The notes under the pieces: generated by a model
The model's database searches: none
Told to the model about the DNA's origin: nothing
What the model saw: only the letters and a program-made list of their open reading frames with translations
Shown here: positions 1 through 64,000 of the stretch, piece by piece
Layout: each line of letters starts with the position of its first letter
Numbering within the stretch: the first letter of the stretch is position 1
Position numbers and translations under genes: made by a program
From: Halolamina sp. CBA1230
Lineage (GTDB): Archaea; Halobacteriota; Halobacteria; Halobacteriales; Haloferacaceae
Assembly (NCBI RefSeq): GCF_002025255.2
Contig: NZ_CP054587.1
Location: 868,001-932,000 of the forward strand
Direction of reading: 5' to 3'
DNA: 64,000 nucleotides

Positions 1-2
1 CA

Positions 3-311
3 ACCAGACCGGAAACCAAGGCGTGTTTCGGAAACGCGTACAGCCTCTGGGAGTACGATACCCGATTCAAATACACAGAAGGGGTCGCCGTCATGGCAGA
101 CCTATCGCTCGACGGAATCAACCACGCTTGGAGTATGCTTGACGGGACAAAACTCGTCGATCCGACCGCTCCCTTGGATGACTACTACGGCGTCGTAATC
201 GAGGATGAGACGATTTCGCAACTCTCCGAAGCGGTCTCACCTGCACACGGCATCATTAGCAACCACAAGAATCGGTTCGAGTTCCTTCGGGAGCGCGGCT
301 ATGTCGAATGA
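3..311 (+). CDS. Hypothetical protein, C-terminal part (cut by window edge)
   Basis: The reading frame is open from the first bases of the window, so the gene begins upstream and only its last 102 residues are visible. The pattern CFGNAY near the start, followed by EGVAV and NHAWSMLDG and then LVDPTAP, recalls short virus- or plasmid-borne proteins in which a conserved Cys is followed by an NHAW..DG..VDPT segment, as in transglutaminase-like folds. I do not recognise a named family. An internal ATG at position 93 exists, but the upstream residues fit the same protein, so I do not take it as the start. Function is unknown. Confidence 0.6.
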   Translation, partial: TRPETKACFGNAYSLWEYDTRFKYTEGVAVMADLSLDGINHAWSMLDGTKLVDPTAPLDDYYGVVIEDETISQLSEAVSPAHGIISNHKNRFEFLRERGYVE

Positions 312-371
312 CACAGGCGCTTCTTTTGACGGGCGTTCGTGACGGGGTCGGCCCTGGATAACCGCTACACG

Positions 372-1151
372 CTAGACGATTTTACTGGCAGCGTGTTTGT
401 ACTGAGCGTACTGTTCGGCCGCCCATTCGACGGCGTCGTCAGAATCGTTGACGATCGCGCCAGGAACGCCACCCTCGTTATAGAACGTAATCCCGGCAGT
501 ATCCGAGTCAGGACGGTCCATCACCCAGAGCCCGTAGGGGAACGACTCATAAGTCCGGTACACGGTCACGGCATCGAAGTTGGTGAGTGCATCGAACTCG
601 TCACTGTATTCCTGTTCAATCAACTCTAACACTTCAGACTCGATTATCACTTCGAACTCGAACGAGCCCTGATTTAGCCGATCGATGTACTCCTCGAAGA
701 ATTCTCGATACACCACAGGAGCGGTTCCGACCATTTTCGTTGCGTCTTGCATTAGCCGCTGTCCAGGGCGGAACGCGATGTCCGGCGATTTGACGGACCG
801 GTACACATCAGCGTCCCGGATGATGTCCTCCCCGATCGGTGCATCATCAGGTAATTCTGTGAGAATTGGTCTCGCTTCTTCGTACTGCTGTAGCCTCCCA
901 AGGTACTCTTGATGCGTTTGGAGCATCAACTCGCCGAGGGTCGTCCCGCGGTATAGACTCGAATTCGGTGCTGTGCGCTCAACGCACCCGATCTCTTGGA
1001 GTTCCTCGATTGCCCGGTCAACCGTCGAGCGCGAGCAGGGAAGCGCCTCTACCAATTCAGGTTTGGTCTGCGGTTCGTTCAGCAGTTGCTCAAGCACCTG
1101 CTGGCGCTTGGAAAGAATCTGATGGGCCGTGATATCAGCCTCGACAGCCAT
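372..1151 (-). CDS. Winged-helix regulator, FilR1/DUF1724-like
   Basis: This 259-residue cytoplasmic protein has an N-terminal winged helix at about residues 10-60 (TKPELVEALPCSRSTVDRAI is a clear recognition-helix pattern). A long C-terminal sensor region follows, typical of the haloarchaeal FilR1_mid type of transcription regulator. The N-terminal half shows the usual features: a GCVERT wing and a linker helix. Proteins of this family are abundant in haloarchaea and mostly uncharacterised. It is monocistronic and reads away from the gene at 1300. The target and ligand cannot be inferred from sequence. The start at 1151 gives the expected length and an intact HTH. Confidence 0.85.
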   Translation of the reverse strand: MAVEADITAHQILSKRQQVLEQLLNEPQTKPELVEALPCSRSTVDRAIEELQEIGCVERTAPNSSLYRGTTLGELMLQTHQEYLGRLQQYEEARPILTELPDDAPIGEDIIRDADVYRSVKSPDIAFRPGQRLMQDATKMVGTAPVVYREFFEEYIDRLNQGSFEFEVIIESEVLELIEQEYSDEFDALTNFDAVTVYRTYESFPYGLWVMDRPDSDTAGITFYNEGGVPGAIVNDSDDAVEWAAEQYAQYKHAASKIV

Positions 1152-1299
1152 ACGATATCCGACTGACAGTATCCTTCACGGTCGAATATATCTGACTATC
1201 TATGATGATTCCAACATCTCGTGACAGATTATCGCTGGCCGTGAATTCTCACGTCGAATGAAGATAAGATGAACCTCGACATACGGCTCAGCAGGTACG

Positions 1300-1680
1300 A
1301 TGACTCGACAAAGGGGGGTTAACGAATGGAACGATCCATACAAAATCATCGATACAGACGACCCCACGACTGTCCCGGACGAACGGAAGCAGGCGATCCT
1401 AGAGGCAATCATCACCGCGTACGACGACCAACACACCACGACGCCGCTTGACGCAAATACATCGTTCCGCCTAGAAGGGTTAACGCCCGTAGACGATTCC
1501 TCGGGCACCGAATACAAGTTCGAGGTTCAGCGATTCATCGGCGGCACGCCAGCGAAGCGCCACGCCGGACACGTCCACCGTACCGATGACGAGTGGGAAG
1601 CGACGTACGAGGATCAATCGTTGGGCAGCGGATTCCTGGACAGTGTACGGAACCTCCTCCCGTACACCTCTCCCGAATAA
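1300..1680 (+). CDS. Hypothetical acidic protein
   Basis: This 126-residue acidic protein has no membrane segment, no metal-binding cysteines and no motif that I recognise. Halophilic composition and biased codons support it as a real gene rather than a shadow. It lies about 110 bp upstream of an M48-type protease gene on the same strand, but no overlap couples them. Function is unknown. Confidence 0.7.
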   Translation: MTRQRGVNEWNDPYKIIDTDDPTTVPDERKQAILEAIITAYDDQHTTTPLDANTSFRLEGLTPVDDSSGTEYKFEVQRFIGGTPAKRHAGHVHRTDDEWEATYEDQSLGSGFLDSVRNLLPYTSPE

Positions 1681-1786
1681 GGTTGGTAAACTCCCAACAG
1701 CGTACCTTCCAAATTCAGAGGGTGAATCAGCGAGAGACTGCGCTGAGGAATCGAAGCGCCAGCTATAGCGTGGTCGCCAGCCAAAG

Positions 1787-2605
1787 ATGAGTCTCGCCAC
1801 CGAGTACTTAGACACTGAACAGCATATCCGTCGCGCCCATCAGGCCAGGCTCCTCGCGCTAGGCATACTACTTGTCGGCGTCTTCCTCGTGTTCTGTTAC
1901 GGGCTCGTCACTGTACTCGGCGTCGCCGCGTGGCTCGTCGTCGCTCTCGCTGCCGGCGTAAACGCGCGACAACTCGTCGCCGCCAAGCGGGGCTATGCAC
2001 CGACGCGTACGGGAAGCAGTGCTGACGATCACCCGCGGCTCTCAACAGCTATCGAACGCGTCACCACTGCGTTCGATTTGCCGGACCCGGACGTGCACGT
2101 CGTCGATACTGAGCACGTGACTGCAGCTGCCGGAGGCCTGACGCCACACTCCGCACAGCTCGTCGTGTCGAAAACAGCACTGTCCGAACTGTCAGACAGC
2201 ATCCTCGAAGGGATTATCGCCCACGAACTCGCCCACTTGAAGAACTACCACACGCTTCTCGGGAATCTTCTCCGCGTCCCAGCGACGATCGTTGGCGTCG
2301 GTGTCGCCGGAAGTGTGCTCGGGACCGTCGTTACCTTGGTGGTTCCTGGATTCACAGGTATTCAGGTCGAAACGACGCTCGGTGTTGGTGCCATCAGTAT
2401 CCTGTACGCAGTATTGCACGCGGCTGTGCTTCGTGAACGCGAGTACCTGGCCGATCTAACCGCGGCAGAGTACCTCGGAGATGCCGACCAGTATGAAGCC
2501 GTGCTCCGGGCGGTCTCGTCGATGAATGACGCGGATCAGTCAGTGTTTCGTGTCCATCCACCGCTCGCAGCGCGGATCCAGTCCGGTCGAACCGTAGCAG
2601 AGTGA
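1787..2605 (+). CDS. M48 family (HtpX-like) membrane metalloprotease
   Basis: This is an integral-membrane zinc endopeptidase of 272 residues. Two adjacent hydrophobic segments lie at about residues 22-60 (LLALGILLVGVFLVF and VAAWLVVALAAGV). The zinc-binding HELAH motif is at residues 146-150, with a downstream EYLAD motif near residue 218 that supplies the third ligand. Two more hydrophobic stretches follow the HELAH motif at about 160-205. HtpX-like M48 enzymes degrade misfolded membrane proteins with the active site facing the cytoplasm. The closing segment FRVHPPLAARI is the usual M48 HP.. C-terminal signature. It stands alone. Confidence 0.92.
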   Translation: MSLATEYLDTEQHIRRAHQARLLALGILLVGVFLVFCYGLVTVLGVAAWLVVALAAGVNARQLVAAKRGYAPTRTGSSADDHPRLSTAIERVTTAFDLPDPDVHVVDTEHVTAAAGGLTPHSAQLVVSKTALSELSDSILEGIIAHELAHLKNYHTLLGNLLRVPATIVGVGVAGSVLGTVVTLVVPGFTGIQVETTLGVGAISILYAVLHAAVLREREYLADLTAAEYLGDADQYEAVLRAVSSMNDADQSVFRVHPPLAARIQSGRTVAE

Positions 2606-2778
2606 ATCTCTCGACGAGTGGCGGATTATCCCACCGCAGTACGCATGTGTCTCACCTCGGGAGTACGAATAATCGGGTGAAACGTTGCGGCTCCGACCAA
2701 GCACAGGGAAGACGATACGACTGCCCAGCACGTTCAGTCCCTGAACCATTACCACCAGTCAGGTGTTGCTACTGCGTG

Positions 2779-3198
2779 ATGGATGAGGTCGCCCCCAACC
2801 TGTATGTAGGGACGCTCGCGGATGCCGGGGATACGGCACTGCTTCAAGAGCACGGCGTTGATAGCGTCGTTTCCTTGACGCATGGTGATCCTGAGTCTGG
2901 GTTCCCTGTTCCCGTTTCGAAGTGTGCGATGATGGACGGTCCTCGAAACGAGCAGGAAACGTTCCGAACGGCCGTTGAAGAGGTCCTAGTAGGCCTGGAC
3001 CGCGGTGAAACTACGCTAGTACACTGTCGTCGCGGTGCGTCTCGAAGCCCGTCAGTCGCGGCGACCGCTGTTGCACTCCACAACGCGATCAGTATCGAGG
3101 GGGCATTCGAACGGATCGAGGAACAGAGAGCCGAATTTGACGCACATCCCGCGTTAGTGCGGCAAGCAGTCAGCGTGTATCGAGCATTTCCGAAGTAA
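2779..3198 (+). CDS. Dual-specificity protein phosphatase
   Basis: This 139-residue cysteine phosphatase hydrolyses phosphoamino acids through a thiol-phosphate intermediate. The signature loop VHCRRGASRSP contains the C-x5-R motif near residues 81-87. The N-terminus MDEVAPNLYVG is the usual DSP opening (I.p.lYlG), which is why I chose the ATG at 2779 rather than an in-frame upstream start that would add about 59 non-conserved residues. The general-acid Asp is probably in the MMDGPRNE loop. Substrates are unknown. The gene is not in an obvious operon. Confidence 0.88.
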   Translation: MDEVAPNLYVGTLADAGDTALLQEHGVDSVVSLTHGDPESGFPVPVSKCAMMDGPRNEQETFRTAVEEVLVGLDRGETTLVHCRRGASRSPSVAATAVALHNAISIEGAFERIEEQRAEFDAHPALVRQAVSVYRAFPK

Positions 3199-3352
3199 AC
3201 TCTCGCGCTCCTACCCTGCCGGTAATCGATTCTCTATTCGCCGCGCAAGTTCTTGGCTTGCTCTTCGAGTTGCCACATAGATATGTATAGGTCGTCGATA
3301 TCTGGCGATTGAAGCGTCGCTGGAACTATCTGTGTCGCGTGTTCTCTCGCCC

Positions 3353-3514
3353 ATGATGGCGTTGGTAGACCGGTTACAGGGTTTGCTCTCAACTGAGAAT
3401 CCAACCGAGCCCTACCAGTGCCCGGGCTGTGGCTCACGATTCGAGTTGCAGTACCACGTGTGCCCGGACTGTGGCGGGTACAGTATCCAACGCCGTTGGG
3501 TGAACAGCGATTGA
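3353..3514 (+). CDS. CPxCG zinc-ribbon micro-protein
   Basis: This protein of about 53 residues carries two knuckles, CPGCGSRFE and CPDCGG, that form a four-cysteine zinc ribbon. Such small CPxCG-type proteins are numerous in haloarchaea, and some act as regulators. The start is uncertain: adjacent ATGs at 3353 and 3356 fit best, with a GTG at 3332 as an alternative. It is followed 22 bp later by a copy of the dispersed structured repeat described at 3536-3607. Confidence 0.7.
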   Translation: MMALVDRLQGLLSTENPTEPYQCPGCGSRFELQYHVCPDCGGYSIQRRWVNSD

Positions 3515-3535
3515 ACGCCGCGTGACCGGTGAATA

Positions 3536-3607
3536 CTCACCTTTTTCGTTCCAGCTGAGAACGTACCCGTGGAGCCTGGAGGCCAGTGTGACACGCTCCA
3601 GCGCTCC
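3536..3607 (+). repeat. Dispersed structured repeat, copy A (no zinc gene downstream)
   Basis: The core GTGGAGCCTGGA..CCAGTGTGACACGCTCC at 3569-3607 recurs nearly unchanged at 9281-9320 and, on the other strand, at 31466-31505. All three have a cctttttg/c tract about 25-35 bp upstream of the core. TGGAGC pairs with GCTCCA and encloses a small CTGG/CCAG hairpin. The other two copies lie just before zinc micro-protein genes. Here no open frame follows, so this copy may be orphaned. Confidence 0.75.
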
Positions 3608-3664
3608 CTCCGCTTGAACTTCTCTACGTTCTCGGCCGTACGTCAAGTGACTGTTCCGTGTCAG

Positions 3665-4078
3665 TCAGTCGTAGTAACTCACGCGTTCGACAACATCGGC
3701 AAAGGCAACGTTCTGACTCACATCGGTGATCGTGACTGTGACGCGCTCGCCCTGTTCGGTGTCCGGGACGATAACGACAAACCCACGCTCGACACGCGTG
3801 ATACCGTCGCCTTGTTCACCGATATCTTCGATTTCGACGGTGCGCTGTTCGCCCTCTTCAACAGGTGGCAACTGTGTCGCTTGCTCGCGCTCGGACTCGG
3901 CGTCAGTATCGTCAGCTACTTCGGTCGAACGTGACGGGAGAACGGCCACACGGTATGTATCGCCTGCCTGTAGGTCGCCAAGTTGAATCTCTTGTTCCGG
4001 TACCTCAACCACGTACGACCCATCCTGCTCTTCGACAGTAGCAGAGAACAGACAGCGGAGTTGCTCTGAGATCTCCAT
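3665..4078 (-). CDS. TRAM-domain protein
   Basis: This acidic 137-residue protein has a C-terminal TRAM domain at about residues 70-135, an RNA-binding beta-barrel (pattern VEIEDIGEQGDGITRVERG, then GERVTVTITDV and FADVVE). Haloarchaea encode several small TRAM proteins. Methanogen TRAM0076 acts as an RNA chaperone, and a comparable RNA-binding role is plausible here. The N-terminal 60 residues are variable and have no recognised domain. The 274 bp between this gene and the next regulator at 4353 hold no gene I can support. Confidence 0.88.
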   Translation of the reverse strand: MEISEQLRCLFSATVEEQDGSYVVEVPEQEIQLGDLQAGDTYRVAVLPSRSTEVADDTDAESEREQATQLPPVEEGEQRTVEIEDIGEQGDGITRVERGFVVIVPDTEQGERVTVTITDVSQNVAFADVVERVSYYD

Positions 4079-4352
4079 TTGTAGATCGTATCCGGCTACG
4101 CGACGATGAACACTTGATTCTGCTGTTCCCGACTACGCCGCCGAAACGAGCATTTCGTAACCTCGGCGAGAACTGTGATCGGCATGCGGATCCATCGCCG
4201 ATCGGGATAAGAATGCCACCGTGAACGTATGCCAACTGGGGGGCCTCGCCAAGGCGGACGCAAGTCGTGTCGTTGAAGCAGGAATCCCAGCCCTGACCGA
4301 GCCCCTAGTAGTTAATAGGGCCGAATCGTTCACAAACAGGAGTCATTCAGAC

Positions 4353-4988
4353 TCATTCATCGAAGGACGGCTCCGACCTGTCTTTCGACGTGATCATGTT
4401 CCACGTTCGATTCGCATCCTTCACAGTCGTCTGAGCAGGCTGGTCAAGAAGTCGCCGTCCACGGGCGGTGAGATCATAGATTTCTCCTTCAGACGTGACT
4501 GCCCGGTCAAGAAGATCGAAGAAATACAGTTCGTAAAGAACTGCTTGTGTGGCATAGAGATTCATCTCGATCCGATCCGCCGCTTCTTGTGGAGAGATCC
4601 CGCTTCGGTTCTCCAGTCTCTGCAGTAACTCGTGCGCCTGTCCGGTCACAACCACGATGTCGCGTGGAGTAACTTCCTCATCGGCTTCCGCGGACAGTTC
4701 ACGAGCAAGTTCGACAGCCGACTCAACGAACTCGCCAAACAGTTCGGATTGTCGCCGCTCGTACTTCTCCTGTTTCGAGAGGACGAACTCTGCTTTCTTC
4801 GTCGTGACGTGCATCCCGGAGTTCTCCGCTGGACCAGGTTGTTGGAGTAGCCCCATCTCGTTGAGCTTCGAGAGTTCTTTCGAGATGTAGTTTGGCGACT
4901 TGTCCAGTGCCGCAGCGATGTTTTTCCGTGTTTCGCGGTTGTCGCTACACAGGTTAAGGATCCCCCAGTCAGTATCTGAAAGTTCCAT
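4353..4988 (-). CDS. Winged-helix transcription regulator
   Basis: This 211-residue protein opens with a typical haloarchaeal MarR/ArsR-like winged helix (residues 3-70: DTDWGILNLC.., then SPNYISKELSKLNEMGLL). A helical region and a second winged-helix-like segment near residues 125-180 (SGISPQEAADRIEMN, LDRAVTSEGEIYDLT) follow. No ligand domain is recognised. It is divergent from the coiled-coil/MCM genes at 5.1-8.1 kb and shares with them an AT-rich intergenic region containing a strong TATA-like element (CTTTTTAAA, about 5081-5089). It may therefore regulate those genes; this is inference. Confidence 0.8.
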   Translation of the reverse strand: MELSDTDWGILNLCSDNRETRKNIAAALDKSPNYISKELSKLNEMGLLQQPGPAENSGMHVTTKKAEFVLSKQEKYERRQSELFGEFVESAVELARELSAEADEEVTPRDIVVVTGQAHELLQRLENRSGISPQEAADRIEMNLYATQAVLYELYFFDLLDRAVTSEGEIYDLTARGRRLLDQPAQTTVKDANRTWNMITSKDRSEPSFDE

Positions 4989-5114
4989 TTACCAGTTTCC
5001 TGTATGTGGCCGAATATAGGTATTGTGATTCAGTCTACCATCAGATAGCTATGGAGGTATAGAATAGGTTTCCTGAAAACTTTTTAAACTACGGGGTCAT
5101 AGCGGGACACAGAC

Positions 5115-5318
5115 ATGATTCACCGAGACCGGAATTGGGCTCCTCGTCATGCTGCACGAGGTGAATACCGTCTGCAACACGCCTCCTCGGACGCGCAGTG
5201 TCTGCTAGAAGCAATTGGAAATCGCCCTACCCTCGGGAGTGGATCGATGCAGGGAAGCAGCGATACCGCGTCTATCACTACCGGTCAAGAGCCAACCTGC
5301 AGGGGGTGGATGGTGTGA
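5115..5318 (+). CDS. Possible short leader ORF coupled to the coiled-coil gene
   Basis: This frame encodes 67 residues. Its ATG lies about 25-30 bp after a TATA-like CTTTTTAAA, which fits a leaderless archaeal transcript. Its stop overlaps the next GTG start in the sequence GTGA at 5315-5318, the coupling arrangement used repeatedly in this window. Against it, the composition is not acidic and I recognise no homology. An alternative is that the coiled-coil protein starts at a GTG at 5198 in the overlapping frame. Confidence 0.35.
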   Translation: MIHRDRNWAPRHAARGEYRLQHASSDAQCLLEAIGNRPTLGSGSMQGSSDTASITTGQEPTCRGWMV

Positions 5319-5896
5319 GCAGTCAGCAGCAGAAGGGTGAGTCCCCGGATAGCTCACTGGATGAAGATGATGCTCCAGAACTCCGAACCATCGAAGCGCG
5401 GTTGGAGGCTCACTCGAAGCGCATCGAAACTCTCGAAGACGATCTTGATGACGTGCGCACGGAATGCGACACGCTCCGAGGCGAGGTCGAAGCCCTCCAG
5501 CAGGAGAACGAGGACCTCCGGGCGGAAATTGAGCGCTTGGACGCACGGACTGACCTGCTATCTCTCGTCGAGAACAGCGACGAGATGACTGCGAAGCAGC
5601 GTCGTATCGCGCTCATCCAACATCTGAAGAAGGCGGCTGAGAAGGAACGTGAACGTGGGCGAGATGCGAAGGCGTCGCTGAACAAGGAAGAGGCCGAGGC
5701 GGCGCTGAAGTACCCTGATATCGACCGCACGACGTTCTACGACGACCTCCGGAAGGCTCCACGTCTCGTCGGGAAGGAGGATGTTCTCTGGTACGATCGC
5801 GGCACCGGTGGGGAGAGTCGGCTGAAGATGAACTTGGAGAACGGCGACCTTCCAGGCAGCGTCGTCGGTCACCGTCGGCGGAACGGAGGCGAGTAA
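5315..5896 (+). CDS. Coiled-coil protein upstream of MCM
   Basis: This 193-residue acidic protein has a long heptad-rich coiled coil at about residues 25-85 (alternating LEDDLDDV, LRGEVEAL and LRAEIERL). A charged basic/helical stretch and a C-terminal globular part (KYPDIDRTTFYDDLRKA) follow. Similar coiled-coil proteins accompany haloarchaeal virus and plasmid replication genes, and the C-terminal segment looks DNA-binding. It precedes the MCM helicase on the same strand with a 214-bp spacer, so a shared replication role is plausible but unproven. The GTG start at 5315 is preceded by a GGGGGTGG purine tract. A longer form from 5198 is possible. Confidence 0.65.
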   Translation: MSSQQQKGESPDSSLDEDDAPELRTIEARLEAHSKRIETLEDDLDDVRTECDTLRGEVEALQQENEDLRAEIERLDARTDLLSLVENSDEMTAKQRRIALIQHLKKAAEKERERGRDAKASLNKEEAEAALKYPDIDRTTFYDDLRKAPRLVGKEDVLWYDRGTGGESRLKMNLENGDLPGSVVGHRRRNGGE

Positions 5897-5948
5897 CTGT
5901 GGGAGCCCCACAACACCTCGAAGGTGGGAAGCCTCCTCCGATGAAGCG

Positions 5949-5974
5949 GGCCTCAGACGATAGCCTCTGAGGCC
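5949..5974. repeat. Inverted repeat upstream of mcm
   Basis: GGCCTCAG and CTGAGGCC form a perfect 8-bp inverted repeat separated by 10 bp, in the spacer between the coiled-coil gene and mcm. It could end the upstream transcript or be a protein-binding site in the mcm promoter region. A second palindrome, TGGAGCTCCA (6091-6100), sits 10 bp before the mcm ATG. No gene is visible in 5897-6110. Confidence 0.5.
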
Positions 5975-6110
5975 GCAGAATCTGTACGGTAAAGGCGGTT
6001 GTAAATAATGGTCGGCTAGCTGATGGTCTGCTCGCTGACCGCTCGCTCCGCTCGCTCCGGTCCGGGAACCACACCCCGGCAAAGGTGTTGTGGAGCTCCA
6101 ACAATTCAAC

Positions 6111-8150
6111 ATGAGACAGAATCAGCAAGAACTCACCGAACGCCTGATACAATTCCTCCGGCACTACTACCAGGAGGAAGTCGCACAGCTCGCCCAACAC
6201 TACCCGCGAGAACAACGCTCACTCCACGTGAGCTACACTGATGTCTTCCAATTCGACCGCGGCCTCGCAGAAGACATCAAGGAAAATCCACGAGAGACGC
6301 TGGAATACTTCGAAGAGGCACTCCGACTATACGACCTGCCCGTAGACGTCAGTCTGTCCGACGCCCACATCCGCATCCACGACCTCCCAGACGACATCGT
6401 CCTCGACGTCGCGGAAGTTCCACGGAAAGAAAACATCGGGAAGCTACTGGGGATTCGCGGCCAAGTCCAGAAGGTCAGCCCAGTGAAACTGCGCGTCGTC
6501 GAAGCCACCTTCGAATGCCAGCGCTGCGGAACCAAGACGAGTATCCCGCAGACTGGCGACCAGCTTCAGGAACCGCACGAGTGTGAAGGGTGCGAAAGAC
6601 AAGGTCCGTTCCGACACGACTCGTCGGCCAGCACGTGGACCAATCACCAGTTCGCCCGCGTTCAACAGCCGCCCGAGCACACGAAAGACGGAGAGGGTGC
6701 GACCATCGACGTCCATCTCGAAGATGACCTCATTCAGTCGTTCGACGCCGGTGATCGCGTCACCCTCACCGGTATTCTCGACGTCAAGGAACCCGGGAGT
6801 AGCCAGACGCGTGATTTCGACACCATCGTAGACGGGCAGGCAGCCGTTCGAGAGGAGAGTTCCTACGACGATATCGACATCTCCGAGCACCTTGACGAGA
6901 TTGAGGCCATTGCCGCCGGCGAGTACGGTGACCCGTACGACCTGCTAGTTCAGTCGATCAACCCGGGACACAAGGGAGACGAGGACGTGAAACTCGCCAT
7001 CGCGCTCCAGATGTTCGGCGGGTGGTCCCGCGGCGAGCGAACGCGCGGTGACTCTCACATTCTCCTGATGGGTGACCCTGGTTGCGGGAAATCGACCTTC
7101 CTGAAAGCCGCCGATGACCTCGCTCCGCGCTCAACGTACGCCTCCGGGAAGGGAGCCACGGCTGCGGGGTTAACCGCGGCGGCGGTAGCCGACGACTTCG
7201 GCGACGCCGAATGGGGGCTCGAAGCCGGCGCGCTCGTCCTCGCTGACGGTGGAGTCGCGTGTATCGACGAACTCGACAAGGTCAACGATAACGTCATCTC
7301 ATCCCTCCACGACGCCCTGGAGAATCAGGAAGTCCGGGTAAACAAAGCAGGGATCAACGCGACACTGAACGCGCGCACCACGTTGCTCGCGGCAGGGAAC
7401 CCAAAATACGGACGGTTCGATAACTACGAGCCGATTGCTGAGCAACTTGATCTCGGACCGGCGTTGATGTCACGGTTCGATCTGATGTTCATGGTTAGCG
7501 ACTCACCTGACGAGGAGACTGACCGGCAGGTCGTTGACCACATGATGCGGTCGCGGCGGGCGGCGGCAAAGAAGGAGCTCGGCAAAGATCTCACCGAGGA
7601 AGAGCGGAAGAGCATCGAGCCGGCGATTCCTCACGAGACGCTACGTGCGTACATCGCCTATGCGAAGGACGAGGTGACGCCGTACATCAGCGCAGAGAAT
7701 GGGGAGGCGCAAGAGTACCTCCGTGAGGAGTTCCTCGAACTCCGGCTCGCCAACGCTGATGGGGAGGACAACCCAGTGCCAGTGACCTTCCGAAAGGAGG
7801 AAGCCATCGCGCGCCTCGCGGAGGCGTCCGCCCGAGTGCGCCTCTCCAATGAAGTCCAGCGGGAGGACGTAGACCGTGCCCTCTCACTGGTTCGAAAGTC
7901 AATGAAGCAGGTCGGCATCGACCCCGAGAGCGGAGAGTTCGATGCGGACGTCGTCGAAACGGGACAAAGCAAGAGCCAGCGCGACCGCCGGAAGCAGATT
8001 CTCGGCGTGATCGAGGATCAGAACGACGCAACCGTCGAAGGGATCATGGATACCCTCGACATGGACGAGTCGAAGGTCAACAGCGCTATCGAGTCGCTGA
8101 AGCAGAACGGCAAAGTCTACGAGATAAAGGGCGAGCTGAGGAAGTCATAG
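6111..8150 (+). CDS. mcm: Minichromosome maintenance (MCM) replicative helicase
   Basis: This 679-residue protein is a hexameric 3'-5' DNA helicase that unwinds DNA at replication forks. Domains in order: N-terminal A domain (residues 1-95), zinc-binding subdomain (CQRCG..CEGCE, about 140-165), OB fold, AAA+ core with Walker A GDPGCGKST (about 321-329), Walker B CIDELDK (about 383-389) and arginine finger MSRFDL (about 453), and a C-terminal winged helix (about 620-678). No intein interrupts it, although haloarchaeal MCMs often carry them. The ATG at 6111 is preferred over a GTG at 6090. Placement beside a coiled-coil gene and accessory genes suggests it may be an extra element-borne MCM rather than the single chromosomal copy. 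Confidence 0.96.
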   Translation: MRQNQQELTERLIQFLRHYYQEEVAQLAQHYPREQRSLHVSYTDVFQFDRGLAEDIKENPRETLEYFEEALRLYDLPVDVSLSDAHIRIHDLPDDIVLDVAEVPRKENIGKLLGIRGQVQKVSPVKLRVVEATFECQRCGTKTSIPQTGDQLQEPHECEGCERQGPFRHDSSASTWTNHQFARVQQPPEHTKDGEGATIDVHLEDDLIQSFDAGDRVTLTGILDVKEPGSSQTRDFDTIVDGQAAVREESSYDDIDISEHLDEIEAIAAGEYGDPYDLLVQSINPGHKGDEDVKLAIALQMFGGWSRGERTRGDSHILLMGDPGCGKSTFLKAADDLAPRSTYASGKGATAAGLTAAAVADDFGDAEWGLEAGALVLADGGVACIDELDKVNDNVISSLHDALENQEVRVNKAGINATLNARTTLLAAGNPKYGRFDNYEPIAEQLDLGPALMSRFDLMFMVSDSPDEETDRQVVDHMMRSRRAAAKKELGKDLTEEERKSIEPAIPHETLRAYIAYAKDEVTPYISAENGEAQEYLREEFLELRLANADGEDNPVPVTFRKEEAIARLAEASARVRLSNEVQREDVDRALSLVRKSMKQVGIDPESGEFDADVVETGQSKSQRDRRKQILGVIEDQNDATVEGIMDTLDMDESKVNSAIESLKQNGKVYEIKGELRKS

Positions 8151-8278
8151 GAGGAAGGAGAGAGATTAGTCTCCTGATTGTCGGTTAATTCGCTATTCTG
8201 ATACTCGTTCTATATCTTGAACTGCGGAACAGCCGATAAGCAGAAATGCGGTATCTACAGGCGGAGCAGGCCGAGTGA

Positions 8279-8297
8279 CTCGGGGCTTGACCCCGAG
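8279..8297. repeat. Short inverted repeat after mcm
   Basis: CTCGGGG and CCCCGAG pair perfectly around a 5-nt CTTGA loop, about 130 bp after the mcm stop. It is not followed by a T tract, so terminator function is uncertain. The rest of 8151-8367 shows no gene. Confidence 0.45.
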
Positions 8298-8367
8298 GCG
8301 GTTCACCATCGGTTTCATCAGGGATTTGGGTAAAGAAACTGTACCAACTACTGGTAAGACGATATGC

Positions 8368-8394
8368 GTCTGAAAGCCCTATAGGCTTTCAGAC
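8368..8394. promoter_or_regulatory. Perfect inverted repeat upstream of antitoxin (putative operator)
   Basis: GTCTGAAAGCC (8368-8378) and GGCTTTCAGAC (8384-8394) form a perfect 11-bp inverted repeat around CTATA, 38 bp before the antitoxin ATG. An AT-rich TTATTACT, which may be the TATA box, lies just downstream at about 8401. Toxin-antitoxin operons are usually autorepressed through such a palindrome overlapping the promoter. That role here is inferred. Confidence 0.6.
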
Positions 8395-8432
8395 ACACAC
8401 TTATTACTCTGGGAATGCCGGGTTCAGGCGAG

Positions 8433-8585
8433 ATGAGTCTCGACCCGACCGGTGACAACCGAGAGGACGACGCCGAAGACGGAGAACGCCCCAAGGTCCC
8501 GGAGGGTGTTCTTCGCGGGATCGAGGATATCGCTGAGGGGCGGACAGCGACTAAGGATGACCTCGAATCCGTCCTGAAGTACTGA
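8433..8585 (+). CDS. RelB-like antitoxin
   Basis: This 50-residue, very acidic protein has a disordered N-terminus and a conserved helical end (VPEGVLRGIEDIAEGRTATKDDLESVLKY split over about residues 22-50). That end matches the short haloarchaeal antitoxins that precede RelE/ParE-type toxins. It would neutralise the toxin by wrapping its surface. It sits 16 bp before the toxin frame and directly after an 11-bp inverted repeat. The small size and the position next to a RelE-like gene are the main support. Confidence 0.75.
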   Translation: MSLDPTGDNREDDAEDGERPKVPEGVLRGIEDIAEGRTATKDDLESVLKY

Positions 8586-8601
8586 TTCTGTTCTAGCAGC
8601 T

Positions 8602-9046
8602 GTGAGCCGGGTACCCCTGTCTGACGAAGAGACTCGGGTCATCTTCGCCGGTGAAGCGCTTGAGAACTTCGCTGCCCTTGACGCTGGAGAACAGGAAGAC
8701 GTTGTCAACCGGCTATTGAATATCGCCACGAGCGAGGCCTCGCCTCGCTCTTTCGTGTACGAGCAGATTGGCAATCTCGACATTATTGTTGTCGGTGATC
8801 AAGGACGCCTGTACACGAAAGTCGTAGACAAAATTCCCCGTGGAAACACGGAGTACCACGTGATTTTCGTTCTTTTTCATCGATCCTTACCACGACTACC
8901 CACCCAAAGCGCTGGCAGAGTACAGTAGGAGTGCAGAATCCAGAGGTGAGTATGTTACATCGCTTGAGGAAGTAGAAGATGTTGACCAGTACTTCAGAGA
9001 ACAGAACGCGCTCGACGAAGACGACCTCCGAGATCTCCTCCCATAG
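8602..9046 (+). pseudogene. RelE/ParE-like toxin, frameshifted
   Basis: The frame from the GTG at 8602 encodes a typical RelE-fold N-terminus (VIFAGEALENFAALD, then QIGNLDIIVVGDQGRLYTKV and TEYHVIF) as far as a run of five T at 8873-8877. There the frame is lost. The continuation FIDPYHDYPPKALAEYS...DLLP is found in the +1 frame and ends at a TAG at 9046. Removing one T from the run restores a single protein of about 147 residues. The toxin is therefore inactivated, expressed by slippage, or carries a sequencing error in the homopolymer. The antitoxin upstream is intact, which fits loss of the toxin. Confidence 0.75.
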
Positions 9047-9237
9047 CGTACCCTAGGCACGGTTCCAACAACCAGATCCTCCATAGGCATTCTTCCGCTG
9101 AATCATTGGAGGTGGGCCCGGAGAATGGATATCTCCAGCCTTCGACCCCAGGGCTATGTACAGAACTATTCTGTGTATTCAGCACAACTGATGACACTGC
9201 ATAAAGGTATCAACTAGCCGGACTCCCTCTACTTTCA

Positions 9238-9320
9238 CCATGGTTGGCTCGCCTTTTTGCTAGTAGCTCCGTAAGAATCGGTGGAGCCTGGAAGCCAGTG
9301 TGACACGCTCCAGTGCTCCA
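9238..9320 (+). repeat. Dispersed structured repeat, copy B (5' of zinc micro-protein)
   Basis: This is the second copy of the element at 3536-3607, with the core GTGGAGCCTGGAAGCCAG.. at 9281-9320. It shares a further upstream block, TGGTTGGCTCGCCTTTTTG, with the copy near 31.5 kb. The core ends 8 bp before the start of the zinc micro-protein gene at 9329. The stretch 9047-9237 contains nothing I can assign. Confidence 0.8.
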
Positions 9321-9328
9321 TTCCCCTA

Positions 9329-9460
9329 ATGTCGATCACGAGCCTCGGCAGTTGTCCGGTCTGCGGGAGCGATATTCCATCAGATTTGCTGCTCATCGAA
9401 TACGAAACCGGCGTCTTCGCTGAGTGCCCGCAGTGTCGAGAACCAGTACATCCTGAATGA
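9329..9460 (+). CDS. Zinc-ribbon micro-protein, DUF7837-like
   Basis: This 43-residue protein carries knuckles CPVCGSDIP and CPQCREPV separated by a short beta-rich stretch (LLLIEYETGVFAE). The pattern matches small haloarchaeal zinc-binding proteins annotated as DUF7837, and a second member lies at 31307-31456 on the other strand. Both are directly preceded by the same structured repeat, so expression of the two may be controlled in the same way. Function is unknown; such proteins may bind nucleic acid or a protein partner. Confidence 0.8.
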   Translation: MSITSLGSCPVCGSDIPSDLLLIEYETGVFAECPQCREPVHPE

Positions 9461-9591
9461 CTGTGACCAGGAACTGTGGTGAGTCCGCACACCTACTGAG
9501 CGGCAAGTTCAAAACACGACAACAAACATAGGTGATATCCTCAACGCCGTTCGTCAGAAATTCGAAACCCTGCCTATATCGAGAGCGGGTG

Positions 9592-10665
9592 TTACTCTAC
9601 CGTCGCTTGCAGGGCTTCCAGTTTCTCGATCGCGGCGTGTACCTCATCACGAAGATCGTCAGCCGACTCGCCCGACTCTTCCTCCTGCGCTAACTCGCTC
9701 AACAGCGTCGCCCCATCCGCATCAACTGACTCGTCCGTAGCGTCACCGCCCCACGTTTCCGTCTGACTGTCATCGTCACCGTCCTCCGCGACGGCGTCGA
9801 GGCGCTGCTGTGCATCTGCGTCATCCTCGTCTGCCTCACCAGCACGATTCGCGTCCTGGTCTTGGGTGTCTGTCGGTGGTCGCCCGCCGCGACTGAACGC
9901 GTCCAGCGGGAAGTCGAACGCGTACCCGCGGTTCGCCTTGTAGAACGTCGAGCGGCGCGACACACCCAGCACATCCATGATGGCGTCCCGATCACACCCG
10001 CGGTCAACCGCCCGCCTGACCTGCTCGTCCTCCATGCGCTGCAACAACAACTGGTCGTCGTCCGGGATGTGCCCGCGCGCGGACACGCCGACCTGATCGA
10101 CGAGTCCCCACTCACCGGTCTCGACGTCCTTATCGACGAGCTGCTGCTCACGCCCATCGACCTGGTTATCGAGCCCCATGAGCACCCACAGGCGTTCCCT
10201 GACAGAGGACACGGTCAAGTCCGCCGTGAGTGCAGCGGCGATCTCACCGGTTCGCGCCGGCCCCTCGTCTGCCAGCACCTGCAGAATCTCGATGTCTTGG
10301 GAGAGCAGCACCGTCCGATCTTCTTCCGTGAGCCGCACCGGCGCGTCAGTCGGGTCCACCTGCTGGTGCAGCCACTTGTGACACGGCCGGCACATGACCG
10401 TCAAGTTCTCCTCGTCGTGCTCGTCCATGCCGGCAGGGTCCCGCTCGATGTGGTGGACGTGCAGCGCTGCGAGGCCGCCTTCCTCCGGGCCACGCCGCCC
10501 ACAGGCCTGGCATCGATGCGAGTAGTCGTCGAGGACAGCGTCGCGCGTCGCTGCCGGCACCGACTCGTGACACGCTTCGTGGTCCTCGTGGTCTCGATGT
10601 CCGTCCGCCTGCGTCGGTGATGTGTCTGTACTGCCGTCGCCTGAGTGTCGTGACTGTGTTGGCAT
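9592..10665 (-). CDS. HNH endonuclease with C-terminal regulatory region
   Basis: This 357-residue protein has an HNH nuclease domain at residues 50-100: zinc cysteines C52/C55 and C92/C95, catalytic HHI at 71-73, N87 and H96, in the pattern HVHHIERDP...NLTVMCRPCHKWLH. A winged-helix-like region follows at about 120-170 (LSQDIEILQVLADEGPARTGEIAAAL), then an HTH-like SRRSTFYKANRGY segment and a long acidic tail. HNH enzymes nick or cut DNA using a metal ion. It lies 169 bp downstream of the HRAMP-like operon on the same strand. It may be that system's effector nuclease, although the gap allows an independent promoter. Confidence 0.85.
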   Translation of the reverse strand: MPTQSRHSGDGSTDTSPTQADGHRDHEDHEACHESVPAATRDAVLDDYSHRCQACGRRGPEEGGLAALHVHHIERDPAGMDEHDEENLTVMCRPCHKWLHQQVDPTDAPVRLTEEDRTVLLSQDIEILQVLADEGPARTGEIAAALTADLTVSSVRERLWVLMGLDNQVDGREQQLVDKDVETGEWGLVDQVGVSARGHIPDDDQLLLQRMEDEQVRRAVDRGCDRDAIMDVLGVSRRSTFYKANRGYAFDFPLDAFSRGGRPPTDTQDQDANRAGEADEDDADAQQRLDAVAEDGDDDSQTETWGGDATDESVDADGATLLSELAQEEESGESADDLRDEVHAAIEKLEALQATVE

Positions 10666-10834
10666 CGGTCAGTCGTCGTGTTCAGTCGTTCCCGCTCGAT
10701 CCGCCTCGCGTGTGTCGTGGTGTATCGCTTCAATCCGCAGTCACAGCACACTGCGCCGTCGCGTCAGGACGCTCCACCTCACCCCGGCGGGCCTTTCTGA
10801 TTCGTCACCCGCAGCGGCGGCGATGCTCCCCAAA

Positions 10835-11509
10835 TCATGGATCTCGTGTCGGTGTCAGCGACTTAACTCGGAACTCTGATTTCGCGCAGTACCGTTCCGC
10901 GACGCGCCCGAGCGCTTTCGTTCGGAGCACGTCCGCCACGTTATGTCGGACGAGCTCGTCGAACCGCCCGTCCTCGAACGCCGCCACTGCTTCTTTGCTG
11001 TCGTCGAACGGATCCAGTTCACAGTACGGCCCGTCACACAGGACCGTGTACGCTCGCGCCAAGTCGGTCACCGCGTCGCCGTCAACGGTCGTGTTGAACC
11101 GGTCCGACACTACGGGCAGCAGGTCAGCGTACGCGACGTCGTCAAACGGCCACGGCAACCCGACACGCGCAAACCGCGTTCGGAGGAACGGGACGTCGAA
11201 CCCGCCGCTCCACGTCTCCCCGTTGAACGCGACCAGCAGCACGTCCCGCCCGCAACACCGTTCCGCCACGAACGACGACACCGCCGCCAACAGGCCCTGC
11301 TCCGCGGAATGCGTAGACACGTTCACAAGCGTCCCGGCGTCGTCCTCGATACCCGCTGTAACGTCGTCGCCAACTGTCTCCACCGGTCGCCCGCCCGTCT
11401 GAAGGAACACGCGGACGCCCATCGGCACCGCGAAGCCAACAACCGTCACTTCGTCATCGACATCGAACCCGGTCGTCTCGATATCGAACGCGACTTGCTC
11501 CAACACCAT
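10835..11509 (-). CDS. DnaQ/RNase H-fold 3'-5' exonuclease of HRAMP-like operon
   Basis: This 224-residue protein has all three motifs of the DEDD exonuclease superfamily: ExoI DIETTG (residues 9-14), ExoII FNGETWSGGFD (about 93-103) and ExoIII HNVADV (about 188-193). The last fits the YN..DV form of RNase_H_2/YprB-type enzymes with Tyr replaced by His, and Hx3D spacing. Such enzymes remove nucleotides from 3' ends of DNA or RNA with two metal ions. The start is the ATG at 11509, which overlaps the stop of the Cas5-like gene (TGATG), so the two are translationally coupled. It is a strong candidate for the nuclease of this system. Confidence 0.85.
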   Translation of the reverse strand: MVLEQVAFDIETTGFDVDDEVTVVGFAVPMGVRVFLQTGGRPVETVGDDVTAGIEDDAGTLVNVSTHSAEQGLLAAVSSFVAERCCGRDVLLVAFNGETWSGGFDVPFLRTRFARVGLPWPFDDVAYADLLPVVSDRFNTTVDGDAVTDLARAYTVLCDGPYCELDPFDDSKEAVAAFEDGRFDELVRHNVADVLRTKALGRVAERYCAKSEFRVKSLTPTRDP

Positions 11510-12486
11510 CACGCATCACCCCCCGCACGCCCCTCTCCACGTCCCGGCACACGGTCCGTCCCGGCCGGCCTGACACGCAGCTCGCCGAACCCGAATCGAG
11601 AGTGCGTGCCGACCCGCGTCACCCCGTTCTTCGCCGTCCGTACCGGATCCGACCCGGCGTACGCGACGACCTGCCCGTGATCCACCGTCTCGACAGCGTA
11701 CGACGCATCACCGTCAACCAGCCGCGTCTCCCGCCGACGTAACTCCTCGCCGCCCGGCGACGCCTGGACTGCATCAGACTCCACACGCCACCACCACGGC
11801 ACGTCCTGCGCATCAGCCCCGGGCTGCTCACTCGCCAGCACGTACGGCGTCACCAACTCGATCTCGACCCCGTCGTCAGCGTCTTCCAGCCGCGAGTAAT
11901 CCAACGCGTCCAACTCGACGAGTTGCGTGTCCGCCACGGAGAGTTCACCGAACCCGTAGTTCCGCGCGCCGCCGACACGAATCCCGTCCAGCACGTCCGT
12001 ATCGACCGGCAGGATACCATCGTCGTCGCCGGCCCCGTCGGTGTCGGCGTGCAGGTAGCAGTGCACGTACCACGACACGGACCGTCGGTGATCCCGCAGC
12101 TCCGCCGGCCGGCCGAACCAACACGTGTCAGCGAACGCCACGTGGTCCCCGTGCTGCTGCACGTCGAGCACGTTATGCGCGTCGCGCGGCCGTGACGACA
12201 GTAACCAGCGCTGCGCTGCATCCCGGAACACGAACAAATCATCGTACGACCGAACCTCCGGGAGTGACTGCCCGAGTTTCCCCGCATACCCGTCCTGTGA
12301 TGCCGCCGCCGGGAACTCACCGTACTCGCCCGGGAGGAACACGCCGTGACTCACGTGCAGCGAGCGCCGCGTCGCCGCATCGACACGCCGCGCAACCGCG
12401 TTGAACAGTGCGTTCCCCGTCACAAAATACGGGTGCCCGAGGTACTGCGCCTCCAGTTCGAACAACACTTGCTGAATCCGCGTCAC
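11509..12486 (-). CDS. Cas5-like RAMP protein (HRAMP)
   Basis: This 325-residue protein shows two glycine-rich RAMP loops: GGARNYGFGEL at about residues 170-180 and GTHSRFGFGELRVRP at about 289-303. Such loops follow the last strand of RRM-type domains in Cas5/Csm4/Cmr3-like proteins and contact the 5' handle of a guide RNA. The N-terminus QQVLFELEAQYLGHPYFVTG is also typical of a Cas5-type first strand. It starts with GTG in a GTGA overlap with the preceding gene. The assignment to the haloarchaeal HRAMP system rests on gene content and these loops. A Cas6-like role is less likely but not excluded. Confidence 0.82.
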   Translation of the reverse strand: MTRIQQVLFELEAQYLGHPYFVTGNALFNAVARRVDAATRRSLHVSHGVFLPGEYGEFPAAASQDGYAGKLGQSLPEVRSYDDLFVFRDAAQRWLLSSRPRDAHNVLDVQQHGDHVAFADTCWFGRPAELRDHRRSVSWYVHCYLHADTDGAGDDDGILPVDTDVLDGIRVGGARNYGFGELSVADTQLVELDALDYSRLEDADDGVEIELVTPYVLASEQPGADAQDVPWWWRVESDAVQASPGGEELRRRETRLVDGDASYAVETVDHGQVVAYAGSDPVRTAKNGVTRVGTHSRFGFGELRVRPAGTDRVPGRGEGRAGGDA

Positions 12487-13307
12487 CGCCGCTCACCCCC
12501 ATCTGTGCTGCCGTCACGTCCGACCGGTTGTGCTGGCGTGAACGCCGCGACGTACTCCTCGATAAACTGGAGCGCCGCCGACCACGACCGGATCCGCCGC
12601 AACTGCGCGTCTAACACGCGCCACCGCCGCGACCCGGCCACGTCGAACGGGATCTCAGGCAGGCGCGACCACACGTCCGCGAACGACCGCGCCGGCACGG
12701 CACCGAGTCGCGCCGCCGGCCGCCCGTCAGGGTCTCGCGTCACGTGCAGTGTGAACGCCGACGTCGCCAGCACCGTACGATGCGGCACCACGGCACCCCC
12801 TTCGTTTCCACTGCGTGTCACCGCGAGCCACAGGTCCTCGAACGCAGCGCCGGCGCGGTAATTATCCAACAGCGCCGCCGCCAGCACCGTGTGGTACTTC
12901 ACTGACGTGTACGGGTAGTACGGCGATTCACTGAACGCCGCTGGCAGCGACGCCGACAACCACGCCGCATGCAACTGGTCGGCGTCGTCGAACCGCAGCA
13001 ACTCCCGTAGCGACGCATCGGCAGCCGCCGGCGACACCGGCTCCCCAGTCAACAGGGAGAGGCGTCGCCACGACGCGTGCGCATCCACCGTCTGCTCCGG
13101 ATCCCCACGGGGCCGACTCAACAACGCCGCATCCACATCCGCACCCGCCGGCACCGGCTCGTTCACCGGCACGCCATGGACGCACTCCGCCGCGTGCTCG
13201 TGCGCCCGCGACCGGAGCTTGTGGACGTCGTGCCGGTACACCGCCACCATCGGCTCAACCGACACGTCACTGTCTGCATCGTCGCCAGCCGCCGACGCCT
13301 CACGCAT
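12483..13307 (-). CDS. Uncharacterised conserved HRAMP-operon protein
   Basis: This 274-residue protein has no nuclease motif or zinc site that I can see. It contains a conserved-looking core PYYPYTSVKYHTVLAAALLD and several Arg/Trp-rich segments (SRRWRVLDAQLRRIRSWSAAL) that could bind RNA. The ATG at 13307 is chosen because longer forms would add a basic, non-halophilic extension and overlap the upstream gene far more. It overlaps the upstream gene by 8 bp and the Cas5-like gene by GTGA. By position it corresponds to the additional uncharacterised protein of HRAMP loci, possibly a large- or small-subunit analogue (inference). Confidence 0.75.
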   Translation of the reverse strand: MREASAAGDDADSDVSVEPMVAVYRHDVHKLRSRAHEHAAECVHGVPVNEPVPAGADVDAALLSRPRGDPEQTVDAHASWRRLSLLTGEPVSPAAADASLRELLRFDDADQLHAAWLSASLPAAFSESPYYPYTSVKYHTVLAAALLDNYRAGAAFEDLWLAVTRSGNEGGAVVPHRTVLATSAFTLHVTRDPDGRPAARLGAVPARSFADVWSRLPEIPFDVAGSRRWRVLDAQLRRIRSWSAALQFIEEYVAAFTPAQPVGRDGSTDGGERR

Positions 13308-13644
13308 CACGATCACCTTGACCAGTATCGTTGTCACCAGCGTCGCCCGCATGAGCCGCATCGTCGTCGCCCGACGCCGCCTCCCGCTCCTGCGCCGTGC
13401 GTAGATCAACTTGCGGTTCCGCCAACGCATCTAACTCCTCACGCTCACCCGCGTCACCAGCAGCTGCATCCGAACAGCCACACGCACAGTCACCATCACT
13501 CGACGCGACACGCTCAACAGCCGCTTCGCGTTCCTGCACCGTTCGCAAGTCTGTCTGTGGTTCTGCCAGTTCCTCCACCGCCTCATTCACAGTACACCGT
13601 GACTCGTCACCCGCCGACGAGTCATCCGCACCGCCGTCAGTCAC
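13300..13644 (-). CDS. Small acidic repeat protein within HRAMP operon
   Basis: This 114-residue, very acidic protein contains two near-identical 17-residue units, LAEPQTDLRTVQEREAA and LAEPQVDLRTAQEREAA, separated by a CACGCSD-containing linker that could bind a metal. Its GTG start forms a GTGA overlap with the end of the Cas7-like gene, and its 3' end overlaps the next start by 8 bp, so it is translated as part of the operon. The repeated amphipathic unit may dock two copies of a partner. I know of no described family. The low complexity makes homology hard to judge. Confidence 0.65.
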   Translation of the reverse strand: MTDGGADDSSAGDESRCTVNEAVEELAEPQTDLRTVQEREAAVERVASSDGDCACGCSDAAAGDAGEREELDALAEPQVDLRTAQEREAASGDDDAAHAGDAGDNDTGQGDRDA

Positions 13645-14618
13645 GCCCCATCACCCCTGTCTTCACCGTCAGTATCACCGTCCGGGACCGGCACGTCACC
13701 ATCGCGTTTGGCGACCCGTGCCTGCAACGCTTCCACGAACACTGGGCGGTACGCCGACCGCCACGTCTCGTCTTTCTGCTCCATCGCCGTCGTCGCCGCC
13801 TGCCCGCGGTGAAACACGCGGCGCACCTCCTGTTCAGTGTAGAGTGGATTCACGATCCAGGCGTCCGCAATCCCCGCACCGAAGTTCCGCGCCCCACCGA
13901 TCTGGAACGCGTACTCATCACTGTGCGCGTCGAGGAACGACACCGCTTCCACAAGCAGCCCGACGAACTCCGGTTTCAGGTCTCGCAGCGTCAGCTTCCA
14001 CGTCCCCTCGACGTTCCCCAGCACATCCCGCTGGGCGTGCCGCAACGGCTGCCCGCCGTCCGCCGCATTCCGCGAGCGCACTTGGTTCGACACTTGGCGG
14101 AAATGCGCTTCCGCCTCACCATCCAACACATCGACGTTCCGGCGAATCGGCGAGAACGACACCGGGCGGCGCAGCAGCTTCCCCGGCTGATCACCGAACC
14201 CGCCGAACACGTCGTACACGACACACCCGGCATCGTGCTCGTCAAGACACGCACCCTTCTCGTGATACCCGGACTCCAAGTCACGGTCGTACACGTCCGC
14301 ACGCATGAAGTCCGCATTCGCCTCCCCAGGATGACACGCCGTCGCCCCCGCAATCTGCACCACTTCCTCACACCCGTGCCGCAACCAGCCACTCAGGGTG
14401 AACGGCGAAATCTGCCCCTCGATCTGATTCATCGGGTCATCCGCCTCGTACCGGTCCGCAGACGCGTGATGCCGGTCCGTCACAACCCCATCACCAGGAG
14501 CCAACAAGTCGATTTCCAGCCCGACGTACACGTCCGGGAACAGCAAGTCCTCAGCAGTGTCCGGGAACGCGACGTCACCCGGCAAATGCGACGCATCCAG
14601 CACCTGCTCGCGGGTCAT
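13641..14618 (-). CDS. Cas7-like RAMP protein (HRAMP)
   Basis: This 325-residue protein has the hallmarks of a Cas7-family backbone subunit. It has an early segment ISPFTLSGWLRHGCEEV (about residues 70-86), like the iPGSSLkGalR motif. It also has a central FGGFG and a glycine-rich RAMP loop GGARNFGAGIADAW (about 238-251). Cas7 proteins polymerise along guide RNA. No DEDD or HD nuclease residues are evident, so cleavage would need a partner. It overlaps its neighbours by ATGA upstream and GTGA downstream. The absence of Cas10, Cas8, Cas1/2 and any array nearby fits the derived HRAMP type. Confidence 0.85.
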   Translation of the reverse strand: MTREQVLDASHLPGDVAFPDTAEDLLFPDVYVGLEIDLLAPGDGVVTDRHHASADRYEADDPMNQIEGQISPFTLSGWLRHGCEEVVQIAGATACHPGEANADFMRADVYDRDLESGYHEKGACLDEHDAGCVVYDVFGGFGDQPGKLLRRPVSFSPIRRNVDVLDGEAEAHFRQVSNQVRSRNAADGGQPLRHAQRDVLGNVEGTWKLTLRDLKPEFVGLLVEAVSFLDAHSDEYAFQIGGARNFGAGIADAWIVNPLYTEQEVRRVFHRGQAATTAMEQKDETWRSAYRPVFVEALQARVAKRDGDVPVPDGDTDGEDRGDGA

Positions 14619-15151
14619 CGCCGCTCACCTCCACGGAACGCATCATGTCGCTCGACAGCCGGTCGCGTCCCGCACCGTTCCGCACGAACGTTCAATACCT
14701 GCTCAACCAACGGAACCGGGCCATTCGGTTCACCACTCTCAGTGCCAGCACCTGCATCAGTGTCCTGAACTGGGAATTCAGTCAGTGACTGCGTCGCCGC
14801 CGTACTCACCCCCACCACCGCAGGCGCAAGCAACACCGGCCACGCCGACTGCGTCACCACATCCGAACACCAGCCAACACGGCCCGCAACAACGAGTTCC
14901 CGCACACCAAGCGTGAACTCCTCCGGATGATCGTGCCGGCCACCACCACACATTACGTACCCCAGCTGAAACACCGGCGCTCCAGCCGGGCGAAACACGT
15001 ACACCGCAACCGCATCTCCCTCGGACAAGGAAGAACCGCACACTTGACACGTCGCGGCCCCCACTCCGAGCGAAATATTATTTATTTGATGTATTTCTTC
15101 AATAGTCGGCCTGCCGCTGCCTTCTTGTGTTTCAGGGTTTGAGTTTTTCAT
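14615..15151 (-). CDS. Zinc-binding protein, first gene of HRAMP-like operon
   Basis: This 178-residue protein has an N-terminal zinc-site candidate CQVCGSSLSEGDAV with later cysteines (YVMCGGG, GWCSD), and a WPVLLAP motif seen in proteins common on haloarchaeal plasmids. The C-terminal third is variable. It ends in an ATGA overlap with the Cas7-like gene, so it belongs to the operon. Whether it is part of the RNA-guided complex or an adaptor is unknown. The 5' leader carries the inverted repeats described at 15172-15235. Confidence 0.7.
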   Translation of the reverse strand: MKNSNPETQEGSGRPTIEEIHQINNISLGVGAATCQVCGSSLSEGDAVAVYVFRPAGAPVFQLGYVMCGGGRHDHPEEFTLGVRELVVAGRVGWCSDVVTQSAWPVLLAPAVVGVSTAATQSLTEFPVQDTDAGAGTESGEPNGPVPLVEQVLNVRAERCGTRPAVERHDAFRGGERR

Positions 15152-15171
15152 GGGTTCTCACGCGGCATTTT

Positions 15172-15235
15172 GAACCCAGCCTGGGTGCTGCAACACCCAG
15201 GCACTTCTGCTCAACTGTGCCCGAGGGCTGGGTTC
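15172..15235 (-). promoter_or_regulatory. Overlapping, mutually exclusive inverted repeats in HRAMP leader
   Basis: GCCTGGGTG (15179-15187) pairs perfectly with CACCCAGGC (15194-15202). GAACCCAGCC (15172-15181) pairs perfectly with GGCTGGGTTC (15226-15235). The two stems share bases, so only one can form fully at a time. They begin 21 bp upstream of the first start codon of the operon. They could be an RNA switch/attenuator or several binding sites for one regulator. Confidence 0.55.
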
Positions 15236-15239
15236 GCAT

Positions 15240-15314
15240 CCATTAGTCAGGGAGCCATTGGTAAATACCTTTGGACAATTGACTAATGGGGTGTGTCCCA
15301 GTAGTCATTAGTGA
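15240..15314. promoter_or_regulatory. Putative operators between HRAMP operon and winged-helix gene
   Basis: CCATTAGTCA (15240-15249) and TGACTAATGG (15280-15289) are a perfect 10-bp inverted repeat with a 30-bp spacer. A third near-copy, CATTAGTGA, lies at 15306-15314, 22 bp before the winged-helix start at 15336. A TATA-like GGTAAATACCT lies between the first two sites. The arrangement suggests cooperative binding by the divergent regulator at a shared promoter. Confidence 0.55.
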
Positions 15315-15335
15315 CCCAACTTGCATTGAGACTAT

Positions 15336-15566
15336 ATGGGAAGTCGGGACCGTGATGAGGAAAGCGGGCAATTCACCGAGGAATACCCGCGTGAGGACTT
15401 CTTAGAAGCTCTTAAAGAATTCGGTCCTGCAGGAACAACCGATATCTCAAATAAGGTGGGTTGTGACAGAAGAACTGCGTATCTGAAGCTTCAAGCACTC
15501 GAAGAGGAGGGTGTGATAGAAAGTCAAAAAGTTGGGAACTCTCTCTTGTGGGAGTTAGCAGACTAA
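15336..15566 (+). CDS. Winged-helix DNA-binding protein, likely HRAMP regulator
   Basis: This 76-residue protein is a single winged helix (FLEALKEFGPAGTTDIS, CDRRTAYLKLQALEEEGVI, then a short wing). It is the type found in many haloarchaeal plasmids and viruses. It is divergent from the HRAMP-like operon and shares its intergenic region, which holds three copies of a CATTAGTCA-like site. Local repression of the operon and of itself is the simplest reading. The gene is less GC-rich than the operon, as is its neighbour at 15574. Confidence 0.8.
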   Translation: MGSRDRDEESGQFTEEYPREDFLEALKEFGPAGTTDISNKVGCDRRTAYLKLQALEEEGVIESQKVGNSLLWELAD

Positions 15567-15573
15567 GTGTCTA

Positions 15574-15873
15574 TTACTCTGCTTCTATCAGGGTAAGATT
15601 CTGAACCGGGAATGGATTAGCACTTTCTTGACCCACGTCTGCATAGTGCCAAAGATGACCATCCACTTCATATAAGAATGACTCGTCACCAGCAGCTTTC
15701 ACGCGGATACGGTCTCCGAATTCTTCGTCGTCTTCCCTAGCAAGAACGGTGAGCGGCTCAACAGGCCACTCGAAAAAGGTCACTTTGTCACCTCGCTCCA
15801 AATCTTGGAACGTTTCTAGGTCCCCCTCACTTTGATTACGAGGTTCCAGGTCGGGATTATGGTTAATGTTCAT
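15574..15873 (-). CDS. Hypothetical small acidic protein
   Basis: This 99-residue protein appears beta-rich (DKVTFFEWPVEPLTVLAR, RIRVKAAGDESFLYEVDGHLWHY). No recognised family, membrane segment or metal site is visible. It is convergent with the winged-helix gene and lies 90 bp upstream of the start of intergenic sequence before the DUF499/DUF1156 cluster's last gene. It is probably independent of both systems. Confidence 0.6.
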   Translation of the reverse strand: MNINHNPDLEPRNQSEGDLETFQDLERGDKVTFFEWPVEPLTVLAREDDEEFGDRIRVKAAGDESFLYEVDGHLWHYADVGQESANPFPVQNLTLIEAE

Positions 15874-15962
15874 AGCTCGATGGTGTCACAGAGACCACTT
15901 AACCCTGTGTAGTAGTATTGCGTTGGTAACTGAGATTGAAGGTTTTCTGAAAGAATGATATA

Positions 15963-18900
15963 CTATTCTACACGGGGTGCCCGTGAAAGCCACTCCAGAA
16001 CAGTCTGTTCCGCGCTATCAGGTGATGGGACCGACTCGGTTCCGCCGAGCAAGTTCTTTACAGATTCGTTTGTTGATGCTGGCTGTACGACCTCCGCTGT
16101 TTGAGTGTCGTCTACGTGGTCCGCCGTGGTCACTTGAGAGCCGCTCTTACCGTGGGTCCCACACACGAATTCAAGGATATCTGACTCATCGGCTATTGCA
16201 TCGTTGATAAGAGCTTCAAACAGCGGGTCGCCTGGTAGTAAGAGTCTGATTGACGGATACGACTCCGAAATTTCTGGATCGAACGTAACTACTAGTCCCT
16301 CTCCTCCGAGTTCTGCCTGTGCGGTTTCTGTGAACGAGTCGGCAACGGTTATCCGGTCGAGATCGGGTGTATGAAGCACATAAGCGTCATCGATCACGCT
16401 GGAGAAATCATCCTTCCGTTCGTGATTTCGCAGTGCAGTAAATTCCCAACCAGCCTCCTCAAGACGGGTGCTCTGGGTCAGAAGTGTTTCAATCGTTCCG
16501 AGATCAACTAGGGGTTCGTACGCTCTATCTTCACTTCCGACGCTCTCCAGCGCGGGATGGCAGTATGGCTCCCATCCGTCAAGTCCAGAACTCTCGATAA
16601 TTGCCTCACGTGTCGTCGCTGAATCGGCTTCGTCTTCCAGACCTGTCTCTTCCGCTTTTTGTTGTGCTTGTTGCGCCTTGTCGTCGGCCTTCTGAACTAC
16701 CTGCTCTGCAGACTCATTTCCGTCAGTAGTTCCACCCATGACGGCGTTTTTGATGTCTGACTCAATACTGTTCAGAACTGGTCGCATTGGCCCAACAACG
16801 TTCTCGAACAACTGTAGTCGCCCCTCCAACTCCTCGTAGATGTCCCCGTCAATACTGTCTTTGTACGCGTAGTTGATGATCTTCACAATCTCGTTTTTCT
16901 GCCCGATTCGGTCGATGCGTCCAATTCGCTGTTCGACACGCATCGGGTTCCATGGTAAGTCGAAGTTGATCAGTGCGTCAGCTGTTTGGAGGTTGAGTCC
17001 CTCACTTGCGCTGTCGGTACATATTAGAATATTGGTACTTCCTTGTGTGAAATCCCGCTTGATTTCCTCTTTGCCAACGTTATCCCACTCTCCAGTATCG
17101 ACGTCGTATCGCATTCCACCCTTCCCACTGTAGGTCCCGACGTGAGGGTGGGTATCTGTGAGCGTTTCTCGAATATGCTCTAGTGTGTCGTGATACTGGG
17201 TGAATATGATGATGTTGTCCTTCGCGTCTTGACGTAGTTCCCGGATATCACGTCCTAACTGGGCGACCTTCGGGTCCGTGTGGGCACGATCAAGGTCATC
17301 TACGAACTCTTGGAGGGCCGAACGCTCGGCACGGATTACACTCGCAGCTTCACCGCTGCTGGGGCGGTAGGCGTCAAGTGATTCTTGCCCGATTGTTTCG
17401 TCGATGGTGGCTTCGGTCACGCCAGAGTCCTTACTGAGCTCTGAGACCTCCTCCGTTAGGTCTTCGACTTTACCATCGAGCTTCTCCATACGCCGCTTGA
17501 GACTCTGTCGGATTGCGTGGAGGCTGCTTGTTAGCCGCTGGCGGTACGTGGTCATCACGAACCCGAGGGCGAGTTTTTCTTTCCCAGTGAGTACCTTCTG
17601 TGATTGCTTGTAGGTCTCGTCGATGTACTCCTCGACTTTGTCATATAGCGGCTCTGCATCGCCCAGTTCGATTCGAGTAGTTTCTACGTCTCGCGTCGGG
17701 ACCGTGTCATCGAGTAGGTCGAGTTCTTGGCACTTCTCAAGGACAGCACGAGTATTCCGGAAGATTCGTGATTGAACTGGCGTGGCCCACTGGGAGGCTT
17801 CTACAAGTGCCTTCCACTCTACCGGGCCAAGATCGAACATCAACGATGTCGGGTCATCCAAACGAGAGGATGTCTCACGAACACCGAGTAATTTCTCCAG
17901 CGCTTTGCGCTGCTGAATCGAGCCAGTATCAGTTTCTTCGATCACCTCTCTCGCTTGGTCGCCGTATCCAGGGTTCGACTGGATGTGCTCATGGAGTAGT
18001 TCCCCGAAACGTTCGAGCTTCGGCCGGCCTTCGTTTTCTTCGAGGTCGAGTTCCTCTTGGAAGCGCTTCAGTACCTGCTGCCGTCCATCGGTGACACTCT
18101 GATAGCTCTCGTCCACTGTTTCAAGGCTTTCTCCGAGGGCTCGGCGTGTTTCGAAGAACTCGACGAATCGTTCCTTGTTGTCCCACTCCTGCGGTAAGTC
18201 GCACAGTCGGAGAAGGTCGTATAGTTCCCCCACATTGAGTTGCATGGGCGTCGCGGTGAGAGCGTATAGACAGCGGGAGACGTCCTCCGTTTGGCCGAGT
18301 AGGTCGTACAGCTTTGTTCCTTCTCTCGCGCTGTGTGCCTCGTCAACGACGGTGAGGTCCCAGATTTCGTCGTCTATCTTTGGTGCGACGTGTGACTGGT
18401 TTCCCTCCATCCGTGCGGTGTGCCATGATTCAATGACTACTGTCGGCTGGTCTCGCTGTGTGACGAACGATCCAATCGGTGTCTCTTCCCAGTTTGCTGC
18501 ATCGACGTTCCCTGAGATCGGGATTTGGTCGTCGCTTTGGGTTCCGAGAGGGCCGACCATGTAGTCGCCGTCGTATGAGCGTTCGTGGTAGTATGCGTGT
18601 ATGTTGAATCGGTCGAGTAGTTCTTCTTGCCACTGCTGAACGAGGCCTGCAGGAACAAGGAATAACGCGTTCTCGACCTGTTCGGTCTGCATCAACCGTG
18701 AGAGGGTGATTCCCGCTTCGATGGTCTTCCCTAGTCCAACTTCGTCACAGAAGAGGAGGTTATTCGGGTAGATACTGACTGCTGTATCGGAAATCGTGCG
18801 CTGATGTGGCCACGGTGTGACGGTGCTGATTTCTTCTGCGAGATGCATCCCCCCTGGGGTGCGCCCGGCGAGCGAGACGACGCTTGCAGTATCGTTCTCC

Positions 18901-19592
18901 GGAACGATCGTCTGTGAGTTGTGATTTTGAACACGTTCGACGTGTTCGTCGAGTGTTCCATCGGTGTCCTTCCAGTCGATCAGGTCTTGGCGAGCAGCCT
19001 CGTCCAGTTCATAGACATCGACTGACGGGTGGAACCCGTTCCAAAGTGCGTTGAATGTCGAGACGTCTTCCTCGACGTACTTCGCTTCGCCTTGGTTCCA
19101 CGAGCGGTGGACTTTGAATCGCTCATAGTTGTACTGCCATGCGCTCAGGGTCTCATTGATGCTTCCTTCAAAGGTGAGCGTGTTGCCGTCACCATCGACG
19201 CCGATACCGAGTTTTGGGTGGAAGAGTCCGTCACCAGCCTTTGGGTCGCCGACCTTGATCTGGAGGTCGCCCCGATCTAGGAGCGTCGCAATAATCTTGA
19301 GTTGGGATTCGACCCACGGTTCAAGCGGCTCGTCAGCGTCGGGGAACATCGCCCCTTTCTCTTGTTCTTGGAGGTCCGCACCGGCGATGACGCGGACGGT
19401 ACCTCCAGTTTCGAGTAGGGAATCGACGCCCTCTAGCGCATGTGCGAGGCTCCGAAGACTCAGGTAGCCCGCCAGTCGGTCGTATCTGATGACCTCATCG
19501 AGAAACGGTTTGTAGAACGTCTCCATGAGGGTCCGGTTGCTCCGGAACTCGCTCTCGTATACCGGGTCCCACGGGACGTCCTGTAAGCTCAT
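15963..19592 (-). CDS. PLD nuclease - SNF2/Superfamily 2 helicase fusion
   Basis: This 1209-residue protein combines two activities. An N-terminal phospholipase-D-type nuclease domain has H125-P-K127 (HPKLGIGVDGDG) followed by GSIN at 143-146. A SNF2-type helicase follows, with Walker A DEVGLGKT (283-290), VVDEAH (about 412) and motif VI RIGRIDRIGQ (about 900). A coiled-coil, charged C-terminal region comes last. It would translocate on double-stranded DNA and cut it. It is the last gene of a four-gene operon, and its ATG overlaps the methylase stop (TAATG). The gene set is typical of a DUF1156/DUF499 candidate defence module related in logic to DISARM. Confidence 0.9.
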   Translation of the reverse strand: MSLQDVPWDPVYESEFRSNRTLMETFYKPFLDEVIRYDRLAGYLSLRSLAHALEGVDSLLETGGTVRVIAGADLQEQEKGAMFPDADEPLEPWVESQLKIIATLLDRGDLQIKVGDPKAGDGLFHPKLGIGVDGDGNTLTFEGSINETLSAWQYNYERFKVHRSWNQGEAKYVEEDVSTFNALWNGFHPSVDVYELDEAARQDLIDWKDTDGTLDEHVERVQNHNSQTIVPENDTASVVSLAGRTPGGMHLAEEISTVTPWPHQRTISDTAVSIYPNNLLFCDEVGLGKTIEAGITLSRLMQTEQVENALFLVPAGLVQQWQEELLDRFNIHAYYHERSYDGDYMVGPLGTQSDDQIPISGNVDAANWEETPIGSFVTQRDQPTVVIESWHTARMEGNQSHVAPKIDDEIWDLTVVDEAHSAREGTKLYDLLGQTEDVSRCLYALTATPMQLNVGELYDLLRLCDLPQEWDNKERFVEFFETRRALGESLETVDESYQSVTDGRQQVLKRFQEELDLEENEGRPKLERFGELLHEHIQSNPGYGDQAREVIEETDTGSIQQRKALEKLLGVRETSSRLDDPTSLMFDLGPVEWKALVEASQWATPVQSRIFRNTRAVLEKCQELDLLDDTVPTRDVETTRIELGDAEPLYDKVEEYIDETYKQSQKVLTGKEKLALGFVMTTYRQRLTSSLHAIRQSLKRRMEKLDGKVEDLTEEVSELSKDSGVTEATIDETIGQESLDAYRPSSGEAASVIRAERSALQEFVDDLDRAHTDPKVAQLGRDIRELRQDAKDNIIIFTQYHDTLEHIRETLTDTHPHVGTYSGKGGMRYDVDTGEWDNVGKEEIKRDFTQGSTNILICTDSASEGLNLQTADALINFDLPWNPMRVEQRIGRIDRIGQKNEIVKIINYAYKDSIDGDIYEELEGRLQLFENVVGPMRPVLNSIESDIKNAVMGGTTDGNESAEQVVQKADDKAQQAQQKAEETGLEDEADSATTREAIIESSGLDGWEPYCHPALESVGSEDRAYEPLVDLGTIETLLTQSTRLEEAGWEFTALRNHERKDDFSSVIDDAYVLHTPDLDRITVADSFTETAQAELGGEGLVVTFDPEISESYPSIRLLLPGDPLFEALINDAIADESDILEFVCGTHGKSGSQVTTADHVDDTQTAEVVQPASTNESVKNLLGGTESVPSPDSAEQTVLEWLSRAPRVE

Positions 19593-22444
19593 TATTCGTG
19601 GTCGCTGAGTTCAGTTTGGCCGTCTTTCGTCATGTCGATGTGATCGAGGTTGATGTCGAGGTAGTCGCCAGTTTCGCCGGAAACGATGTTGACGAGAGTT
19701 TCACGCATGTCCGACTCAGTGGGTAGAACCTCTAGTAGAGCAGTTATCGTCGCTTCGAATTCTTGGTCCGATTTGAGGTTTCGGTCCGAGAGCCACTGCC
19801 AAGCTGCGCGGGCCCCTTCGCGTTCGTAGACGTGAATCGCGGAGTGGACCGCGTCGATGTTGTAGGTGAATCGAGTGTCGGTCGGGTTGACTGGATACTT
19901 CCGAGAGGATGGGTCCTCAGCATCGTCGCTTTTCAGCATGACGATGTCCTGAACGCGGTCAGTGTGGTCTTTCAGCTGGATGTCCTTCCCACTCTTTCCC
20001 CAGATCTTGGTTGGACGCTTGATGTTGTCAATATCGACGTTGGCAGCGACGCCCAACTGTCGTGCCTCGTCGTAGGGGATGGTGTCGTTCTCGTAGATGA
20101 GCCACGAGAGAATGTACCAGCGCGAGAGCGAGTCGATTTGCTCAATACCGTCGGTCTTGAGGAATCGTTCAGCGAGTACACCCGTAACTGCCTCTCGGGC
20201 CTGACTCAGCGCCTCCCGAGGCCGGATCTCTTCGCCCTTCTTGTTCACGACGGGGTACTCCTCGGCGTACTTCTGCAGCGTTGGGCCGTAGGCGGCGATG
20301 GCCGTGTCCGTCTTCGAGATGTTGTATCCTGAGTCTAAGATATCTTCCGCTTGGTCCCTGGCTGCCTCCCGAATATCGTCTTGTACATCTTCCCAAAGTG
20401 TTCGTCCTGTAGTCTGGTCTTCTCGCTTACGGGCGACGAGGAAGATGGAACTATCTGCGCTCGCTTTCCCCTGCAGTCCGACCCGATCTCCCATTTCGGT
20501 TTTAATCGGGTGGGTGGCAGTAATTGTGAAGCCTGCGTTGATGAGTGCTGAAGTGAGTGTGTCCCAAGCATCCATCTCTCGATGGGTGAACATAACCGTC
20601 ATTATGCCATTTTCCGTCAGGAGGTCTTGTGTCTCTGAGAAAATTTCCTCCATTTTTTCTTCGTAAAACGCGTCGGCCAGCTCATCTTTAGATTGGTCTC
20701 CGTCTGAGATATCTTCAAATCGGGCTGGATTCGCAATTGCCTCGTCAGCCTTATTTGTCAGCTTTTTCTGAAATAGATCTGGATGAATATCCTCTAGATA
20801 TCTTTTTTGCACAACGTAAAACAGATCAGATAGCTCAGCGTACAGAATGCTGCTGTAGTATGGGGGGTCAACAATAGCGATATCTACTGATCCAGGTTCC
20901 CATTTGGATGTTAGCGTTGCTGCATCTTGTGACGAGAGATCTGCAGTACCCGTTGGTGAGAAGGATACTAGTTTCTCGTAAGATTCGATAACGTGGTTTG
21001 TACACCGAGTATAGCCACGTCGTGGCGCAGAGATATTATTATCCCCTGCCATTTTCTTGAAAGCATAATTATTATCAGAGAAGATTTTATCCGGAATTCC
21101 TCTGTCGTCGTACCACTGACTAAGCCGGGAATTAAATGTAATTGTTCTACTTACTGCCAGTGATAAGACTGTTAGAATTGCATCTGCCTTCTTGTCGTCA
21201 TATTCTGATCTGACCTCTTCCTTGTGATCTTCAAATGCAGAATAATATTCATAGTGAGTGACTAGTTGTCGAGGATTGAATATATCGCGCCATTCTTCCA
21301 TTCCCCAATTTGTTGGGTCGTTTATTCGACTACTCACTTCGATCGGTTCGGTAAGGAACGTGAGTAAATCAAAGTCGGACTCTACTCGATCACGCGCCTT
21401 CTCCATACCTCTCCGATCGACCTCGTCACCCGCTCTAAACTGATGTGTCCCATCTTCATTCTCGTAGTTAACACCATAGATGCTATAGTCAAATTCACCA
21501 TTCTTTATTTTTGATTGAAGATCCTTTTTTAGCGTGGGAACATCACAATGTGGACACACTGCATCCCCGCTAGATACTGGACCATCATCGGGGTCATAGC
21601 TATCATCTACGTTTTCCACTTTGACATGTTCGTAATCTACGTCCCCGTTGCTGTATATTGGTCGAATCGCATCTCCACCTTCCGCTGTCTTATCAAGCCA
21701 CCATTTCCCGGTTAGCGGAATATCGCCACCACACGAATCACATTTGATTAGATAGGTAAATGCCGAGTTTAGTATTGTTCTGCCCGGCTTTTTAGTAGGG
21801 AAATACGGCTCTATTGCCTCTGTTGCAGTTTGATGGATCTTATCTCGCCACTCATGTAGCTCCGATTCTATGGAACCGACGTTACGAACATAATCTAGTG
21901 CCGTTTTCATGACTAATGACGGGATCGGATTTAACTCATTTGCTTTTGTGTTAAATCCGTATCTCATCGCCTCAAATGGGATACTCCCACGGCCCGCAGT
22001 TGGATCTAGGATGGTTGGAGATTCACCACCCCATCCATCTTGAATTTCGTTATGAAGACGGTCAATCTCAGCTTTAGTCGGCGTTTGTGTGTTCGGATTG
22101 GGATACCCGTAATGGTCGTCAAGAGTACCGCTAGTTCTAGGCTCAGAAAATTTATTCTCTACAAATTCAGAGATCCCCGACTCCAACGCATTTGGACCCA
22201 CTTGCATGAGTTTCAATAGCTCATCCGGTTCAATAGTACCGGGATATGCTGATGCTATAATTGACAGACGAACAGCGGGTGTAGGACGTGCGGCAAACCA
22301 CTTGTGGAGACTTCGAAGCGGATGATATCGTCCCGACTCCATATCTTTCTGGCTTTCAATGTCAATAGCATTTAGCGGAAGTTTCGATTCGATTGAAACG
22401 GTCTCTGGAACATCTGCATCTTCTATTGGTGTTTTATCAGTCAT
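19592..22444 (-). CDS. DUF1156-family adenine/cytosine DNA methylase
   Basis: This 950-residue DNA methyltransferase has a DUF1156 N-terminus (ESKLPLNAIDIES, then RYHPLRSLHKWFAARPTPA). The AdoMet site is DPTAGRGS (147-154), two zinc knuckles are present (CDSCGG and CPHCD), and the catalytic motif is DPPY (526-529). It probably marks host DNA so that the associated helicase-nuclease spares it. The ATG at 22444 is chosen because upstream sequence in frame lacks the acidic profile and overlaps the DUF3780 gene. The stretch 20.6-22.4 kb is clearly more AT-rich than both flanks, which suggests that part of the gene was exchanged recently. Confidence 0.9.
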   Translation of the reverse strand: MTDKTPIEDADVPETVSIESKLPLNAIDIESQKDMESGRYHPLRSLHKWFAARPTPAVRLSIIASAYPGTIEPDELLKLMQVGPNALESGISEFVENKFSEPRTSGTLDDHYGYPNPNTQTPTKAEIDRLHNEIQDGWGGESPTILDPTAGRGSIPFEAMRYGFNTKANELNPIPSLVMKTALDYVRNVGSIESELHEWRDKIHQTATEAIEPYFPTKKPGRTILNSAFTYLIKCDSCGGDIPLTGKWWLDKTAEGGDAIRPIYSNGDVDYEHVKVENVDDSYDPDDGPVSSGDAVCPHCDVPTLKKDLQSKIKNGEFDYSIYGVNYENEDGTHQFRAGDEVDRRGMEKARDRVESDFDLLTFLTEPIEVSSRINDPTNWGMEEWRDIFNPRQLVTHYEYYSAFEDHKEEVRSEYDDKKADAILTVLSLAVSRTITFNSRLSQWYDDRGIPDKIFSDNNYAFKKMAGDNNISAPRRGYTRCTNHVIESYEKLVSFSPTGTADLSSQDAATLTSKWEPGSVDIAIVDPPYYSSILYAELSDLFYVVQKRYLEDIHPDLFQKKLTNKADEAIANPARFEDISDGDQSKDELADAFYEEKMEEIFSETQDLLTENGIMTVMFTHREMDAWDTLTSALINAGFTITATHPIKTEMGDRVGLQGKASADSSIFLVARKREDQTTGRTLWEDVQDDIREAARDQAEDILDSGYNISKTDTAIAAYGPTLQKYAEEYPVVNKKGEEIRPREALSQAREAVTGVLAERFLKTDGIEQIDSLSRWYILSWLIYENDTIPYDEARQLGVAANVDIDNIKRPTKIWGKSGKDIQLKDHTDRVQDIVMLKSDDAEDPSSRKYPVNPTDTRFTYNIDAVHSAIHVYEREGARAAWQWLSDRNLKSDQEFEATITALLEVLPTESDMRETLVNIVSGETGDYLDINLDHIDMTKDGQTELSDHE

Positions 22445-22452
22445 ATTTATTG

Positions 22453-23073
22453 TTAGAGGTGGTCGGCGAGCAGTACTCGGAGTGCTTTCGTTCCGTTTGG
22501 CGACGACGGTGAGCGAGCTTTGGCGTGCCAGTAGTAGCATTCGCCGAGGCTCATTTGGTCGATGCCTTTGGCGACGGCTCGGAGTTTGTCTCGGCGACGT
22601 ATCGGCTTCATTGTCCGGAAGGCGATGGAGAGGCGTACGCCTGTGCCTTCTGGGAGGCTTACGCTGGCCGGTGCTCCGGTACAGATGATTTGCGGGTCGA
22701 GGTCGATTTCTTTGAACGTCGATTCGATGAGGAAGCTCACTTCGTTGAACGAGTCGCCACGGAGAGTTGCGATTTTGATCGCACACCAACTGTCCCAGGT
22801 GAACGGTCCGCTGTTGTCCGTACCGGGGAGTTCCGAGGGTGACTGGTCGCCGACGATGGCGTCGTTGAGGTCGTAGGTGGTGACGTTCTCTGACTTCTGT
22901 GCTTTGTCGAAGCGTTCCTTCCGTGCGGTAGCGATATCCTCCGGCGCGAGTTCGTACAGGCTGACCTCGTGTTGGTCGTCGATACGTTCCCGTGTGAGCA
23001 CAAACGTCGGGCGGTTGCCGTACGCACCGGTGGTGAACGCGAAGGAGTTCCCTTCGGCGAGCCCTTTGCTCAC
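22453..23073 (-). CDS. DUF3780-like protein
   Basis: This 206-residue protein has a C-terminal pattern MSLGECYYWHAKARSPSSPNGTKALRVLL that, read in two parts, matches my memory of DUF3780. That family is found almost only beside DUF499 and DUF1156 genes. No catalytic motif is visible, and it may be a structural or specificity subunit. It begins with GTG in a GTGA overlap with the DUF499 gene and ends 8 bp before the methylase start, so the three are co-translated. The family name is less certain than the operon membership. Confidence 0.75.
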   Translation of the reverse strand: MSKGLAEGNSFAFTTGAYGNRPTFVLTRERIDDQHEVSLYELAPEDIATARKERFDKAQKSENVTTYDLNDAIVGDQSPSELPGTDNSGPFTWDSWCAIKIATLRGDSFNEVSFLIESTFKEIDLDPQIICTGAPASVSLPEGTGVRLSIAFRTMKPIRRRDKLRAVAKGIDQMSLGECYYWHAKARSPSSPNGTKALRVLLADHL

Positions 23074-26000
23074 GAGCCAGCCACCTCGCTTGCTTCGACT
23101 ACCCGGATCTGAGTGTGCATCGTCACGGTGAACGCGTTGTCCACGGCGAGAAGGTCGTCGATGGCATCGAACGTCTCTTCGTAGAGGTGTCCGTCTTCTT
23201 GGTCGAACTCGATGCTGAAGTCCGCCTCTGCTGTGCGACCACCATCGGGGCTGGAGAGATCCTCCGGCTCCATGTTGAATCGGAGGTGGTCGGCGAACAC
23301 GTCGGGGGTCCCGTTGAAATCGACCTCGAAGACGGATTCGCCGTCTCCATCGTTGGCCTCGTAGTCGAAGTTCATCGTGGTGTGGTCGCCGAACTTCTCG
23401 GAGTTGCTGAGTTTGTTGGCGGTGAACCACGTCCCCTTCCAGGCGTCTGCGCCGTCGATCCGTATCCATACGCCTTCGACAACAGAGGTGAGTTCGTCAG
23501 GATGACCGCGGTATTCCTCGTGTGCCTCGGTAAGCTCGTCGGCGATATCGGCACGCATCTCCTGCAGTGCACGCGAGATATGGACCGGGTCGGACGTTTC
23601 AACCTCGATGAGCCTGCTGAACGATTCGGGCTCGTCGATGTCGTCATCGACGTCGTCGTCGGTATTGTCACCATCGTCGGATTTGCCACCGTCACTCTCG
23701 TCTTCTGGCTCTTCCTCTTCCGGTTCTTCCCAGTCGATTTCGTCTCCGATGTCGGAAACCAACTCGTCGATGGACTTGTAGAGGGCGTGTGACTGCGTGA
23801 GTTTGACGTTCTGGTAGTCAAGCCCACTGGCGAGATTTTCGGCGTCGTCTAGTTCGTGCTCATCAGTCGAGAGCGTGGCATTCGACGTGTGGTATCCTTT
23901 CTGCAAGTCGTCGTCCCAGTACGCGTAGTTGGACTCGGACACCAACTTGGCGATGGTCTTGCGAAGCGGGATCGGTGAGAGGAGGATCTCGGCGTCTTGG
24001 CGCTTGCCGAATTGCTCTTCGAGTGCGCGCGTAGTCATCGACGTCGCGCCGACGTTCCAGATCGTCGCTTCGAACCAATCGACGCCGTACGCCCCTTCGC
24101 CCTCGGGAATGATTGCGCCCGCCTCTTCGAGCTTCTCGATTACGCTCTGGTGGATCGTACTGTCAGTCGTAACGTTCCGGTGTGCGAGGCCGTCGGCGGT
24201 CGGGAAGTACAGGTGCGTGTACGCTTTCTTGATGTCTTGGTCCAGCGTGCCTTTTGCGCTGTCGAGGCGCTCACCGAGTTTGTCCCGCTGTTCTTTGTTC
24301 AGTTCATACTGGTCGCCGAGGTTGTTCTGGATGTGTTTGATTGCGGCGACGCGCTCGGCAGTCCGTTTCGCATCGGTAACGTCGTTTGTGCTAGCTGCGA
24401 GGAAGACAACGTTGTTCTTGTACACCCGCGGCGTCTTCTGCCCACCACTGGAGGACGCCGTGTTTTTGAACAGCGTCTGAATCGTCTCTGGCACGGTCTC
24501 GTAGTCCGAGATCGTGACGGTATCGAAGTCCATCACGCACAGGTGTGCTTCGTCAGCCGTGTCCGGGATCTCGTGGGGCTGTTCTGGACCCACGATGACG
24601 TTGAGGCTACCCTGCCCAAGCGCCGAGTCAAGTGCTTCTTCGAGGTGTCGTCGAGCGAGCCCGTCCTGAAGCTGTTCGACGACGGAATCGACGAGTTTTG
24701 TCAGGTTCGGTTCAGACTTGAACTGGATCTTCTCGCCATTGTCTCCGTGGAGGAAGAAGCATGCAGAACGCCGACCTTCTCCGAGAAGGTTGTTCAGTGC
24801 GTCGTCGTAGTGAGCGAGTTCGACGTCGATATTGGCGACTGCGTGTCGAAGCGGCCGCCGCGTAGTACCGCGGCCTTCGGCACCTTTGACGATGCTCTTC
24901 CAGAGGATGGACGTAGTGAGTTGTGTTCCAAGCGGTGGGTGCCCGTTCTTTATCCAGTCTCGGTCTTCTTCCTCGGCGTTTGCGGTGCCGTCTTCAGAGT
25001 AGATGTCCGCTTTGATCGCCGCCTCGAAGTCCATATCGACCGAGGAGAACAGTCGCAAGAGCGTCGAACGGACGTCGCCATCGGATGGGTGGAGGTCGAA
25101 CAGGCGAACGTAATGCCGTCCTCGTTCGTCATCTTGTCGCTTCCAGAGCCGTGCAACGCCCCGAGACAGGAGTTTGAGTGCTCCACGCGTTCGTTGGAAC
25201 GATGGAAGCGAGTCGAGTTCTTCGGTGAGTGTGTCGATGACGGTCGGGTGAATTGGGTAACTCTCCTTCAGTCGTTCCTTGTGCTCCGCGCTTGCTGCAT
25301 GGTCGGGGAAGGAATCACGATCACCGACGTAGAAGGACGCGTACGCATCGACTGTCGCGTCACGTCCGTCATCGCCAATGTCTTCGAACAACCGGTGGCG
25401 GAGCACGGCAGCGATTTCGCTGTCCTCTGTTGGGGTGATCGAGTCCTCGACACGGTCACTGATGCTGTTGAACTCGGAGATCGTCTCCGAGACGAGCCCT
25501 CGGATGTCTTCGGCTTGGTCGGCGAAGGCTGTGTCCGCAATACTTAGAACAACGGTGACTTTGTCGTTGTTCTGAGTCGCAGACAGCAGCGACATCAAGA
25601 ACGCGTTTGTCTGCTTTGCAAGTGTTGAGTCCCCGATTTCCACGGCTGCAGCTTGCTCCAAGTATGCCGCAATCTCGTCGATGAGGATGAGCGACGGGTC
25701 GTCGTTACGCTCGAACAACCGTTCGAGCTTAGTAGTTCCAGGTGGGGTTCGGTTCTCGTCGTTTTCTCGAAGGAACTCGTACCCCTCACGTCCAAAGAGC
25801 TGATAGGCCATTTCGCCCCACATCGTCTTGGTTGCGGGGGCATCGGCGTCCTCGTAATTCGAACGGGCATCTTCTGCATCTACGTGTGTCCCGACAAAGA
25901 CAGCGGTGTTGACGTCGAGCCCGAGTGCCGCGGCTTCGGTATAGTTGTCAGCGAGTTCTTGATCGTGGATGAAGTCGGAAATATCCGGGACAGCTTCAGG

Positions 26001-26357
26001 CGACTCGGCTAAGTGGTACGCGGCAATCTGGTTATGCGTCTTCCCACCGCCGAAACTCGTGTCGAGGCGGAGGATTCCGTTTGTCCCAGTGTAGTCGTCT
26101 TGGTGAGAGCCGACGAACCGAGTCGTGAGCCGTGTCAGCAGTTCTTGCAGCCCGCTTGTCGGGTAAGTCTTCTCAAAGAACAGCTGCGGGTCAGCGTAGA
26201 CTTCTGGTGCATCACTGCTGTGTGCAACGTCTGCTAAGCTCGCAGCGAACTGGTCCTCTGCGAGCTCTCCAGTGAGAACATCCTGCCGTGGTTCACAGGT
26301 GTCGAATATACTGGGGACGTCACTTCGCTGTGCCGGTGTGGATTGTGTATCACTCAT
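23070..26357 (-). CDS. DUF499-family AAA+ ATPase
   Basis: This 1095-residue ATPase opens with the DUF499 pattern: Walker A region SFGGGKTHN at 101-109 (unusual GGGKTH form) and Walker B SLILIDEIAAYLEQ near residue 225. A long helical region follows, then an acidic Asp/Glu-rich linker (about residues 860-920) and a C-terminal beta-rich domain. DUF499 proteins accompany DUF1156 methylases in predicted defence islands and probably act as the motor or sensor of the complex. It is the first large gene of the operon. A short frame at 26350-26463 may precede it. Confidence 0.9.
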   Translation of the reverse strand: MSDTQSTPAQRSDVPSIFDTCEPRQDVLTGELAEDQFAASLADVAHSSDAPEVYADPQLFFEKTYPTSGLQELLTRLTTRFVGSHQDDYTGTNGILRLDTSFGGGKTHNQIAAYHLAESPEAVPDISDFIHDQELADNYTEAAALGLDVNTAVFVGTHVDAEDARSNYEDADAPATKTMWGEMAYQLFGREGYEFLRENDENRTPPGTTKLERLFERNDDPSLILIDEIAAYLEQAAAVEIGDSTLAKQTNAFLMSLLSATQNNDKVTVVLSIADTAFADQAEDIRGLVSETISEFNSISDRVEDSITPTEDSEIAAVLRHRLFEDIGDDGRDATVDAYASFYVGDRDSFPDHAASAEHKERLKESYPIHPTVIDTLTEELDSLPSFQRTRGALKLLSRGVARLWKRQDDERGRHYVRLFDLHPSDGDVRSTLLRLFSSVDMDFEAAIKADIYSEDGTANAEEEDRDWIKNGHPPLGTQLTTSILWKSIVKGAEGRGTTRRPLRHAVANIDVELAHYDDALNNLLGEGRRSACFFLHGDNGEKIQFKSEPNLTKLVDSVVEQLQDGLARRHLEEALDSALGQGSLNVIVGPEQPHEIPDTADEAHLCVMDFDTVTISDYETVPETIQTLFKNTASSSGGQKTPRVYKNNVVFLAASTNDVTDAKRTAERVAAIKHIQNNLGDQYELNKEQRDKLGERLDSAKGTLDQDIKKAYTHLYFPTADGLAHRNVTTDSTIHQSVIEKLEEAGAIIPEGEGAYGVDWFEATIWNVGATSMTTRALEEQFGKRQDAEILLSPIPLRKTIAKLVSESNYAYWDDDLQKGYHTSNATLSTDEHELDDAENLASGLDYQNVKLTQSHALYKSIDELVSDIGDEIDWEEPEEEEPEDESDGGKSDDGDNTDDDVDDDIDEPESFSRLIEVETSDPVHISRALQEMRADIADELTEAHEEYRGHPDELTSVVEGVWIRIDGADAWKGTWFTANKLSNSEKFGDHTTMNFDYEANDGDGESVFEVDFNGTPDVFADHLRFNMEPEDLSSPDGGRTAEADFSIEFDQEDGHLYEETFDAIDDLLAVDNAFTVTMHTQIRVVEASEVAGS

Positions 26358-26463
26358 TCGTATCCTCGCTCATTGAGGACAGGTTTGCCTTCGCCCACTC
26401 TCGCACACGAATCATTGGCGGGACCATTGCGTAGTATCGGAGTATATCCGTGTGCCACTGCAT
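26350..26463 (-). CDS. Possible 37-residue ORF overlapping DUF499 start
   Basis: The frame starts at an ATG at 26463, encodes MQWHTDILRYYAMVPPMIR and a helical remainder, and stops inside the DUF499 start (ATGAGTGA, 8-bp overlap). That overlap resembles others in this window and suggests coupling. The peptide is short and has no recognised homologue, so it may equally be chance. Confidence 0.35.
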   Translation of the reverse strand: MQWHTDILRYYAMVPPMIRVREWAKANLSSMSEDTNE

Positions 26464-26814
26464 ATGTTACTGAAGGTGGGTTGACCCAGCGTTAACTTAG
26501 GCGTTTGGTAGTACTATTCATCTCGTCGTGAACGCAATTACCAGAAGGCTCCTACATCGGCCCTTTATCTAGTCTCTTATATTCTCATCTGAGTAGGCAG
26601 CATTCAGATAGGGTAAAGAGTAAGACAGGATAACCGATATCGGAGATTCTGTTGAATCCCTTCATAGATGACATTGAGGAGAGCTACTCGTTCGACCGGT
26701 TTACTTAGATCCGGGTAGAGAATAGCCACTCAGCAAACCGGAAGACGTAGAGAGCGTTCAATTGAACCGACCAGTACAGTTTTTTGTAGCAGGATTCATT
26801 CCAATAGTGAATAT
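26464..26814. other. Intergenic region without a supportable gene
   Basis: This 351-bp AT-rich divergent region must hold the promoters of the DUF499 operon (leftward) and of the uracil-DNA-glycosylase-like gene (rightward). I see no strong palindrome, tRNA or conserved frame. It marks the edge between the GC-rich DUF499 gene and the AT-richer gene to its right. Confidence 0.5.
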
Positions 26815-27633
26815 ATGGACGACTTACACGAGGAATGTTTCGAGGCTCACGTCGATTTAGTTGAGAATCAGTGGGAACTTTCGGCTCGTGATTGGTGGCA
26901 TCGATATGAGGACGATGATCCGGACTACGTAGATAGTGAATCTGATTCTGAGTTCGATAACCAACTAGACAAACTGAACTTCTACGCGTTCTACAGGTGT
27001 TATCCAGCACGGGATCAGGAAATCGCAGTTGTCGGTACGAATCCGAAACTCGATCCCGATGGGCCGGGTGATGATGTTTTTGACTTTGCGGAGATGGCCG
27101 AGGATTTCGAGAAGATTCAGGAGAAGTCGGTTTCGACGATGAAGGAGTACTTCACGAATTACTCTGATCATCCTCGACACGCTTGGCTAGGCGTCTACAA
27201 GAGCGACGAACCGATTGACAAAGGCGGTGTGTTCAGACCATTGGCGACCGATACTGACTATCTTGATGAAGAGGAGTATTTAAACTCCGGTATCTACGAT
27301 GATAGGATATATAATACGATTTATTATACGAACTTATTCAAGTTCGGAAGTGGGGATTTTGGAGAGTTGCCGGAGTCTGATGCAGCTGCAGAACTTGGGG
27401 AAGAGTATCTTAAAATGGAATTAGACCGGGTCGATCCTGAAGTAGTTATAATGATTGGTGAGGGTGTTTCCGGGTTGGTTGATTCCCGTGATTTAGGTGA
27501 GATTCACGGCACGCATCAGAAGTATGCTGGATTCGATGTGATACCGCATTATCACCCGTCTATGTACAGTAGTAACGCATCAAAAGAAGATTATCAGAGG
27601 TATAGAGAGACTGTTCTGAAGCTTCTAGGCTGA
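26815..27633 (+). CDS. Uracil-DNA-glycosylase-superfamily-like protein
   Basis: This 272-residue protein has the layout of the UDG fold: motif I-like VVGTNPKLDPDG (about residue 65), YTNLFKFGSG near 180, VVIMIGEGVSGL near 206 and a C-terminal IPHYHPS (about 245) equal to the HPS/T motif II loop. UDG enzymes excise uracil or other modified bases, and degenerate members occur in defence islands. Here motif I has N-P instead of the GxDPG form, so activity is uncertain. The gene is AT-rich relative to its neighbours. It is divergent from the DUF499/DUF1156 operon and may add a base-excision step to it (inference). Confidence 0.7.
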   Translation: MDDLHEECFEAHVDLVENQWELSARDWWHRYEDDDPDYVDSESDSEFDNQLDKLNFYAFYRCYPARDQEIAVVGTNPKLDPDGPGDDVFDFAEMAEDFEKIQEKSVSTMKEYFTNYSDHPRHAWLGVYKSDEPIDKGGVFRPLATDTDYLDEEEYLNSGIYDDRIYNTIYYTNLFKFGSGDFGELPESDAAAELGEEYLKMELDRVDPEVVIMIGEGVSGLVDSRDLGEIHGTHQKYAGFDVIPHYHPSMYSSNASKEDYQRYRETVLKLLG

Positions 27634-27677
27634 CTATTGAAAATAATGTTCTGTCGGGAGTACGTTTTAGACACTCT

Positions 27678-28160
27678 GTGGACCCCTTCGACCCGGGAAC
27701 GAACCTGCTCGCGGTTCGGGCCGACGAGAGTGACCTCGCCGTGGCGGCCGTCAGGATCACTCTGACCTGTTCAGGGGGGACTTCCGTCTCGTTCCGCGAC
27801 GACGGGTTTGGGAGCCGGTTAAGGGATGCTGCCGTCGGGGCATATGAACAACTGTCACTCTCGGTGCTGTCCGTCGGGGGCAGAACGGAGCGGATCAACT
27901 TCACCGGAGAGGAACGCGGTGAGTTGGAACCCGCAGACGTACGCGGAAACAGTGTATTTGCCCACCTCCTCCCCAGAGGCGACACAAAGCGGAACAACGC
28001 ACAGGTGCGACTCGGTCTCCGCACCTCTGGTACGGTTCCGTCGAAGCCAACGGTTCGAACCGATTTCGACGAGAGTGCCGTCGAGTTTCACCAGTGGGTT
28101 CCGGAGCGGATACTGATCGAACATGACCGAGTAGTTTCGGCTGTTCAACAGGGCAAGTGA
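27678..28160 (+). CDS. Hypothetical protein, low confidence
   Basis: An open GTG-initiated frame of 160 residues has high GC at third positions and a moderately acidic composition. The region also has long open frames on the minus strand (27855-28220 among them), and none shows a recognised domain. I prefer the plus frame because of codon composition. The locus may be a degraded gene. The sequence from 28161 to 28303 holds nothing clear. Confidence 0.35.
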   Translation: MDPFDPGTNLLAVRADESDLAVAAVRITLTCSGGTSVSFRDDGFGSRLRDAAVGAYEQLSLSVLSVGGRTERINFTGEERGELEPADVRGNSVFAHLLPRGDTKRNNAQVRLGLRTSGTVPSKPTVRTDFDESAVEFHQWVPERILIEHDRVVSAVQQGK

Positions 28161-28303
28161 GGCTTCTTCTGCGATGGTGAGTATTCGGCTCCAGGTGTGG
28201 AGTCTGGCGGAGGCAATCATGACCAGAAATTGGGACGGTCACAGAGAATCTTGTTCACTGTTGATCTGGTCTTGTGCCTTGGCGTTGTACCTCCGTCCTA
28301 GGA

Positions 28304-28603
28304 TCAGTCTTCGGAACGGAGCGTAATCGTCCCCTCTTTCGAGGGATGTGAAAACGACCACGGTGGAGGACTTACCGATGGGAGGTCTTCGACGTCTGCC
28401 CCGAATATCGCCCATATCTCCACGGGATCTAAGTCCGAGTACTCGACAGCGACCTGCGCCATCCTGTCTCTGTCTTCCCAGTCGTGGAGGTGGCGGTCTC
28501 TAGTCCACATCGAAAGCAGGTCTCCGAGGAGCTCGGGTGAGTCCGTTTCTGCGGAGGAGACCCGAGCCTCCACTTGATTGCTGGCCACAAACTGCCATTC
28601 CAT
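28304..28603 (-). CDS. Hypothetical protein
   Basis: This 99-residue acidic protein (start MEWQFVASNQVEARVSSAE at 28603) has a central helical segment and a tail rich in Pro and Ser. No family is recognised. It lies 23 bp after the small membrane-protein gene at 28627 on the same strand, so the two probably form an operon. Confidence 0.55.
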   Translation of the reverse strand: MEWQFVASNQVEARVSSAETDSPELLGDLLSMWTRDRHLHDWEDRDRMAQVAVEYSDLDPVEIWAIFGADVEDLPSVSPPPWSFSHPSKEGTITLRSED

Positions 28604-28626
28604 ATCGGCCTGTACGGCAGGCCCTG

Positions 28627-28869
28627 TCAAATGAGTCGGTGTTTGAGCACGAATATGGCAACGGTCGTCAGACTCACGAACGTGAGTTGGATGTCCTCTA
28701 AGAGCCCACGTCCAGCGGAGTAGAGTACCTCGTAGAAGATACCTGAGAGAACGAAATTGACGGTGATCGGTGCTACCGAGGACATCGGTCGTGATGTGCA
28801 TTCGGCGAAGTGGGTGGCGAACGACGTGACGAGTACTCTTCGGTCGTCGCCGCCGGAAGGTTCAGCCAT
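28627..28869 (-). CDS. Small membrane protein
   Basis: This 80-residue protein has a polar N-terminus and two hydrophobic segments at about residues 32-48 (APITVNFVLSGIFYEVL) and 58-74 (DIQLTFVSLTTVAIFVL), consistent with two membrane helices. No family is recognised. It precedes the gene at 28304-28603 and may be co-transcribed with it. Confidence 0.5.
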   Translation of the reverse strand: MAEPSGGDDRRVLVTSFATHFAECTSRPMSSVAPITVNFVLSGIFYEVLYSAGRGLLEDIQLTFVSLTTVAIFVLKHRLI

Positions 28870-29015
28870 AACGGAGCCAGTCCGGTGTCCGGAGTGTGGG
28901 TGGACAGGAAGACGATTTGGTGCTGAGTGACGGGGACCACGACTGTTCTGTGTGCGCCGGGGTAATCGAGTTTTTTTGAATAATCTATCTGAACAACGGC
29001 TGAGTTCACTTCGAC

Positions 29016-29032
29016 TGTATAACGGTTATACA
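29016..29032. promoter_or_regulatory. Perfect 17-bp palindrome (putative operator)
   Basis: TGTATAAC-G-GTTATACA is a perfect palindrome 45 bp before the ATG at 29078, with an AT-rich TTACTTATTTT, likely the TATA box, just downstream at about 29044-29054. The following gene begins like a ribbon-helix-helix/VapB-type antitoxin, so autorepression at this site is likely. This is inferred from position and symmetry. Confidence 0.65.
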
Positions 29033-29077
29033 ATACCCGTAAATTACTTATTTTGGTGGTGTGTACTGTCTTCTGTA

Positions 29078-29590
29078 ATGACCCAGAAGACCATCCGCGT
29101 GGACGGACCAGTTCATGCCCATCTCGAAGATAAGAAGGCTGAATACGGCGCAGAGACGTTTAACGAAGTGCTGAAACGGGAACTCGGAATCATTCCCGAT
29201 CCGAGCGAACTCGACAAACTTGCCGCGTACTTCACACCGGAATTGAAGGACGCAGTACAACAGATAGTCGAAGCCATCCGCGACATCGACGACTTACATG
29301 AACACGTCGAGGAAACCGAGTACGGTGACGACTACAAACTGGTCTTCACCGACCCTGAAACCGGCATGGATATTGCCTACATCGAATTCGGCGATAATCG
29401 GTTCGACTACTATTACCGCAATACCAAGCGGGAATGGGAACAAGCGGCGGCTGGTGACTATCGGAAACGAAACGACGAGCTTCAGTTTGGAGATTCCGGC
29501 GCAGGAACATATGACCACATCGAGTTGGGCGACGTGAAAGATACTGTCCGCCAGACCCTCTCAGGTGCTATTCAACGATGGCGGGACTGA
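29078..29590 (+). CDS. Antitoxin-like protein (VapB/DUF7557-type N-terminus)
   Basis: This 170-residue protein begins MTQKTIRVDGPVHAHLEDKK and continues with AETFNEVLKREL. That matches the short N-terminal DNA-binding segment of haloarchaeal VapB/DUF7557-type antitoxins (beta strand, then two helices). Here it is fused to a further 120 acidic residues with no recognised domain. The ATG at 29078 is chosen over an upstream start because the family pattern begins there and a palindrome and TATA-like box precede it. It overlaps the next gene by 13 bp. It may be a regulator of the three-gene operon. Confidence 0.65.
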   Translation: MTQKTIRVDGPVHAHLEDKKAEYGAETFNEVLKRELGIIPDPSELDKLAAYFTPELKDAVQQIVEAIRDIDDLHEHVEETEYGDDYKLVFTDPETGMDIAYIEFGDNRFDYYYRNTKREWEQAAAGDYRKRNDELQFGDSGAGTYDHIELGDVKDTVRQTLSGAIQRWRD

Positions 29591-30027
29591 CCAGGGCACG
29601 CCAGACAGACTCGGAGGAGCCGTATCTCTGGGATTGTCGAGAAATCGATATTCCTCACACGGCTGGCCTTGTCCACGAGCAGGGGACAGAAGATGGACTT
29701 CCGAACTATGCTGCACAAAAAGATGGCCAGGTACGTGTGACGATCTGCTCGAAGTGCCACCCCCGCATACCCGGTCACATCGTGACTGTAATGCCAGATA
29801 CCCTTGAGCCCTATTTTCGCATTGAGAACACAGATAAGTTGTTTGACGCCCTCCCGCGTGGGTTTTCGGGATCGGGCGCTTCGCGAAACATTCGAGAGCG
29901 AATTATGCGATACTGTGTGAACGGGCCGTACAACCCCTACCAAGGACACGCGGGGAAGACCTTTCGAGCCGCATTAGCGTACCAACTGGACCGCCCCGAG
30001 TGGAGACCGACCGAGAGACAACGATGA
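29578..30027 (+). CDS. Hypothetical protein, middle gene of coupled operon
   Basis: This 149-residue protein has a CSKCHP motif, a possible half zinc site or redox pair, near residue 57, and a further cysteine in RYCVNG. No known family. It overlaps the preceding antitoxin-like gene by 13 bp and the following gene by ATGA, so all three are translated together. If the first gene is an antitoxin, this is the candidate toxin, but no toxin motif is visible. Confidence 0.6.
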   Translation: MAGLTRARQTDSEEPYLWDCREIDIPHTAGLVHEQGTEDGLPNYAAQKDGQVRVTICSKCHPRIPGHIVTVMPDTLEPYFRIENTDKLFDALPRGFSGSGASRNIRERIMRYCVNGPYNPYQGHAGKTFRAALAYQLDRPEWRPTERQR

Positions 30028-30488
30028 CGACCTACCGTTTCCGTATCAAGTACGAACACGACCCGACCTCGCTGTGGGGGGATATCCTCGTCGGCGCGGA
30101 CCGCACGCTCAACGAGCTCCAGTCGGTGCTGAACAGCGCGGTTGGACTGAATCAGGACCACCTCTGGTTCTTCGGGACCGACCAGGACTACTGGGACAGC
30201 GAGGTACAGTACAAGCGGCCCGGCGAGATCGAACAGTCACCAAGCGGGATGCTTCGGGGTGGTGAAGAGTACGACGCAGGCGAGACGACGGTCGGCCAGA
30301 TGGCCCACCAGTTGGACCTCGACGAACGCGACCGGATCTGCTACCTGTTCGACTACGGCGATGAGTGGCGCTTCTACGCCATCCTCAAGGAGATCGACGA
30401 GGCCGGACCCAGCGACAAGGAACCGGAGGTCGTGAAAGAGAAGGGCGAGCCCGTTGAGCAGTACCCGCCGCCCGACGAAGGCTGGTAG
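30024..30488 (+). CDS. Plasmid pRiA4b ORF-3-like protein
   Basis: This 154-residue protein matches the pRiA4b ORF-3 / TnpR-like passenger family in its opening strands MTTYRFRIKY and in the segments LWGDILVGADRTLNELQSVL and LDERDRICYLFDYGDEWRF. Members occur on plasmids, beside transposons and in many chromosomes. Their role is unknown, despite an old link to IS1096. It shares an ATGA overlap with the preceding gene and ends the operon. The next 169 bp show no gene. Confidence 0.8.
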   Translation: MTTYRFRIKYEHDPTSLWGDILVGADRTLNELQSVLNSAVGLNQDHLWFFGTDQDYWDSEVQYKRPGEIEQSPSGMLRGGEEYDAGETTVGQMAHQLDLDERDRICYLFDYGDEWRFYAILKEIDEAGPSDKEPEVVKEKGEPVEQYPPPDEGW

Positions 30489-30657
30489 CTCTCTATCTCC
30501 GTGCGCGAAGGCTTCTCCGGGTAGATCTGAATCGCGCGCCGGTGCTGTCAGGACCGTCGTCCCACGCTCCGTCACCCCTCGTCAGCCTCGGCGCAGGGAA
30601 CCGGCAACTCTCGTTCAAACACCCGTTATTCTGAGGACCGCCCCACCGTCGGTCGGT

Positions 30658-30822
30658 GTGTCGTTATGGATGTTCGGCGTCGGGCCGATTCCCGGACTGC
30701 ACCCGACAGCACCGTTGATGCTTGTTTACGTCACAATCGATGCGTTCGCGTTCGTTGGACTCACACTCATTTACTTGTCTAGAAGATTTAGATATCGCTG
30801 TGGTGCCAATGGTTATCGGTGA
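30658..30822 (+). CDS. Possible small membrane protein
   Basis: A GTG-initiated frame of 54 residues has one clear hydrophobic segment (APLMLVYVTIDAFAFVGLTL) followed by a basic tail RRFRYR, consistent with a single membrane helix and a cytoplasmic C-terminus. No family is recognised. It is convergent with another small membrane-protein gene at 30851. Confidence 0.4.
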   Translation: MSLWMFGVGPIPGLHPTAPLMLVYVTIDAFAFVGLTLIYLSRRFRYRCGANGYR

Positions 30823-30850
30823 GATCAGCGGGTGTGGTTAGCGCCGCAGG

Positions 30851-31051
30851 TCAAAGAGGAAAATCAAATCGGTTTTCAACTATAGCTCGATCGCCGCTAA
30901 CGGTACTTCCTATCAAGACGAGTATGACGAAGAGCGCGATCATACCTAGAAGGCCTCCGAAAACGGGTTCAGACAGATGGTAGAGAAGCCAGGCCATAGC
31001 GATGTTCGCACTGGCTAATGCGAATGGGTAGATGGTTTGTAGCAAGTACAT
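30851..31051 (-). CDS. Small membrane protein
   Basis: This 66-residue protein has two predicted membrane helices (about residues 6-25 and 31-51: VFGGLLGMIALFVILVLIG). It has no recognised family. The interval 31052-31306 downstream of its promoter shows no gene that I can support. Confidence 0.55.
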   Translation of the reverse strand: MYLLQTIYPFALASANIAMAWLLYHLSEPVFGGLLGMIALFVILVLIGSTVSGDRAIVENRFDFPL

Positions 31052-31306
31052 CGTTCTTGGTCGCGTCTACACACGTATCTGTTAAATATACTGTTTAACT
31101 CAAAGGGTCGGTTGTGTTTGAGAGCCAGTCGCAAGAAGATCAGTGAGTACTTGCTTATGAGGCGGATCAGAACTGTTTATCTTAACACCGAATCAGCGGA
31201 GTCTAACCGATACGCGTCCTCTCTTCCGTGACTATATTATGCCGCCGCAGGCTCGGAACGGCCGCCGCCGACAGCAGAGACTGAGGCGGATATGGCTTGA
31301 CACGTA

Positions 31307-31456
31307 CTAACCCGGTCGGACTGGGATCTCACATTCAGGGCATTCTGCGTAGACTTCCTGGGAGTCCCCTTTCTCGTACTTGATGAGAAGCTTACCTGCA
31401 GGGATCACGGTGTTACAGGCTGGGCACCGTCCGAGTGTGGAACGATTGGTGGGCAT
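31307..31456 (-). CDS. Zinc-ribbon micro-protein, DUF7837-like (second copy)
   Basis: This 49-residue protein has CPACNTVIP and CPECEIPV knuckles around a short strand-rich segment (LLIKYEKG...EVYAE). It is homologous to the protein at 9329-9460. As there, the structured repeat lies immediately upstream (here on the minus strand). Two such gene-plus-repeat units in one window suggest that the repeat is their control region or that the pair moves as a unit. Confidence 0.78.
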   Translation of the reverse strand: MPTNRSTLGRCPACNTVIPAGKLLIKYEKGDSQEVYAECPECEIPVRPG

Positions 31457-31465
31457 CGGGGGAAA

Positions 31466-31549
31466 TGGAGCGCTGGAGCGTGTCACACTGGATTCCAGGC
31501 TCCACTAGCACGTAGTGATGTAGCGGTCAAAAAGGCGAGCCAACCACGG
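31466..31549 (-). repeat. Dispersed structured repeat, copy C
   Basis: On the minus strand the core GTGGAGCCTGGAATCCAG.. runs from 31505 to 31466 and ends 9 bp before the zinc gene start at 31456. The upstream block TGGTTGGCTCGCCTTTTTG (near 31529-31548) is shared with the copy at 9238. The stretch 31550-31790 holds no gene that I can support. Confidence 0.8.
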
Positions 31550-31790
31550 TGGAAGTGGAACCTAGTTTTGAAGATTGTACTAACGGAGTCCAGTGAGATC
31601 GTTCAATGAGTAGCAAAAAGAAGTGCTAGATATTGGATATCCGATGGTATGATCGGAGTTTGATTATCACTGAAGCGTCGATTCTACCTTCATATAAAAC
31701 CTTTTTGCATAGTATGCTCAAAGATCACGTGCCTAACTGGCATACAATGGATCGCTGTCTATTACATCCCCCCTCATAGGTGAGAGTGCA

Positions 31791-32141
31791 ATGGGACTAC
31801 ACGATGTCATCCAAGAGAATCGACCGCTGACGGTTGAACAGGCGGAAGCAACTGACGAAGTGTTCGATCAGGTGGCTCCGGCCAGTGACTACAGAGACCA
31901 GGTCGTCTCAGAGTTTCTGGAACTTGACCCGGTTCCGCTGCACGCCCAAACGCGGGACCAGAAGCTCCCGGTCGAAGTAGACCGAGCTCGACGAGCCATC
32001 CGGAACGTCGCAGATTCATCGAATCGAACTGAGGCGAACGTTGAGCAGCGAGTAAAGCAGGTGTATGATGGTCCTGGTGAGAAGGACTCTGAGATCGCTC
32101 GCTTCGCTGAGGATCTCAAGGAGATCGAGTCTCAGCTGTAG
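31791..32141 (+). CDS. Hypothetical acidic helical protein
   Basis: This 116-residue acidic, probably all-helical cytoplasmic protein has no cysteines, membrane segment or known motif. Halophilic composition supports that it is a real gene. It is convergent with the membrane-protein gene at 32290. Function is unknown. Confidence 0.65.
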   Translation: MGLHDVIQENRPLTVEQAEATDEVFDQVAPASDYRDQVVSEFLELDPVPLHAQTRDQKLPVEVDRARRAIRNVADSSNRTEANVEQRVKQVYDGPGEKDSEIARFAEDLKEIESQL

Positions 32142-32289
32142 GTCCGGCCGGATAGCTCTAATTCGTTCACAAACTGGATTAGGTATTCGGGGTTTGGCAT
32201 ATCTTGGCTGGTCAGATGTCGATGAATTGCCGGGTCAGAGAATTCTGAAAACCATCGACTAGAAATTCTGGTTCGGTATGCGATGTGCT

Positions 32290-33018
32290 TCAGACAAGCG
32301 CGAGGTACGTCTCGAAGGCTGCGAGGAACGCGGGGTACACGATTGCCATTGTTCCAGCCACCCGTACGGAAGGGACGAACAGATCGCGTCCCATCGGGAA
32401 GGAGAAGAACCCATAGGTTGGCGTTTTCACTTCGGGATTGATGTCGGTGGGGAGGTAGTCGGGAACGGTTTTTGCGTGGCTCTGGCCCATGACGGCGACA
32501 ACTCGGTCGTCGTCTGTGGCGGCCTGCGCAATCTTCTCAGCGATCTTCTTGTCGCGGTTGTCACCAGGTTTCCTTGTTTCGTAGAGCCGCAGTAGCAACA
32601 CTGGTCCGCCGCCGGCCAACAGAAGGGTACCGGCACCAGCGATCTGGTTTCCAAGGATTCCGAGTAACGCGGAGAGGAACACGAGCCCGTAGAACAGTAT
32701 GAACGCTGCTCCGGTCACGAGTGTATGTGAGTTCTCGATGAGGGCTGCATCCGTGTCACGAGTGTAGACAACGTCGGCTCCCTGTCCTTTTGCAATATCT
32801 ACCAGTGTCTGGTGGTCGGTGTACAGGCTCTCGGCGAACAAGTACTCGAAGATCAGTATCGCTACTTCGAACCAAGCATGAAGCCAGCTCACCCCGACTT
32901 CGTCCTCGCTACTCCCCTCGATCACGAGCGTGTCAACTCCTTCTGCGAGGAGGTCGCGTTCCTCTTCAAGATCCCCTCGACTGGCGTGGATTTCGCCTTT
33001 GATGGTCACGTCACTCAT
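32290..33018 (-). CDS. Membrane protein, possibly TraB/PrgY-like
   Basis: This 242-residue protein opens with GEIHASRGDLEEERDLLAE and DTLVIEGS. It has a later VVAVMGQSHAKTVPDYL, recalling the E..H, IEG and VG.GH motifs of the TraB/GumN/PrgY superfamily. Hydrophobic segments lie at about residues 46-66, 97-120 and 128-145. In TraB-like proteins the conserved E and H residues form a putative metalloprotease or Tiki-like site. The match is partial, so the call is tentative. The interval 33019-33171 contains nothing assigned. Confidence 0.55.
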   Translation of the reverse strand: MSDVTIKGEIHASRGDLEEERDLLAEGVDTLVIEGSSEDEVGVSWLHAWFEVAILIFEYLFAESLYTDHQTLVDIAKGQGADVVYTRDTDAALIENSHTLVTGAAFILFYGLVFLSALLGILGNQIAGAGTLLLAGGGPVLLLRLYETRKPGDNRDKKIAEKIAQAATDDDRVVAVMGQSHAKTVPDYLPTDINPEVKTPTYGFFSFPMGRDLFVPSVRVAGTMAIVYPAFLAAFETYLALV

Positions 33019-33171
33019 CGTGCTTGTGAGGAGCTAGCAAGCTTGGGTGATTAAGAATTTCGGCGCTTTACCATTCAACACTCTCCATTCGACTCAGAAC
33101 TAACGTGAGACTGCCTATCTATGAGTCTGAGATCCCCACCGATGGTTTGCTGAAGAGACTTTTCTGAAGAG

Positions 33172-34860
33172 TCAGTCTTCATCATCACTTTCGTCAAATG
33201 GAGGGTCTACACTTCCATACATCCCACTCCTCCGAGAAGTGTCGAGTAGATGTCTCTGGGACTGTACCCATTCTGTAAAGGATGGTTCCCCCTCTACTGG
33301 AGGCGTTTTTACACCTGTTAACGGGAGTTCAACGGGATCGACGCTTCCCGGCATGAAATCTATCACAGATGTTGGATCTAAACTCCCGTTAATGATCCTG
33401 TCAGCAGTTCTGACTGGGAGATCACTAGACAATCGGTGACTAGTGTAGATATCAAAGTCTTCCATGACGTGTTCTGGTGAGACATCATCGATGTATCGCA
33501 GATAGAGTATTGTACCGTACCATAATTCGGCCATCGACTCCAACTCTGACTGGTCAAGGTTTTCGGCCCCGCGAGTCCATCCATTACCGACCATGTTCCA
33601 ATTCACGAATTGCTCCTCGGTTTTCAACTCGAATCTGATTGCTGCGGATGTCAACTCGGCCATGGACCCATAACAGCTGCCAATGACTTTCTGAATCGGG
33701 GATACATCTAAGATGTGAACTCGAAGCCACCGATCAACACGAAGATCAGTTAGCTCATCCCCCTTGTTCAAGGCTTTTGATAGAAACTTGGGAAATGTAG
33801 AAATCAGTAGAGACGTGTATACCTTCGAAATCTGCCCAGTACTTCTCATCATCGCTGAGGCTGCTGCAACCCATCCAAGCCGTCGAACCCCGATGGCAGC
33901 CTCCTCAAACAGCTCCTGTTCAATTCCGTTACCAAGCAATGATTCGACAGTATCAATCGCGTCCTTCCGTACGCTCTCTTCAGGACCATCAAATCCGAGA
34001 CCATCAATCAGGTCCGTCTGCCCCTTAACAACATGCTGGAACGGCATGCTGAGATTGTTCTCGGTTGCTTTTGAACCGATGTATTCTGCAGTCTCAGGTA
34101 CTTCGGTCGCAACAGGTTTCAGGTCCTGTGAAAGCGACTCTTCTACAAGATTCGGTAGCTGGTCTGAGAGTAGATTTTCGAGTGATTGGTCAAGAGGGCT
34201 ATTTTCCTCGAATAAGTGTCCCTCGGACTCAACGAACAGCTCCTCAAGTCTGTTTTTCAACATTCTCTGGCCAAGTATCGCAGCTGCTCGATCTTTCTCA
34301 GAGATAAGTGAACTAATGGTGCTTACAATAGCGAGAAATGGGTCTGGTTTTGTCGGATCATCTGCAGCTACTCTTGCCTCCTTTTCGATTGTGTCGGGTT
34401 GTAGTCTCTCTGAAAGGAGGGTGATTACCCCTTCCGGGGTGGTTTTCTCTAAGATAGAGTCTACGAATTGATACAGGGTGAGAAATGCACCTACAGCGAG
34501 GAATCCACAGGTGATGACGTAAACTGTCAATATGGGCCCGGAGAAGGTGGTGAAGTACAGGCCGAGAACGCTGGAAGCGATTGATGCTCCGAATACTGTG
34601 ACCGTTCTCAAATAATCTCTTCCCGAGGTAAAGGTCGCTGCAACTCTTGCAGAATACCTTGATGCAGACAACTGGACACCAAGAACAATTACAGAAAAAA
34701 CGATGGCAAAAATCGCAGCCTGAAGCGTAGCTAACGTACTAAGGATAGCCTCAGTATTCGACCCGACTGCTGGAAAAAGAGAAACTGCTACAATAGACGA
34801 GAGCATGGATAAAGCCCCTAAAAGCCACCATTGTCTTTCAGCCCAGTGGATCCCGTCCAT
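33172..34860 (-). CDS. Large membrane protein, DUF2254-like N-terminus
   Basis: This 562-residue protein has four N-terminal membrane helices (about 11-32, 46-67, 83-105 and 110-131), including AIFAIVFSVIVLGVQLSASRYSARV, which resembles the opening of DUF2254-type inner-membrane proteins. A cytoplasmic helical domain of about 400 residues follows with no known motif. Function is unknown; a channel or sensor role is only a guess from topology. It is monocistronic. Confidence 0.65.
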   Translation of the reverse strand: MDGIHWAERQWWLLGALSMLSSIVAVSLFPAVGSNTEAILSTLATLQAAIFAIVFSVIVLGVQLSASRYSARVAATFTSGRDYLRTVTVFGASIASSVLGLYFTTFSGPILTVYVITCGFLAVGAFLTLYQFVDSILEKTTPEGVITLLSERLQPDTIEKEARVAADDPTKPDPFLAIVSTISSLISEKDRAAAILGQRMLKNRLEELFVESEGHLFEENSPLDQSLENLLSDQLPNLVEESLSQDLKPVATEVPETAEYIGSKATENNLSMPFQHVVKGQTDLIDGLGFDGPEESVRKDAIDTVESLLGNGIEQELFEEAAIGVRRLGWVAAASAMMRSTGQISKVYTSLLISTFPKFLSKALNKGDELTDLRVDRWLRVHILDVSPIQKVIGSCYGSMAELTSAAIRFELKTEEQFVNWNMVGNGWTRGAENLDQSELESMAELWYGTILYLRYIDDVSPEHVMEDFDIYTSHRLSSDLPVRTADRIINGSLDPTSVIDFMPGSVDPVELPLTGVKTPPVEGEPSFTEWVQSQRHLLDTSRRSGMYGSVDPPFDESDDED

Positions 34861-35040
34861 TGGGACTGGGTGTACTCCGACGACACTTACTTCTTCCCTC
34901 GTTTTGGCTCTGAACGAGTGACGTAGACAGATGCAACTGCGTGGCTCTAACCATTCGTCTGCATATTAGCCTACGCACAATCGGTGAATAACAGATTGTT
35001 CTCGATACTACTGGAGGATTATTTCCACTACTCCGGATTA

Positions 35041-36075
35041 CTACTGTTTGACGACACCGCGAGCGTTGATGAGGTGGGTGAGTCCGTCGTTGAACCGGGT
35101 GTTCTGCGTGCTGGCGTCGATGTCGGGATCACAGGCGGCGATGAGTTGGGTGAGTCCTTGGCTGCGTTTGGTGAAGTGCGTAGCGTAGTCGCGTAGCGTG
35201 GGGCCGTCGTGCGAGATCGCGTACGGGCGGTCTGATTCGAGTACCTTCTCAGGGATTGCGTCCTTGGCGGCGTGGAATCGCTTGTTCGCCTGGTCGAGGT
35301 TCCCTTGTTCGTGCTGTCGAGCTCCGGTTTCGATGAGGTCGGCTGTGTCGAGATACGTTTGAATCGCTGTGTTGAACCGGCGCTGGATCTGTACCTGTGT
35401 GTTGAGCTGGGCTGTCACTTGCTCTGTGTCGGGGAGTAGTGAGTCGGCGGAGTTCTCGTTGGCAGCGTGTTCGCCGACACGGCTACTCGCCTCGATACTG
35501 GTTTCAATCGCGTCGAGATCGATGATACTCGACAGTGCTTGGTCTGGGTGGTCTCCGTCGTACAGCGCAGGGGTTTCGACCGTTGCGAGGACGCGCTGGG
35601 TTGACGCGACGTGTTGGAGCACATCGGTGAGTGATTGGTAGTACGTGAGCACTGTGTCAAGACGAGCCTGCCGTGCTGCGGGGCGTGACTGTGATGGCGG
35701 CGCATCGACGCCCGGGAGAATACTGAGTACGGTGGTGACCTGTCGGTGTTTCTCGGCGACCCACACGCCGGACGTGACTGTTCCATCGTGCAGCACGTCG
35801 TTGATTGTCTCGATGGTACGCTCAACCATCGGCGTGAGCCCCGACATCATGAGCGGGTCACGAAGGTCTGTGCCATCGAGCTGCTCGGCGAGTCTACTCG
35901 CGTGTTCCTCAGCTTCTGTCAGGCGGGAATCTGTGTTTCGTGCTGTAGGCAGTTGGTTTCTGAACAGCCAGCCCCACCCGGTGAACAGCGCTGCGGCTTT
36001 CAGGACGTCCCGTCGGTCGAGGTCGTGCCCCTCGATCCATTCTTGGAGGGTTTCCTGGTCGGGGATGTCGTCCAT
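35041..36075 (-). CDS. Hypothetical protein with Tat-like N-terminal segment
   Basis: This 344-residue, mostly helical protein has an early LDRRDVLKAAALFTGWGWLF segment that resembles a twin-arginine (RR) export signal placed about 20 residues in. The rest has no family I know. It is divergent from the gene at 36137 with 61 bp between them, so the two probably share a control region and perhaps a function. The unusual internal position of the RR segment makes export uncertain. Confidence 0.65.
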   Translation of the reverse strand: MDDIPDQETLQEWIEGHDLDRRDVLKAAALFTGWGWLFRNQLPTARNTDSRLTEAEEHASRLAEQLDGTDLRDPLMMSGLTPMVERTIETINDVLHDGTVTSGVWVAEKHRQVTTVLSILPGVDAPPSQSRPAARQARLDTVLTYYQSLTDVLQHVASTQRVLATVETPALYDGDHPDQALSSIIDLDAIETSIEASSRVGEHAANENSADSLLPDTEQVTAQLNTQVQIQRRFNTAIQTYLDTADLIETGARQHEQGNLDQANKRFHAAKDAIPEKVLESDRPYAISHDGPTLRDYATHFTKRSQGLTQLIAACDPDIDASTQNTRFNDGLTHLINARGVVKQ

Positions 36076-36136
36076 CGCTCGTGTATTGTCAGCAGTACGA
36101 GAAGGGTTTAAATTCGTCGCTGAATGAGTGTTGAAT

Positions 36137-37036
36137 ATGGACGACGCCGACTCGGATCGGCTTGCAGGTGCGAAACACCGGATTCGTTCAGGGCTTCGGT
36201 CGCACGCGGTCGCGTCGCCGGCTGCAAAGCGGTCTGTTCAACTCGCTGATCGACTCGCCGTCGTGCACGAGGAGCTTGACGACACAGAAGTCGCCCCCGT
36301 CACGGATGGCCAGCCCCTATCCGAGGCTGTCGAGAGCATCAACACGGACCGACTACACGGCCTCCGGAAAGTAACTGAAGTCATCGAAGACGATCTCGGC
36401 GTCAATGTCGGGCACAGCAAATTCGCGCGGATCGCGGGCATGGCTTCGACGTTCACCTCCATGGGATCATTTGCGATTGCCGGGCACAACGTCTTGCTCG
36501 CCGCGACCGCACTCGACACAGCACACGAGAAAGCCGGGTCGGTGTCCGCAATCGAGACGCCGCGATTCTTCGATTTCTATCGATCACTCGCGTTTTTCAT
36601 CGTCGAAGGACTGCTCCTCACCACCCCATTAAAGTTCAAAACTGCGTGGCGGGGGACACGATACCTGAATAATCGAGTGCTCTACCGGTTCAGAAACGTG
36701 CATAACGGCCTGTACAAACTACTGTTGAGCGAAGTTCACTACGCGATTCGTGGTGTCGTCCCGGCAGCGTTTCGTGATCCCGAAGCATTCGCCACGTATC
36801 TCAGCTCGATGGTCATGCAGACCGTTGAGTTCATTCGAGAATTCGAGGACATTAACGTGCTCAACTTTCTGGACACCGCGGAGTCAATCGCTCGTGAGTT
36901 CCAGACATTCATCGAGAACACGTACGACGTGACCACGGGTAATGTGGATATTGCGGTGATCGTAGAGGAGGCCCTCTCCAAATTCACGAACACGCTTGAT
37001 TCCAGAACCATGTACACCCCGACGCACGGGTTCTAG
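36137..37036 (+). CDS. Hypothetical protein with hydrophobic mid-region
   Basis: This 299-residue protein has moderately hydrophobic stretches at about residues 105-130 and 150-170 (LAFFIVEGLLLTTPL), so it may associate with membranes. No family is recognised. The ATG at 36137 is preferred over GTG/TTG codons just upstream. It is divergent from the Tat-like gene at 35041-36075. Confidence 0.6.
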   Translation: MDDADSDRLAGAKHRIRSGLRSHAVASPAAKRSVQLADRLAVVHEELDDTEVAPVTDGQPLSEAVESINTDRLHGLRKVTEVIEDDLGVNVGHSKFARIAGMASTFTSMGSFAIAGHNVLLAATALDTAHEKAGSVSAIETPRFFDFYRSLAFFIVEGLLLTTPLKFKTAWRGTRYLNNRVLYRFRNVHNGLYKLLLSEVHYAIRGVVPAAFRDPEAFATYLSSMVMQTVEFIREFEDINVLNFLDTAESIAREFQTFIENTYDVTTGNVDIAVIVEEALSKFTNTLDSRTMYTPTHGF

Positions 37037-37085
37037 CGGTCAGAAGGATACCGCCGTCTGAACGTGGTAGTGCCTGAAATCAGCA

Positions 37086-37517
37086 TCAGAGCTGTTCGTT
37101 GTACCAGGCGAGTGTTTCGCCGAATTGGAGGCCGTCGGTCGGGGTATCGGTTGTAATGGTGGCGTCGATGTCGGTGAGAATCGGGATGAGTTCGTCGTAG
37201 TAGTCGCGGCCGGCGTGGAACACGAGGCGTTCTGCGTCGTCGAGGATGTGTTCCTCTTGGAGTTGCGTGGCGACGTGCTGTGCCCAGTCGCGTTTCCGTG
37301 CGACTGGTGCGCCGCTTAACGTGTCGTCGTACGGGTCGATCGGCGGGCCGTCCGGGTCGAGCAGCCCGTGTTTGGCCGAGAGGATGTACCAGTCATCGTG
37401 ATGAGTTTCAGCGTATTCTCGTGCTTTCCGGAAGAACGCTGACTCGTCGTACAGGTCCCTCGGTGAGGCGGCAGCGTCACGCTTGCTTTTCGTGCAGCTC
37501 ACGAGACCGATTTCCAT
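37086..37517 (-). CDS. DUF6884-like protein
   Basis: This 143-residue protein begins with the conserved LVSCTKSKRD motif and continues with LSAKHGLLDP and a C-terminal VFHAGRDYYDELIP. It matches the DUF6884 family, which shares a fold with YaaA-type proteins. These are often seen in mobile elements and near DNA-modification genes. The biochemical activity is unknown. It is monocistronic, with only 92 bp to the next gene. Confidence 0.75.
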   Translation of the reverse strand: MEIGLVSCTKSKRDAAASPRDLYDESAFFRKAREYAETHHDDWYILSAKHGLLDPDGPPIDPYDDTLSGAPVARKRDWAQHVATQLQEEHILDDAERLVFHAGRDYYDELIPILTDIDATITTDTPTDGLQFGETLAWYNEQL

Positions 37518-37609
37518 GCCGAGACTGTGGGTGCAGGACGGAAATAACTCGGGTGGGTAAGCCAGGCATGGACATCGCTACCCGGATGTTGAATGACTCA
37601 GATTGTTCT

Positions 37610-39040
37610 TCAGTTGGAGGAGTGGTCGTTCTCCCGATCGCAACGGACAGGAGCGATGGGCGTATCTGGTCGTGGCAGTTCACCGAATTGTTTCTTTTCG
37701 AACTCTGATGATCGCCACGCGACGACGTTCTCTTTCCGCTGTACGTATTCAACTGCGGATCCTACCTGTTCAGCGATCTCTTCGTACGAGTTTCCTTCAG
37801 CACACAGCAGTGCGAGTACGGTGAAATCTTGCCTATCAAGATTTGCTTTCTCTAAGTCTCGTTCGATACGGCGAACGAGGAAGTCCTCACACGACCGAAG
37901 GAACTCCATCGTGGTTTCGTATATCCGGATCTCTCTATCAGTGGCTTCTTCTTCATTAGCTGGGAGTTCATCGAAGTCCATCCCGTGAGAGATATCGCGG
38001 TGGCCTGAACTCCCGATATTGATCTCCCACTGAAGTTGCTCAAGTGTCACGAGGTCGGATTCGGCTATCGGTTGGATACTGTGTTTATGCTGCTCTTCCC
38101 AATGCTGTATTGCTTCTCGTAGGGCGTCTGCACGCTTTTCGGAGAGGTATTCTGCGGGCCCGTTCTCCACGATGATTCGTGCTGCGGTCTTCCCAGTTGT
38201 GTCTAACACTCCGCTGACTGCCTCGTCAATCTGTTCTAACTGGGAATTCATCCAGTCCAGTTGGCGTGTCCCTTCGACTGAGATTCGTTTTCGCGGATCG
38301 TGAACGAGTGTATCCCGAAGGGATTTGACTGCCCGTACCTTTGACAGGAGCGTTTCTGAAAAGACTCCATTTTCTTCCAAGATTCCCAGTCTCTGCCCCT
38401 GCGTGAGATTGTTAATCCGATTCTTGTTCACCCCAAGTCGGTGCTCTTCACGATAGATTTCTCGGAATACGGCTTCCGAGGTGAGTTCCTCGATCAGAGC
38501 CGTCGCCAATAGCAGATGGGCGAGGAATTCCCGTTGGACCCGGGGAGTGACACCGCCTTCGTCATCAAGGTTCTTTACGAGGTCATCACGTGTTCTGACG
38601 TACTGGACAAGAGTACCGTCAGCTTTCCCGAGTGTCTGGTTCTTTCGCTCGACAAACGCTAGCAAAAGTACAGATTGCGCAGTGAAATCAGACTCCTCTG
38701 CAAGTTCGGCGAGGTTAGATCGATGGTCTTCCGGGAGGTGCCGACTAAGGTACGCGTCTTGGTCGTACGCGTCCGGAAGATTATCTGGGAGGGTATCTGC
38801 GATTTCTTCGAATGCGTCGTTTGAACGTAACTCGTTGATCGAGTCGCGGACGTCTTCGGGGTCCTGTTCGCTGAGTGGTTCGACTAAGTACGTGTCGCCG
38901 TCGATTTCCAGGACAGTATCGATGCGTGAGGATACGTCAAACTCTGCTGGCTGACCTACGTCAACGTGGTAGCGAGTGAGAACGAAATCTCGGTCATACT
39001 CACCGAGGAATGCAACATCGTCGCACTTCGGGCACGGCAT
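37610..39040 (-). CDS. HEPN-like protein with N-terminal CPKC
   Basis: This 476-residue protein starts with MPCPKCDDVAFLG, half of a zinc site. It contains a helical core with the Rx4H motif R242-DTLV-H247 within VKSLRDTLVHDPRKRI, the signature of HEPN ribonuclease folds (R-phi-x3-H). A C-terminal HTH-like EEIAEQVGSAVEYVQRK lies near residue 430. HEPN proteins cut RNA in toxin-antitoxin, Abi and CRISPR systems. The N-terminal 130 residues have no recognised domain. A 34-residue frame precedes it by 20 bp. The HEPN assignment rests on one motif and is tentative. Confidence 0.55.
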   Translation of the reverse strand: MPCPKCDDVAFLGEYDRDFVLTRYHVDVGQPAEFDVSSRIDTVLEIDGDTYLVEPLSEQDPEDVRDSINELRSNDAFEEIADTLPDNLPDAYDQDAYLSRHLPEDHRSNLAELAEESDFTAQSVLLLAFVERKNQTLGKADGTLVQYVRTRDDLVKNLDDEGGVTPRVQREFLAHLLLATALIEELTSEAVFREIYREEHRLGVNKNRINNLTQGQRLGILEENGVFSETLLSKVRAVKSLRDTLVHDPRKRISVEGTRQLDWMNSQLEQIDEAVSGVLDTTGKTAARIIVENGPAEYLSEKRADALREAIQHWEEQHKHSIQPIAESDLVTLEQLQWEINIGSSGHRDISHGMDFDELPANEEEATDREIRIYETTMEFLRSCEDFLVRRIERDLEKANLDRQDFTVLALLCAEGNSYEEIAEQVGSAVEYVQRKENVVAWRSSEFEKKQFGELPRPDTPIAPVRCDRENDHSSN

Positions 39041-39060
39041 TAAGAATCGTACTGCGGCCG

Positions 39061-39165
39061 CTACCCGCGATATTCCCGACGAACAGTCTCCAGATCGAGG
39101 TCCTCCCGATCTGCGACGTATTCGAGATATTGTTCCGTGGTCTCGAATCGTTCGACTTGACTCAT
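39061..39165 (-). CDS. Possible 34-residue ORF upstream of HEPN-like gene
   Basis: An ATG at 39165 opens a short acidic frame (MSQVERFETTEQYLEYVADRED...) ending 20 bp before the HEPN-like gene. The composition is halophilic and the spacing fits an operon. It might be a small antitoxin or partner, but the frame is very short. Confidence 0.4.
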   Translation of the reverse strand: MSQVERFETTEQYLEYVADREDLDLETVRREYRG

Positions 39166-39363
39166 CGTTGGGTTACCTCTCACTTGTTCTATTCTCGTGG
39201 ACCGATTTAGTAGTTCGGGTCCAGTATTAGGCGATTTGTATTGTTCCAAATCTCCTAGACTGAGTGTTTCCGCCCTAGACTGGTACAGAGAGGGCGAACT
39301 GCGATTCGAGAACTGCCTGCCCGACGATAGATTGTTAGATCCATAGGCTCATACGCAGGTACG

Positions 39364-39585
39364 ATGGTGCCTTCCAGTGGTGAGTCCTCAGACGAGCTGG
39401 CGACCGCGGTCGGTCGCTACGTGCTCGGTGATCTCTCACTGGGACGTGCCGCTGAAGCCGCTGGAATGTCCCGCGGGGAGTTCGAGAAAGTGCTGGAGAA
39501 CGCCGGCTTCACGGCTCTCTACGGGCCGCGGACCGACGACCAGTTCCAGCGGGAGATCGATGTTGCACTCGACCTCGACGAATAG
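39364..39585 (+). CDS. UPF0175-family small protein
   Basis: This 73-residue protein matches the UPF0175 pattern: AVGRYVLGDLSLGRAAEAAGMSRGEFEKVLEN, an HTH-like unit typical of antitoxin-like proteins next to PIN toxins. No PIN toxin gene is visible nearby, so it is an orphan here. Such proteins bind DNA or a toxin; the role here is unknown. Confidence 0.8.
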   Translation: MVPSSGESSDELATAVGRYVLGDLSLGRAAEAAGMSRGEFEKVLENAGFTALYGPRTDDQFQREIDVALDLDE

Positions 39586-39704
39586 ATGCCGGATGGGTAC
39601 CCGCAGCCTGTTTTCTCGACGAGACCGTCAGCAGTAATTTTGCCAATACGCTTGAGGGAACCTTGTGTGTGAACAATTATCAGTAAGGGGTGGAATGAGG
39701 CAGT

Positions 39705-40304
39705 ATGGATCGGGAGTCGCCGGAGGGTACGGCGGATGATGATGAGCAAACCGTGGAGGGGATGATGTCGCATTTGGAGGACGCGAAACAGTTGCAGGAG
39801 GCGAAGTCTCGCGGCGAGGATCTCGCTACGTCGGCGATTCAACGAGCGATTTCGCAGCGGCTGGATCCTGCAGTGCTCGGGAGTAATCATGAGCAGCGGC
39901 TCGTCGAACTGGAAGAAAATGAGGCAGTAACGCATCGAGCAGGCAAAGCGTGGAAATCCGCAAAGGTTGGTGTCGAAATCCACGGCCGATTACCGATTTA
40001 CTATCGAATCGACGGGGAAATCACGCATACCGGAATCATCTCAAAGATAGCGATTGACCCGGAAGAAGGAACGAAAGAAGCCGAGGAGTTCGTTGAACAC
40101 ATTACTGATGCTGACACGTATGCGGATTACAACGACCGCTTAGATACGACCACGTACATTGTTACCGGCGGAAAGCGACTAGCGAACCCGTTCCCGCAGT
40201 CAGAGTTGCAGAAGCTGGTTAGCGGGGAAAATATTGATCAGGGGTATTCGTACCAGCCGGCGTACGTTCGGCAGCGCGACGGGGATTTCCCGGACTTTCC
40301 ATAG
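39705..40304 (+). CDS. Hypothetical protein
   Basis: This 199-residue acidic protein has a helical N-terminal half and a beta-rich C-terminal half (GVEIHGRLPIYYRIDGEITHTG). No known family, membrane segment or metal site. It is convergent with the very large gene ending at 40399. Function is unknown. Confidence 0.6.
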   Translation: MDRESPEGTADDDEQTVEGMMSHLEDAKQLQEAKSRGEDLATSAIQRAISQRLDPAVLGSNHEQRLVELEENEAVTHRAGKAWKSAKVGVEIHGRLPIYYRIDGEITHTGIISKIAIDPEEGTKEAEEFVEHITDADTYADYNDRLDTTTYIVTGGKRLANPFPQSELQKLVSGENIDQGYSYQPAYVRQRDGDFPDFP

Positions 40305-40398
40305 TGACAGCGCCTGAACCGTCTCGTCACTCGAATCCCTAAATGACCGCCACCTCCTGCCAATAGGTGTGGGAGGCAACGGAACTCCTCGACGAGAT

Positions 40399-43300
40399 TT
40401 ACTTGATCTCCATGTTCATGTACCCGCCTTTCACGACGGTTTCGAACCGATCGTTGTCCACAACGGCGTTGAGCTCTGCTTCGGTCTCAATGATTTTCTC
40501 GGCGACGATGGACGTGTTCTGCGGCCAGTCTGTGGTTCCGGCCTCGGGGACGGCGACGAGGCGGATTACGTAGGGGATGTCGCCGTCGCGGACGAAGGCT
40601 TTGGCGCGGCGGTATTCGTTTGTGGTGAGTCGGAAGCGGAACGGTGGGGTGGTGCCGTTGACGGCTTTGATTTCGACGGGGGTGAACTGGAGGCCACGGT
40701 CGTTGTGCTCGTCGGTTCGGGTGAGTGGGCCGCGCGGGTCGATGATGTCGAACCCGGGGCCGCGTTCCATCGTGACGTTGATTAGTTGAATCAGGGGAAG
40801 CTGTGTGAATGCGGTGCCGTCGGCGACGTGGTCGCACCACGCCGTGATTTCGCTGCTACGGTCACGACTCAGGTTCTGCAGAAGGGGTAAGAGATCGCCT
40901 GTCCAGACGCTTTCGACGTGCCAGTTGTACGCAGCGTCCTGCTGCTCATCGTGCAGGCTCCTGAATGCGGAGCGGAGTTGGAAGAGGTCCCCGGCGGCGT
41001 GGTTGTCGAGCCAGGTGGCGACGCGGTCGAGGACCGTGGCCATGACGTAGGCTTCTGCTTGCTGTCCGCGGCCTCTGAACTGACTGCTGCCGCCACCACC
41101 TTGCCCGCTGCTTGCCGACACGGTAATGTCTTGGTTTGACTGTTGGATGGCTGCCGTGGTGGAGAAGTCCATAGTGTCGTCGTGGTCGCGGATGGAGGTG
41201 GCGATGGCGTCGAAGGCTTGTGCTTGATGGTCTTTTGCGCCGGTGTCCGTGTCGGGTTCAGGGATTGTGCCGTCGTCGATGTACTGAGTGAGGAGTGATT
41301 GCCAGTCGAACTCGACGGCGGGGAGCTCGCCCGTAATGTCGTGGCAGAACGCGGTAGCGAGGGTATCGACGCGGTCGTTGATGGTGATGTAGACGACCCT
41401 CGGTGCGCAATCTACGGCTGTTGCGTACTCCTTTGGGATCGTGTCGGTCCAGGCGGGCAGGGTCGTGGTGTGGAGTTCTCGCAGCCGAGTGACCCACGTG
41501 TCGAGATCGGTGAGTTCGCTCGTGTCTGTTTGCTCCCAGAGTTCGGTGACGGTTCGGAATCGACTGTACGCTTGTCTGGCTGCGGTGTCAAACGGTGGGC
41601 GGTCGAGTGCATCGCGGTGACTGGCTAACCAGTCGATGACGACGCGTTCCATGTCGGCGTCGAGCGCTTCGGCTTCGAGGGTTCGAACCCAGTGCGTGGT
41701 CGTTTCGTCGAACAAGCCAGGCACGACGAAATCGAGGGCTGCAGGGAGCGTGTCCCACAGGTTGGTGACCGGGCCGGCGATGTTCGCAGTATCGACGGCG
41801 GCCGCGTTCTCGTCGGTGAGCGTGTCAGGTCGTTCGCCGGCGGCGATCCAGTCGCGGACGGCGACGATGTGCTCAGTGTCGGCGTCTTCTAACGCGTCCA
41901 GTATCGCATCTGCATCGACGCGAGGCGTGTCGAGTGCGTCAAGAAGGTCGTTGAATGCGGTGAGGTCGCGTTCGAGTGCGTGGAGGGCGTTGGATCCGAG
42001 GACGCGTTTGACGGTGTCGATTGGGAACGTTCGTTTCGCCCACCGTGTTTCGAGGTCCGGCACGGCGACGTCGGCCGTGAGGGCTTCGCGGAACGTGGCG
42101 ACTTTCGTGGGGCGTTCAAACAGTAACGCCAGCCCCATTGCTAACCCGTCGAGTGACAGGGTGTCGCCGGCTTCGCTGGCGTTCAGCAGGAGTGCTTCGT
42201 CGCCGTCGGGCGTCGCGTACAACGCGGATGTCGGGTCTGAGAGGTGCCGCGTGGCGTCGTCGGGGAATGATGCGGCGACGGCGAGGTTGGCGGTTGCAGT
42301 TCCAAGCTCGTCCGCCGTGTCGATGATGTCGGCTTCGTTCCCACGGTCCGTGGACGCGACGAGTAAGTCGCGCCGTGCGTCGAGTTCGCGTTGGAACGTC
42401 GAAACGGCGTCACGGTACGACTCCGTGACGAGTGAGATGTCGTCCGTGTCGAGGTCGAACACGAGTTTCGACGCCTGCAGTTGTTGGACGCCAAGCACAG
42501 CCGCGAGCCGGGTAAATGAGCCGCTGGCGGTTCGCGGGAGGATGTAGTACCCGTTGTCTTCGACGGCTTGGGTTTCCCACGGCTTGGGGGACTGGTCCTG
42601 GTAGTACCGGATTTCGTCGGTGTGGTCGCGGATCCACTCGATGGATGCTGTCACCCACTGGTCGCCGTCTCGCAGCGGAAGGTGCGTGAGCGACCCCCAG
42701 TTCGGGTCGCTGTCTGCAGCAGCCGGGTCTTCGGGGAGGTGGTTGAGGACGGGTTGGAGGAGCTGCGTGTAAGCTTGGTTCCAGTCGTCGATACGGTCAC
42801 CAGGAACCCACAGTTGCGTCGGCTCCCCTGCTGGAAGCTCACCGTCGGCGAGAACGGCTTGGAGTTGCTGGAGCCGGTCGGTTGCGCCAGTCACGCCGAG
42901 GGTTTCGACGCTGCGCACGCCGAGTGTGGCGAGTACGTCGTCGGCGATTCCGCTGGCGTCGTCGATGTGCGGGAACATCCGTGCGGCTTGCGGGCCGCGG
43001 CGTGACTCTAAGTGCACGGCGTAGCTGAGTCGGGAAGCGTGGTCGCCCCACGCGTCGGCGAGTTCGTCTTGGACGGTGACGATCGGGTCCCAAATGTCGA
43101 GTTCGCGGAGCTGCCAGTTCAGCAGGCTCGGCACTGACTGGTCCCATGCGCGTCGCTTGTGCCCGTTGTTACACGACCAGCCGGTGCGGAGCAGCGTCGC
43201 GTCGAGTGCGTCGCCGTGCCGGCGAAGCAACTCTCGCACTGCGTCGCCATGCTCAGCGAGTGCCTGGTCGTCCGTGACCCACACCCAGGAGGCGACGTTC

Positions 43301-46300
43301 ACGTGGTCGAACTCCCCGGAGAGTTTCACGTCGCATTTCCGCGAGTGATCGGCGCTTGTCTGCGGGTGGTGATCCGGGCTGGTCAGCAGCGACAGGTACC
43401 CCGGCGTGTTTGCAAGCACTGTTTGGAGCGACGTCACCGTGGCCGGGATGTCGCCGGCGAAATCATCAGTCGTCCACTCTGTCGGGTTCCAGTCGTGGCT
43501 ACGCCGCATCGACGGGTGCTCGTCGCCGTACAGCCAGAGCACTTCGACGCCCGGCAGAACACCCGTGCCGAGTAGAGAGAGTGTCCGGACGAAATCCAGG
43601 TCGGTGACGTCCCAGTTGATCTGCTCGCGGAACACGTCCCACGTGGCGGCGTCCGGAGCCGGCCACGTCGGCGCAGGGGAGTCGCTCGTCGTGATGCTGT
43701 CCCAGTCTTCGGTCGGGTCGTCCTCGGCGTCAGTAGAAGTGCCGCGTTCGCGGATGCGCTGCCAGTCGTCGCCGAGGACAGTACCGGTGATTGGTCGTGG
43801 CTGCTCGTTGTGGAGGTGCAGGTCACACGTTCGCAGTTGGACGCGACGCCGGAGATTCCCCCGCTGGTCGCCTTCTTGCTGCGTGATGGCTGTTTGAAGG
43901 TAGTCGAGCGGGAAGAACGATCCTTCGCCGGTCTGCAGGTCGGTTGATTCTGCGCCGACTCGGTCGATGATCCCGGCGAGGAACGCGAAATCGATGGGTT
44001 CCACGACGTCGGCTCGTCCGTCAGCGAACGTGTCGAGTAACGACCGGACGAAACTCGGGATGCCCTCGTAGGCGCGTAACCCCCAGACTCGGCCGGCGGT
44101 ACTCAACACGTGGTGCACGTCGGCGATTTCCTGCACTCGCTCGTCAAGGAAGTACACCGTCATGTTCGAGGACTGCGGCGGGGTCGGTGGGCGTTCGACG
44201 TCGCGGGTCTCGGATTCGATATCCCAAATCACCGACCGGACGCGCTGCTGGTTCTGCTGCCCGCCGCTCGGTGCTTGCCGTTGTTCTAACGTGACGAGTG
44301 CGAGTTCGTCATCCGGGTCGGCGTCGCCGAGCCGGCTGGGGAGGAGGTACACGCCGTCGAACTGCCCGGCGAGCTCCTGTAACGTGCTGGAGAGTGACTC
44401 GTCGCCCTTGGTTGCGGCTGTCAGTAACGCGACCGTGCCGTCCAGCAATGACCGAGCCGCACCGGCTGGCACGCGAACCGCCGGTGACTCTCCCGGGGTC
44501 TTCGATAACGATGCAGCGAGGTACTCGACCCATCCTGTCAGCACTGTCTTCGATGTCGCCTGCTCGTCGTCGGCGTGCAGAACTGCTTTGACTCGCTGTT
44601 CCCAGTCGGGTGGCATCGACGCTAACGCTCGCAACGCGCTGGCAGCCGGCAGCGCATGGGCCCCGCCATTGTCTAGCGGGCGGTCGAGGGCGTCGAGAAT
44701 CTCGGTGAACGCGAGGTAGCCGTCGATGACGCTGCGGTCCCAGTGGAGGATCGTGTCACTCGGTTGCTTCGCTTCTGTGCGTGTCGGGATACACGGCGTG
44801 TCGGCTAACCGTTCAACGACTGCTTGTTGGAACCACGTGATCAACTCATCCGCAGTCGGATCCGTAATCGCTTCGTCGCGTTGGCGCGGCGGCAGTAACG
44901 CCCACGGAAGCTGATCGCTATACTGCGACTCCTCCGGATTTTGGGCGTCTCTGGCGACTTCTTCACCGATCAGTTCGATCAGGTCAAGGCCTTCTTCGAG
45001 GACGTCGTGGTTGGTGGCGGCGTTGTTTGAACTCAGGTCTTTTCGGTTCGTATCGACTCTGAACCGGCCGTGGAAGCAGAACGGGAGGTGCGCCTGGTCG
45101 GTTCCTTCGATCGGGTAGAACAGATACAGCGGGTAGGACGTGACAGGCGGTGTTCCACTCTCGCCGGCCTTGTTCACGAGAATTGCAGTGTGGTGATCCC
45201 GCGGGTCAGCGAACCGGAACTGGTCGAACTCATGGATAGATTCGCTGTCCCATGAGTGCACGCGAACCTGCACGTCGGCGTGGGCGAGATCCGGAACCGT
45301 AGTGGGTGATTCGGAATCGTACGTGATCTCCCATCGCTCCTCCCGCGTGGGTTCCTGAGCAGTCGTCGCGCGTTCTAACTGGAGTTCGGCGATGCCGCCG
45401 AGTTGCACGATGGTCTCGGGTTGCAGTCCGCCGTCGCTTTCGCCCGCGGCAAGGTACTCCCAGATTCGTTCAGGGCGGTCGTCGATTGACCCGTCGTCCT
45501 CATCCGGAAGCGGGATGCCGAGTGCCGATAACTGTGCCCGCCAGTCCGAATCCTCGTACCGGATGAACACTGCCGTCCGGAACGGGTCCTGCTCAGGATC
45601 TGCGGGGGTTTCCGTCAGTAGTTCTCTGACACGTCGTTGAATCGGGTCGGCAGCATCGCTGGGCGTCGAAAGCGGGACAGGGAAGTTGAACAGTGGCAGC
45701 TTCGAAATCGAATCCCGGAGATCATCCTCCAAGGGAATCGGATTCCCGGCAGGATCCTCAGTCAACAGGTGTTCTAACTTCTCGTCATCGAGGTCATCGA
45801 TACTGCTTCGGCCGCCCGTCTCTTGCCCGAGCCGGTTGAGAATCGCACTGACGAGGTACGATCGACTGAGCCGAACACCGAGGATGTCGTCGGTCGTGTC
45901 GTCAGGCCGGGTGAAAATCTCGAATGAATCACCCGTGGCGAGGATCGACTTGAGCCCGACGCCTTTGTGGCCGATTGATTGCCCGTCGTCGTCGCCTTTC
46001 CCGGTCTCACCGATCATCGTCACTGCGTCCTCAACCTGTGTGTCGAACAGGTCGAACCGGCTACCGGTATTGGCGACTAAGACACCTTCATCGTACACGC
46101 CGATGTGGACGCGCCCCTGATCTGCGTCGCCATCCCATATCGCGTCACGAGCGTTCTGGAGTAACTCCAGGATTTCCCGGCCTTCGTGTCCGCCGGCGAT
46201 TTTCCGCTCGGCGTTGCCGATGATGACTTTATCTCGAAGCACGTTCTGCGCGTCTTCGACAGTCTCCGCATCCTCAATGAGGTGAAGAAAACTTTCCCAT

Positions 46301-46347
46301 CTATTTCGCCACCGTTGCTGTAACGCAGACTCAGTTAAGGTCGCCAC
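40399..46347 (-). CDS. Giant GHKL ATPase with C-terminal NOV/DUF3883-like region
   Basis: This protein of 1982 residues carries, at its N-terminus, a GHKL (Hsp90/sacsin-type) ATPase with N-box ELLQNARDA, G1-like DEGVLVANTG and G2 GHKGVGLKSIL. At the C-terminus a GRGQQAEAYV...FDIIDPRGP...VEIKAV pattern resembles the NOV/DUF3883 domain. That domain is related to restriction-endonuclease-like folds and is common in defence islands. The 1500 residues between are acidic and unassigned. Sacsin-type N-terminal ATPases with nuclease-like tails are recurrent in haloarchaeal islands. The gene is the largest in the window and stands alone, divergent from the gene at 46548. Confidence 0.8.
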   Translation of the reverse strand: MATLTESALQQRWRNRWESFLHLIEDAETVEDAQNVLRDKVIIGNAERKIAGGHEGREILELLQNARDAIWDGDADQGRVHIGVYDEGVLVANTGSRFDLFDTQVEDAVTMIGETGKGDDDGQSIGHKGVGLKSILATGDSFEIFTRPDDTTDDILGVRLSRSYLVSAILNRLGQETGGRSSIDDLDDEKLEHLLTEDPAGNPIPLEDDLRDSISKLPLFNFPVPLSTPSDAADPIQRRVRELLTETPADPEQDPFRTAVFIRYEDSDWRAQLSALGIPLPDEDDGSIDDRPERIWEYLAAGESDGGLQPETIVQLGGIAELQLERATTAQEPTREERWEITYDSESPTTVPDLAHADVQVRVHSWDSESIHEFDQFRFADPRDHHTAILVNKAGESGTPPVTSYPLYLFYPIEGTDQAHLPFCFHGRFRVDTNRKDLSSNNAATNHDVLEEGLDLIELIGEEVARDAQNPEESQYSDQLPWALLPPRQRDEAITDPTADELITWFQQAVVERLADTPCIPTRTEAKQPSDTILHWDRSVIDGYLAFTEILDALDRPLDNGGAHALPAASALRALASMPPDWEQRVKAVLHADDEQATSKTVLTGWVEYLAASLSKTPGESPAVRVPAGAARSLLDGTVALLTAATKGDESLSSTLQELAGQFDGVYLLPSRLGDADPDDELALVTLEQRQAPSGGQQNQQRVRSVIWDIESETRDVERPPTPPQSSNMTVYFLDERVQEIADVHHVLSTAGRVWGLRAYEGIPSFVRSLLDTFADGRADVVEPIDFAFLAGIIDRVGAESTDLQTGEGSFFPLDYLQTAITQQEGDQRGNLRRRVQLRTCDLHLHNEQPRPITGTVLGDDWQRIRERGTSTDAEDDPTEDWDSITTSDSPAPTWPAPDAATWDVFREQINWDVTDLDFVRTLSLLGTGVLPGVEVLWLYGDEHPSMRRSHDWNPTEWTTDDFAGDIPATVTSLQTVLANTPGYLSLLTSPDHHPQTSADHSRKCDVKLSGEFDHVNVASWVWVTDDQALAEHGDAVRELLRRHGDALDATLLRTGWSCNNGHKRRAWDQSVPSLLNWQLRELDIWDPIVTVQDELADAWGDHASRLSYAVHLESRRGPQAARMFPHIDDASGIADDVLATLGVRSVETLGVTGATDRLQQLQAVLADGELPAGEPTQLWVPGDRIDDWNQAYTQLLQPVLNHLPEDPAAADSDPNWGSLTHLPLRDGDQWVTASIEWIRDHTDEIRYYQDQSPKPWETQAVEDNGYYILPRTASGSFTRLAAVLGVQQLQASKLVFDLDTDDISLVTESYRDAVSTFQRELDARRDLLVASTDRGNEADIIDTADELGTATANLAVAASFPDDATRHLSDPTSALYATPDGDEALLLNASEAGDTLSLDGLAMGLALLFERPTKVATFREALTADVAVPDLETRWAKRTFPIDTVKRVLGSNALHALERDLTAFNDLLDALDTPRVDADAILDALEDADTEHIVAVRDWIAAGERPDTLTDENAAAVDTANIAGPVTNLWDTLPAALDFVVPGLFDETTTHWVRTLEAEALDADMERVVIDWLASHRDALDRPPFDTAARQAYSRFRTVTELWEQTDTSELTDLDTWVTRLRELHTTTLPAWTDTIPKEYATAVDCAPRVVYITINDRVDTLATAFCHDITGELPAVEFDWQSLLTQYIDDGTIPEPDTDTGAKDHQAQAFDAIATSIRDHDDTMDFSTTAAIQQSNQDITVSASSGQGGGGSSQFRGRGQQAEAYVMATVLDRVATWLDNHAAGDLFQLRSAFRSLHDEQQDAAYNWHVESVWTGDLLPLLQNLSRDRSSEITAWCDHVADGTAFTQLPLIQLINVTMERGPGFDIIDPRGPLTRTDEHNDRGLQFTPVEIKAVNGTTPPFRFRLTTNEYRRAKAFVRDGDIPYVIRLVAVPEAGTTDWPQNTSIVAEKIIETEAELNAVVDNDRFETVVKGGYMNMEIK

Positions 46348-46547
46348 GAGAGGTCTCTATCAGTATGATAAGCAAACGACCCTCAATGTTTCCCTGCCAG
46401 TGCTTGATCTGTCTTACTACTACGTTTGAAGCGAGACCAAAGTTTCACAGGATGCAGTGTCAATCAGTGCCGACGGAGTTGGCGTGTAGAACCCAAGTGT
46501 AAGCACTACAATATGCTTTTACCTCGGCACCTCTTCAAGTGCTAGTT

Positions 46548-47843
46548 ATGGAAGTTATTCGGGAGGAAACCTATCGATCGACTCCTGAGCTGTGGCCTGC
46601 AGCAGATAAGGTTGACTCGTTAGTTGACGAGTCGGACGTAGTCAGCATCCAATTACAGGAGCGAGAGCACTACGAGGATCGACTTGTCGTTCAAATCAAT
46701 AACGGAGAGGGTGAGAGTACCAACCGGTTTGAATTTGATATTGCCTCAGGAGAGTACCGAGTTTGTCGATACGAGGGCTCGGACCTCCCGCTCATTATCC
46801 TCCATTATGTGGCTGCATTCGGGTATTACGTTGAGGGAACCCCGAGTGGGCCTTGGGGGCAGTATGAGTACTTGGTTGACGCAGCGGGTGAATTAGAAGA
46901 GCTGGCGGGCAAGTCTGACAGCCCACTTGTGGACTATTTTTCTCGGGCTGTATCTACTCAGCTGCAAAGTATCGTGGTTGAGGTGGCAACCCATACGTAC
47001 CTGAGTAACCAAGAATTTGGAATTGGTGACCTAGTTGAACAGACAGACATGTCGAGTGAATCTGAGGTAGAGAACGTGTGTGGGGTTAAACAGCTGAAAA
47101 AATTACCATTCTCTGAAAACACAGCTATCCCTGAGCAACTCGAAGAACTCGACCTTGGTCCAGAAGTGTCAGGATATGATGACTTCGGGGTTGAAGGCGT
47201 AAATGTTCGAACCTTCTGCGATCGAGATAGTGACACGATTGCTGTGATCGTCTCGTTCCCGAAGGGAGTGAAGTATTTCAAATTCAACGGCCAGCCCGGG
47301 GCAGATTGTTCTATTGAATACATGGATCGACGCGAATTACCCGGGTTATTCCTCGAAGACCACTTGCAAAACGAGTTGGACGTTACTATCAGTACCACCC
47401 CGCGATTGAGTCCGTCAGACTCCGCTGTTGATGCATTGAACACCAGTAGGAAGCTGTTGAAGTCGATCGCCGAGACAGACGGTTTGCGAACGAATCCGAA
47501 TAACACCTCCTTGGAGGTTGCCCAACTAATTACAGAGATGGGGGAACTTTATCTGCACCTTGAGCAGATCGCACCTGACGATGAATTTTTACAGCGAATC
47601 GACGATGTGTGTGAAGAGCAAACAGATACGATGGGAGTAACCGATCTTTCGAAAGCCCCGGTCGATAAGTTCCATACTATCATCTATTTCCTCGGACTAG
47701 CATCACAGCGATTAGACGACGAGGTGCGGGAACATGCTGCCACGTATCTCGAAGACAAGGGGCTCAATGATGTCGATGCGGAGAAATTGAATCTCGAAGA
47801 TTACGTCTCCTCGAATATTCAAGACCTTTCAAACACGTTATAG
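46548..47843 (+). CDS. Hypothetical protein divergent from giant ATPase
   Basis: This 431-residue acidic protein has no recognised motif. Its first 200 residues mix strands and helices (RLVVQINNGEGESTNRFEF), and its C-terminal 150 residues look helical. The ATG at 46548 is preferred over an in-frame GTG 9 bp upstream, and a TATA-like TGCTTTTA lies 30-35 bp before it. It shares a 200-bp divergent promoter region with the giant GHKL gene and may be functionally linked to it. The interval 47844-48115 shows no gene. Confidence 0.65.
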   Translation: MEVIREETYRSTPELWPAADKVDSLVDESDVVSIQLQEREHYEDRLVVQINNGEGESTNRFEFDIASGEYRVCRYEGSDLPLIILHYVAAFGYYVEGTPSGPWGQYEYLVDAAGELEELAGKSDSPLVDYFSRAVSTQLQSIVVEVATHTYLSNQEFGIGDLVEQTDMSSESEVENVCGVKQLKKLPFSENTAIPEQLEELDLGPEVSGYDDFGVEGVNVRTFCDRDSDTIAVIVSFPKGVKYFKFNGQPGADCSIEYMDRRELPGLFLEDHLQNELDVTISTTPRLSPSDSAVDALNTSRKLLKSIAETDGLRTNPNNTSLEVAQLITEMGELYLHLEQIAPDDEFLQRIDDVCEEQTDTMGVTDLSKAPVDKFHTIIYFLGLASQRLDDEVREHAATYLEDKGLNDVDAEKLNLEDYVSSNIQDLSNTL

Positions 47844-48115
47844 CTGCTCTATCCGTACTCGGTCAGAATGAGTTCAAGGAGGGCTGTTCTCCGATCACCG
47901 CCATCATGTTTCACGGTTGGGTAGAATCTTCGAGCAGAGAGTACGATCCTGAATACTGAAACAGAGGCTGATCGGATCTGCTATTTGAGTCACTGACTCC
48001 ATATTCATACGACGACAATGTTCAACCGGATGTGCCTACATTACGAAAAACCGATTGAACCGTTCGTCGAAGCGCTATATGATGACCAGTAGTCGTTTTC
48101 TGGATTCTTGGGCCG

Positions 48116-49210
48116 TTATGATAAGCTCTGTATTTTCTCCTTGTCGGCGTCAGTGAGTAGTTGCGTGCCGTATTCGTCCTCAAGCGTGGCTATCTCCTGG
48201 AGTAGTTGGAGGGCTGTGTTTTCATTGCCTTGCTTCAGGTGGTATTTCGCCTGTTTCCGCGCTACTTTGGCGACTCCCTTCCGGCCGTCGTACCACGATT
48301 CGATTTCGTAGTAGTACTGTTTTGCTTGGTTGAGATGCGACCACCATTCGTCAGTGTCGCCGTGTTCCTTGCGGATTCTCTTCGACGCTTTCCAGTGAGC
48401 GTCTGCAAGCCGATTGGCGATCGTTTTCGTTTCGTTCTCATCGTTGGTCAGCTGGTACGCCTCCTCTAGGAGGTCGATCGACTCTTCCGGTGACACTTCT
48501 TCGCTCTCCGCCAGCAGATCGTCGATTCGGTCTTGCTTTTCGAGTCGTTGGCTTCGCCAGACCGTCGTCCCGTCGAGGTCGATGCCTCGGTACTGTTCGT
48601 CACCGTCGAGCAGGTACAGCACTGTCTCGCCGTTCTGCGTTCCGAACTCCTGTGCTGGACTATTGAGATTCGGTGTTTCGAACCTGGTTTGGAGGTCGCC
48701 TGCCTCGATGTCGAACACGTATACTGCGCGGTCGGGATTGTGTGTGGCCGTTGAGGCATACCGACCACCCTCCGTAATCGCGCACTCCCAAATGTTCGCA
48801 TCAAACTCGTGTTCGATACATGGCTGGCCGTCAGGGGCGACGACATCGAATGTCCCACCGAGACTCTGGTTATTCGCCTCACCGATGTCGGTGACTGCGA
48901 CGTGACCAGAATTCGCCACAGCAACGTTTTCTGCCCGAGTCACAGTGAAGGCATGTTGAACCTCCTCGTCCTCGGAGAGGAGTACTATCGGTGTATCCTC
49001 CCTCATGGCAGTTCGTCCATAGAGGCCTTTCCACTGGCCGTTTGGCGAGGATTCTGCTTCGAACGTGACGCGCTCACCCTGGAATTCCCCGTGAACAAAC
49101 GCCCCATCCAACGGCTCATCGAGAACGATGTCCGGTGGCGATTGAGACCGGTCTTGTGATCCAGACTCGGAGGCGCTACCGCCACCGAATAACCGACTCA
49201 GTAACCCCAT
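48116..49210 (-). CDS. Beta-propeller/TPR-like hypothetical protein
   Basis: This 364-residue protein has a Ser/Gly-rich start, a repeat-rich beta region at about 30-215 with WD40/PQQ-like strands (ENVAVANSGHVAVTD, NIWECAITEGGRYAST, RAVYVFDIEAGDLQTRF) and a helical C-terminal half resembling TPR units (SIDLLEEAYQLTND). Such proteins act as scaffolds. The ATG at 49210 is preferred to a TTG 15 bp upstream. It is divergent from the Mre11-like gene at 49397. Confidence 0.6.
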   Translation of the reverse strand: MGLLSRLFGGGSASESGSQDRSQSPPDIVLDEPLDGAFVHGEFQGERVTFEAESSPNGQWKGLYGRTAMREDTPIVLLSEDEEVQHAFTVTRAENVAVANSGHVAVTDIGEANNQSLGGTFDVVAPDGQPCIEHEFDANIWECAITEGGRYASTATHNPDRAVYVFDIEAGDLQTRFETPNLNSPAQEFGTQNGETVLYLLDGDEQYRGIDLDGTTVWRSQRLEKQDRIDDLLAESEEVSPEESIDLLEEAYQLTNDENETKTIANRLADAHWKASKRIRKEHGDTDEWWSHLNQAKQYYYEIESWYDGRKGVAKVARKQAKYHLKQGNENTALQLLQEIATLEDEYGTQLLTDADKEKIQSLS

Positions 49211-49396
49211 GACACTATTCAACAATGTCTATGAGATAAAGATTATCCAAGAACTGAATGTCGGGTGTTTCTCTCCGGATATTGACCCACACGGCTATCT
49301 GCCAGAGAATACCTACTATTCAGATACGGTGATCACGTTCAACGTACGCCCTGCTCACCACAGGAACTAATACGCTTACTGTTGTCTTTGCTTGTC

Positions 49397-50452
49397 ATGA
49401 CTCGGGTCCTCCATACAGCTGATGTCCATCTGACGCCGGACTATCCGGAACGGAAGGATGGGCTTCGAAAGTTGCTCAATCGAGCTGAAACAGGCGATAT
49501 CGACGTTGTGACGATCGGTGGGGACTTGTTCGACCAGCCGGAGGGCATGGAGCAACTCCGGACTGACTTGCGCAACGACCTCTTTACTGACCGGTCATTC
49601 GAAATCGTCCTCATTCCTGGCAACCACGACCTCGAAGCATACCGTGGGGACGTGTTTTTCGGCGACGCATGTACTGTCATCACGGAGGAACCGTTCAGTC
49701 ACTGGACTGCACCGGAGGAGGATCTCCGGATTACGGCTCTCCCCTATAGAGAACACCCGGATGACGAACTCCTCCTCAAACTGCAAGACAGAACATCGTT
49801 TGACGGGCATGAAGCCCTGCTTCTTCACTGTAGTCTTGACGCGCCGTTCGACGACTACGAGACAGGTGACGAAACGGCGAGGCGATACTTTCCCGTGACT
49901 GAAGATCTCCTCTCCGAACTGGAGTTCAATTCGTATCTCGCTGGGCACTATCACAGCCCGCACAAAGTCTCGTTTACGGGCGGTTCGGAGTTCACCTACC
50001 CTGGCACGCCGGTTTCGACAAGTCGCTCAGAGACTGGGCAGCGCCGGGTGAGTATCCTCAACCCGGAGACCGGGATTGAGTTTGAGACGCTGGACACCTA
50101 CCATTACGCTTCACGTGAGTTTACGGTGACACCTGGTGATGAAGACACGCTCCTCAACAAGGTTCGTGAGTGGTCGAACCAGCATGCGATTGCCAGTGCG
50201 GATGCGTCGGTGCACGTCGATGGCTTCGTCGAAATGGCGGAAGACGCGTTCAACGACGAGTTGCGTGCAGCAGCGGTCCCGGCGTCAGTGACAGATGCAA
50301 CTCGGAACGTCGAACACGTCCTCTCCCACCCGTTGTTCAGATCGTTCCAAGCAGAACTTGCCGACACGGACTGGGACGAGGAGACAACCGAGAACGTGAC
50401 AAAGCGGACGCTCGAAGTGTTCAGTCAACTGTCGGCCCGGGGGGAGATCTGA
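49397..50452 (+). CDS. Mre11/SbcD/YhaO-like metallophosphoesterase
   Basis: This 351-residue calcineurin-type nuclease has all the metal motifs: TADVHL (D9, H11), GGDLFD, IPGNHD, LLHCS and GHYHSPH. Enzymes of this kind degrade DNA ends with Mn2+ and pair with SMC-like ATPases. The stop directly adjoins the next ATG (TGA-ATG), so this gene and the ATPase gene form a tight operon. The ATG at 49397 is preferred over a TTG 15 bp upstream because the family pattern starts there. It is shorter than chromosomal archaeal Mre11, which fits a YhaO-like paralogue rather than the housekeeping copy. Confidence 0.9.
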   Translation: MTRVLHTADVHLTPDYPERKDGLRKLLNRAETGDIDVVTIGGDLFDQPEGMEQLRTDLRNDLFTDRSFEIVLIPGNHDLEAYRGDVFFGDACTVITEEPFSHWTAPEEDLRITALPYREHPDDELLLKLQDRTSFDGHEALLLHCSLDAPFDDYETGDETARRYFPVTEDLLSELEFNSYLAGHYHSPHKVSFTGGSEFTYPGTPVSTSRSETGQRRVSILNPETGIEFETLDTYHYASREFTVTPGDEDTLLNKVREWSNQHAIASADASVHVDGFVEMAEDAFNDELRAAAVPASVTDATRNVEHVLSHPLFRSFQAELADTDWDEETTENVTKRTLEVFSQLSARGEI

Positions 50453-52774
50453 ATGCGGCTCACTACTGCAGAGGTTGATCGGTACGGGCCGCTGTACGAC
50501 TGTCGGCCGCCCTGTCAAGACGGCATTACCGTTCTCTCAGGATCAAACGAGGCGGGAAAGACACTCTTCCTCGAAGCCGTACTGCAACTGCTTGAACCAG
50601 AAGTGTCGGGCGTCATGAATCCCGGCCCTCGCGTCAGTGACTCACCAACGGGACGAGTCGTTGTTGAAAATGGCGGCGACCAGTACGAATGCGACGGCAC
50701 GACGTCGCTGAGCGATATTTCCCCGATCGAACCGCGGCATTTGCAGAGCGTGTTCGTCGTCCAAGACAACGACCTGGCACTCCCGAGCGACCAGGAGTAC
50801 TACACGTCGCTCATCGAGAAGCTCGGTGATATCCACACGACCGAAATCAATGCCATCCAGTCGGAACTGAAAGATCGCGGGCGGCTCACCGACACACGAC
50901 TCAACATCTCCAGTGATCAGTCCTACAACAACGCCGGCGATGTCCACGAGAAGGCAGGTACGCTCGCCGAGGAGATCCGTGACTACACGGAGCAAATCAA
51001 GGCTGAAGGGTTAGACGAGTTGGAGACGCGTCGCCTCCGCCTCAAGCGAGAGCTACAGAAGGTCCGTGAGGGCCTTCAAGAACAGCAGGAAGCGAAGACG
51101 GTCGCGGAATATGAACGTCTCTCGAATCGGCTTGCGACGTACCGGTCTACGAGTGACCGACTCGCTGACGTCGAAGGGTTCGACCGTGAGACGTTGACCG
51201 AACTCCGCGAACTGCAGAACGACATCGAGCGTGATCGGGATGAGCTGCAGAGCCTCACGGCCGACATCGACGCGAAACGTGAAGAGGTCGCGGAGGCAGA
51301 GCAGGCGCTGGAGGACCTCGAATCACGGGAGGCAAAACTATCACGGCGAGAATCAGCGGTAGCTGAGACGCAGTCTGCGCTGGAAACGTATCGTGACCGG
51401 CAGCGTGACGCCGCCGGCGCGCAACGGCGACTCACATTAGCGAAATACACAACAGTTGCAGGCTTGCTTGCGGCCGGCGGTACAGGTGTCGCAGGCGCGA
51501 TTGCAGGTTCGACCGCTGCCCTTGGACTGGGCGCTGTCCTCCTAGTTACTGGGGTTGTGAGTGCGTTCCTCTACCAGCAGTCGAACGAGCGCCTCACCGC
51601 TGTCGAGGCGGCACGTGAGTCTGCCGTCCAAACCGCGAGGGATGCTGGGTTCAATGTTGAAACAGTCGAAGACATCGCTCCAGCGATCGAATCCTTCGAG
51701 AACGAGTTATCGCAGGTTCGAGACCGTGTCGCTCGGAAAGACCAGCAACGTCAGGATGCCGAACAAGAACTTGAGGAACTTCAGGGAGAGAAATCCGAGT
51801 TAGAATCGGAGATTACTGGGCAGGAACAGCGGTTTGACGAGCTATTGGCGGAGGCTGACGTTGAATCGATCGACGAGTACGAAGCCAACGTCAAGGAACG
51901 AGACGACCTGGAACCAGAACGTCGCACGGCGCGCCAGAGTCTCGTCGATCGGTTCGGTGAACCTGACGCAGATGAGCCAGCTGCGAAAGCTACAGAGTGG
52001 GAGCGAGATTTGGAAGCGTTGGTCGATGACGTCGAGGTAGACGAGATCGATGTCGAGGAGTATGACGAAGGTACCTTGGAGGAATACGAGGCCGAGGTTG
52101 ACCGGCTGGAAACCAAGCTTGACGAGCTCGAAACGCAGCTCACTGACCACGACAACACGTTAGATACGTTCGATCAGCGAGCCCGGAATCTCAATACCCA
52201 GCCGTTCGTCGGCCACAGTCTCGGATTAGCATCCCGTTCCAGGGAAGGTCTGGAAACGCTTGCGTCCGATCTTGATGCTGTTGTTGATCAGATTGAGGAA
52301 GATGCAGAGGTGTCACGGAAGGCGCTGAAGATCTTCAACCGGATCGAAGCGCAGGAGGAGCAGAAATTAACGGATTTATTCGACCCTGACGGGCCGGCCT
52401 CTCAAACGTTTGAGCAAGTGACAGGAGGCCGCTATACTGAAGTTGCGTATGATGCCGAAACGCACGACCTCGTCGTTGAGCGGGAAGACGGGCGCACCCT
52501 TTCGCCGGATACGCTGAGTCAGGGGACCAAAGACCAGTTGTACTTCGCTACACGCGTGTCGCTTGCTCAGCAACTCCTTGGGAACGAATCTGGGTTCCTC
52601 TTGCTCGACGATCCGTTCCTTGCAGCGGATCCAGACCGTCTGCGAAAAGGCTTTGAGACACTCCAAGCACTATCTGATGACGGCTGGCAGATTCTCTACC
52701 TCACCGCGAAACAGGAAGTGACCGAAACGATGGTCGATGAGTACGATTTGGCTCACACCCAATTCACCTCTTAA
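50453..52774 (+). CDS. SMC/Rad50-like ATPase with membrane-type hairpin (YhaN-like)
   Basis: This 773-residue ATPase has Walker A GSNEAGKT near residue 28, a long coiled coil, ABC signature LSQGT with Walker B FLLLDDPF near residue 720, and a second coiled-coil arm. In the middle of the coil (about residues 333-372) lie two adjacent hydrophobic segments (VAGLLAAGGTGVAGAIAG and LGAVLLVTGVVSAFLY) instead of the CxxC zinc hook of Rad50/SbcC. That arrangement is seen in YhaN-type proteins. With the phosphoesterase upstream it should form a DNA-end-processing complex, probably at the membrane. It is followed by a 30-residue frame and Argonaute on the same strand. Confidence 0.88.
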   Translation: MRLTTAEVDRYGPLYDCRPPCQDGITVLSGSNEAGKTLFLEAVLQLLEPEVSGVMNPGPRVSDSPTGRVVVENGGDQYECDGTTSLSDISPIEPRHLQSVFVVQDNDLALPSDQEYYTSLIEKLGDIHTTEINAIQSELKDRGRLTDTRLNISSDQSYNNAGDVHEKAGTLAEEIRDYTEQIKAEGLDELETRRLRLKRELQKVREGLQEQQEAKTVAEYERLSNRLATYRSTSDRLADVEGFDRETLTELRELQNDIERDRDELQSLTADIDAKREEVAEAEQALEDLESREAKLSRRESAVAETQSALETYRDRQRDAAGAQRRLTLAKYTTVAGLLAAGGTGVAGAIAGSTAALGLGAVLLVTGVVSAFLYQQSNERLTAVEAARESAVQTARDAGFNVETVEDIAPAIESFENELSQVRDRVARKDQQRQDAEQELEELQGEKSELESEITGQEQRFDELLAEADVESIDEYEANVKERDDLEPERRTARQSLVDRFGEPDADEPAAKATEWERDLEALVDDVEVDEIDVEEYDEGTLEEYEAEVDRLETKLDELETQLTDHDNTLDTFDQRARNLNTQPFVGHSLGLASRSREGLETLASDLDAVVDQIEEDAEVSRKALKIFNRIEAQEEQKLTDLFDPDGPASQTFEQVTGGRYTEVAYDAETHDLVVEREDGRTLSPDTLSQGTKDQLYFATRVSLAQQLLGNESGFLLLDDPFLAADPDRLRKGFETLQALSDDGWQILYLTAKQEVTETMVDEYDLAHTQFTS

Positions 52775-52867
52775 ATGGTGAAACGGGTTCTTGGGTTCAG
52801 ATGTCTCTCTAGTTCCATAAATGTAAGTCCCGAAAATACTTCACCGAGAGACATCACCTACCTCTGA
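52775..52867 (+). CDS. Possible 30-residue coupling ORF before Argonaute
   Basis: An ATG directly follows the YhaN-like stop (TAA-ATG). It opens a frame of 30 codons that ends in TGATG, overlapping the Argonaute ATG by one base. It could pass ribosomes from the ATPase gene to Argonaute. The peptide has no recognisable homology, so it may instead be a leader with no product. Confidence 0.35.
   Translation: MVKRVLGFRCLSSSINVSPENTSPRDITYL
52800..52855. promoter_or_regulatory. Inverted repeat in the spacer upstream of Argonaute
   Basis: GATGTCTCTC (52800-52809) and GAGAGACATC (52846-52855) are a perfect 10-bp inverted repeat with a 36-bp spacer, ending 11 bp before the Argonaute ATG. It could be an operator or an mRNA hairpin that hides or exposes the start. 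Confidence 0.5.
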
Positions 52868-55110
52868 TGGCCTCGGATACTCCGACGATGCAGAAAAACT
52901 GGAGAGCCCTAACCGACCCGGGAGTATACTTATTTCATGTTGAGGGGCGTCCCCGTCTTCAGGAAGTTTCCGTAAACCGCTATCGCTTGTCAGTGGAAGG
53001 TGGACTTGATCGGCAGCAGGATAGGCACGCATTCACTCAATCTGCTGCATACTGGCTGGACCAAGAGCACGGTACACCAGTTGGTGGATCTGGTGAGATG
53101 CACGTGATCTCTATGACGGAACTCTCTCGAACGGTCACAGCAAAAGATCACGAAGTCACGCCTGAGAAGGTCGGTGAGAGAACCCTTTCACCGAGCGATC
53201 CTGGGGAACGAGCGCAAATCAAGGGTCTCATCCAATCCTCACTTCGGCGCGCAATCCCGGATTCACGGTACTCTTTCCAGTTCCTTGACGAGGTCGTTCG
53301 ACGGGACATCGAGTTTGGCGGTGGGGAATCTGACTTCGGTGCTCGACGGAAGCACAGTCTGAAGATTCACATTACTGCCGATGGTGTCGTTTTACTCCAA
53401 GTGAGAGTTGGGTATAGTCTCGCCACCATGTCGTCACTTGACGAGATGGTTACAGCGGGGAAGGAGCTCCCCTCATGGCGAGTCGAACATAACTCGGAGG
53501 TGTACAGTAACTCGGGGACGGGACAGCTTGCAGGCTGGAGTGACCTGCACTATAATGACTGGTCTGATTCTCTCGGTGAAGTCATTTCCGAGTATCAGGA
53601 AGGGGTGATGAAGGAGGAAGTCAGAAAGGAATTGATCGAACAAAACCCCCGACTTGTTGAGGTTGACTATGGAGGGTTTACTGGCGATCAAGCCCCGCGT
53701 GCGCTCACGCTAAGCCCCCGGACAGAGCAAGTGAAAGAGCAGGATTGGGACTTCCACGACCAATTCACAACGCGTAGGGCAATGGAGCCTGACGAACGGT
53801 TCGAACTTGTCGCTGACTTCGTTGATGACTTAGCGACGCTTCCGGGGTTGGACATTGACTTTGAATCGAGCCCATCGAACTACGGGTTCGAGTATGTGAA
53901 TATGCGGGAAGGCCAGTCCAGACTCATCTATGGTGATGGGAATCACGCATCCAAGCCGAGTACCGGACTCAAGCGACATGGCGTGTACAGTCCACCCGGG
54001 GAGTACCGTGTCGGCGTCTTGTATCCAAGTGACTTTGAAGAGATACATCAGGATCTAATCGGGCTCATCGCAAAGACGCTCGCACAGTGGGAAGCACCGG
54101 CGGGAACATCCGGGTACAGTTACGAACTTGGGAGTCTTTCAGAGTATGGCGATATCTATCAGCAGTTGCGAGACGATACGGACGTCGTTGTCGCACTGGT
54201 TCCTGACAAAGGTGCTGCAGATGATTTCCCGGGCGTCGAAGACCCCTACGACGAGCTCAAACGGACGCTGATGCGGAAAAACATCCCCACGCAGATGCTG
54301 CAGAAATCGACCGCCCAAAGGGTCATCAACATGTCTCGAAAGGGGGCGAGCGATGAACTTGTAAACACCCTGAGTGCGGTTGTTGCGAAGGCAGGCGGGA
54401 CACCCTGGCAGATTGACGAGCTGCCGGGGGAGACTCAGGCCTTCATGGGATTAGACGTGACGAGGGACCAAGAGACCGGCCAACACTCCGGCGCAAGTGC
54501 GAGCATTGTGATGCGGGACGGTTCAACGTTCGCTGCAGAGTCCACGACACAACAGGCCGGCGAAAAATTCGTTTCCGACCAAGTCGCCAAATTCGTCAGG
54601 GATCTCGTGTTTGACTTCGCTGACGAACGTGATGAACCACTTGAACGTTTGACAGTCTTCAGAGATGGGAAAGTGCATGAGGACATAGAGGCCGTTAGAG
54701 AGGGCCTTGACGCTTTAGATGCTGAAATAGACATTGTCGGCGTCCGTAAACGCGGTCAGTCCCGCGTCGCAGAGTTCGATGGGCGGGAGTTCCGTATCGC
54801 GGACAAAGGTATTGGATTCGTAGATTCGGACCGCGACCAGGCCATCGTTCATGCCTTTGGAAAGCCAGAAATCGACGACGACAATCACGTTGGCACCCCA
54901 CGTACGTTCCGCTTAGTCAAAGACTCTGGACCCACAGACATCGAAACCCTCGCTCGCCAGTCGTTCTGGCTATCTGAGGTCCATTATGGAAGCCCCGCAA
55001 GAAGTACTCGCCTTCCCGTACCGATCAAGTACGCTGATGCCGCTGCGAAATACGTGAGCGACGGCTATATTGATCCGGGTCGTGTCATTCGTGGTCCCGC
55101 GTATCTATAG
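52867..55110 (+). CDS. ago: Prokaryotic Argonaute (long-type, DEDD tetrad)
   Basis: This 747-residue Argonaute would bind a short guide and cut complementary nucleic acid. The C-terminal PIWI domain carries all four candidate catalytic residues: D530 (FMGLDV), E566 (QQAGEKF), D600 (VFRDGK) and D724 (KYADAAAKY), at spacings close to those of active bacterial enzymes. A MID-type segment RKNIPTQML...AKAGGTPW (about residues 470-522) precedes it. The N-terminal half is divergent, as usual in pAgos. It follows a Mre11/YhaN-like pair and is convergent with AddAB-like genes. The ATG at 52867 overlaps a short upstream frame; a later Met at residue 10 is possible. Confidence 0.93.
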   Translation: MASDTPTMQKNWRALTDPGVYLFHVEGRPRLQEVSVNRYRLSVEGGLDRQQDRHAFTQSAAYWLDQEHGTPVGGSGEMHVISMTELSRTVTAKDHEVTPEKVGERTLSPSDPGERAQIKGLIQSSLRRAIPDSRYSFQFLDEVVRRDIEFGGGESDFGARRKHSLKIHITADGVVLLQVRVGYSLATMSSLDEMVTAGKELPSWRVEHNSEVYSNSGTGQLAGWSDLHYNDWSDSLGEVISEYQEGVMKEEVRKELIEQNPRLVEVDYGGFTGDQAPRALTLSPRTEQVKEQDWDFHDQFTTRRAMEPDERFELVADFVDDLATLPGLDIDFESSPSNYGFEYVNMREGQSRLIYGDGNHASKPSTGLKRHGVYSPPGEYRVGVLYPSDFEEIHQDLIGLIAKTLAQWEAPAGTSGYSYELGSLSEYGDIYQQLRDDTDVVVALVPDKGAADDFPGVEDPYDELKRTLMRKNIPTQMLQKSTAQRVINMSRKGASDELVNTLSAVVAKAGGTPWQIDELPGETQAFMGLDVTRDQETGQHSGASASIVMRDGSTFAAESTTQQAGEKFVSDQVAKFVRDLVFDFADERDEPLERLTVFRDGKVHEDIEAVREGLDALDAEIDIVGVRKRGQSRVAEFDGREFRIADKGIGFVDSDRDQAIVHAFGKPEIDDDNHVGTPRTFRLVKDSGPTDIETLARQSFWLSEVHYGSPARSTRLPVPIKYADAAAKYVSDGYIDPGRVIRGPAYL

Positions 55111-55202
55111 TCAATTAAGACGAGCAGCGGTAAACGAGTCACCGATCTGCTTCTCACCTTTCTAGTAAAAACAGGATTCCCCAACAGAATATAGTGGGAA
55201 GG

Positions 55203-58200
55203 TTATCGTCCCACCCGTACCGATGTTTGGTCCAGTTGTTCCTGCAGGAGTTGAACTGTGTCTTCGAGTGCGTGTGTGAATTCCGGGGCTTCCCACGTGT
55301 ACGTGTCTTCCACGTCGGTGAAGTACAGCGTGGCAGTCACGTCTCTCGTGGGATCTTGTTGATTGAGCGCGGCAGCGTATGCTTGCAGTTGTGGCTGATG
55401 GTGGGTGGCTCGGTCGGTGAGGAACTCCTCGGTAGTCTGGGTTGACGCTTTCCGATCAGTCTTGTAGTCGATGACGTGGTACGTGTCTGGAGTAACGACG
55501 AGGTGGTCGATGAACCCACTGACAGTACCGTTGCCGAGGGTGAGTTCGATGTAGTATTCGTCGTGGATTTGCTGAACGTTGAGCGTGCTGTGGAGTGTGT
55601 TGAGGTACTGAATCGCGGCGTCAGCGGCTGTTTCGATGGCGTCGAATGCTGAGTCGGGGTAGGTTGATTCAGTGAGTCCCGGTGTGCGGTCGTGTTGTTC
55701 TTGGATCGCTTGTTCGATGACGCGGCGGCGCTCGTCACGTGGTGGGCGGGTTTCGCAGAGTCGGTGGACAGCGTGGCCGTAGATGGCTGCGGGGATGTTT
55801 CGCGTGTCTGTGTCGGGGTAGTCGTGCTCGTGTTCCTCGCTCGATTCGTTCGTCACCGGGCTCGCCGTGACTTGGTTCGTATCGTCGTGTTCGTGGAGTT
55901 CAACCGTGCCGGCGGGGATGCGGGTGAGATCTGATGCGGAGAGAGTGAACTCCCATGGCTGCTCGTACGTGTACGGTGAACGTTCCGTCGTTGCCGGGAC
56001 TGGATCAGGATCAGGGTCGTATTGTGCATCGTCTGGTGGGAGGCGAACGTCGAGAGTGCCTCGGCCGGTGTCGCCGTCGATCTCATACGGGAGTGTCACG
56101 GTGAATGACCCGTTTGCTTCGAGAGTATCCCACCAGCCAGCTGTATCAGTATCTGTGTTGAACAGCGCGGGTTGGATCCAGTCAATGGGGCTGGACGGGT
56201 CGTCAGGGTCAGGTTGTTCGATCCCGGTGTCGTGATCGCCGTCAGCGTTGTGCCGACCGGTCAGGATGAGGTGGTCTTCGGCGCGGGTGGCAGCGACGTA
56301 GAGGATACGTTTCTCTTCGGCGTGTTCTTCGGCGCGGCGACGGTCACGGGCGACGCGTCGCATGAGGGTCGCGTCAGTGTCGGTACGGTCGTCCGTAGAG
56401 ACGTTGAGACCGAGAAGTGGGCGGCGCTCGCCGGCGATCGGGACGCGTTCGTACTCGATACTGCCGTTGCTGATACGTGCCCTATCGTTGAACCCCTTCC
56501 CGAGCCCAGGCATGGCGACGACAGGGAATTCCTGGCCTTTCGCTTCGTGAACGGTCATGATGCGAACCCCGGTCGAATCGGTTGCGTCGTTTGCTTCGGG
56601 TTCTTTCCGGCCTTGTTCGGCTTGATCGGCGAGTCGTGTGGTGACGCGGTCGATGCTGGGGACGCCGTTGGCGTCGAATTCGCGGAGTTTGTCTCGGAGC
56701 TTGTCGATGTTGGCGAGAGCAGTAGTGCCGCGTTCGTCGGCGGCGATCGCGGCGAGGTACCCGGTTTCTTCGAGGATCCGGTCAGCGAGTGCGACCCAGC
56801 TCTCGACGGTTGCGCCGGGTGTGTTCCCGGTGCCGGCGTACTCGCGCCAGCGTTCGATGTCCTCGACGACGGATTCGACAGCAGGATCAGTACTGGTCTG
56901 CAGGGAGTTCCATAGCGTATCGTCGGTGTCGTGGGCGGTGGCGAGCTGCGTGTCGGTTAGGCCGCACAGCGGGGAGCGTGCGGCGGCGTACAGTGCGATG
57001 TCGTCGGTGGGGTCAGCGAGTGCGTTCAACAGCGCGATGAACGGCCGGATTTCTGGCGTGTCGAAGAACCCTTCGCCTTTGATGACGGTGTACGGGATGT
57101 CCGCTGCGCGAAGACCGCGTTCGTAGTCTTTGAGGTCGCTTCGAGAACGGATGAGCACGGCGATATCCTCGGGTTGGACGGGCCGGGTATCGGTGTCTGA
57201 TTCTGGGTCGTCGTCGGTGACGAGGGTGTTGTCGGTGAGGAGAGCGGCGATGCGGTTGGCGAGGGCGGTTGCCTCGATGTCGGCGGGTTCGGACTCGGGG
57301 AGATCGGTGAGGCCGTGGTCTGTGTCGAGGTAGCGGTCGCGGAGGTCGGTTTCGACGGGGACAGGGAGGTATTCGGTGATCGGAGAAAGGTCGGTAGGCG
57401 TGTCGCGCCCGGCGGTGAGCGGGCCGCTGACGGCTTCGTACGGTTCGTCGTTACCGTACGCGAATACGTGGTCGAAGAGCCCGTTGATGGCTTGCAGCGT
57501 CTCCGGAAGTGTGCGGAAGTTCGTAGTCAGTTCCGGGTTACGGGGATTCGTTCCGTTTGCGGTGTTCGCGTCGTGCATCGCGGTCGTGGCGTCGTCGAAG
57601 ATGGTGACGTCGGCGTCGCGGAAGCGGTAGATGCTTTGTTTGACGTCGCCGACGACGCACACGTTGTCAGCGGTGAACGGGTCAGTACCGCTCGTGAGCG
57701 CTTGGACGAGTTGCCACTGGCGCGTGTTCGTGTCTTGGAACTCGTCAACCATGATGTACAACAGGTCCTCGCGGAGGTCGGCAACAGCATCTTGGTCGGG
57801 GTCGGTGAGGAACGTAAGCGTGTGGCCGATCAGGTCGTTGTAGTCAAGGACGCCGCGCTGGTGCTTCCGGTCGTTGTACTCGGTGAGCGCCGCTTCGGCG
57901 AGATCGGCAAGCGCAGTGAGGAGTTCATGGGCATCGCGGTCCGGATCGAGTGAGGCGTCCGTTGGTCGCGTCGCAGGTGCGAGCGTATCAAGAACGCTAT
58001 CCATTGCGTCGCGGAACCGCGTGGCTGTCGGGCCATCGCTCTGTCTGAAAGATTTGTTCCCGTAGTAGGTGCCGTCCCCGTACCGGTCGCCGTCGCTGTT
58101 CGTCAGCGTGTCACAGAGGCTGCGGAACAGTTCGAGTTGCTCGATCGGCGTTGCGTCCGCGATGTCCTGCCTAGATGTTGCTTCGACGAAAGCAAGTACG

Positions 58201-59063
58201 TCGTTCCCGACGCGTTTCGTCGGATTCGTTCCGAGACGGTCAGCGACATCGTCATCGCTGTACAGTTCACACAACGTGTCGAGGTCATCACGTACCGTTT
58301 CCAGCAAGTGTGCGGGGTCGGCGTCCAGTGGGTGCAGTTCGACAAGGTGTGCTTCGTACGCTTCTTGACTTTCGAGGTCGCGTATCTCGTCGATCCACTC
58401 GCTGGTCATGTCGGACTCGGCGATCAGTTCGGCCAGCACGTCAACGAGCTTCGACCGGTCAAACTGCGGGGCGAGGACGCGCACGCCGGGCGGTTCGGAC
58501 TCGACGAGTTCGGTAGCGACGGTGGTTCGGAGTCGTGCGGCGTCGGTGTCTTCCAGTACTTCGAAGTCCGGGTCTACCGCTGGGTGCGTGACGGCGTACT
58601 CTTCGAGGATACGGCTGCAGAACCCGTGCGTGGTGTCGATGTACCCGGCTTCGACGCCGTCGGCGGCGGCGCGCCAAACGGCCCACCGGTCGGGGTCGTC
58701 AATATCGTCGAGTCGGTCATGGATCTTCTCGCGGATCGATCGTGCGAGGTCTTCGGCCGCCCGGTCGGTGAACGTGGTGACGACGATACGCTCCGGGAGT
58801 CGCCGGGCGGCTTCAGGGTCGGTAATCCGGTCGATATCGTCCGGTAAGCAGTAGCCCGGTTCGTCGTCAGCCGCGGTGAGGCTGTCCGGACCGTCGAGAT
58901 GCGCGCGGAGGATCGTAAGGTACCGCTCGGTGAGCATCGTCGTCTTCCCGGTTCCGGCTCCAGCTTCGACGGAGACGTTCCGGTCAATCGTCCGGGCGGC
59001 GCGTTGCTGGGCGCGGGTGAGCGTGATGTCGTCGTTCGAGGCTGTGTCCATTTGGTCGGTCAT
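55203..59063 (-). CDS. AddA-like UvrD helicase - PD-(D/E)XK nuclease
   Basis: This 1286-residue protein is a superfamily 1 helicase with Walker A EAGAGTGKTT (33-42), Walker B IMVDEFQDTN near 436, the usual UvrD motifs IV-VI in the C-terminal half (VRIMTVHEAKGQEFP, ILYVAATRAED), and a C-terminal nuclease HVIDYKTDRK near residue 1198. It processes double-strand ends. Its ATG overlaps the stop of the partner gene in ATGA, so the two subunits are co-translated. It ends 93 bp from the Argonaute stop, convergently. Upstream in-frame codons would overlap the partner deeply, so 59063 is taken as the start. Confidence 0.92.
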   Translation of the reverse strand: MTDQMDTASNDDITLTRAQQRAARTIDRNVSVEAGAGTGKTTMLTERYLTILRAHLDGPDSLTAADDEPGYCLPDDIDRITDPEAARRLPERIVVTTFTDRAAEDLARSIREKIHDRLDDIDDPDRWAVWRAAADGVEAGYIDTTHGFCSRILEEYAVTHPAVDPDFEVLEDTDAARLRTTVATELVESEPPGVRVLAPQFDRSKLVDVLAELIAESDMTSEWIDEIRDLESQEAYEAHLVELHPLDADPAHLLETVRDDLDTLCELYSDDDVADRLGTNPTKRVGNDVLAFVEATSRQDIADATPIEQLELFRSLCDTLTNSDGDRYGDGTYYGNKSFRQSDGPTATRFRDAMDSVLDTLAPATRPTDASLDPDRDAHELLTALADLAEAALTEYNDRKHQRGVLDYNDLIGHTLTFLTDPDQDAVADLREDLLYIMVDEFQDTNTRQWQLVQALTSGTDPFTADNVCVVGDVKQSIYRFRDADVTIFDDATTAMHDANTANGTNPRNPELTTNFRTLPETLQAINGLFDHVFAYGNDEPYEAVSGPLTAGRDTPTDLSPITEYLPVPVETDLRDRYLDTDHGLTDLPESEPADIEATALANRIAALLTDNTLVTDDDPESDTDTRPVQPEDIAVLIRSRSDLKDYERGLRAADIPYTVIKGEGFFDTPEIRPFIALLNALADPTDDIALYAAARSPLCGLTDTQLATAHDTDDTLWNSLQTSTDPAVESVVEDIERWREYAGTGNTPGATVESWVALADRILEETGYLAAIAADERGTTALANIDKLRDKLREFDANGVPSIDRVTTRLADQAEQGRKEPEANDATDSTGVRIMTVHEAKGQEFPVVAMPGLGKGFNDRARISNGSIEYERVPIAGERRPLLGLNVSTDDRTDTDATLMRRVARDRRRAEEHAEEKRILYVAATRAEDHLILTGRHNADGDHDTGIEQPDPDDPSSPIDWIQPALFNTDTDTAGWWDTLEANGSFTVTLPYEIDGDTGRGTLDVRLPPDDAQYDPDPDPVPATTERSPYTYEQPWEFTLSASDLTRIPAGTVELHEHDDTNQVTASPVTNESSEEHEHDYPDTDTRNIPAAIYGHAVHRLCETRPPRDERRRVIEQAIQEQHDRTPGLTESTYPDSAFDAIETAADAAIQYLNTLHSTLNVQQIHDEYYIELTLGNGTVSGFIDHLVVTPDTYHVIDYKTDRKASTQTTEEFLTDRATHHQPQLQAYAAALNQQDPTRDVTATLYFTDVEDTYTWEAPEFTHALEDTVQLLQEQLDQTSVRVGR

Positions 59064-62000
59064 TGGGTGTCCTCCGTGTCGATGCCGGGTGCGTACTGTG
59101 GCGTGTTCGATTCTGTGAGCGCGTCGTGGATGTCGTGCCGTCGGTGGTGTCGAACGTCGCACGCATCGCGGTACGGGCAGTACTCACAGCCAGCCGTGTC
59201 TGGGCTGAGAACCGTCGGGTGGAACGACCCGTTGTCCACGGCAGCCGCGATCCGGTCAATACGGTCCGGAATGACGTCGTGGAGGAACTCAGTGAACTCG
59301 CCGCGCGTGTCGAACTCCAACGTCTGGTAGCGGCGAAGTGGCGCTGGGTCGTCTGCACCCCAATACGCGTGAGCGGCGTCCTCTTCACTGCCGACCGTGC
59401 CCGCATGTGGTGAGATTGAGTCGGTCGGATCCACTTGGTAGTAGGAGCCTCCGACGGGGTCCCCGTTGAGTGCGTTCTCGGCCATCAACAGGTACGCGGG
59501 CAACTGGAAGGTGTGCCCGTCGATCGTGTCGCTCTCGCTTGCCGTGCTGCCTGTCTTGTAGTCCATGCCCACGATTCCGCCGTCACTGGTAATGTCGAGC
59601 CGGTCGATTTTCCCGCGGATCTGCACGTCCGTTCCAGGGACGCGCACCGGGTCGTCCGCGAGGACCTCGGGGCCGGGCTCGTCAGGAGTGAGGCCAACGT
59701 GCGCTTCGAAGTACGACGGCGTCGCGTCCCGCGGTGCAAGTTCGGCCTCGGAGTGCAGGAATCGTTTGAACAGTCCGGGTGGGCCGTCGGCGTTACCATA
59801 CCTGTTCTCCGGAACGGTGAGCCCATCAAAAAGCGCGGTAACCCACGTGTCGTGGAAGGCAGTGTCTCGTGCGTCGAGTTCGTCAAGCCGGGACGCTGCC
59901 ACTTCGTACAGTACCTCCTCTGCCTCATCAACCGTCTCCTCCGTGACGCCGTCGTGGCCTTCTCCGCGCCACGTGCGGTAGAAGCGTTCGAGAACGTCGT
60001 GGACGTACGTGCCGGCATCAAGCGCGTTCAACTCCAGCGTGATCTCATCGTCCGGTTCGATGTCGAGAACGTATTTGAGGTAGTACTTGAACCCGCAGTC
60101 AGCGTACGTTTCCAGCTGACTCGGGCTGTACGGCTGATCTTCGCCTCGCAGGGCTGTGACGATCCCTGAATCCACGTGCCCGTCGTAGTCGCCGACGTTG
60201 TCGGCCGCTCGTTCGGCGGCGACCGACACGCCGTCTGAGAGGCGTTTCGACGCGTTCGCTCCTGAGATGTTGATGTCGTACGTGTCGGTGTTCCTTGAGA
60301 GCGCGTCAGGCGTGAGTGCGTTCGAGTCAATCGCTGCCGCAAGTTCTCGGTGCACGTCAGTGTACGACGCCGGGGGTGCGCGGTCGTTCACGCTGCTGGC
60401 TTCTAACCCAGTGACACGTTCGAGTTCGACGACAGGGTCAGCGAGGATGTATGGGTCGCCGTTCCGGTTGTGTTGCGGGGCGGTAAGCGTCAGGTCCGCG
60501 TCGGCAGCGATTAGCTGCGCGAACGTGTACCGGGTCCCGGCAACCGGGTTTGATGCCGCGAACTCTGGGTGAGAGTCGTTAAGTGGCCGTGCGAATGCGA
60601 GGCGGCGTGGTGGTGACGGGGTGTGTTCGGTTGTTAGCCCGGGGACGAACACGTACTCGGCAGGGTTGGTGGCCGCCTCCGCCGGCGAACACACTCGAAC
60701 GCTGTCGGACTCCCGACCCACCGATGTTTCGACCGTCACCTGTTCGAGCGCACGCCGCAACTCCTCTACATCTGTGTCCGCGTCGTCTCGATCCGCTGCG
60801 TCCCGACGTTCCGTCAGCGACGAACATACTTCGGCTGCCCTCTCGATGGCCTGTTGTTCCCGTGCGCGGACGTGCCGTGAGAACCCGATGGCGTCGGTGA
60901 GGCCTGCCCCGTTCTCGGTCGTCGGGACGCCGAGTTCCGCAAGCAACGCCTCCCGTTCACTGTCGATATCGGTCGCATTTACGAACTCTTCGCAGGCGGT
61001 CACGACGTCACGGATGAACGCCTCAGTGTCCGCATCGACGTACTCGGCGAGGGTAGAGACGCGCGTGGACTCCAACCGGTCAGCGTTCTGGAGTGCGTTC
61101 CGAACGGTTTCACGGTGGTTGGGGGCGACGAGTGGGTTCGACAGGAGTCGTGTGAGCGGGCCTTGCCGGTCTGGTTCGGTCCCAAGGTTGATTACGGACT
61201 CAAACAGTTTGCCGGTCGTTGTTGCGAACAGCGACCGTGACGAACTGGCCACTACCGGCACGTCCGCAGCTCGAAGCGCGTCTGTGATTCGATTCCCGTA
61301 TGTGCCCTCATCGAACGGTGCGACGGTGATCGAACTCGGATCGACACCGGACCCGATTAACGATCGGACTGTCCGAGCAACGTCACGAATTTCGTCTTGT
61401 ATCGTCGCGTGGGTCTCCAGAGTCACGTCGGACCCGACCTGAACCGGCTCAGCTTGCCCGTCTTCGTGTTCGTACAATGATGCCGCTGCGCGTTCACGCG
61501 GCGATCGTGAACTTGTGCCGTCAGTCTCGTGTGGCGTGAATCCGAGTTCGTCGTACCATCGGCTGATTCGACGGATCGCGTCATCAGCCCCGCTGAGTTC
61601 GTCGGCGTCAGTTACGCGGGTCAGTACGATTCCGGTGTCGAACGCATCGGCGATCAACCCGATAATGTCGCGCTCCTGTGGTGAGAGGGTCTGGAATGAC
61701 CCAACGATCACTACTTCGATCGTTGAGAGCTCGGATTCGACGAGTGGCTGCCCTGCGTCAAGCACATGGCGGAACCGTTCGCTCCGAAACGTCTTCGCAT
61801 CATCAAAGCCGTCCGCACGAACTTGATGAACGAGCGCAACGAATCGGGATAATGATTGCGCGAGCCTAGGGAGCCCTTCTTGGGTCAATCGTTGTTCGAC
61901 TTCCTCCGCAGTGATCGTACCGGCGAACTCCAGGAGCGTGAGGAGTTCTTCAGACTGCTGGATGAGGCCGACAGATGGATCCTCTTCGCTGTACAGGGGG

Positions 62001-62317
62001 TGTTCAGTATCGGTAAGGCGAGAAAGTGCTTCCTCGACGATCCACTGCCGTTCGGCACTGGAAATGTGCGTCGCTGACCCGTCGTAGGTGTCTGCCTCGT
62101 ATAACTCGTCTACTAACGTACGGAATCGTTCGCATCGAAGCTCAATTGGGGAGCCGTAGGTGTCCCACTGGTCAGCGACAATCCCGTCGTTCACGGATGG
62201 CGGTTCAAGATACAGCACAGACTGCGGTACCCCTGAGGAACGTTCGTCGGCCCACTGGAGTATGGCGGCCCGTCCATCTGAGGGAGTAGGTTCCGAGAAC
62301 ACCCGGCGTGTCGTCAT
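59060..62317 (-). CDS. AddB-like nuclease subunit with Fe-S cysteines
   Basis: This 1085-residue protein has a degenerate helicase-like N-terminal region. Its C-terminal PD-(D/E)XK nuclease has GKIDRLDITSDGGIVGMDYKTG motif residues near 900-922. Four cysteines match the AddB/RecB-type 4Fe-4S clasp: one in YADCGFKYY (about residue 740) and three in GCEYCPYRDAC (about 1042-1052). The Fe-S cluster locks the nuclease domain. It starts at the ATG at 62317 (MTTRRVFSE), 30 bp inside an alternative ATG. It is the first gene of the two-gene operon, divergent from the methylase-CBS-HEPN gene. Confidence 0.88.
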   Translation of the reverse strand: MTTRRVFSEPTPSDGRAAILQWADERSSGVPQSVLYLEPPSVNDGIVADQWDTYGSPIELRCERFRTLVDELYEADTYDGSATHISSAERQWIVEEALSRLTDTEHPLYSEEDPSVGLIQQSEELLTLLEFAGTITAEEVEQRLTQEGLPRLAQSLSRFVALVHQVRADGFDDAKTFRSERFRHVLDAGQPLVESELSTIEVVIVGSFQTLSPQERDIIGLIADAFDTGIVLTRVTDADELSGADDAIRRISRWYDELGFTPHETDGTSSRSPRERAAASLYEHEDGQAEPVQVGSDVTLETHATIQDEIRDVARTVRSLIGSGVDPSSITVAPFDEGTYGNRITDALRAADVPVVASSSRSLFATTTGKLFESVINLGTEPDRQGPLTRLLSNPLVAPNHRETVRNALQNADRLESTRVSTLAEYVDADTEAFIRDVVTACEEFVNATDIDSEREALLAELGVPTTENGAGLTDAIGFSRHVRAREQQAIERAAEVCSSLTERRDAADRDDADTDVEELRRALEQVTVETSVGRESDSVRVCSPAEAATNPAEYVFVPGLTTEHTPSPPRRLAFARPLNDSHPEFAASNPVAGTRYTFAQLIAADADLTLTAPQHNRNGDPYILADPVVELERVTGLEASSVNDRAPPASYTDVHRELAAAIDSNALTPDALSRNTDTYDINISGANASKRLSDGVSVAAERAADNVGDYDGHVDSGIVTALRGEDQPYSPSQLETYADCGFKYYLKYVLDIEPDDEITLELNALDAGTYVHDVLERFYRTWRGEGHDGVTEETVDEAEEVLYEVAASRLDELDARDTAFHDTWVTALFDGLTVPENRYGNADGPPGLFKRFLHSEAELAPRDATPSYFEAHVGLTPDEPGPEVLADDPVRVPGTDVQIRGKIDRLDITSDGGIVGMDYKTGSTASESDTIDGHTFQLPAYLLMAENALNGDPVGGSYYQVDPTDSISPHAGTVGSEEDAAHAYWGADDPAPLRRYQTLEFDTRGEFTEFLHDVIPDRIDRIAAAVDNGSFHPTVLSPDTAGCEYCPYRDACDVRHHRRHDIHDALTESNTPQYAPGIDTEDTQ

Positions 62318-62512
62318 TGTGCCATCCTCACGCAACAAACACGTCAAACTTGCGCTGCCGAAAAGACATGTACTGAGTCAGCCGCAGGAAAAGACGGTGA
62401 ACACATCACTGATTTTTCTCGACTGTGCCTATCGGTTGGAACCGCTTGAGATGTTTCTGAATATGGGCAATAGAGCTATCTTTTTTGATCGTGACGAGTC
62501 TCAGGAGCTCTA

Positions 62513-64000
62513 ATGAGCGGCCCTAAAGCGCCGAGTTCAGTCGGGCGGCTCCCGACTGCCGTGGCAGATGAAATGGTTCGGCGGCTGTTCGACGATGGAG
62601 ACCCGGAATCTGATGACCGGATCTTGTTCCCTGGCGTCGGCCACGGGGAACTCGTTGAAGCGGTGGCTCGATACTGTGAACGCCACGAGCTCGATTTCCC
62701 CGAGAGCATCGCCTTGGAGACGAACGAAGAGCTCGTAGAGGAAGCCAGAGAGAAGTTTGACGAATTGCCGCTTGAGGTTCGCCGGCTCGATTTTCTTGGG
62801 AGTCTTCCCGACCTCGGAGAGTTTGAATTCATTGTGAGTGACCCACCGGTAGCGAGGCTGCACGAGCTGTCCCAAGAGGTTCGGGAGGATCTTGCAATGC
62901 GGTTCGATACGATCTCTGCTGACGGACCTGGACGGGATGAGGACTATTATCTCGCGTTCTTCGAGCAGGGGTTAGGGATACTTGCTGCCGAGGGGCGACT
63001 GGTCTTCGCTACCCCTGACTTCACGAGCAAGCAAGGGCACTCCGCAATTCCTGAACTGAAACGGCGGCTCACAACGTTCCACATTGAGGATATTGATGAG
63101 AGTCCCGTCGAGTCACCGTACGATCAAGCGGAACTGGATATCGTGATTACAACGGTCGCCCACGCAGAGCCCGATTCGAAATATGCATCCGAGGTTGATT
63201 TCGAAGGCGTGCAGGAAGCACTGACGGTCACATACGACATCGGCGTTGCGGACATCATGACGCAAGACCCGGTGGCGTTCTACTCAGACGATGATGTCCA
63301 TAGTGTCTACCTGACTCTCGTTCGGAATGACTACGACGCGGCACCGGTTCGAGACCGGGATACCGGGGAATGCCTCGGGCTCGTGTCGAAAGCCGAGCTC
63401 ACTGGCGCTGATACGGGGACGCTTGCGGACGGGTACATCACGGATCTTGACGAGAGTAGGCTCATCTCTGCTACGGCGTCGTTCGATGAACTGCTGACGC
63501 AGTTACGTGAGAAACGGTTTTGCGTGGTAGGGACTGCTGACGATATTCGAGGGATCGTGACGCGGTTCGACCTCAACAGCATGGAAGTGTATTTCCACTT
63601 GTACGCGAAGTTCGCGCAGTTCGAGATCGGGTTGCGAAACGCCATCCGCGACTACGAAATCGACTGGGATGACGCGCTCTTGGAGGCCGGAATCAGCTGG
63701 ACGGATATCAAGCGACGGCGAAAGGAGTACCGGGAGAAATCTGAAGTCGCACAGGATGTTCTCGACACGCTGCTGTTGTCTGACCTGATCAAGATCGTTG
63801 AGAACAGCAGACTCCAAGCGGAGATTGAATTCGACCGGTCGTCCCTCGGCGTTCGACCTTCGGCTATCAACAAGCTGCGTGGGTCCGTTGCTCACTACCA
63901 GCCGCTAATCCATACGATGGACTCGTTATCGTTGCCGAAGCAGCGAACAGCGGAGAATTTCGGCGAGGTTTATGATGCACTGAACGAGAGCCTTCAGGCT
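62513..64000 (+). CDS. N6-methylase-like / CBS pair / HEPN-like fusion, 3' end cut by window
   Basis: The frame is open from the ATG at 62513 to the window end (496 codons visible). The N-terminal part resembles an N6-adenine methylase but is degenerate: ILFPGVGHGE at about residue 37 (motif I) and SDPPV at about 110 (motif IV; NPPY/DPPF expected). A CBS pair follows (VADIMTQDPVAFYSDDDV at about 246, then DLDESRLISATASFDELL to about 350). A helical C-terminal domain follows with R456-GSVA-H461, the Rx4H motif of HEPN nucleases. A GGAGC ribosome-site-like stretch precedes the start by about 10 bp. The 195-bp upstream region is divergent from the AddAB operon. I do not know this combination as a named system. 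Confidence 0.8.
   Translation, partial: MSGPKAPSSVGRLPTAVADEMVRRLFDDGDPESDDRILFPGVGHGELVEAVARYCERHELDFPESIALETNEELVEEAREKFDELPLEVRRLDFLGSLPDLGEFEFIVSDPPVARLHELSQEVREDLAMRFDTISADGPGRDEDYYLAFFEQGLGILAAEGRLVFATPDFTSKQGHSAIPELKRRLTTFHIEDIDESPVESPYDQAELDIVITTVAHAEPDSKYASEVDFEGVQEALTVTYDIGVADIMTQDPVAFYSDDDVHSVYLTLVRNDYDAAPVRDRDTGECLGLVSKAELTGADTGTLADGYITDLDESRLISATASFDELLTQLREKRFCVVGTADDIRGIVTRFDLNSMEVYFHLYAKFAQFEIGLRNAIRDYEIDWDDALLEAGISWTDIKRRRKEYREKSEVAQDVLDTLLLSDLIKIVENSRLQAEIEFDRSSLGVRPSAINKLRGSVAHYQPLIHTMDSLSLPKQRTAENFGEVYDALNESLQA

What the first reader, a model, noticed from the sequence alone, without database searches (positions are those of the whole stretch)
10835..15151. Array-less Cas5/Cas7-like operon (HRAMP type) with its own exonuclease
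Six overlapping minus-strand genes encode a zinc protein, Cas7-like protein, repeat protein, unknown protein, Cas5-like protein and DEDD exonuclease. RAMP glycine-rich loops are visible in two of them. There is no CRISPR array, Cas1/2, Cas10 or Cas8. This agrees with the HRAMP class described by Makarova and colleagues (2019), which are derived class 1 systems with alternative nucleases. Direct biochemical roles are, as far as I know, not established. The complete set here, with coupled start/stop overlaps, is an excellent reference locus.
Basis: partly seen in the sequence, partly recalled or inferred. Interest (0 to 1): 0.95.

Follow-up and report, generated by a model that had tools for sequence, protein, structure and literature searches.

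The report
Array-less CRISPR-like operon with RNA switch
A salt-loving archaeon carries a seven-gene CRISPR-derived operon of the known HRAMP type; one of its 'unknown' proteins has the fold of a miniature Cas10, and its mRNA starts with a previously uncatalogued folded RNA, found in over half of the sampled haloarchaeal genomes, that looks like an on/off switch for translation.

Summary
Six overlapping minus-strand genes lie where stated, and a seventh (HNH, 9592-10665) belongs to the set: all seven recur as a 40-70% identical cassette on a 52.9-kb contig of the same genome and across haloarchaea. Cas7 is confirmed by fold (Csm3 and other Cas7 chains, Z about 11) and by profiles (Csm3). Cas5 is confirmed by profiles (Cmr3). 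The HRAMP assignment is supported. 'No Cas10' is not: the 'unknown protein' (12483-13307) has the fold of Csm1/Cas10 in miniature (all 50 listed PDB entries are Cas10; Z 13.0; 240 residues), with an HD motif and no GGDD. So HRAMP looks like a minimal type III effector (Cas10-Cas5-Cas7) plus DEDD and HNH nucleases. No Cas1 or Cas6 was found in the genome. New: the operon's leader (15149-15237) is a strongly covarying three-helix RNA (20 of 21 pairs with compensatory changes over 106 sequences). The 3' strand of its outer stem also pairs with the start-codon region, suggesting a translational switch. No Rfam match. It occurs in 216 of 391 haloarchaeal genomes, often before unrelated small-protein genes, so it is probably cis-regulatory, not the missing guide. 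Function of both is inferred, not shown.

The parts
15336..15566 (+). Divergent winged-helix (wHTH-like) regulator (76 aa, MGSRDRDEESGQFTEEYP...)
   Evidence: ORF; a divergent regulator of this or another family sits in front of most leaders, in HRAMP and non-HRAMP loci
15240..15289 (-). Promoter/operator: 9-bp inverted repeat CCATTAGTC (15289-15281) / GACTAATGG (15248-15240) around a TATA-like TATTTACC (15267-15260)
   Evidence: sequence; covarying positions around the TATA box in the leader set. Promoter function inferred
15149..15237 (-). Structured leader RNA: outer stem P1 (15235-15226 with 15181-15172), middle hairpin, apical hairpin; the P1 3' strand is also complementary to GAACCCATG at the start codon (15157-15149)
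   Evidence: CM R1, 76.6 bits, E 3e-19 in window; covariation; alternative pairing
15113..15127 (-). Nucleotide motif CAAGAAGGCAGCGGC inside the ORF (+25 to +39 after ATG), conserved across unrelated proteins; part of the leader element
   Evidence: position-wise conservation in 46 HRAMP and 67 other leaders; found once in window
14615..15151 (-). Gene 1: Zn protein (conserved Cys34, Cys37, Cys67 in the aligned segment), 178 aa
   Evidence: no family match
13641..14618 (-). Gene 2: Cas7 (Csm3-like), 325 aa
   Evidence: AF2 pLDDT 73.5; 8bmw_H Csm3 Z 11.2, Foldseek E 5e-7; PADLOC Csm3 in 35 of 60 members
13300..13644 (-). Gene 3: small acidic protein with two copies of a motif like (D/E)EL-x-P-x5-LRTAQE, possibly a bivalent tether
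   Evidence: same two-copy layout in relatives; function inferred
12483..13307 (-). Gene 4: mini-Cas10 (HD motif YRHDVHKLRSR; no GGDD), 274 aa
   Evidence: AF2 pLDDT 88.5; all 50 VIA entries Csm1/Cas10, Z up to 13.0; Foldseek top hits Csm1, E 0.09; hhalign aligns the HD motif only, not significant overall
11509..12486 (-). Gene 5: Cas5 (Cmr3-like), 325 aa, two glycine-rich loops
   Evidence: PADLOC Cmr3 in 53 of 55 members, best 7e-9; window copy 2.7e-4
10835..11512 (-). Gene 6: DEDD (RNase H-fold) 3'-5' exonuclease, 225 aa
   Evidence: RNase_H_2 3.7e-6; D10, E12, D106, D130 conserved in at least 97%; motif III in 37 of 42 entries
9592..10665 (-).
   Evidence: Pfam HNH 4e-8; conserved in order in 32 of 38 group-A loci and in the second cassette

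Best explanation
This is a group-A HRAMP operon: an array-less, minimal type III-derived ribonucleoprotein system. A Csm3-like Cas7 backbone, capped by a Cmr3-like Cas5 and a miniature Cas10 that keeps an HD-nuclease-like motif but lacks the cyclase motif, most likely binds RNA and detects foreign nucleic acid; the DEDD exonuclease and HNH endonuclease, and perhaps the HD site, do the cutting. The operon is kept in check at two levels: a divergent wHTH regulator acting on operators around the TATA box, and a 5' leader RNA that can fold either with its outer stem closed (start codon free) or with that stem's 3' strand paired to the start-codon region (start codon masked). Shown by computation: gene set, folds of Cas7 and mini-Cas10, Cas5 profile match, covarying leader structure and covarying alternative pairing. 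Inferred: RNA binding, which nuclease acts on what, the source of any guide, defence role, direction and trigger of the switch.
For: Gene set and order conserved. Cas7 fold and Csm3 profiles. Cas5/Cmr3 profiles. Cas10 fold of gene 4 with the HD motif in register with Csm1. Nuclease motifs conserved. No Cas1 or Cas6 found. Neighbouring genes match Hma (15963-26357) and TmtA defence models. Leader: A13, 95.0% of cells paired vs 78.8% shuffled, 20 of 21 pairs with compensatory changes, covariation 0.512 vs 0.197, 0/500 shuffles; alternative pairing covariation 0.177 vs 0.091, 0/500, and own-locus complementarity above every between-locus permutation (0/500; 0/1000 for divergent start regions), whereas four control regions gave no clear excess.
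Against: No guide RNA source is identified. Sequence-level support for Cas10 is not significant. The Cas7 model is of moderate confidence, low in the loop 42-67 that could hold a catalytic Asp. In the single-sequence fold the leader's closed form wins clearly, so the alternative fold would need a ligand, protein or cotranscriptional timing. The evidence for the alternative pairing is weaker than for the helices (83.6% of cells paired vs 78.1% shuffled). No expression or binding data.
Confidence: 0.6

Rival explanations
1. The leader RNA is the missing HRAMP guide or scaffold: processed from the transcript's 5' end, it is bound by Cas7/Cas5/mini-Cas10, and its GGGUUC strand base-pairs with targets such as its own start region.
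For: A leader of this kind precedes every group-A HRAMP operon searched and many group-B ones; CRISPR-like hairpin; pairing to the own start region.
Against: Strong matches occur before unrelated small-protein genes and in many genomes without a detectable HRAMP Cas7: 216 genomes have the RNA against 102 with Cas7, of 391. No hypervariable stretch stands out in the alignment.
Confidence: 0.08
2. HRAMP is a regulatory or housekeeping RNA-binding complex rather than defence.
For: No array, no adaptation genes; the regulator/leader cassette is shared with ordinary small-protein genes.
Against: Two nucleases with conserved catalytic motifs; patchy presence (102 of 391), multiple copies, plasmid copies, decayed copies; Hma and TmtA matches next door.
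Confidence: 0.2
3. Gene 4 is not a Cas10 relative; the match to Csm1 reflects a common helical arrangement.
For: No significant sequence or profile similarity; Foldseek E only 0.09; helical models can reach Z 13 by chance according to the tool's own note.
Against: All 50 listed entries are Cas10/Csm1; the alignment spans 240 of 274 residues; the HD motif sits in the same place; genes for Cas5 and Cas7 flank it.
Confidence: 0.15
4. The leader's conservation reflects a DNA-level function (recombination site for swapping cargo genes, or a cruciform operator), not an RNA switch.
For: The same element stands before unrelated genes, with exchangeable regulators upstream, sometimes several copies in 12 kb.
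Against: G-U pairs are frequent in the helices; loops and start-codon spacing are conserved; the element begins about where transcription should start and the model ends at the start codon in all 67 non-HRAMP matches examined; pairing to the start region covaries.
Confidence: 0.13

Closest known systems
HRAMP (haloarchaeal RAMP; Makarova et al. 2019, FEMS Microbiol Lett fnz079, not held; described in PMC8730458 and PMC12669027)
   Same: Haloarchaeal, array-less, diverged Cas5 and Cas7, associated nucleases (HNH named in PMC12669027), derived from type III
   Different: PMC8730458 calls the remaining proteins uncharacterized; here one of them has a Cas10 fold with an HD motif. The conserved leader RNA is not mentioned in the HRAMP passages of the two reviews held
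Type III-A/B effectors (Csm/Cmr: Cas10-Cas5-Cas7)
   Same: Cas7 matches Csm3, Cas5 matches Cmr3, gene 4 has the Csm1 fold
   Different: No Cas6 or array found; Cas10 reduced from about 750-850 to 274 residues and lacking GGDD; added DEDD and HNH nucleases
ARAMP of Asgard archaea (PMC8730458)
   Same: Array-less CRISPR derivative distantly related to HRAMP
   Different: Most ARAMPs carry a form of Cas1; none found here. Not compared directly
Translational riboswitches and protein-bound autoregulatory mRNA leaders
   Same: Structured 5' leader with mutually exclusive pairings touching the start codon
   Different: No Rfam match; start codon rather than Shine-Dalgarno as apparent target; ligand or protein unknown; a conserved motif also lies inside the ORF

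Membership tests
HRAMP | Cas7-fold protein | tested here: met
   Csm3/Csf2/type VII Cas7 matches, Z up to 11.2; Csm3 profiles
HRAMP | Cas5-family protein | tested here: met
   Cmr3 profiles in 53 of 55 relatives, best 7e-9; fold not predicted
HRAMP | no CRISPR array at the locus | tested here: met
   no direct-repeat array in the window
HRAMP | no adaptation genes | tested here: met
   no Cas1 in the genome, with the search ringing in 9 of 14 control genomes
HRAMP | own nucleases (HNH and others) | tested here: met
   HNH and DEDD genes in the operon
HRAMP | restricted to haloarchaea | tested here: met
   102 of 391 genomes of the class; in the phylum sample all 16 positive genomes are of the same order
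HRAMP | identity with the published HRAMP gene families | not testable with these tools
   the 2019 paper is not held
Type III CRISPR effector | Cas10 large subunit | tested here: inconclusive
   fold match to Csm1/Cas10, no significant profile match
Type III CRISPR effector | GGDD cyclase motif | tested here: not met
   absent from the conserved positions of 69 relatives; present in the Csm1 set
Type III CRISPR effector | crRNA from an array, Cas6 processing | tested here: not met
   no array in window, no Cas6 by PF10040; that family rings in only 2 of 14 controls
Rfam RNA family | match to any of 4227 families | tested here: not met
   none at gathering score; only a chance miRNA hit elsewhere below it

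The most novel reading that the evidence does not exclude
HRAMP is a complete miniature type III effector (HD-Cas10, Cas5, Cas7) that works without an array, and its translation is gated by a previously undescribed haloarchaea-wide bistable leader RNA that extends into the coding sequence and also controls many unrelated accessory genes.
Probability: 0.5. Interest if true: 0.85.

Novelty: new variant of a known kind. Interest (0 to 1): 0.7.

Why it matters
If gene 4 is a Cas10, HRAMP stops being two RAMPs with unknown partners and becomes the smallest Cas10-Cas5-Cas7 set known to me, so its assembly, RNA content and nuclease activity can be tested by analogy with Csm. The leader would be a new class of archaeal cis-regulatory RNA, widespread (216 of 391 genomes) and present in variant form upstream of HRAMP in Halobacterium salinarum, a laboratory model with transcriptome data. 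It also says where not to look for the guide: the most obvious conserved RNA at the locus is probably a regulator.

Tried and rejected
Leader RNA as guide: set aside because many genomes with it lack a detectable HRAMP Cas7. A fourth helix between linker and coding region, suggested by the single-sequence fold: not supported by permutation. PDB profile searches with Cas5, Cas7 and gene 4 alignments gave only chance matches. Cas10 by PADLOC, NCBIfam and hhalign: no significant match. H. salinarum leader missed by model R1 but plain by eye as the GAAGC variant; an alignment of such variants was not modelled further. Literature searches found no HRAMP biochemistry and no report of this RNA in the held library. 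The first seed for gene 4 was out of frame and was redone. The Csm1-family hit in the own genome (C1:537985, 24 bits, below cut-off) matches only the HD part and similar hits recur across haloarchaea, so it is not taken as a Cas10.
Full report
Observation. The six minus-strand ORFs from 15151 down to 10835 are intact, overlap by 4, 4, 8, 4 and 4 nt, and most have the high GC3 typical of haloarchaeal genes. The window is bases 868001-932000 of a 2.9-Mb contig in a 3.47-Mb genome that is 99.9% complete. The same genome carries a second cassette on a 52.9-kb contig, with all genes in the same order, 40-70% identical in protein. That comparison moves the start of the 'unknown' gene to 13307 and adds a seventh gene, HNH, at 9592-10665.

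Distribution. A Cas7 profile finds relatives in 102 of 391 sampled genomes of the class; in a sample of the phylum, all 16 positive genomes belong to the same order. Two groups appear. Group A has Zn protein, Cas7, small protein, gene 4, Cas5, DEDD and HNH: Zn in 38 of 38 loci, gene 4 and Cas5 in 37, DEDD in 32, HNH in 32, at least one nuclease in 37. Group B has Cas7, gene 4 and Cas5 without these nucleases (gene 4 in 30 of 31, Cas5 in 31 of 31). A Halobacterium salinarum plasmid carries a group-B set, with all genes annotated as hypothetical.

What the proteins are. Cas7: the predicted model (pLDDT 73.5) matches Cas7-family chains, Csm3 of SsoCsm best (Z 11.2, 199 residues, rmsd 3.5; Foldseek E 5e-7), and PADLOC Csm3 models match 35 of 60 relatives. 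Cas5: Cmr3 models match 53 of 55 relatives, best 7e-9. Gene 6: RNase H-fold exonuclease with the DEDD residues conserved. Gene 7: HNH with zinc knuckle. Gene 3: an acidic protein with two copies of one short motif in the relatives read, perhaps a bivalent tether (inference).

Gene 4. Its model is confident (pLDDT 88.5, pTM 0.87). Foldseek's leading matches are Csm1 chains, though at E 0.09 and above; the second aligner lists 50 entries, all Csm1/Cas10, with Z up to 13.0 over 240 of 274 residues, starting at Csm1 residue 1. Its invariant R-H-D-x-H-K motif stands where Csm1 has L-H-D-I-G-K, and the profile comparison, not significant as a whole, aligns just this stretch. No GGDD is conserved. 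I take it as a reduced Cas10 with an HD-like site, at about 85%. The reviews held describe HRAMP as Cas5 and Cas7 with nucleases and uncharacterized proteins, derived from type III (PMC8730458, PMC12669027). The original 2019 paper is not held, so whether its authors saw this is not known to me.

Guide source. The window has no array, the genome no Cas1 and no Cas6 by one family (weak control). One solitary sequence one mismatch from a haloarchaeal CRISPR repeat lies at C1:1337995, without a second copy nearby. No RNA partner is identified.

The leader RNA. Upstream of gene 1 the transcript folds into an outer stem and two hairpins. The same architecture precedes the operon in every group-A locus searched, with the start codon at the model's 3' end. 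On 106 sequences 95.0% of pair cells are standard pairs, 20 of 21 pairs show compensatory changes and no shuffle of 500 comes near; the strongest covarying column pairs in an unsupervised scan are those of the helices. The alignment was fitted to the model, which leans it towards the structure, but the first alignment (A7) was made by sequence alone and already showed 13 of 21 pairs with double changes. The 3' strand of the outer stem is also complementary to the bases at the start codon (GGGTTC to GAACCC in the window; GGTTTG to CAAACC, GGTCTT to AAGACC, and in group-B variants GCTTC to GAAGC). This holds beyond what exchange between loci gives (0/500; 0/1000 in the divergent subset) and shows its own covariation, while control regions give no clear excess. 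Conservation continues into the ORF: +25 to +39 reads CAAGAR..Y..CG in proteins that are otherwise unrelated. A TATA-like box within an inverted repeat lies just upstream, placing the likely transcript start at the foot of the outer stem (inference).

Scope of the leader. It has no Rfam match. The model finds it in 216 of 391 haloarchaeal genomes, and in the phylum sample in no listed genome outside the order. Of 67 copies chosen away from detected HRAMP Cas7 genes, a few head HRAMP remnants, and most precede other genes: SWIM-type zinc-finger-like proteins, small proteins with a DEWMAFV-like motif, and others. Different divergent regulators stand upstream in both settings. In the own genome the two strong matches are exactly the two HRAMP leaders, with one weak third match before a cysteine-rich small protein. 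I therefore read it as a cis-acting translational switch used by many accessory genes, HRAMP among them. Which fold is 'on', and what sets it, is inference.

Neighbourhood. 15963-26357 encodes a helicase, DUF1156 methylase and DUF499 ATPase matching HmaA, HmaB and HmaC, and 40399-46347 matches TmtA: the surroundings look like a defence island.

Verdict. A new member of HRAMP in gene content, and a revised picture of HRAMP in anatomy and control. The Cas10 claim rests on predicted structure; the leader claim rests on comparative evidence that I consider very strong for the structure, good for the alternative pairing, and open for function.

Noticed in passing
window 15963-26357 (-): Three-gene set matching HmaA (SNF2/PLD helicase), HmaB (DUF1156 methylase) and HmaC (DUF499 ATPase) defence models, next to the HRAMP operon.
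   Followed up: partly
window 40399-46347 (-): 1982-aa protein matching TmtA (4e-200), a candidate defence protein.
   Followed up: no
window 50453-52774 (+) and 55203-59162 (-): Proteins with weak-to-moderate similarity to LmuB/AriA and to GajB-type helicases.
   Followed up: no
L004 (C4:14000-33000): Second complete HRAMP cassette in the same genome on a 52.9-kb contig, among TnpB-like, IS200-like, Cdc6/Orc-like and integrase-like genes by eye.
   Followed up: partly
L351 1501-1522 (C1:1337995): A solitary sequence with one mismatch to a haloarchaeal type I-B CRISPR repeat, in a genome without detected Cas1; no second copy nearby.
   Followed up: partly
L142, L143: Three to four copies of the leader RNA within 12 kb, each before a small-protein gene, as if the leader were a reusable expression cassette.
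   Followed up: no
leaders of L126-L145, L266-L305: Unrelated proteins behind the leader share similar first 10-13 residues (like MSTNEPSGQE), explained by nucleotide conservation inside the ORF.
   Followed up: partly
L350 4930-5030 (H. salinarum pKBTZ01_286): A GAAGC-type variant of the leader stands before a group-B HRAMP in a laboratory model organism; all genes annotated hypothetical.
   Followed up: partly
window 13300-13644 (-): Small acidic protein carries two copies of one short motif separated by a disordered-looking linker, as do the relatives read.
   Followed up: no

Follow-up and report, generated by a model that had tools for sequence, protein, structure and literature searches.

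An Argonaute gene with a complete catalytic tetrad between Mre11/YhaN-like and AddAB-like gene pairs in a haloarchaeon: a candidate DNA-interference locus

How prokaryotic Argonautes (pAgos) come by their guides without a Dicer-like partner is a general question about these proteins; the guide pool of E. coli is influenced by the host's RecBCD. The locus described here, found in a 64-kb window (the whole stretch of DNA analysed, 64,000 nucleotides), raises this question in a particular form. A predicted slicing Argonaute is accompanied by end-processing machines encoded on both of its sides, and related archaea show recurrent pairings of this kind, which hint at a source of guide DNA.

The genes and their limits are listed in Table 1. 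The preliminary description had placed two DNA-end-processing genes upstream of the Argonaute gene on the same strand. Both are intact, and the coordinates of the trio were correct, from the ATG of the Mre11-like gene at 49397 (the mechanical reading frame begins with TTG at 49382) to the end of the Argonaute gene at 55110. No bases separate the Mre11-like and YhaN-like genes, and 92 bases separate the latter from the Argonaute gene. A RecBCD-like AddAB pair (55203-62347), absent from that description, lies 3′ of the Argonaute gene and is convergent with it, with a 92-base gap between the AddA and Argonaute genes. The AddA coordinates are those of a mechanical reading frame, and the true start may be further downstream.

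Table 1. Features of the Argonaute locus (positions in the window)
Feature	Coordinates	Strand	Evidence
SbcD/Mre11-like metallophosphoesterase (YhaO-like), 351 aa	49397..50452	+	Metallophos, motifs, PDB matches
YhaN-like ABC (Rad50/SMC-type) ATPase, 773 aa	50453..52774	+	AAA_15/AAA_27 near cut-offs, motifs
Long-A-like prokaryotic Argonaute, 747 aa	52867..55110	+	Piwi, PADLOC pAgo, CbAgo alignment, AlphaFold2 fold
AddA-like UvrD helicase, C-terminal PD-(D/E)XK nuclease	55203..59162	-	Pfam, 3u44, TIGR02785, motifs
AddB-like PD-(D/E)XK nuclease, four-cysteine (Fe-S type) pattern	59060..62347	-	PDDEXK_1, motifs

The Argonaute is an ordinary CbAgo-like member of the long-A pAgos. It matches Pfam Piwi (E 2.5e-18; 66.8 bits against a cut-off of 28.9) and the PADLOC pAgo model (1033 bits), and phmmer aligned residues 149-736 with CbAgo in structure 6qzk (E 7.7e-37); CpAgo aligned too. 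In the phmmer alignment, D530 shares its column with the residue that is mutated in the 6qzk 'GLAV' stretch, E566 is the E of 'SGEKI', and D600 and D724 fall on 'HRAG' and 'YAD'. We take these columns to be CbAgo D541, E577, D611 and D727, two of them mutated in 6qzk. All four residues are invariant in the 14 rows of one alignment and in the 26 haloarchaeal homologue rows of another, so that the complete tetrad claimed earlier is borne out, and the full DEDX set upholds cleavage competence as a prediction. The AlphaFold2 model (mean pLDDT 83.8, pTM 0.82; residues 563-566, including the glutamate E566, below 50) has 6qzk as its best fold match in the PDB, with a TM score of 0.78 and 22% identity in the fold alignment. 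Because Pfam assigned no PAZ domain, the N-PAZ-MID-PIWI layout is taken from the fold, which matches CbAgo and TtAgo over the whole chain. K465 and Q476 are invariant and Y461 nearly so in the 26 rows; these are candidate residues of the MID pocket that holds a 5′-phosphate guide.

The upstream genes encode a metallophosphoesterase and an ABC ATPase of the SbcCD/YhaON (Mre11-Rad50) type. The Mre11-like protein, the sole such copy found in the window's genome, scores 41.2 bits with Metallophos (cut-off 21.5), retains the motifs DVH, GDLFD, GNHD and GHYH, and finds SbcD/Mre11 chains among PDB structures, the best of them at E 9e-5. Its neighbour falls just under the Pfam cut-offs (AAA_15, 29.6 against 32.1; AAA_27, 21.4 against 22) and matches Rad50 chains at E 0.003, with Walker A (GSNEAGKT), signature (LSQGT) and Walker B (LLLDD) motifs intact. 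The two-gene cassette with intact motifs is shared with B. subtilis YhaO-YhaN and E. coli SbcD-SbcC, whereas the match to named SbcD and Rad50 families is weak. Since the scores lie under the curated cut-offs (TIGR00619 sbcd (SbcD), 40.9 of 77.65 bits; Mre11_Halo, 35.4 of 550; Rad50_Halo, 31.7 of 1000), we regard the pair as SbcCD-like by motif and do not file it as house-keeping Mre11-Rad50 or as SbcCD proper. Residues ~346-375 of the YhaN-like protein, in the middle of the coiled coil, are hydrophobic (Kyte-Doolittle up to 2.27), as we assume is also the case in YhaN itself, and may form a membrane hairpin. A YhaN query gave no match in the plasmid collection, and YhaN and Argonaute queries found no relative among viral contigs.

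AddA combines a UvrD motor with a C-terminal PD-(D/E)XK nuclease (UvrD-helicase 164.7, UvrD_C 93.5 and PDDEXK_1 42.4 bits), keeps the motifs DEFQD and GFID...DYKT, matches the AddA structure 3u44 at E 2.6e-46, and reaches 317.5 bits with TIGR02785 addA, under that model's strict cut-off. AddB, whose gene adjoins addA, is a PD-(D/E)XK nuclease (PDDEXK_1 129.8 bits, motif GKID...DYKT intact) with cysteines of the four-cysteine Fe-S type pattern (C751, C1054-C1063); its scores with the NCBIfam addB models, 36-39 bits, are far under the cut-offs. AddB was found in 81 of 392 genomes, and the window's genome has a second AddAB.

We propose that the locus most likely serves DNA interference, with end-processing machines that can be exchanged for one another and that either provide Argonaute with guides or degrade its targets. 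In the form that we favour, with a probability of about 0.5, a CbAgo-like slicing Argonaute would be served by both machines, YhaO/YhaN encoded on its 5′ side and AddAB on its 3′ side. The Mre11/SMC pair would act first on invading or over-replicating DNA, opening or trimming ends that are blocked or form hairpins; AddAB would unwind and cut from the ends so opened, and the fragments would enter Argonaute as 5′-phosphorylated DNA guides; loaded Argonaute would then cut complementary copies, creating new ends for both machines. We infer co-transcription, the chemistry of guide and target, and that the flow runs towards guide supply as against clean-up. Passages of PMC10269773 attribute the pattern of pAgo guide DNA at Chi and ter sites to RecBCD and report that AddAB co-precipitates with TtAgo; they also state that RecBCD is dispensable for guide formation in E. 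coli, which counts against guide supply. Passages of PMC10164581 describe CbAgo guides that come from multicopy DNA, and degradation together with RecBCD.

End-processing machines adjoin haloarchaeal pAgos repeatedly and independently, AddAB more often than the Mre11/YhaN pair. In Halorubrum kocurii (L074; 39 bp), AddAB adjoins the Argonaute gene in the convergent order seen in the window; it lies in tandem upstream of that gene in Haloprofundus halobius and Halomarina oriensis (221 bp; record annotation), and in tandem downstream of it in Halobaculum litoreum (59 bp). In an AddB tree of 36 rows, from which five duplicates were removed and the fragmented AddBs of L182, L234 and L038 left out, the Argonaute-adjacent AddBs are spread over four separate starred branches, and the tree needs at least five changes. 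AddAB came to adjoin Argonaute on no fewer than four AddB branches, in one of three arrangements. Of 12 same-contig pairs of AddB and an Argonaute gene, with or without tetrad, 8 lie within 8 kb, where uniform placement would give 1.3 (7 of 11 when the window is set aside; P 5e-5). Control loci without Argonaute comprised 16 AddB loci (15 unlinked places and the second AddAB of the window's genome) and 11 of the 12 YhaN loci fetched; all lack the other scored modules, bar one sAddA-like helicase match near the edge of L178. A second module occurs at 5 of 14 Argonaute-linked loci and at 0 of 27 controls (Fisher P 0.003), a comparison on which we do not lean, as the 14 were hand-picked and the zero leaves out the L178 match.

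Linkage with the Mre11/SMC pair elsewhere, on which the preliminary description had set store, stands in part. We reject a conserved linkage of the orthologous trio itself: neither the trio nor the orthologous Mre11/YhaN pair is present at any of the 46 other Argonaute loci examined (47 with the window), and among the 12 other YhaN loci fetched, 11 lack a pAgo of either kind. Mre11-SMC pairs do precede tetrad-less pAgos. In one genome (G072) the window-type cassette (78% and 73% identity; homology to window positions 49392-52761 at 73% DNA identity) lies 87 bp upstream of another kind of pAgo, which lacks the tetrad. Three more loci, in G195 and Halorussus caseinilyticus, have a non-orthologous pair, from one of two other families, directly upstream of a tetrad-less pAgo gene; two of the three are near-copies on one plasmid. 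The Halorussus caseinilyticus locus resembles the window in having AddAB on the far side of the pAgo gene, which its SMC gene overlaps by 52 bp. Directly upstream pairs occur at 4 of 11 tetrad-less loci (two of them the near-copies) versus 1 of 47 Argonaute loci, the window itself. Three pairs beside tetrad-less pAgos came from a BLAST match and a record annotation, having been missed by the first HMM set. The contrast for complete Mre11-SMC pairs, 12 of 58 versus 0 of 16, reaches only P 0.04, and weak single Mre11- or SMC-like matches occur in 4 of the 16 AddB controls. Our literature search, which covered open-access main texts, turned up no publication that describes a linkage of pAgo genes to Mre11/SbcCD or to MrfAB.

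The tetrad, the intact motifs, the recurrent AddAB and Mre11-SMC adjacency and the near-empty controls all argue for an interference unit. This reading is weakened because 12 of the 47 Argonaute loci (two of the 12 on ~7 kb contigs) have no scored module above 200 bits, because of the modest Mre11-SMC contrast, and because upstream Mre11-SMC pairs occur mainly with tetrad-less pAgos. The 92-base gap before the Argonaute gene could hold a promoter of its own, which also counts against it.

The presence of the same kinds of pairs beside tetrad-less pAgos points to a function independent of slicing, although a tetrad-less pAgo might recruit the nucleases as effectors. As a tentative extension, haloarchaeal long pAgos, slicing and tetrad-less, may form one interchangeable core with plug-in end processors as dedicated guide factories. 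The plug-ins would, just as tentatively, include YhaON and other Mre11-SMC pairs, AddAB, short AddAB, MrfAB, Mre11-Rad50-NurA-HerA and AgaP. Such factories would make guides from the free ends of invader DNA, and in the window a single slicing Argonaute would be flanked by two.

Somewhat unlikely, in our estimate, is a pure clean-up role, in which Argonaute, with guides self-made or found, would nick or break invader DNA and AddAB, with YhaON, would degrade the broken DNA. CbAgo breaks in E. coli trigger RecBCD processing, and degradation with RecBCD (passages of PMC10164581), and guide generation by non-guided pAgos on partly single-stranded DNA is discussed in a passage of a review (PMC6279821); the same kinds of pairs, however, adjoin tetrad-less pAgos, which are not expected to make their own breaks, unless such pAgos recruit nucleases as effectors. 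We consider it less probable still that Argonaute, YhaON and AddAB are independent modules gathered in a defence island near Tiamat-like and Hma-like genes. TmtA-like and Hma-like genes do lie within the same window, and YhaON and AddAB are each found alone elsewhere; island clustering exists, since the Hma defence system is at most 10 kb from Argonaute at 3 of 40 loci. Against this stand the direct adjacency in several orientations, the phylogenetically separate AddABs, the overlapping genes of Halorussus caseinilyticus and the 27 control loci, at which the modules hardly gather. A role of Argonaute in host replication or repair (compare the decatenation proposal for TtAgo), with the pairs as repair partners and no defence system, is improbable: passages of PMC10269773 place TtAgo in replication completion, with AddAB among co-precipitated factors, and type D neighbours are a repair-type Mre11-Rad50-NurA-HerA set, yet the patchy spread (Argonaute in 57 and AddB in 81 of 392 genomes), frequent plasmid location and defence-gene neighbours fit defence better.

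Among known systems, CbAgo of Clostridium butyricum shares with the window's Argonaute the tetrad columns, the long alignment and the fold. It works with RecBCD in E. coli (passages of PMC10164581); there RecBCD is the host's own, whereas in the haloarchaeal window AddAB and Mre11/YhaN are encoded beside ago. In APAP, a haloarchaeal long-A pAgo with the phospholipase-D protein AgaP (PMC11442185), a tetrad-complete pAgo from the broader family to which the window's Argonaute belongs (mostly rows of 32-35% identity in alignment A2) likewise adjoins a partner nuclease; the window has YhaON and AddAB in place of agaP, with no AgaP-profile match within 10 kb of its Argonaute, and 20 of the 47 sampled Argonaute loci have one. 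The og_6 group of PMC6299218 is a UvrD helicase with a PD-(D/E)XK motif encoded with pAgo, as AddA is here; passages of that paper, section 12 among them, name no AddA+AddB pair, Mre11 or Rad50 partner. With AddAB and an Mre11/SMC pair beside a slicing Argonaute, and sister loci with tetrad-less pAgos, gene deletion in a tractable haloarchaeal host could separate guide-maker, effector and bystander roles.

The rarity ascribed earlier to such an Argonaute does not hold: roughly a tenth of haloarchaeal species carry a pAgo with the full tetrad, ago being reported in 63 of 656 species with the DEDX motif consistently present (PMC11442185), and 57 of the 392 order genomes match our protein query. 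Of those search places, six weak ones lie outside the sample (G333, G161, G318, G388, G187, G044) and five proved to be tetrad-less pAgos; of all 11 tetrad-less pAgos, the tetrad alignment covers 10, the broken L234 being omitted, and genes split by the gene caller (L182, L039/L078, L081) were counted unaltered. Pfam Piwi found fewer genomes, 37 of 392, and most of the tetrad-less family escapes it. A contig search with the single Argonaute protein returned no loci, and one with alignment A1 returned 35; haloarchaeal ago genes are often on plasmids.

The Argonaute of the window is real and ordinary, and its gene company is unusual and recurrent. The protein matches Pfam Piwi (2.5e-18), its closest solved sequences are CbAgo and CpAgo, and CbAgo is also the closest fold to its structure model (TM 0.78; pLDDT 83.8). 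The four residues proposed as catalytic in the preliminary description (D530, E566, D600 and D724) align with the catalytic columns of CbAgo and do not vary in any of the 26 aligned rows; we regard the protein as an ordinary long-A pAgo, predicted to be slicing-competent. The suggestion that such an Argonaute is uncommon did not hold: matches to it (Ago) occur in 57 of the 392 genomes sampled from the order, and the portion of PMC11442185 consulted gives ago in 63 of 656 haloarchaeal species and describes its DEDX motif as consistently present. In several haloarchaea, split or stopped genes for Ago or for a tetrad-less pAgo family, Ago' (loci L039/L078, L081, L044 and L234), suggest repeated loss.

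Features around the Argonaute gene (window G000:C1:868001-932000; contig of 2.9 Mb, haloarchaeal genome of 3.47 Mb)
Feature	Position	Strand	Remark
Hma-like system	15963-26357		helicase-methylase-ATPase defence genes
TmtA-like gene	40399-46347	-	1982 aa
Gene between TmtA and Mre11-like gene	46539-47843	+	matches no family
Gene between TmtA and Mre11-like gene	48116-49225	-	sole match, below cut-off, is a TPR/ARM repeat
Mre11-like gene	49397-50452	+	
YhaN-like gene	50453-52774	+	
Ago	52867-55110	+	
AddA	55203-59162	-	convergent with Ago
AddB	59060-62347	-	beyond AddA

The two genes 5′ of Ago had been described as DNA-end-processing genes, and the motifs of both proteins are intact: the Mre11-like protein retains the phosphoesterase motifs, and the YhaN-like protein carries Walker A, signature and Walker B motifs and a hydrophobic mid-coil stretch. 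Because their SbcD and Rad50 matches are real but weak, the pair is SbcCD-like rather than the house-keeping Mre11-Rad50. Strong YhaN homologues lie at 13 places beyond the window in the 392 genomes, one being a 183-residue fragment. The neighbourhoods of 12 of these were fetched (up to 20 kb each); in one, from genome G072 (locus L168), YhaN is followed directly by a co-directional pAgo gene 87 bp downstream. DNA homology between the window and G072 spans 49392-52761 and ends where YhaN ends, so the pair is a discrete cassette, now standing before two different pAgos. The linkage recurs before another pAgo, although this type of pair (YhaON) lies within 10 kb at only 1 of 47 Ago loci.

The G072 protein (L168:6299-8494) belongs to Ago', a family found also at L180, L181, L182 and L228-L234 and near full-length in 10 of the 392 genomes, with two further weak matches. 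It matches the PADLOC pAgo/PprPIWI models and VbAgo/PliAgo-type chains (PliAgo being the 7r8 entries). Pfam Piwi gave no match in the two members scanned, including this one; plasmid-borne haloarchaeal relatives are annotated "hypothetical protein", and the tetrad is kept in none of 10 aligned copies. At three more Ago' loci a Mre11-SMC pair of another family directly precedes Ago' and is co-directional with it: 106 bp away in genome G195 (L229), with 52 bp shared by the SMC gene and Ago' in Halorussus caseinilyticus (L182), and as one fused ORF in a second, broken near-copy on the same plasmid (L234). Nucleases of these pairs share ~22-28% local identity with that of the window-type pair, or fall below BLAST detection. 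Four of the 11 Ago' loci have a Mre11-SMC pair immediately upstream, compared with one of the 47 Ago loci (P 0.003). At L182 an AddAB with broken frames is convergent on the far side of Ago', as in the window. A giant protein like TmtA (which we take to be Tiamat) also adjoins Ago' in G195 (L229:12537-18557; 62% identity to the window protein).

The RecBCD-like helicase-nuclease pair AddAB beside the window Ago was absent from the preliminary description; helicase and nuclease motifs are intact in its AddA and AddB. Since the genome holds a second AddAB on a different contig, the Ago-linked pair is an extra copy. AddAB also adjoins Ago in Halorubrum kocurii, in an order identical to the window's. 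It is the tandem upstream neighbour of Ago in Haloprofundus halobius and Halomarina oriensis, and it adjoins Ago on a Halobaculum litoreum plasmid (L095), where AgaP (the phospholipase-D protein of APAP systems), Ago, AddB and AddA form a single same-strand row, with AgaP upstream and AddAB in tandem downstream. Of the 11 Ago' loci, four hold AddAB, three a short AddAB and one more a UvrD-PD-(D/E)XK protein; at four loci AddAB lies 1.6-2.5 kb from Ago', beyond two small conserved genes. These partner genes (~148 and ~364 aa) read towards Ago'. The AddB tree (36 rows) places the seven AddBs that adjoin Ago on four well supported branches with unlinked AddBs between, and adjacency requires at least five changes. 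Ago and AddB are both present in 20 of 392 genomes; 8 of 12 same-contig pairs, a count to which the second Ago' of genome G114 was added, lie within 8 kb, versus 1.3 expected under uniform placement.

Across the 47 Ago loci sampled from the order (modules within 10 kb, score >200), AgaP is found at 20, MrfA at 12, MrfB at 11, AddA at 5 and AddB at 3 (an AddB piece at L038 scored 151); 12 loci lack all of these and YhaON. Seven of the 47 Ago loci and five of the 11 Ago' loci have a complete Mre11+SMC pair from one or another of four families, together 12 of 58, versus none of 16 Ago-free AddB controls (P 0.04). In these controls and 11 Ago-free YhaN loci, no first-set module other than their own was found, except one sAddA-like match at the L178 edge. 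Once the family set was enlarged, four of the 16 AddB controls showed one weak Mre11- or SMC-like gene each. Island clustering accounts for part of the linkage pattern, since Hma genes lie near Ago at 3 of 40 loci. Members of a Mre11-Rad50-NurA-HerA-like set were also seen within 10 kb of Ago at L036, L039, L060, L062, L067 and L098.

We favour the reading that end processors (Mre11-SMC, AddAB) feed guides to pAgos, on two grounds: like machines stand beside pAgos that slice and beside those that do not, and RecBCD has a known role in shaping the guide DNA of pAgos (PMC10269773, in the part consulted). The nearest rival, clean-up following cutting, is drawn from the available part of PMC10164581, and the two may operate together. 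Excerpts of earlier work catalogue a UvrD-type protein in pAgo operons (PMC6299218) and note that some ago-agaP operons have a helicase nearby (PMC11442185). No prior description of AddAB, Mre11-SMC pairs or MrfAB beside pAgos was found in the accessible portions of the pAgo literature searched, and a YprA helicase paper (PMC12458937) mentions neither pAgo nor PIWI.

The exonuclease-helicase pair MrfB-MrfA, with RNase_H_2 in MrfB and MZB in MrfA, is tightly coupled to another Ago class: Ago-MrfB-MrfA strings occur at six loci (L069, L070, L238, L239, L240 and L242), where the pair lies on the strand of Ago and 9-13 bp separate Ago from MrfB.

Follow-up and report, generated by a model that had tools for sequence, protein, structure and literature searches.

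A recurrent haloarchaeal fusion of a degenerate N6-adenine methylase, a CBS pair and a HEPN-like domain, a candidate one-protein antivirus effector

The forward-strand stretch of 64,000 nucleotides analyzed here from Halolamina sp. CBA1230 (hereafter the window; G000:C1:868001-932000) ends in a single open reading frame in which a methylase fold, a pair of CBS domains and a possible RNase domain appear to be joined. A first-pass annotation, made from the sequence alone, regarded these modules as not normally combined. The locus therefore raises the question of whether such a fusion is a genuine and recurrent architecture and, if so, what a methylase with a weakened catalytic motif may do in the same chain as a putative RNase.

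Domain layout of the fusion protein

The reading frame opens at position 62513 and runs without a stop codon to the end of the window, which holds 496 of its 503 amino acids. As the first-pass annotation had expected, the gene continues further, and since the stop lies 24 bases beyond the window, the continuation amounts to seven codons and the stop; in the whole genome the gene (G000:C1:930513-932024) is complete at 503 amino acids. Its features within the window are as follows.

62513..64000, + strand: whole open reading frame in the window (496/503 aa)
62546..63178, + strand: gamma-class N6-adenine methylase fold, catalytically degenerate and without a target-recognition domain (residues 12-222; AlphaFold2 model, structure matches)
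62624..62653, + strand: AdoMet-binding motif I, LFPGVGHGEL, with GxGxG kept (residues 38-47)
62837..62851, + strand: degenerate motif IV, SDPPV, replacing GNPPY (residues 109-113)
63230..63580, + strand: CBS domain pair (residues 240-356; Pfam CBS, model)
63581..64000, + strand: HEPN-like helical domain (residues 357-496, with 7 more past the window; models, Csm6/HepT matches, NF053863)
63623..63637, + strand: HEPN Ex3R motif, E371-R375 (family alignment)
63878..63895, + strand: HEPN Rx4H motif, R456-GSVA-H461 (RGSVAH, residues 456-461; family alignment)

An AlphaFold2 model of the 496 residues, built on seven sequences (pLDDT 75, pTM 0.50), consists of a Rossmann methylase domain (residues 15-217), the CBS pair and a C-terminal helical domain. 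Pfam recognized the CBS repeats at residues 245-298 and about 320-355 (E 4.4e-11, 43.4 bits vs a gathering score of 24), matched the Eco57I methylase below threshold (E 3.3e-4) and gave no match to the C-terminus of the window protein. With the methylase identified by structure and the DS-11 antiphage profile NF053863 extending across the CBS and HEPN parts, all three modules had been rightly named at first reading, and the methylase-CBS-HEPN architecture is well supported.

The C-terminal domain requires more caution. HEPN RNase motifs have been defined as Rx4-6H and Ex3[KR] (PMC3710099); Rx4H is invariant in 7/7 aligned fusions and present in the other copies covering that region, and Ex3R is invariant in the family alignment. 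The residue following the arginine of Rx4H is G457 in the window protein vs N or D in the other fusions, this position in HEPN domains being usually polar (N, D or H). Modeled alone, the domain forms a helical bundle (pLDDT 75, pTM 0.70) whose PDB matches are weak (Z up to 5.5, Foldseek E 0.76), and most of the eight best entries are Csm6 or HepT, including Thermus thermophilus Csm6 (Z 5.5), Staphylococcus epidermidis Csm6 and several HepT toxins. A sequence search of the HEPN part against the PDB returned chance matches only. Among the sister CBS-HEPN proteins, Pfam identified HEPN_RiboL-PSP in 9 of 14 (best E 0.0013), and the remaining matches were to HEPN_Swt1, HEPN_Apea, HEPN_MAE_28990 or Abi_2. 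The first-pass claim of a HEPN-like domain with Rx4H, placed at residues 360-465, is thus backed by the motifs, the Pfam matches of sister proteins and the identity of the structural neighbors, the last at low fold similarity; a HEPN domain is likely, if not proven. The refuting outcome named in that annotation, absence of a HEPN fold in this region or of a methylase fold at the N-terminus, was not observed.

Recurrence and origin of the fusion

The same domain order, which the first-pass annotation had proposed to seek in other haloarchaea, was found in eight other genera, at 27-34% pairwise identity to the window protein. The searches covered 391 Halobacteria genomes, 392 genomes of the order with a profile, plasmids and GTDB contigs, and yielded eight full-length copies and one split copy in nine haloarchaea of nine genera. 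The full-length carriers are the window organism, Natronomonas sp. LN261, Halobellus clavatus, Halomarina rubra, Haladaptatus sp. QDMS2 (on a plasmid), Halorubellus salinus, Halarchaeum acidiphilum and Natrinema thermotolerans (on a plasmid), and the copy of Halorubrum distributum, split over two contig ends, was excluded from the intact count. In the contig scan, a single-protein query returned 0 loci and an alignment query returned six. Many methylase-only and many CBS-HEPN-only proteins were returned by the same searches, and a search of 295 genomes sampled from the phylum returned no full-length fusion from outside Halobacteria.

The idea that these modules are not normally combined stands in so far as no description of a methylase-CBS-HEPN fusion, or of an inactive methylase in phage defence, was found in open-licence PMC papers, but the window protein is not unique, given its eight counterparts. 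The CBS-HEPN combination in general has already been described, and the 2013 survey of HEPN domains gave endonucleases, helicases and other ATPases, but no methylases, as the fusion partners of HEPN domains linked to restriction-modification, with occasional methylase fusions recorded in its table for the DUF86 branch (PMC3710099).

The N-terminal half is closest, at up to 41% identity, to haloarchaeal TaqI-like N6-adenine methylases of ~455 aa (e.g., L040, L009), which have the fold and the AdoMet motifs in common with the fusion but possess NPPY and a C-terminal target-recognition half, neither of which the fusion has. The C-terminal half is closest to stand-alone haloarchaeal CBS-HEPN proteins of ~260-300 aa (e.g., L028, L029, L032; 26-33% identity, with LRNDVAH), which have no methylase domain and form a clade apart from the fusions.

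The fusion is distributed sporadically, on plasmids as well as chromosomes, and its GC3 is below that of neighboring genes by 0.1 or more at 6/8 loci. In the tree of each half the eight fusions form one clade (support 100/97 and 97/91). In both trees the window protein diverges first, followed by the Natronomonas protein; long branches were flagged by the tree program. Because both halves give one well-supported fusion clade, a single fusion event followed by co-inheritance of both halves appears likely and is the simplest account of these sequences. A viral origin was also considered and rejected, as neither phage records nor IMG/VR yielded a match to the fusion. Separately, a CBS-HEPN-only relative with RNDIAH and a weak NF053863 match is present on a phage-like IMG/VR contig (L142:5917-6777, + strand).

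The methylase half and its possible roles

The N-terminal fold is strongly that of a methylase, residues 4-222 superposing on M.BseCI, CamA and M.TaqI with Z 19-20 over 181-209 residues, and the degenerate motif IV (SDPPV) seen by the first-pass annotation proved to be part of a general loss. NPPY or NPPF is present in 33/33 methylase-only relatives and in 0/9 fusions, whose variants are SDPPV, SNPPT, ANPPS, CDPPK, CSPTH, CHPPQ and SYPPT, with V, T, S, K, H, Q or T at position 113 in place of the motif IV aromatic. When columns with 90% or more conservation among 28 active enzymes were compared with the eight fusions, the catalytic or neighboring columns N110, Y113, F143, D144 and L145 were wholly or mostly lost, N110 being replaced in most fusions and F143 and L145 gone from all, and the fold-core columns L38, F104, P111, L119, L154, L157 and G161 were retained. 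Two residues are fusion-specific, A128 in 8/8 and W116 in 7/8 (L in the window protein). According to Pfam and the model, the target-recognition domain is absent and CBS-HEPN occupies its place. In PADLOC, residues 18-195 of the window protein matched mad2 of the MADS system (E 2.5e-14; profile positions 276-426 of 492, the methylase core) and type II methylases, and a full-length mad2 match was not found.

In the single close pair available, the Natrinema and Halarchaeum copies, dN/dS was 0.20 for the methylase part, 0.12 for CBS and 0.33 for HEPN, which, for this one pair, indicates purifying selection on the methylase part. Taken together, the loss of motif IV in 9/9 fusions, the retained fold core and the dN/dS of 0.20 argue that the methylase domain is, as judged from sequence, a maintained pseudo-enzyme that would no longer methylate. 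The domain order shared with eight other genera, the invariant Rx4H and the loss of NPPY in all copies indicate that the fusion did not arise by chance, and a pseudogene or chance fusion was rejected in view of the intact reading frame in eight genera, the congruent clades and the dN/dS of about 0.2 in that pair. It is very improbable that the domain has stayed enzymatically active despite its altered motif, modifying DNA, RNA or protein under the control of an attached CBS-HEPN part; the kept fold and the AdoMet motif I of the window protein would agree with such an activity, yet the motif IV aromatic is replaced in every fusion and the other catalytic columns have decayed as described above.

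A domain that no longer methylates may still bind its cofactor. Motif I is intact in 5/8 fusions, including the window protein, which also retains the acidic motif II residue and D93, and CBS domains of other proteins bind adenosyl compounds, AdoMet in some. The surviving pocket residues make cofactor sensing possible instead of a role as bait: either the degenerate methylase or the CBS pair would read the AdoMet/AdoHcy pool, and a pool shifted by infection would unleash the RNase. We consider this rather unlikely, since the Halobellus, Haladaptatus and Halorubellus fusions have lost both motif I and the acidic residue of motif II, so that AdoMet binding is not a property common to the methylase domains of the family, which argues against obligatory AdoMet sensing by that domain.

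Alternatively, the dead methylase might bind DNA and tether the RNase to viral DNA or to transcription sites, its fold being that of DNA-binding DNA methylases. Several observations make this targeting role improbable: the missing target-recognition domain speaks against sequence-specific DNA binding; F143, D144, K124 and R141, fully or almost fully conserved among active relatives, have for the most part disappeared; and by net charge the domain is not more positive than its active relatives.

Defence neighborhood and proposed mechanism

Restriction, DISARM, BREX or Argonaute-type genes are present at 8/9 fusion loci (a count of fusion loci alone), the case at the split Halorubrum locus consisting solely of a 401-aa neighbor shared with Natrinema and Halarchaeum; no defence genes were found near the Halobellus fusion. 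At the window locus, the fusion gene is divergent from an AddAB-like pair, an Argonaute and an SbcCD-like pair lie upstream, as listed below, and a Schlafen-AlbA protein and a serine recombinase follow downstream.

59060..62347, - strand: PD-(D/E)XK nuclease, AddB-like, the divergent neighbor (a homologue also adjoins the Haladaptatus fusion)
55203..59162, - strand: UvrD helicase with C-terminal PD-(D/E)XK, AddA-like, partner of the 59060..62347 gene
52867-55107, + strand: prokaryotic Argonaute (Piwi domain E 2.5e-18)
49397-52771: SbcCD-like pair, upstream of the Argonaute in the same defence-rich region

In Haladaptatus, the same AddAB-like helicase-nuclease pair adjoins the fusion between BREX-5 PglZ and DISARM DrmA/DrmB/DrmC. 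Other flanking genes encode GmrSD in Natronomonas, a McrBC-like pair in Halorubellus, a Mrr-like nuclease in Halarchaeum and a gene product annotated as a restriction endonuclease in Natrinema. At the Halomarina and Halorubellus loci, DrmA and the same 1144-aa protein are encoded divergently from the fusion. This protein, located between DrmA and the fusion gene, had no Pfam or PADLOC match, and its three closest homologues in 384 genomes (L087:14101-17535, L035:6207-9686 and L037:11356-14796) all adjoin the fusion gene, in Haladaptatus, Halomarina and Halorubellus; it may belong to a haloarchaeal variant of DISARM as a component not described before.

Some smaller neighbors were also observed. 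In Halomarina and Halorubellus, the gene immediately after the fusion, on its strand, encodes an HhH-GPD DNA glycosylase that may act on modified viral bases (54% identical; L035:11477-12085, + strand, and L037:8928-9572, - strand). A 94-aa open reading frame (L002:7386-7670, + strand) begins about 360 bases past one fusion gene, and its homologue (52% identical; L033:13197-13460) is found about 2.4 kb downstream of the Natronomonas fusion. Near the Halarchaeum fusion, a 466-aa protein with RNNLVH and no Pfam match (L092:13018-14418, + strand) is possibly another HEPN protein.

These surroundings bear on whether the fusion serves in defence at all. CBS-HEPN proteins have been proposed as regulators of RNA stability (PMC3710099), and some stand-alone relatives are located among metabolic genes, which would suit an RNA-binding or RNA-processing protein that answers the energy state of the cell. 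With defence genes at nearly all fusion loci, a sporadic distribution and long branches, a non-defence regulator of this kind seems highly doubtful. The recurrence of the fusion in eight other genera, usually beside antivirus genes, gives it instead the look of an antivirus sensor-killer.

DS-11 is an experimentally tested anti-phage system of one CBS-HEPN protein, whose defence requires both CBS Y157, a contact to the adenine ligand, and the HEPN catalytic residues (PMC13092281). NF053863 (DS11_antiphage, NCBIfam) aligns to residues 201-464 of the window protein at 1.6e-8 with 34 bits, and to the other fusions with 36 bits or less, far under its cut-off of 260 bits. We thus regard the CBS-HEPN half, on this profile evidence, as a distant relative of DS-11, in which the CBS pair likewise precedes HEPN in a single protein; DS-11 is without the degenerate-methylase N-terminus, and the fusion is haloarchaeal. 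DS-11-like CBS-HEPN proteins with Rx4H followed by F also exist in haloarchaea (L130 to L141), scoring about 77-119 bits to NF053863, well under the cut-off, and form a clade separate from the fusions. Csm6/Csx1 similarly couple a nucleotide-sensor domain with HEPN, and Csm6 is the top structural neighbor of the fusion C-terminus, but they employ a CARF sensor and cyclic oligoadenylate and are CRISPR-linked, whereas the fusion has CBS and no CRISPR link was seen. A further parallel is PrrC, a HEPN anticodon nuclease that guards a restriction-modification system, restrained by a methylase-containing complex and freed when phage T4 disarms that complex with Stp (PMC3710099). The logic we propose to be shared is that of a HEPN RNase checked by a methylase-containing partner and released when a virus disarms restriction; PrrC/EcoprrI comprises an ABC NTPase and a separate, active restriction-modification complex, whereas the fusion would unite a dead methylase and a CBS switch in one chain.

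On balance, we favor, with modest confidence, the reading that the fusion is a one-protein antivirus effector of the abortive-infection type, with the dead methylase as recognition or bait module, the CBS pair as switch and HEPN as RNase; we infer its RNase activity, antiviral function, ligand and trigger. The CBS pair would dimerize the protein and, through its binding of an adenine nucleotide or an adenosyl compound, act as the gate of the RNase, and the methylase domain would have been retained as a recognition or bait surface. Infection, through a viral anti-methylase protein (e.g., a DNA-mimic anti-restriction protein) or viral DNA, would alter the state of the methylase domain, and the altered domain would release the HEPN RNase. 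In function, such a protein would correspond to the PrrC/EcoprrI guard, though in a single chain and with a CBS-HEPN core like that of DS-11. The first-pass suggestion of a sensor that detects DNA or nucleotide state and then cuts RNA fits this scheme, because the CBS-HEPN half resembles a system that needs both CBS and HEPN residues for defence, with sensing and RNA cutting in the fusion still predicted by analogy. An obligate guard of a cognate active methylase was rejected: Natronomonas and Halobellus (365-aa form) have active-enzyme relatives, and their absence from the window genome indicates that guarding one in the same genome is not obligatory. More tentatively, the fusions might constitute an immune guard of a new class: a DNA methylase deprived of catalysis and target recognition would act as a decoy that draws viral anti-restriction or methylase-binding factors, and a nucleotide-gated CBS switch in the same chain would connect it to a HEPN RNase.

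If this reading is true, a recurrent, single-origin fusion to a dead methylase would extend to methylases the idea of pseudo-enzymes as immune sensors. It would also provide a compact archaeal system, open to testing, that might reveal what triggers a CBS-gated HEPN RNase, which DS-11 has yet to show.
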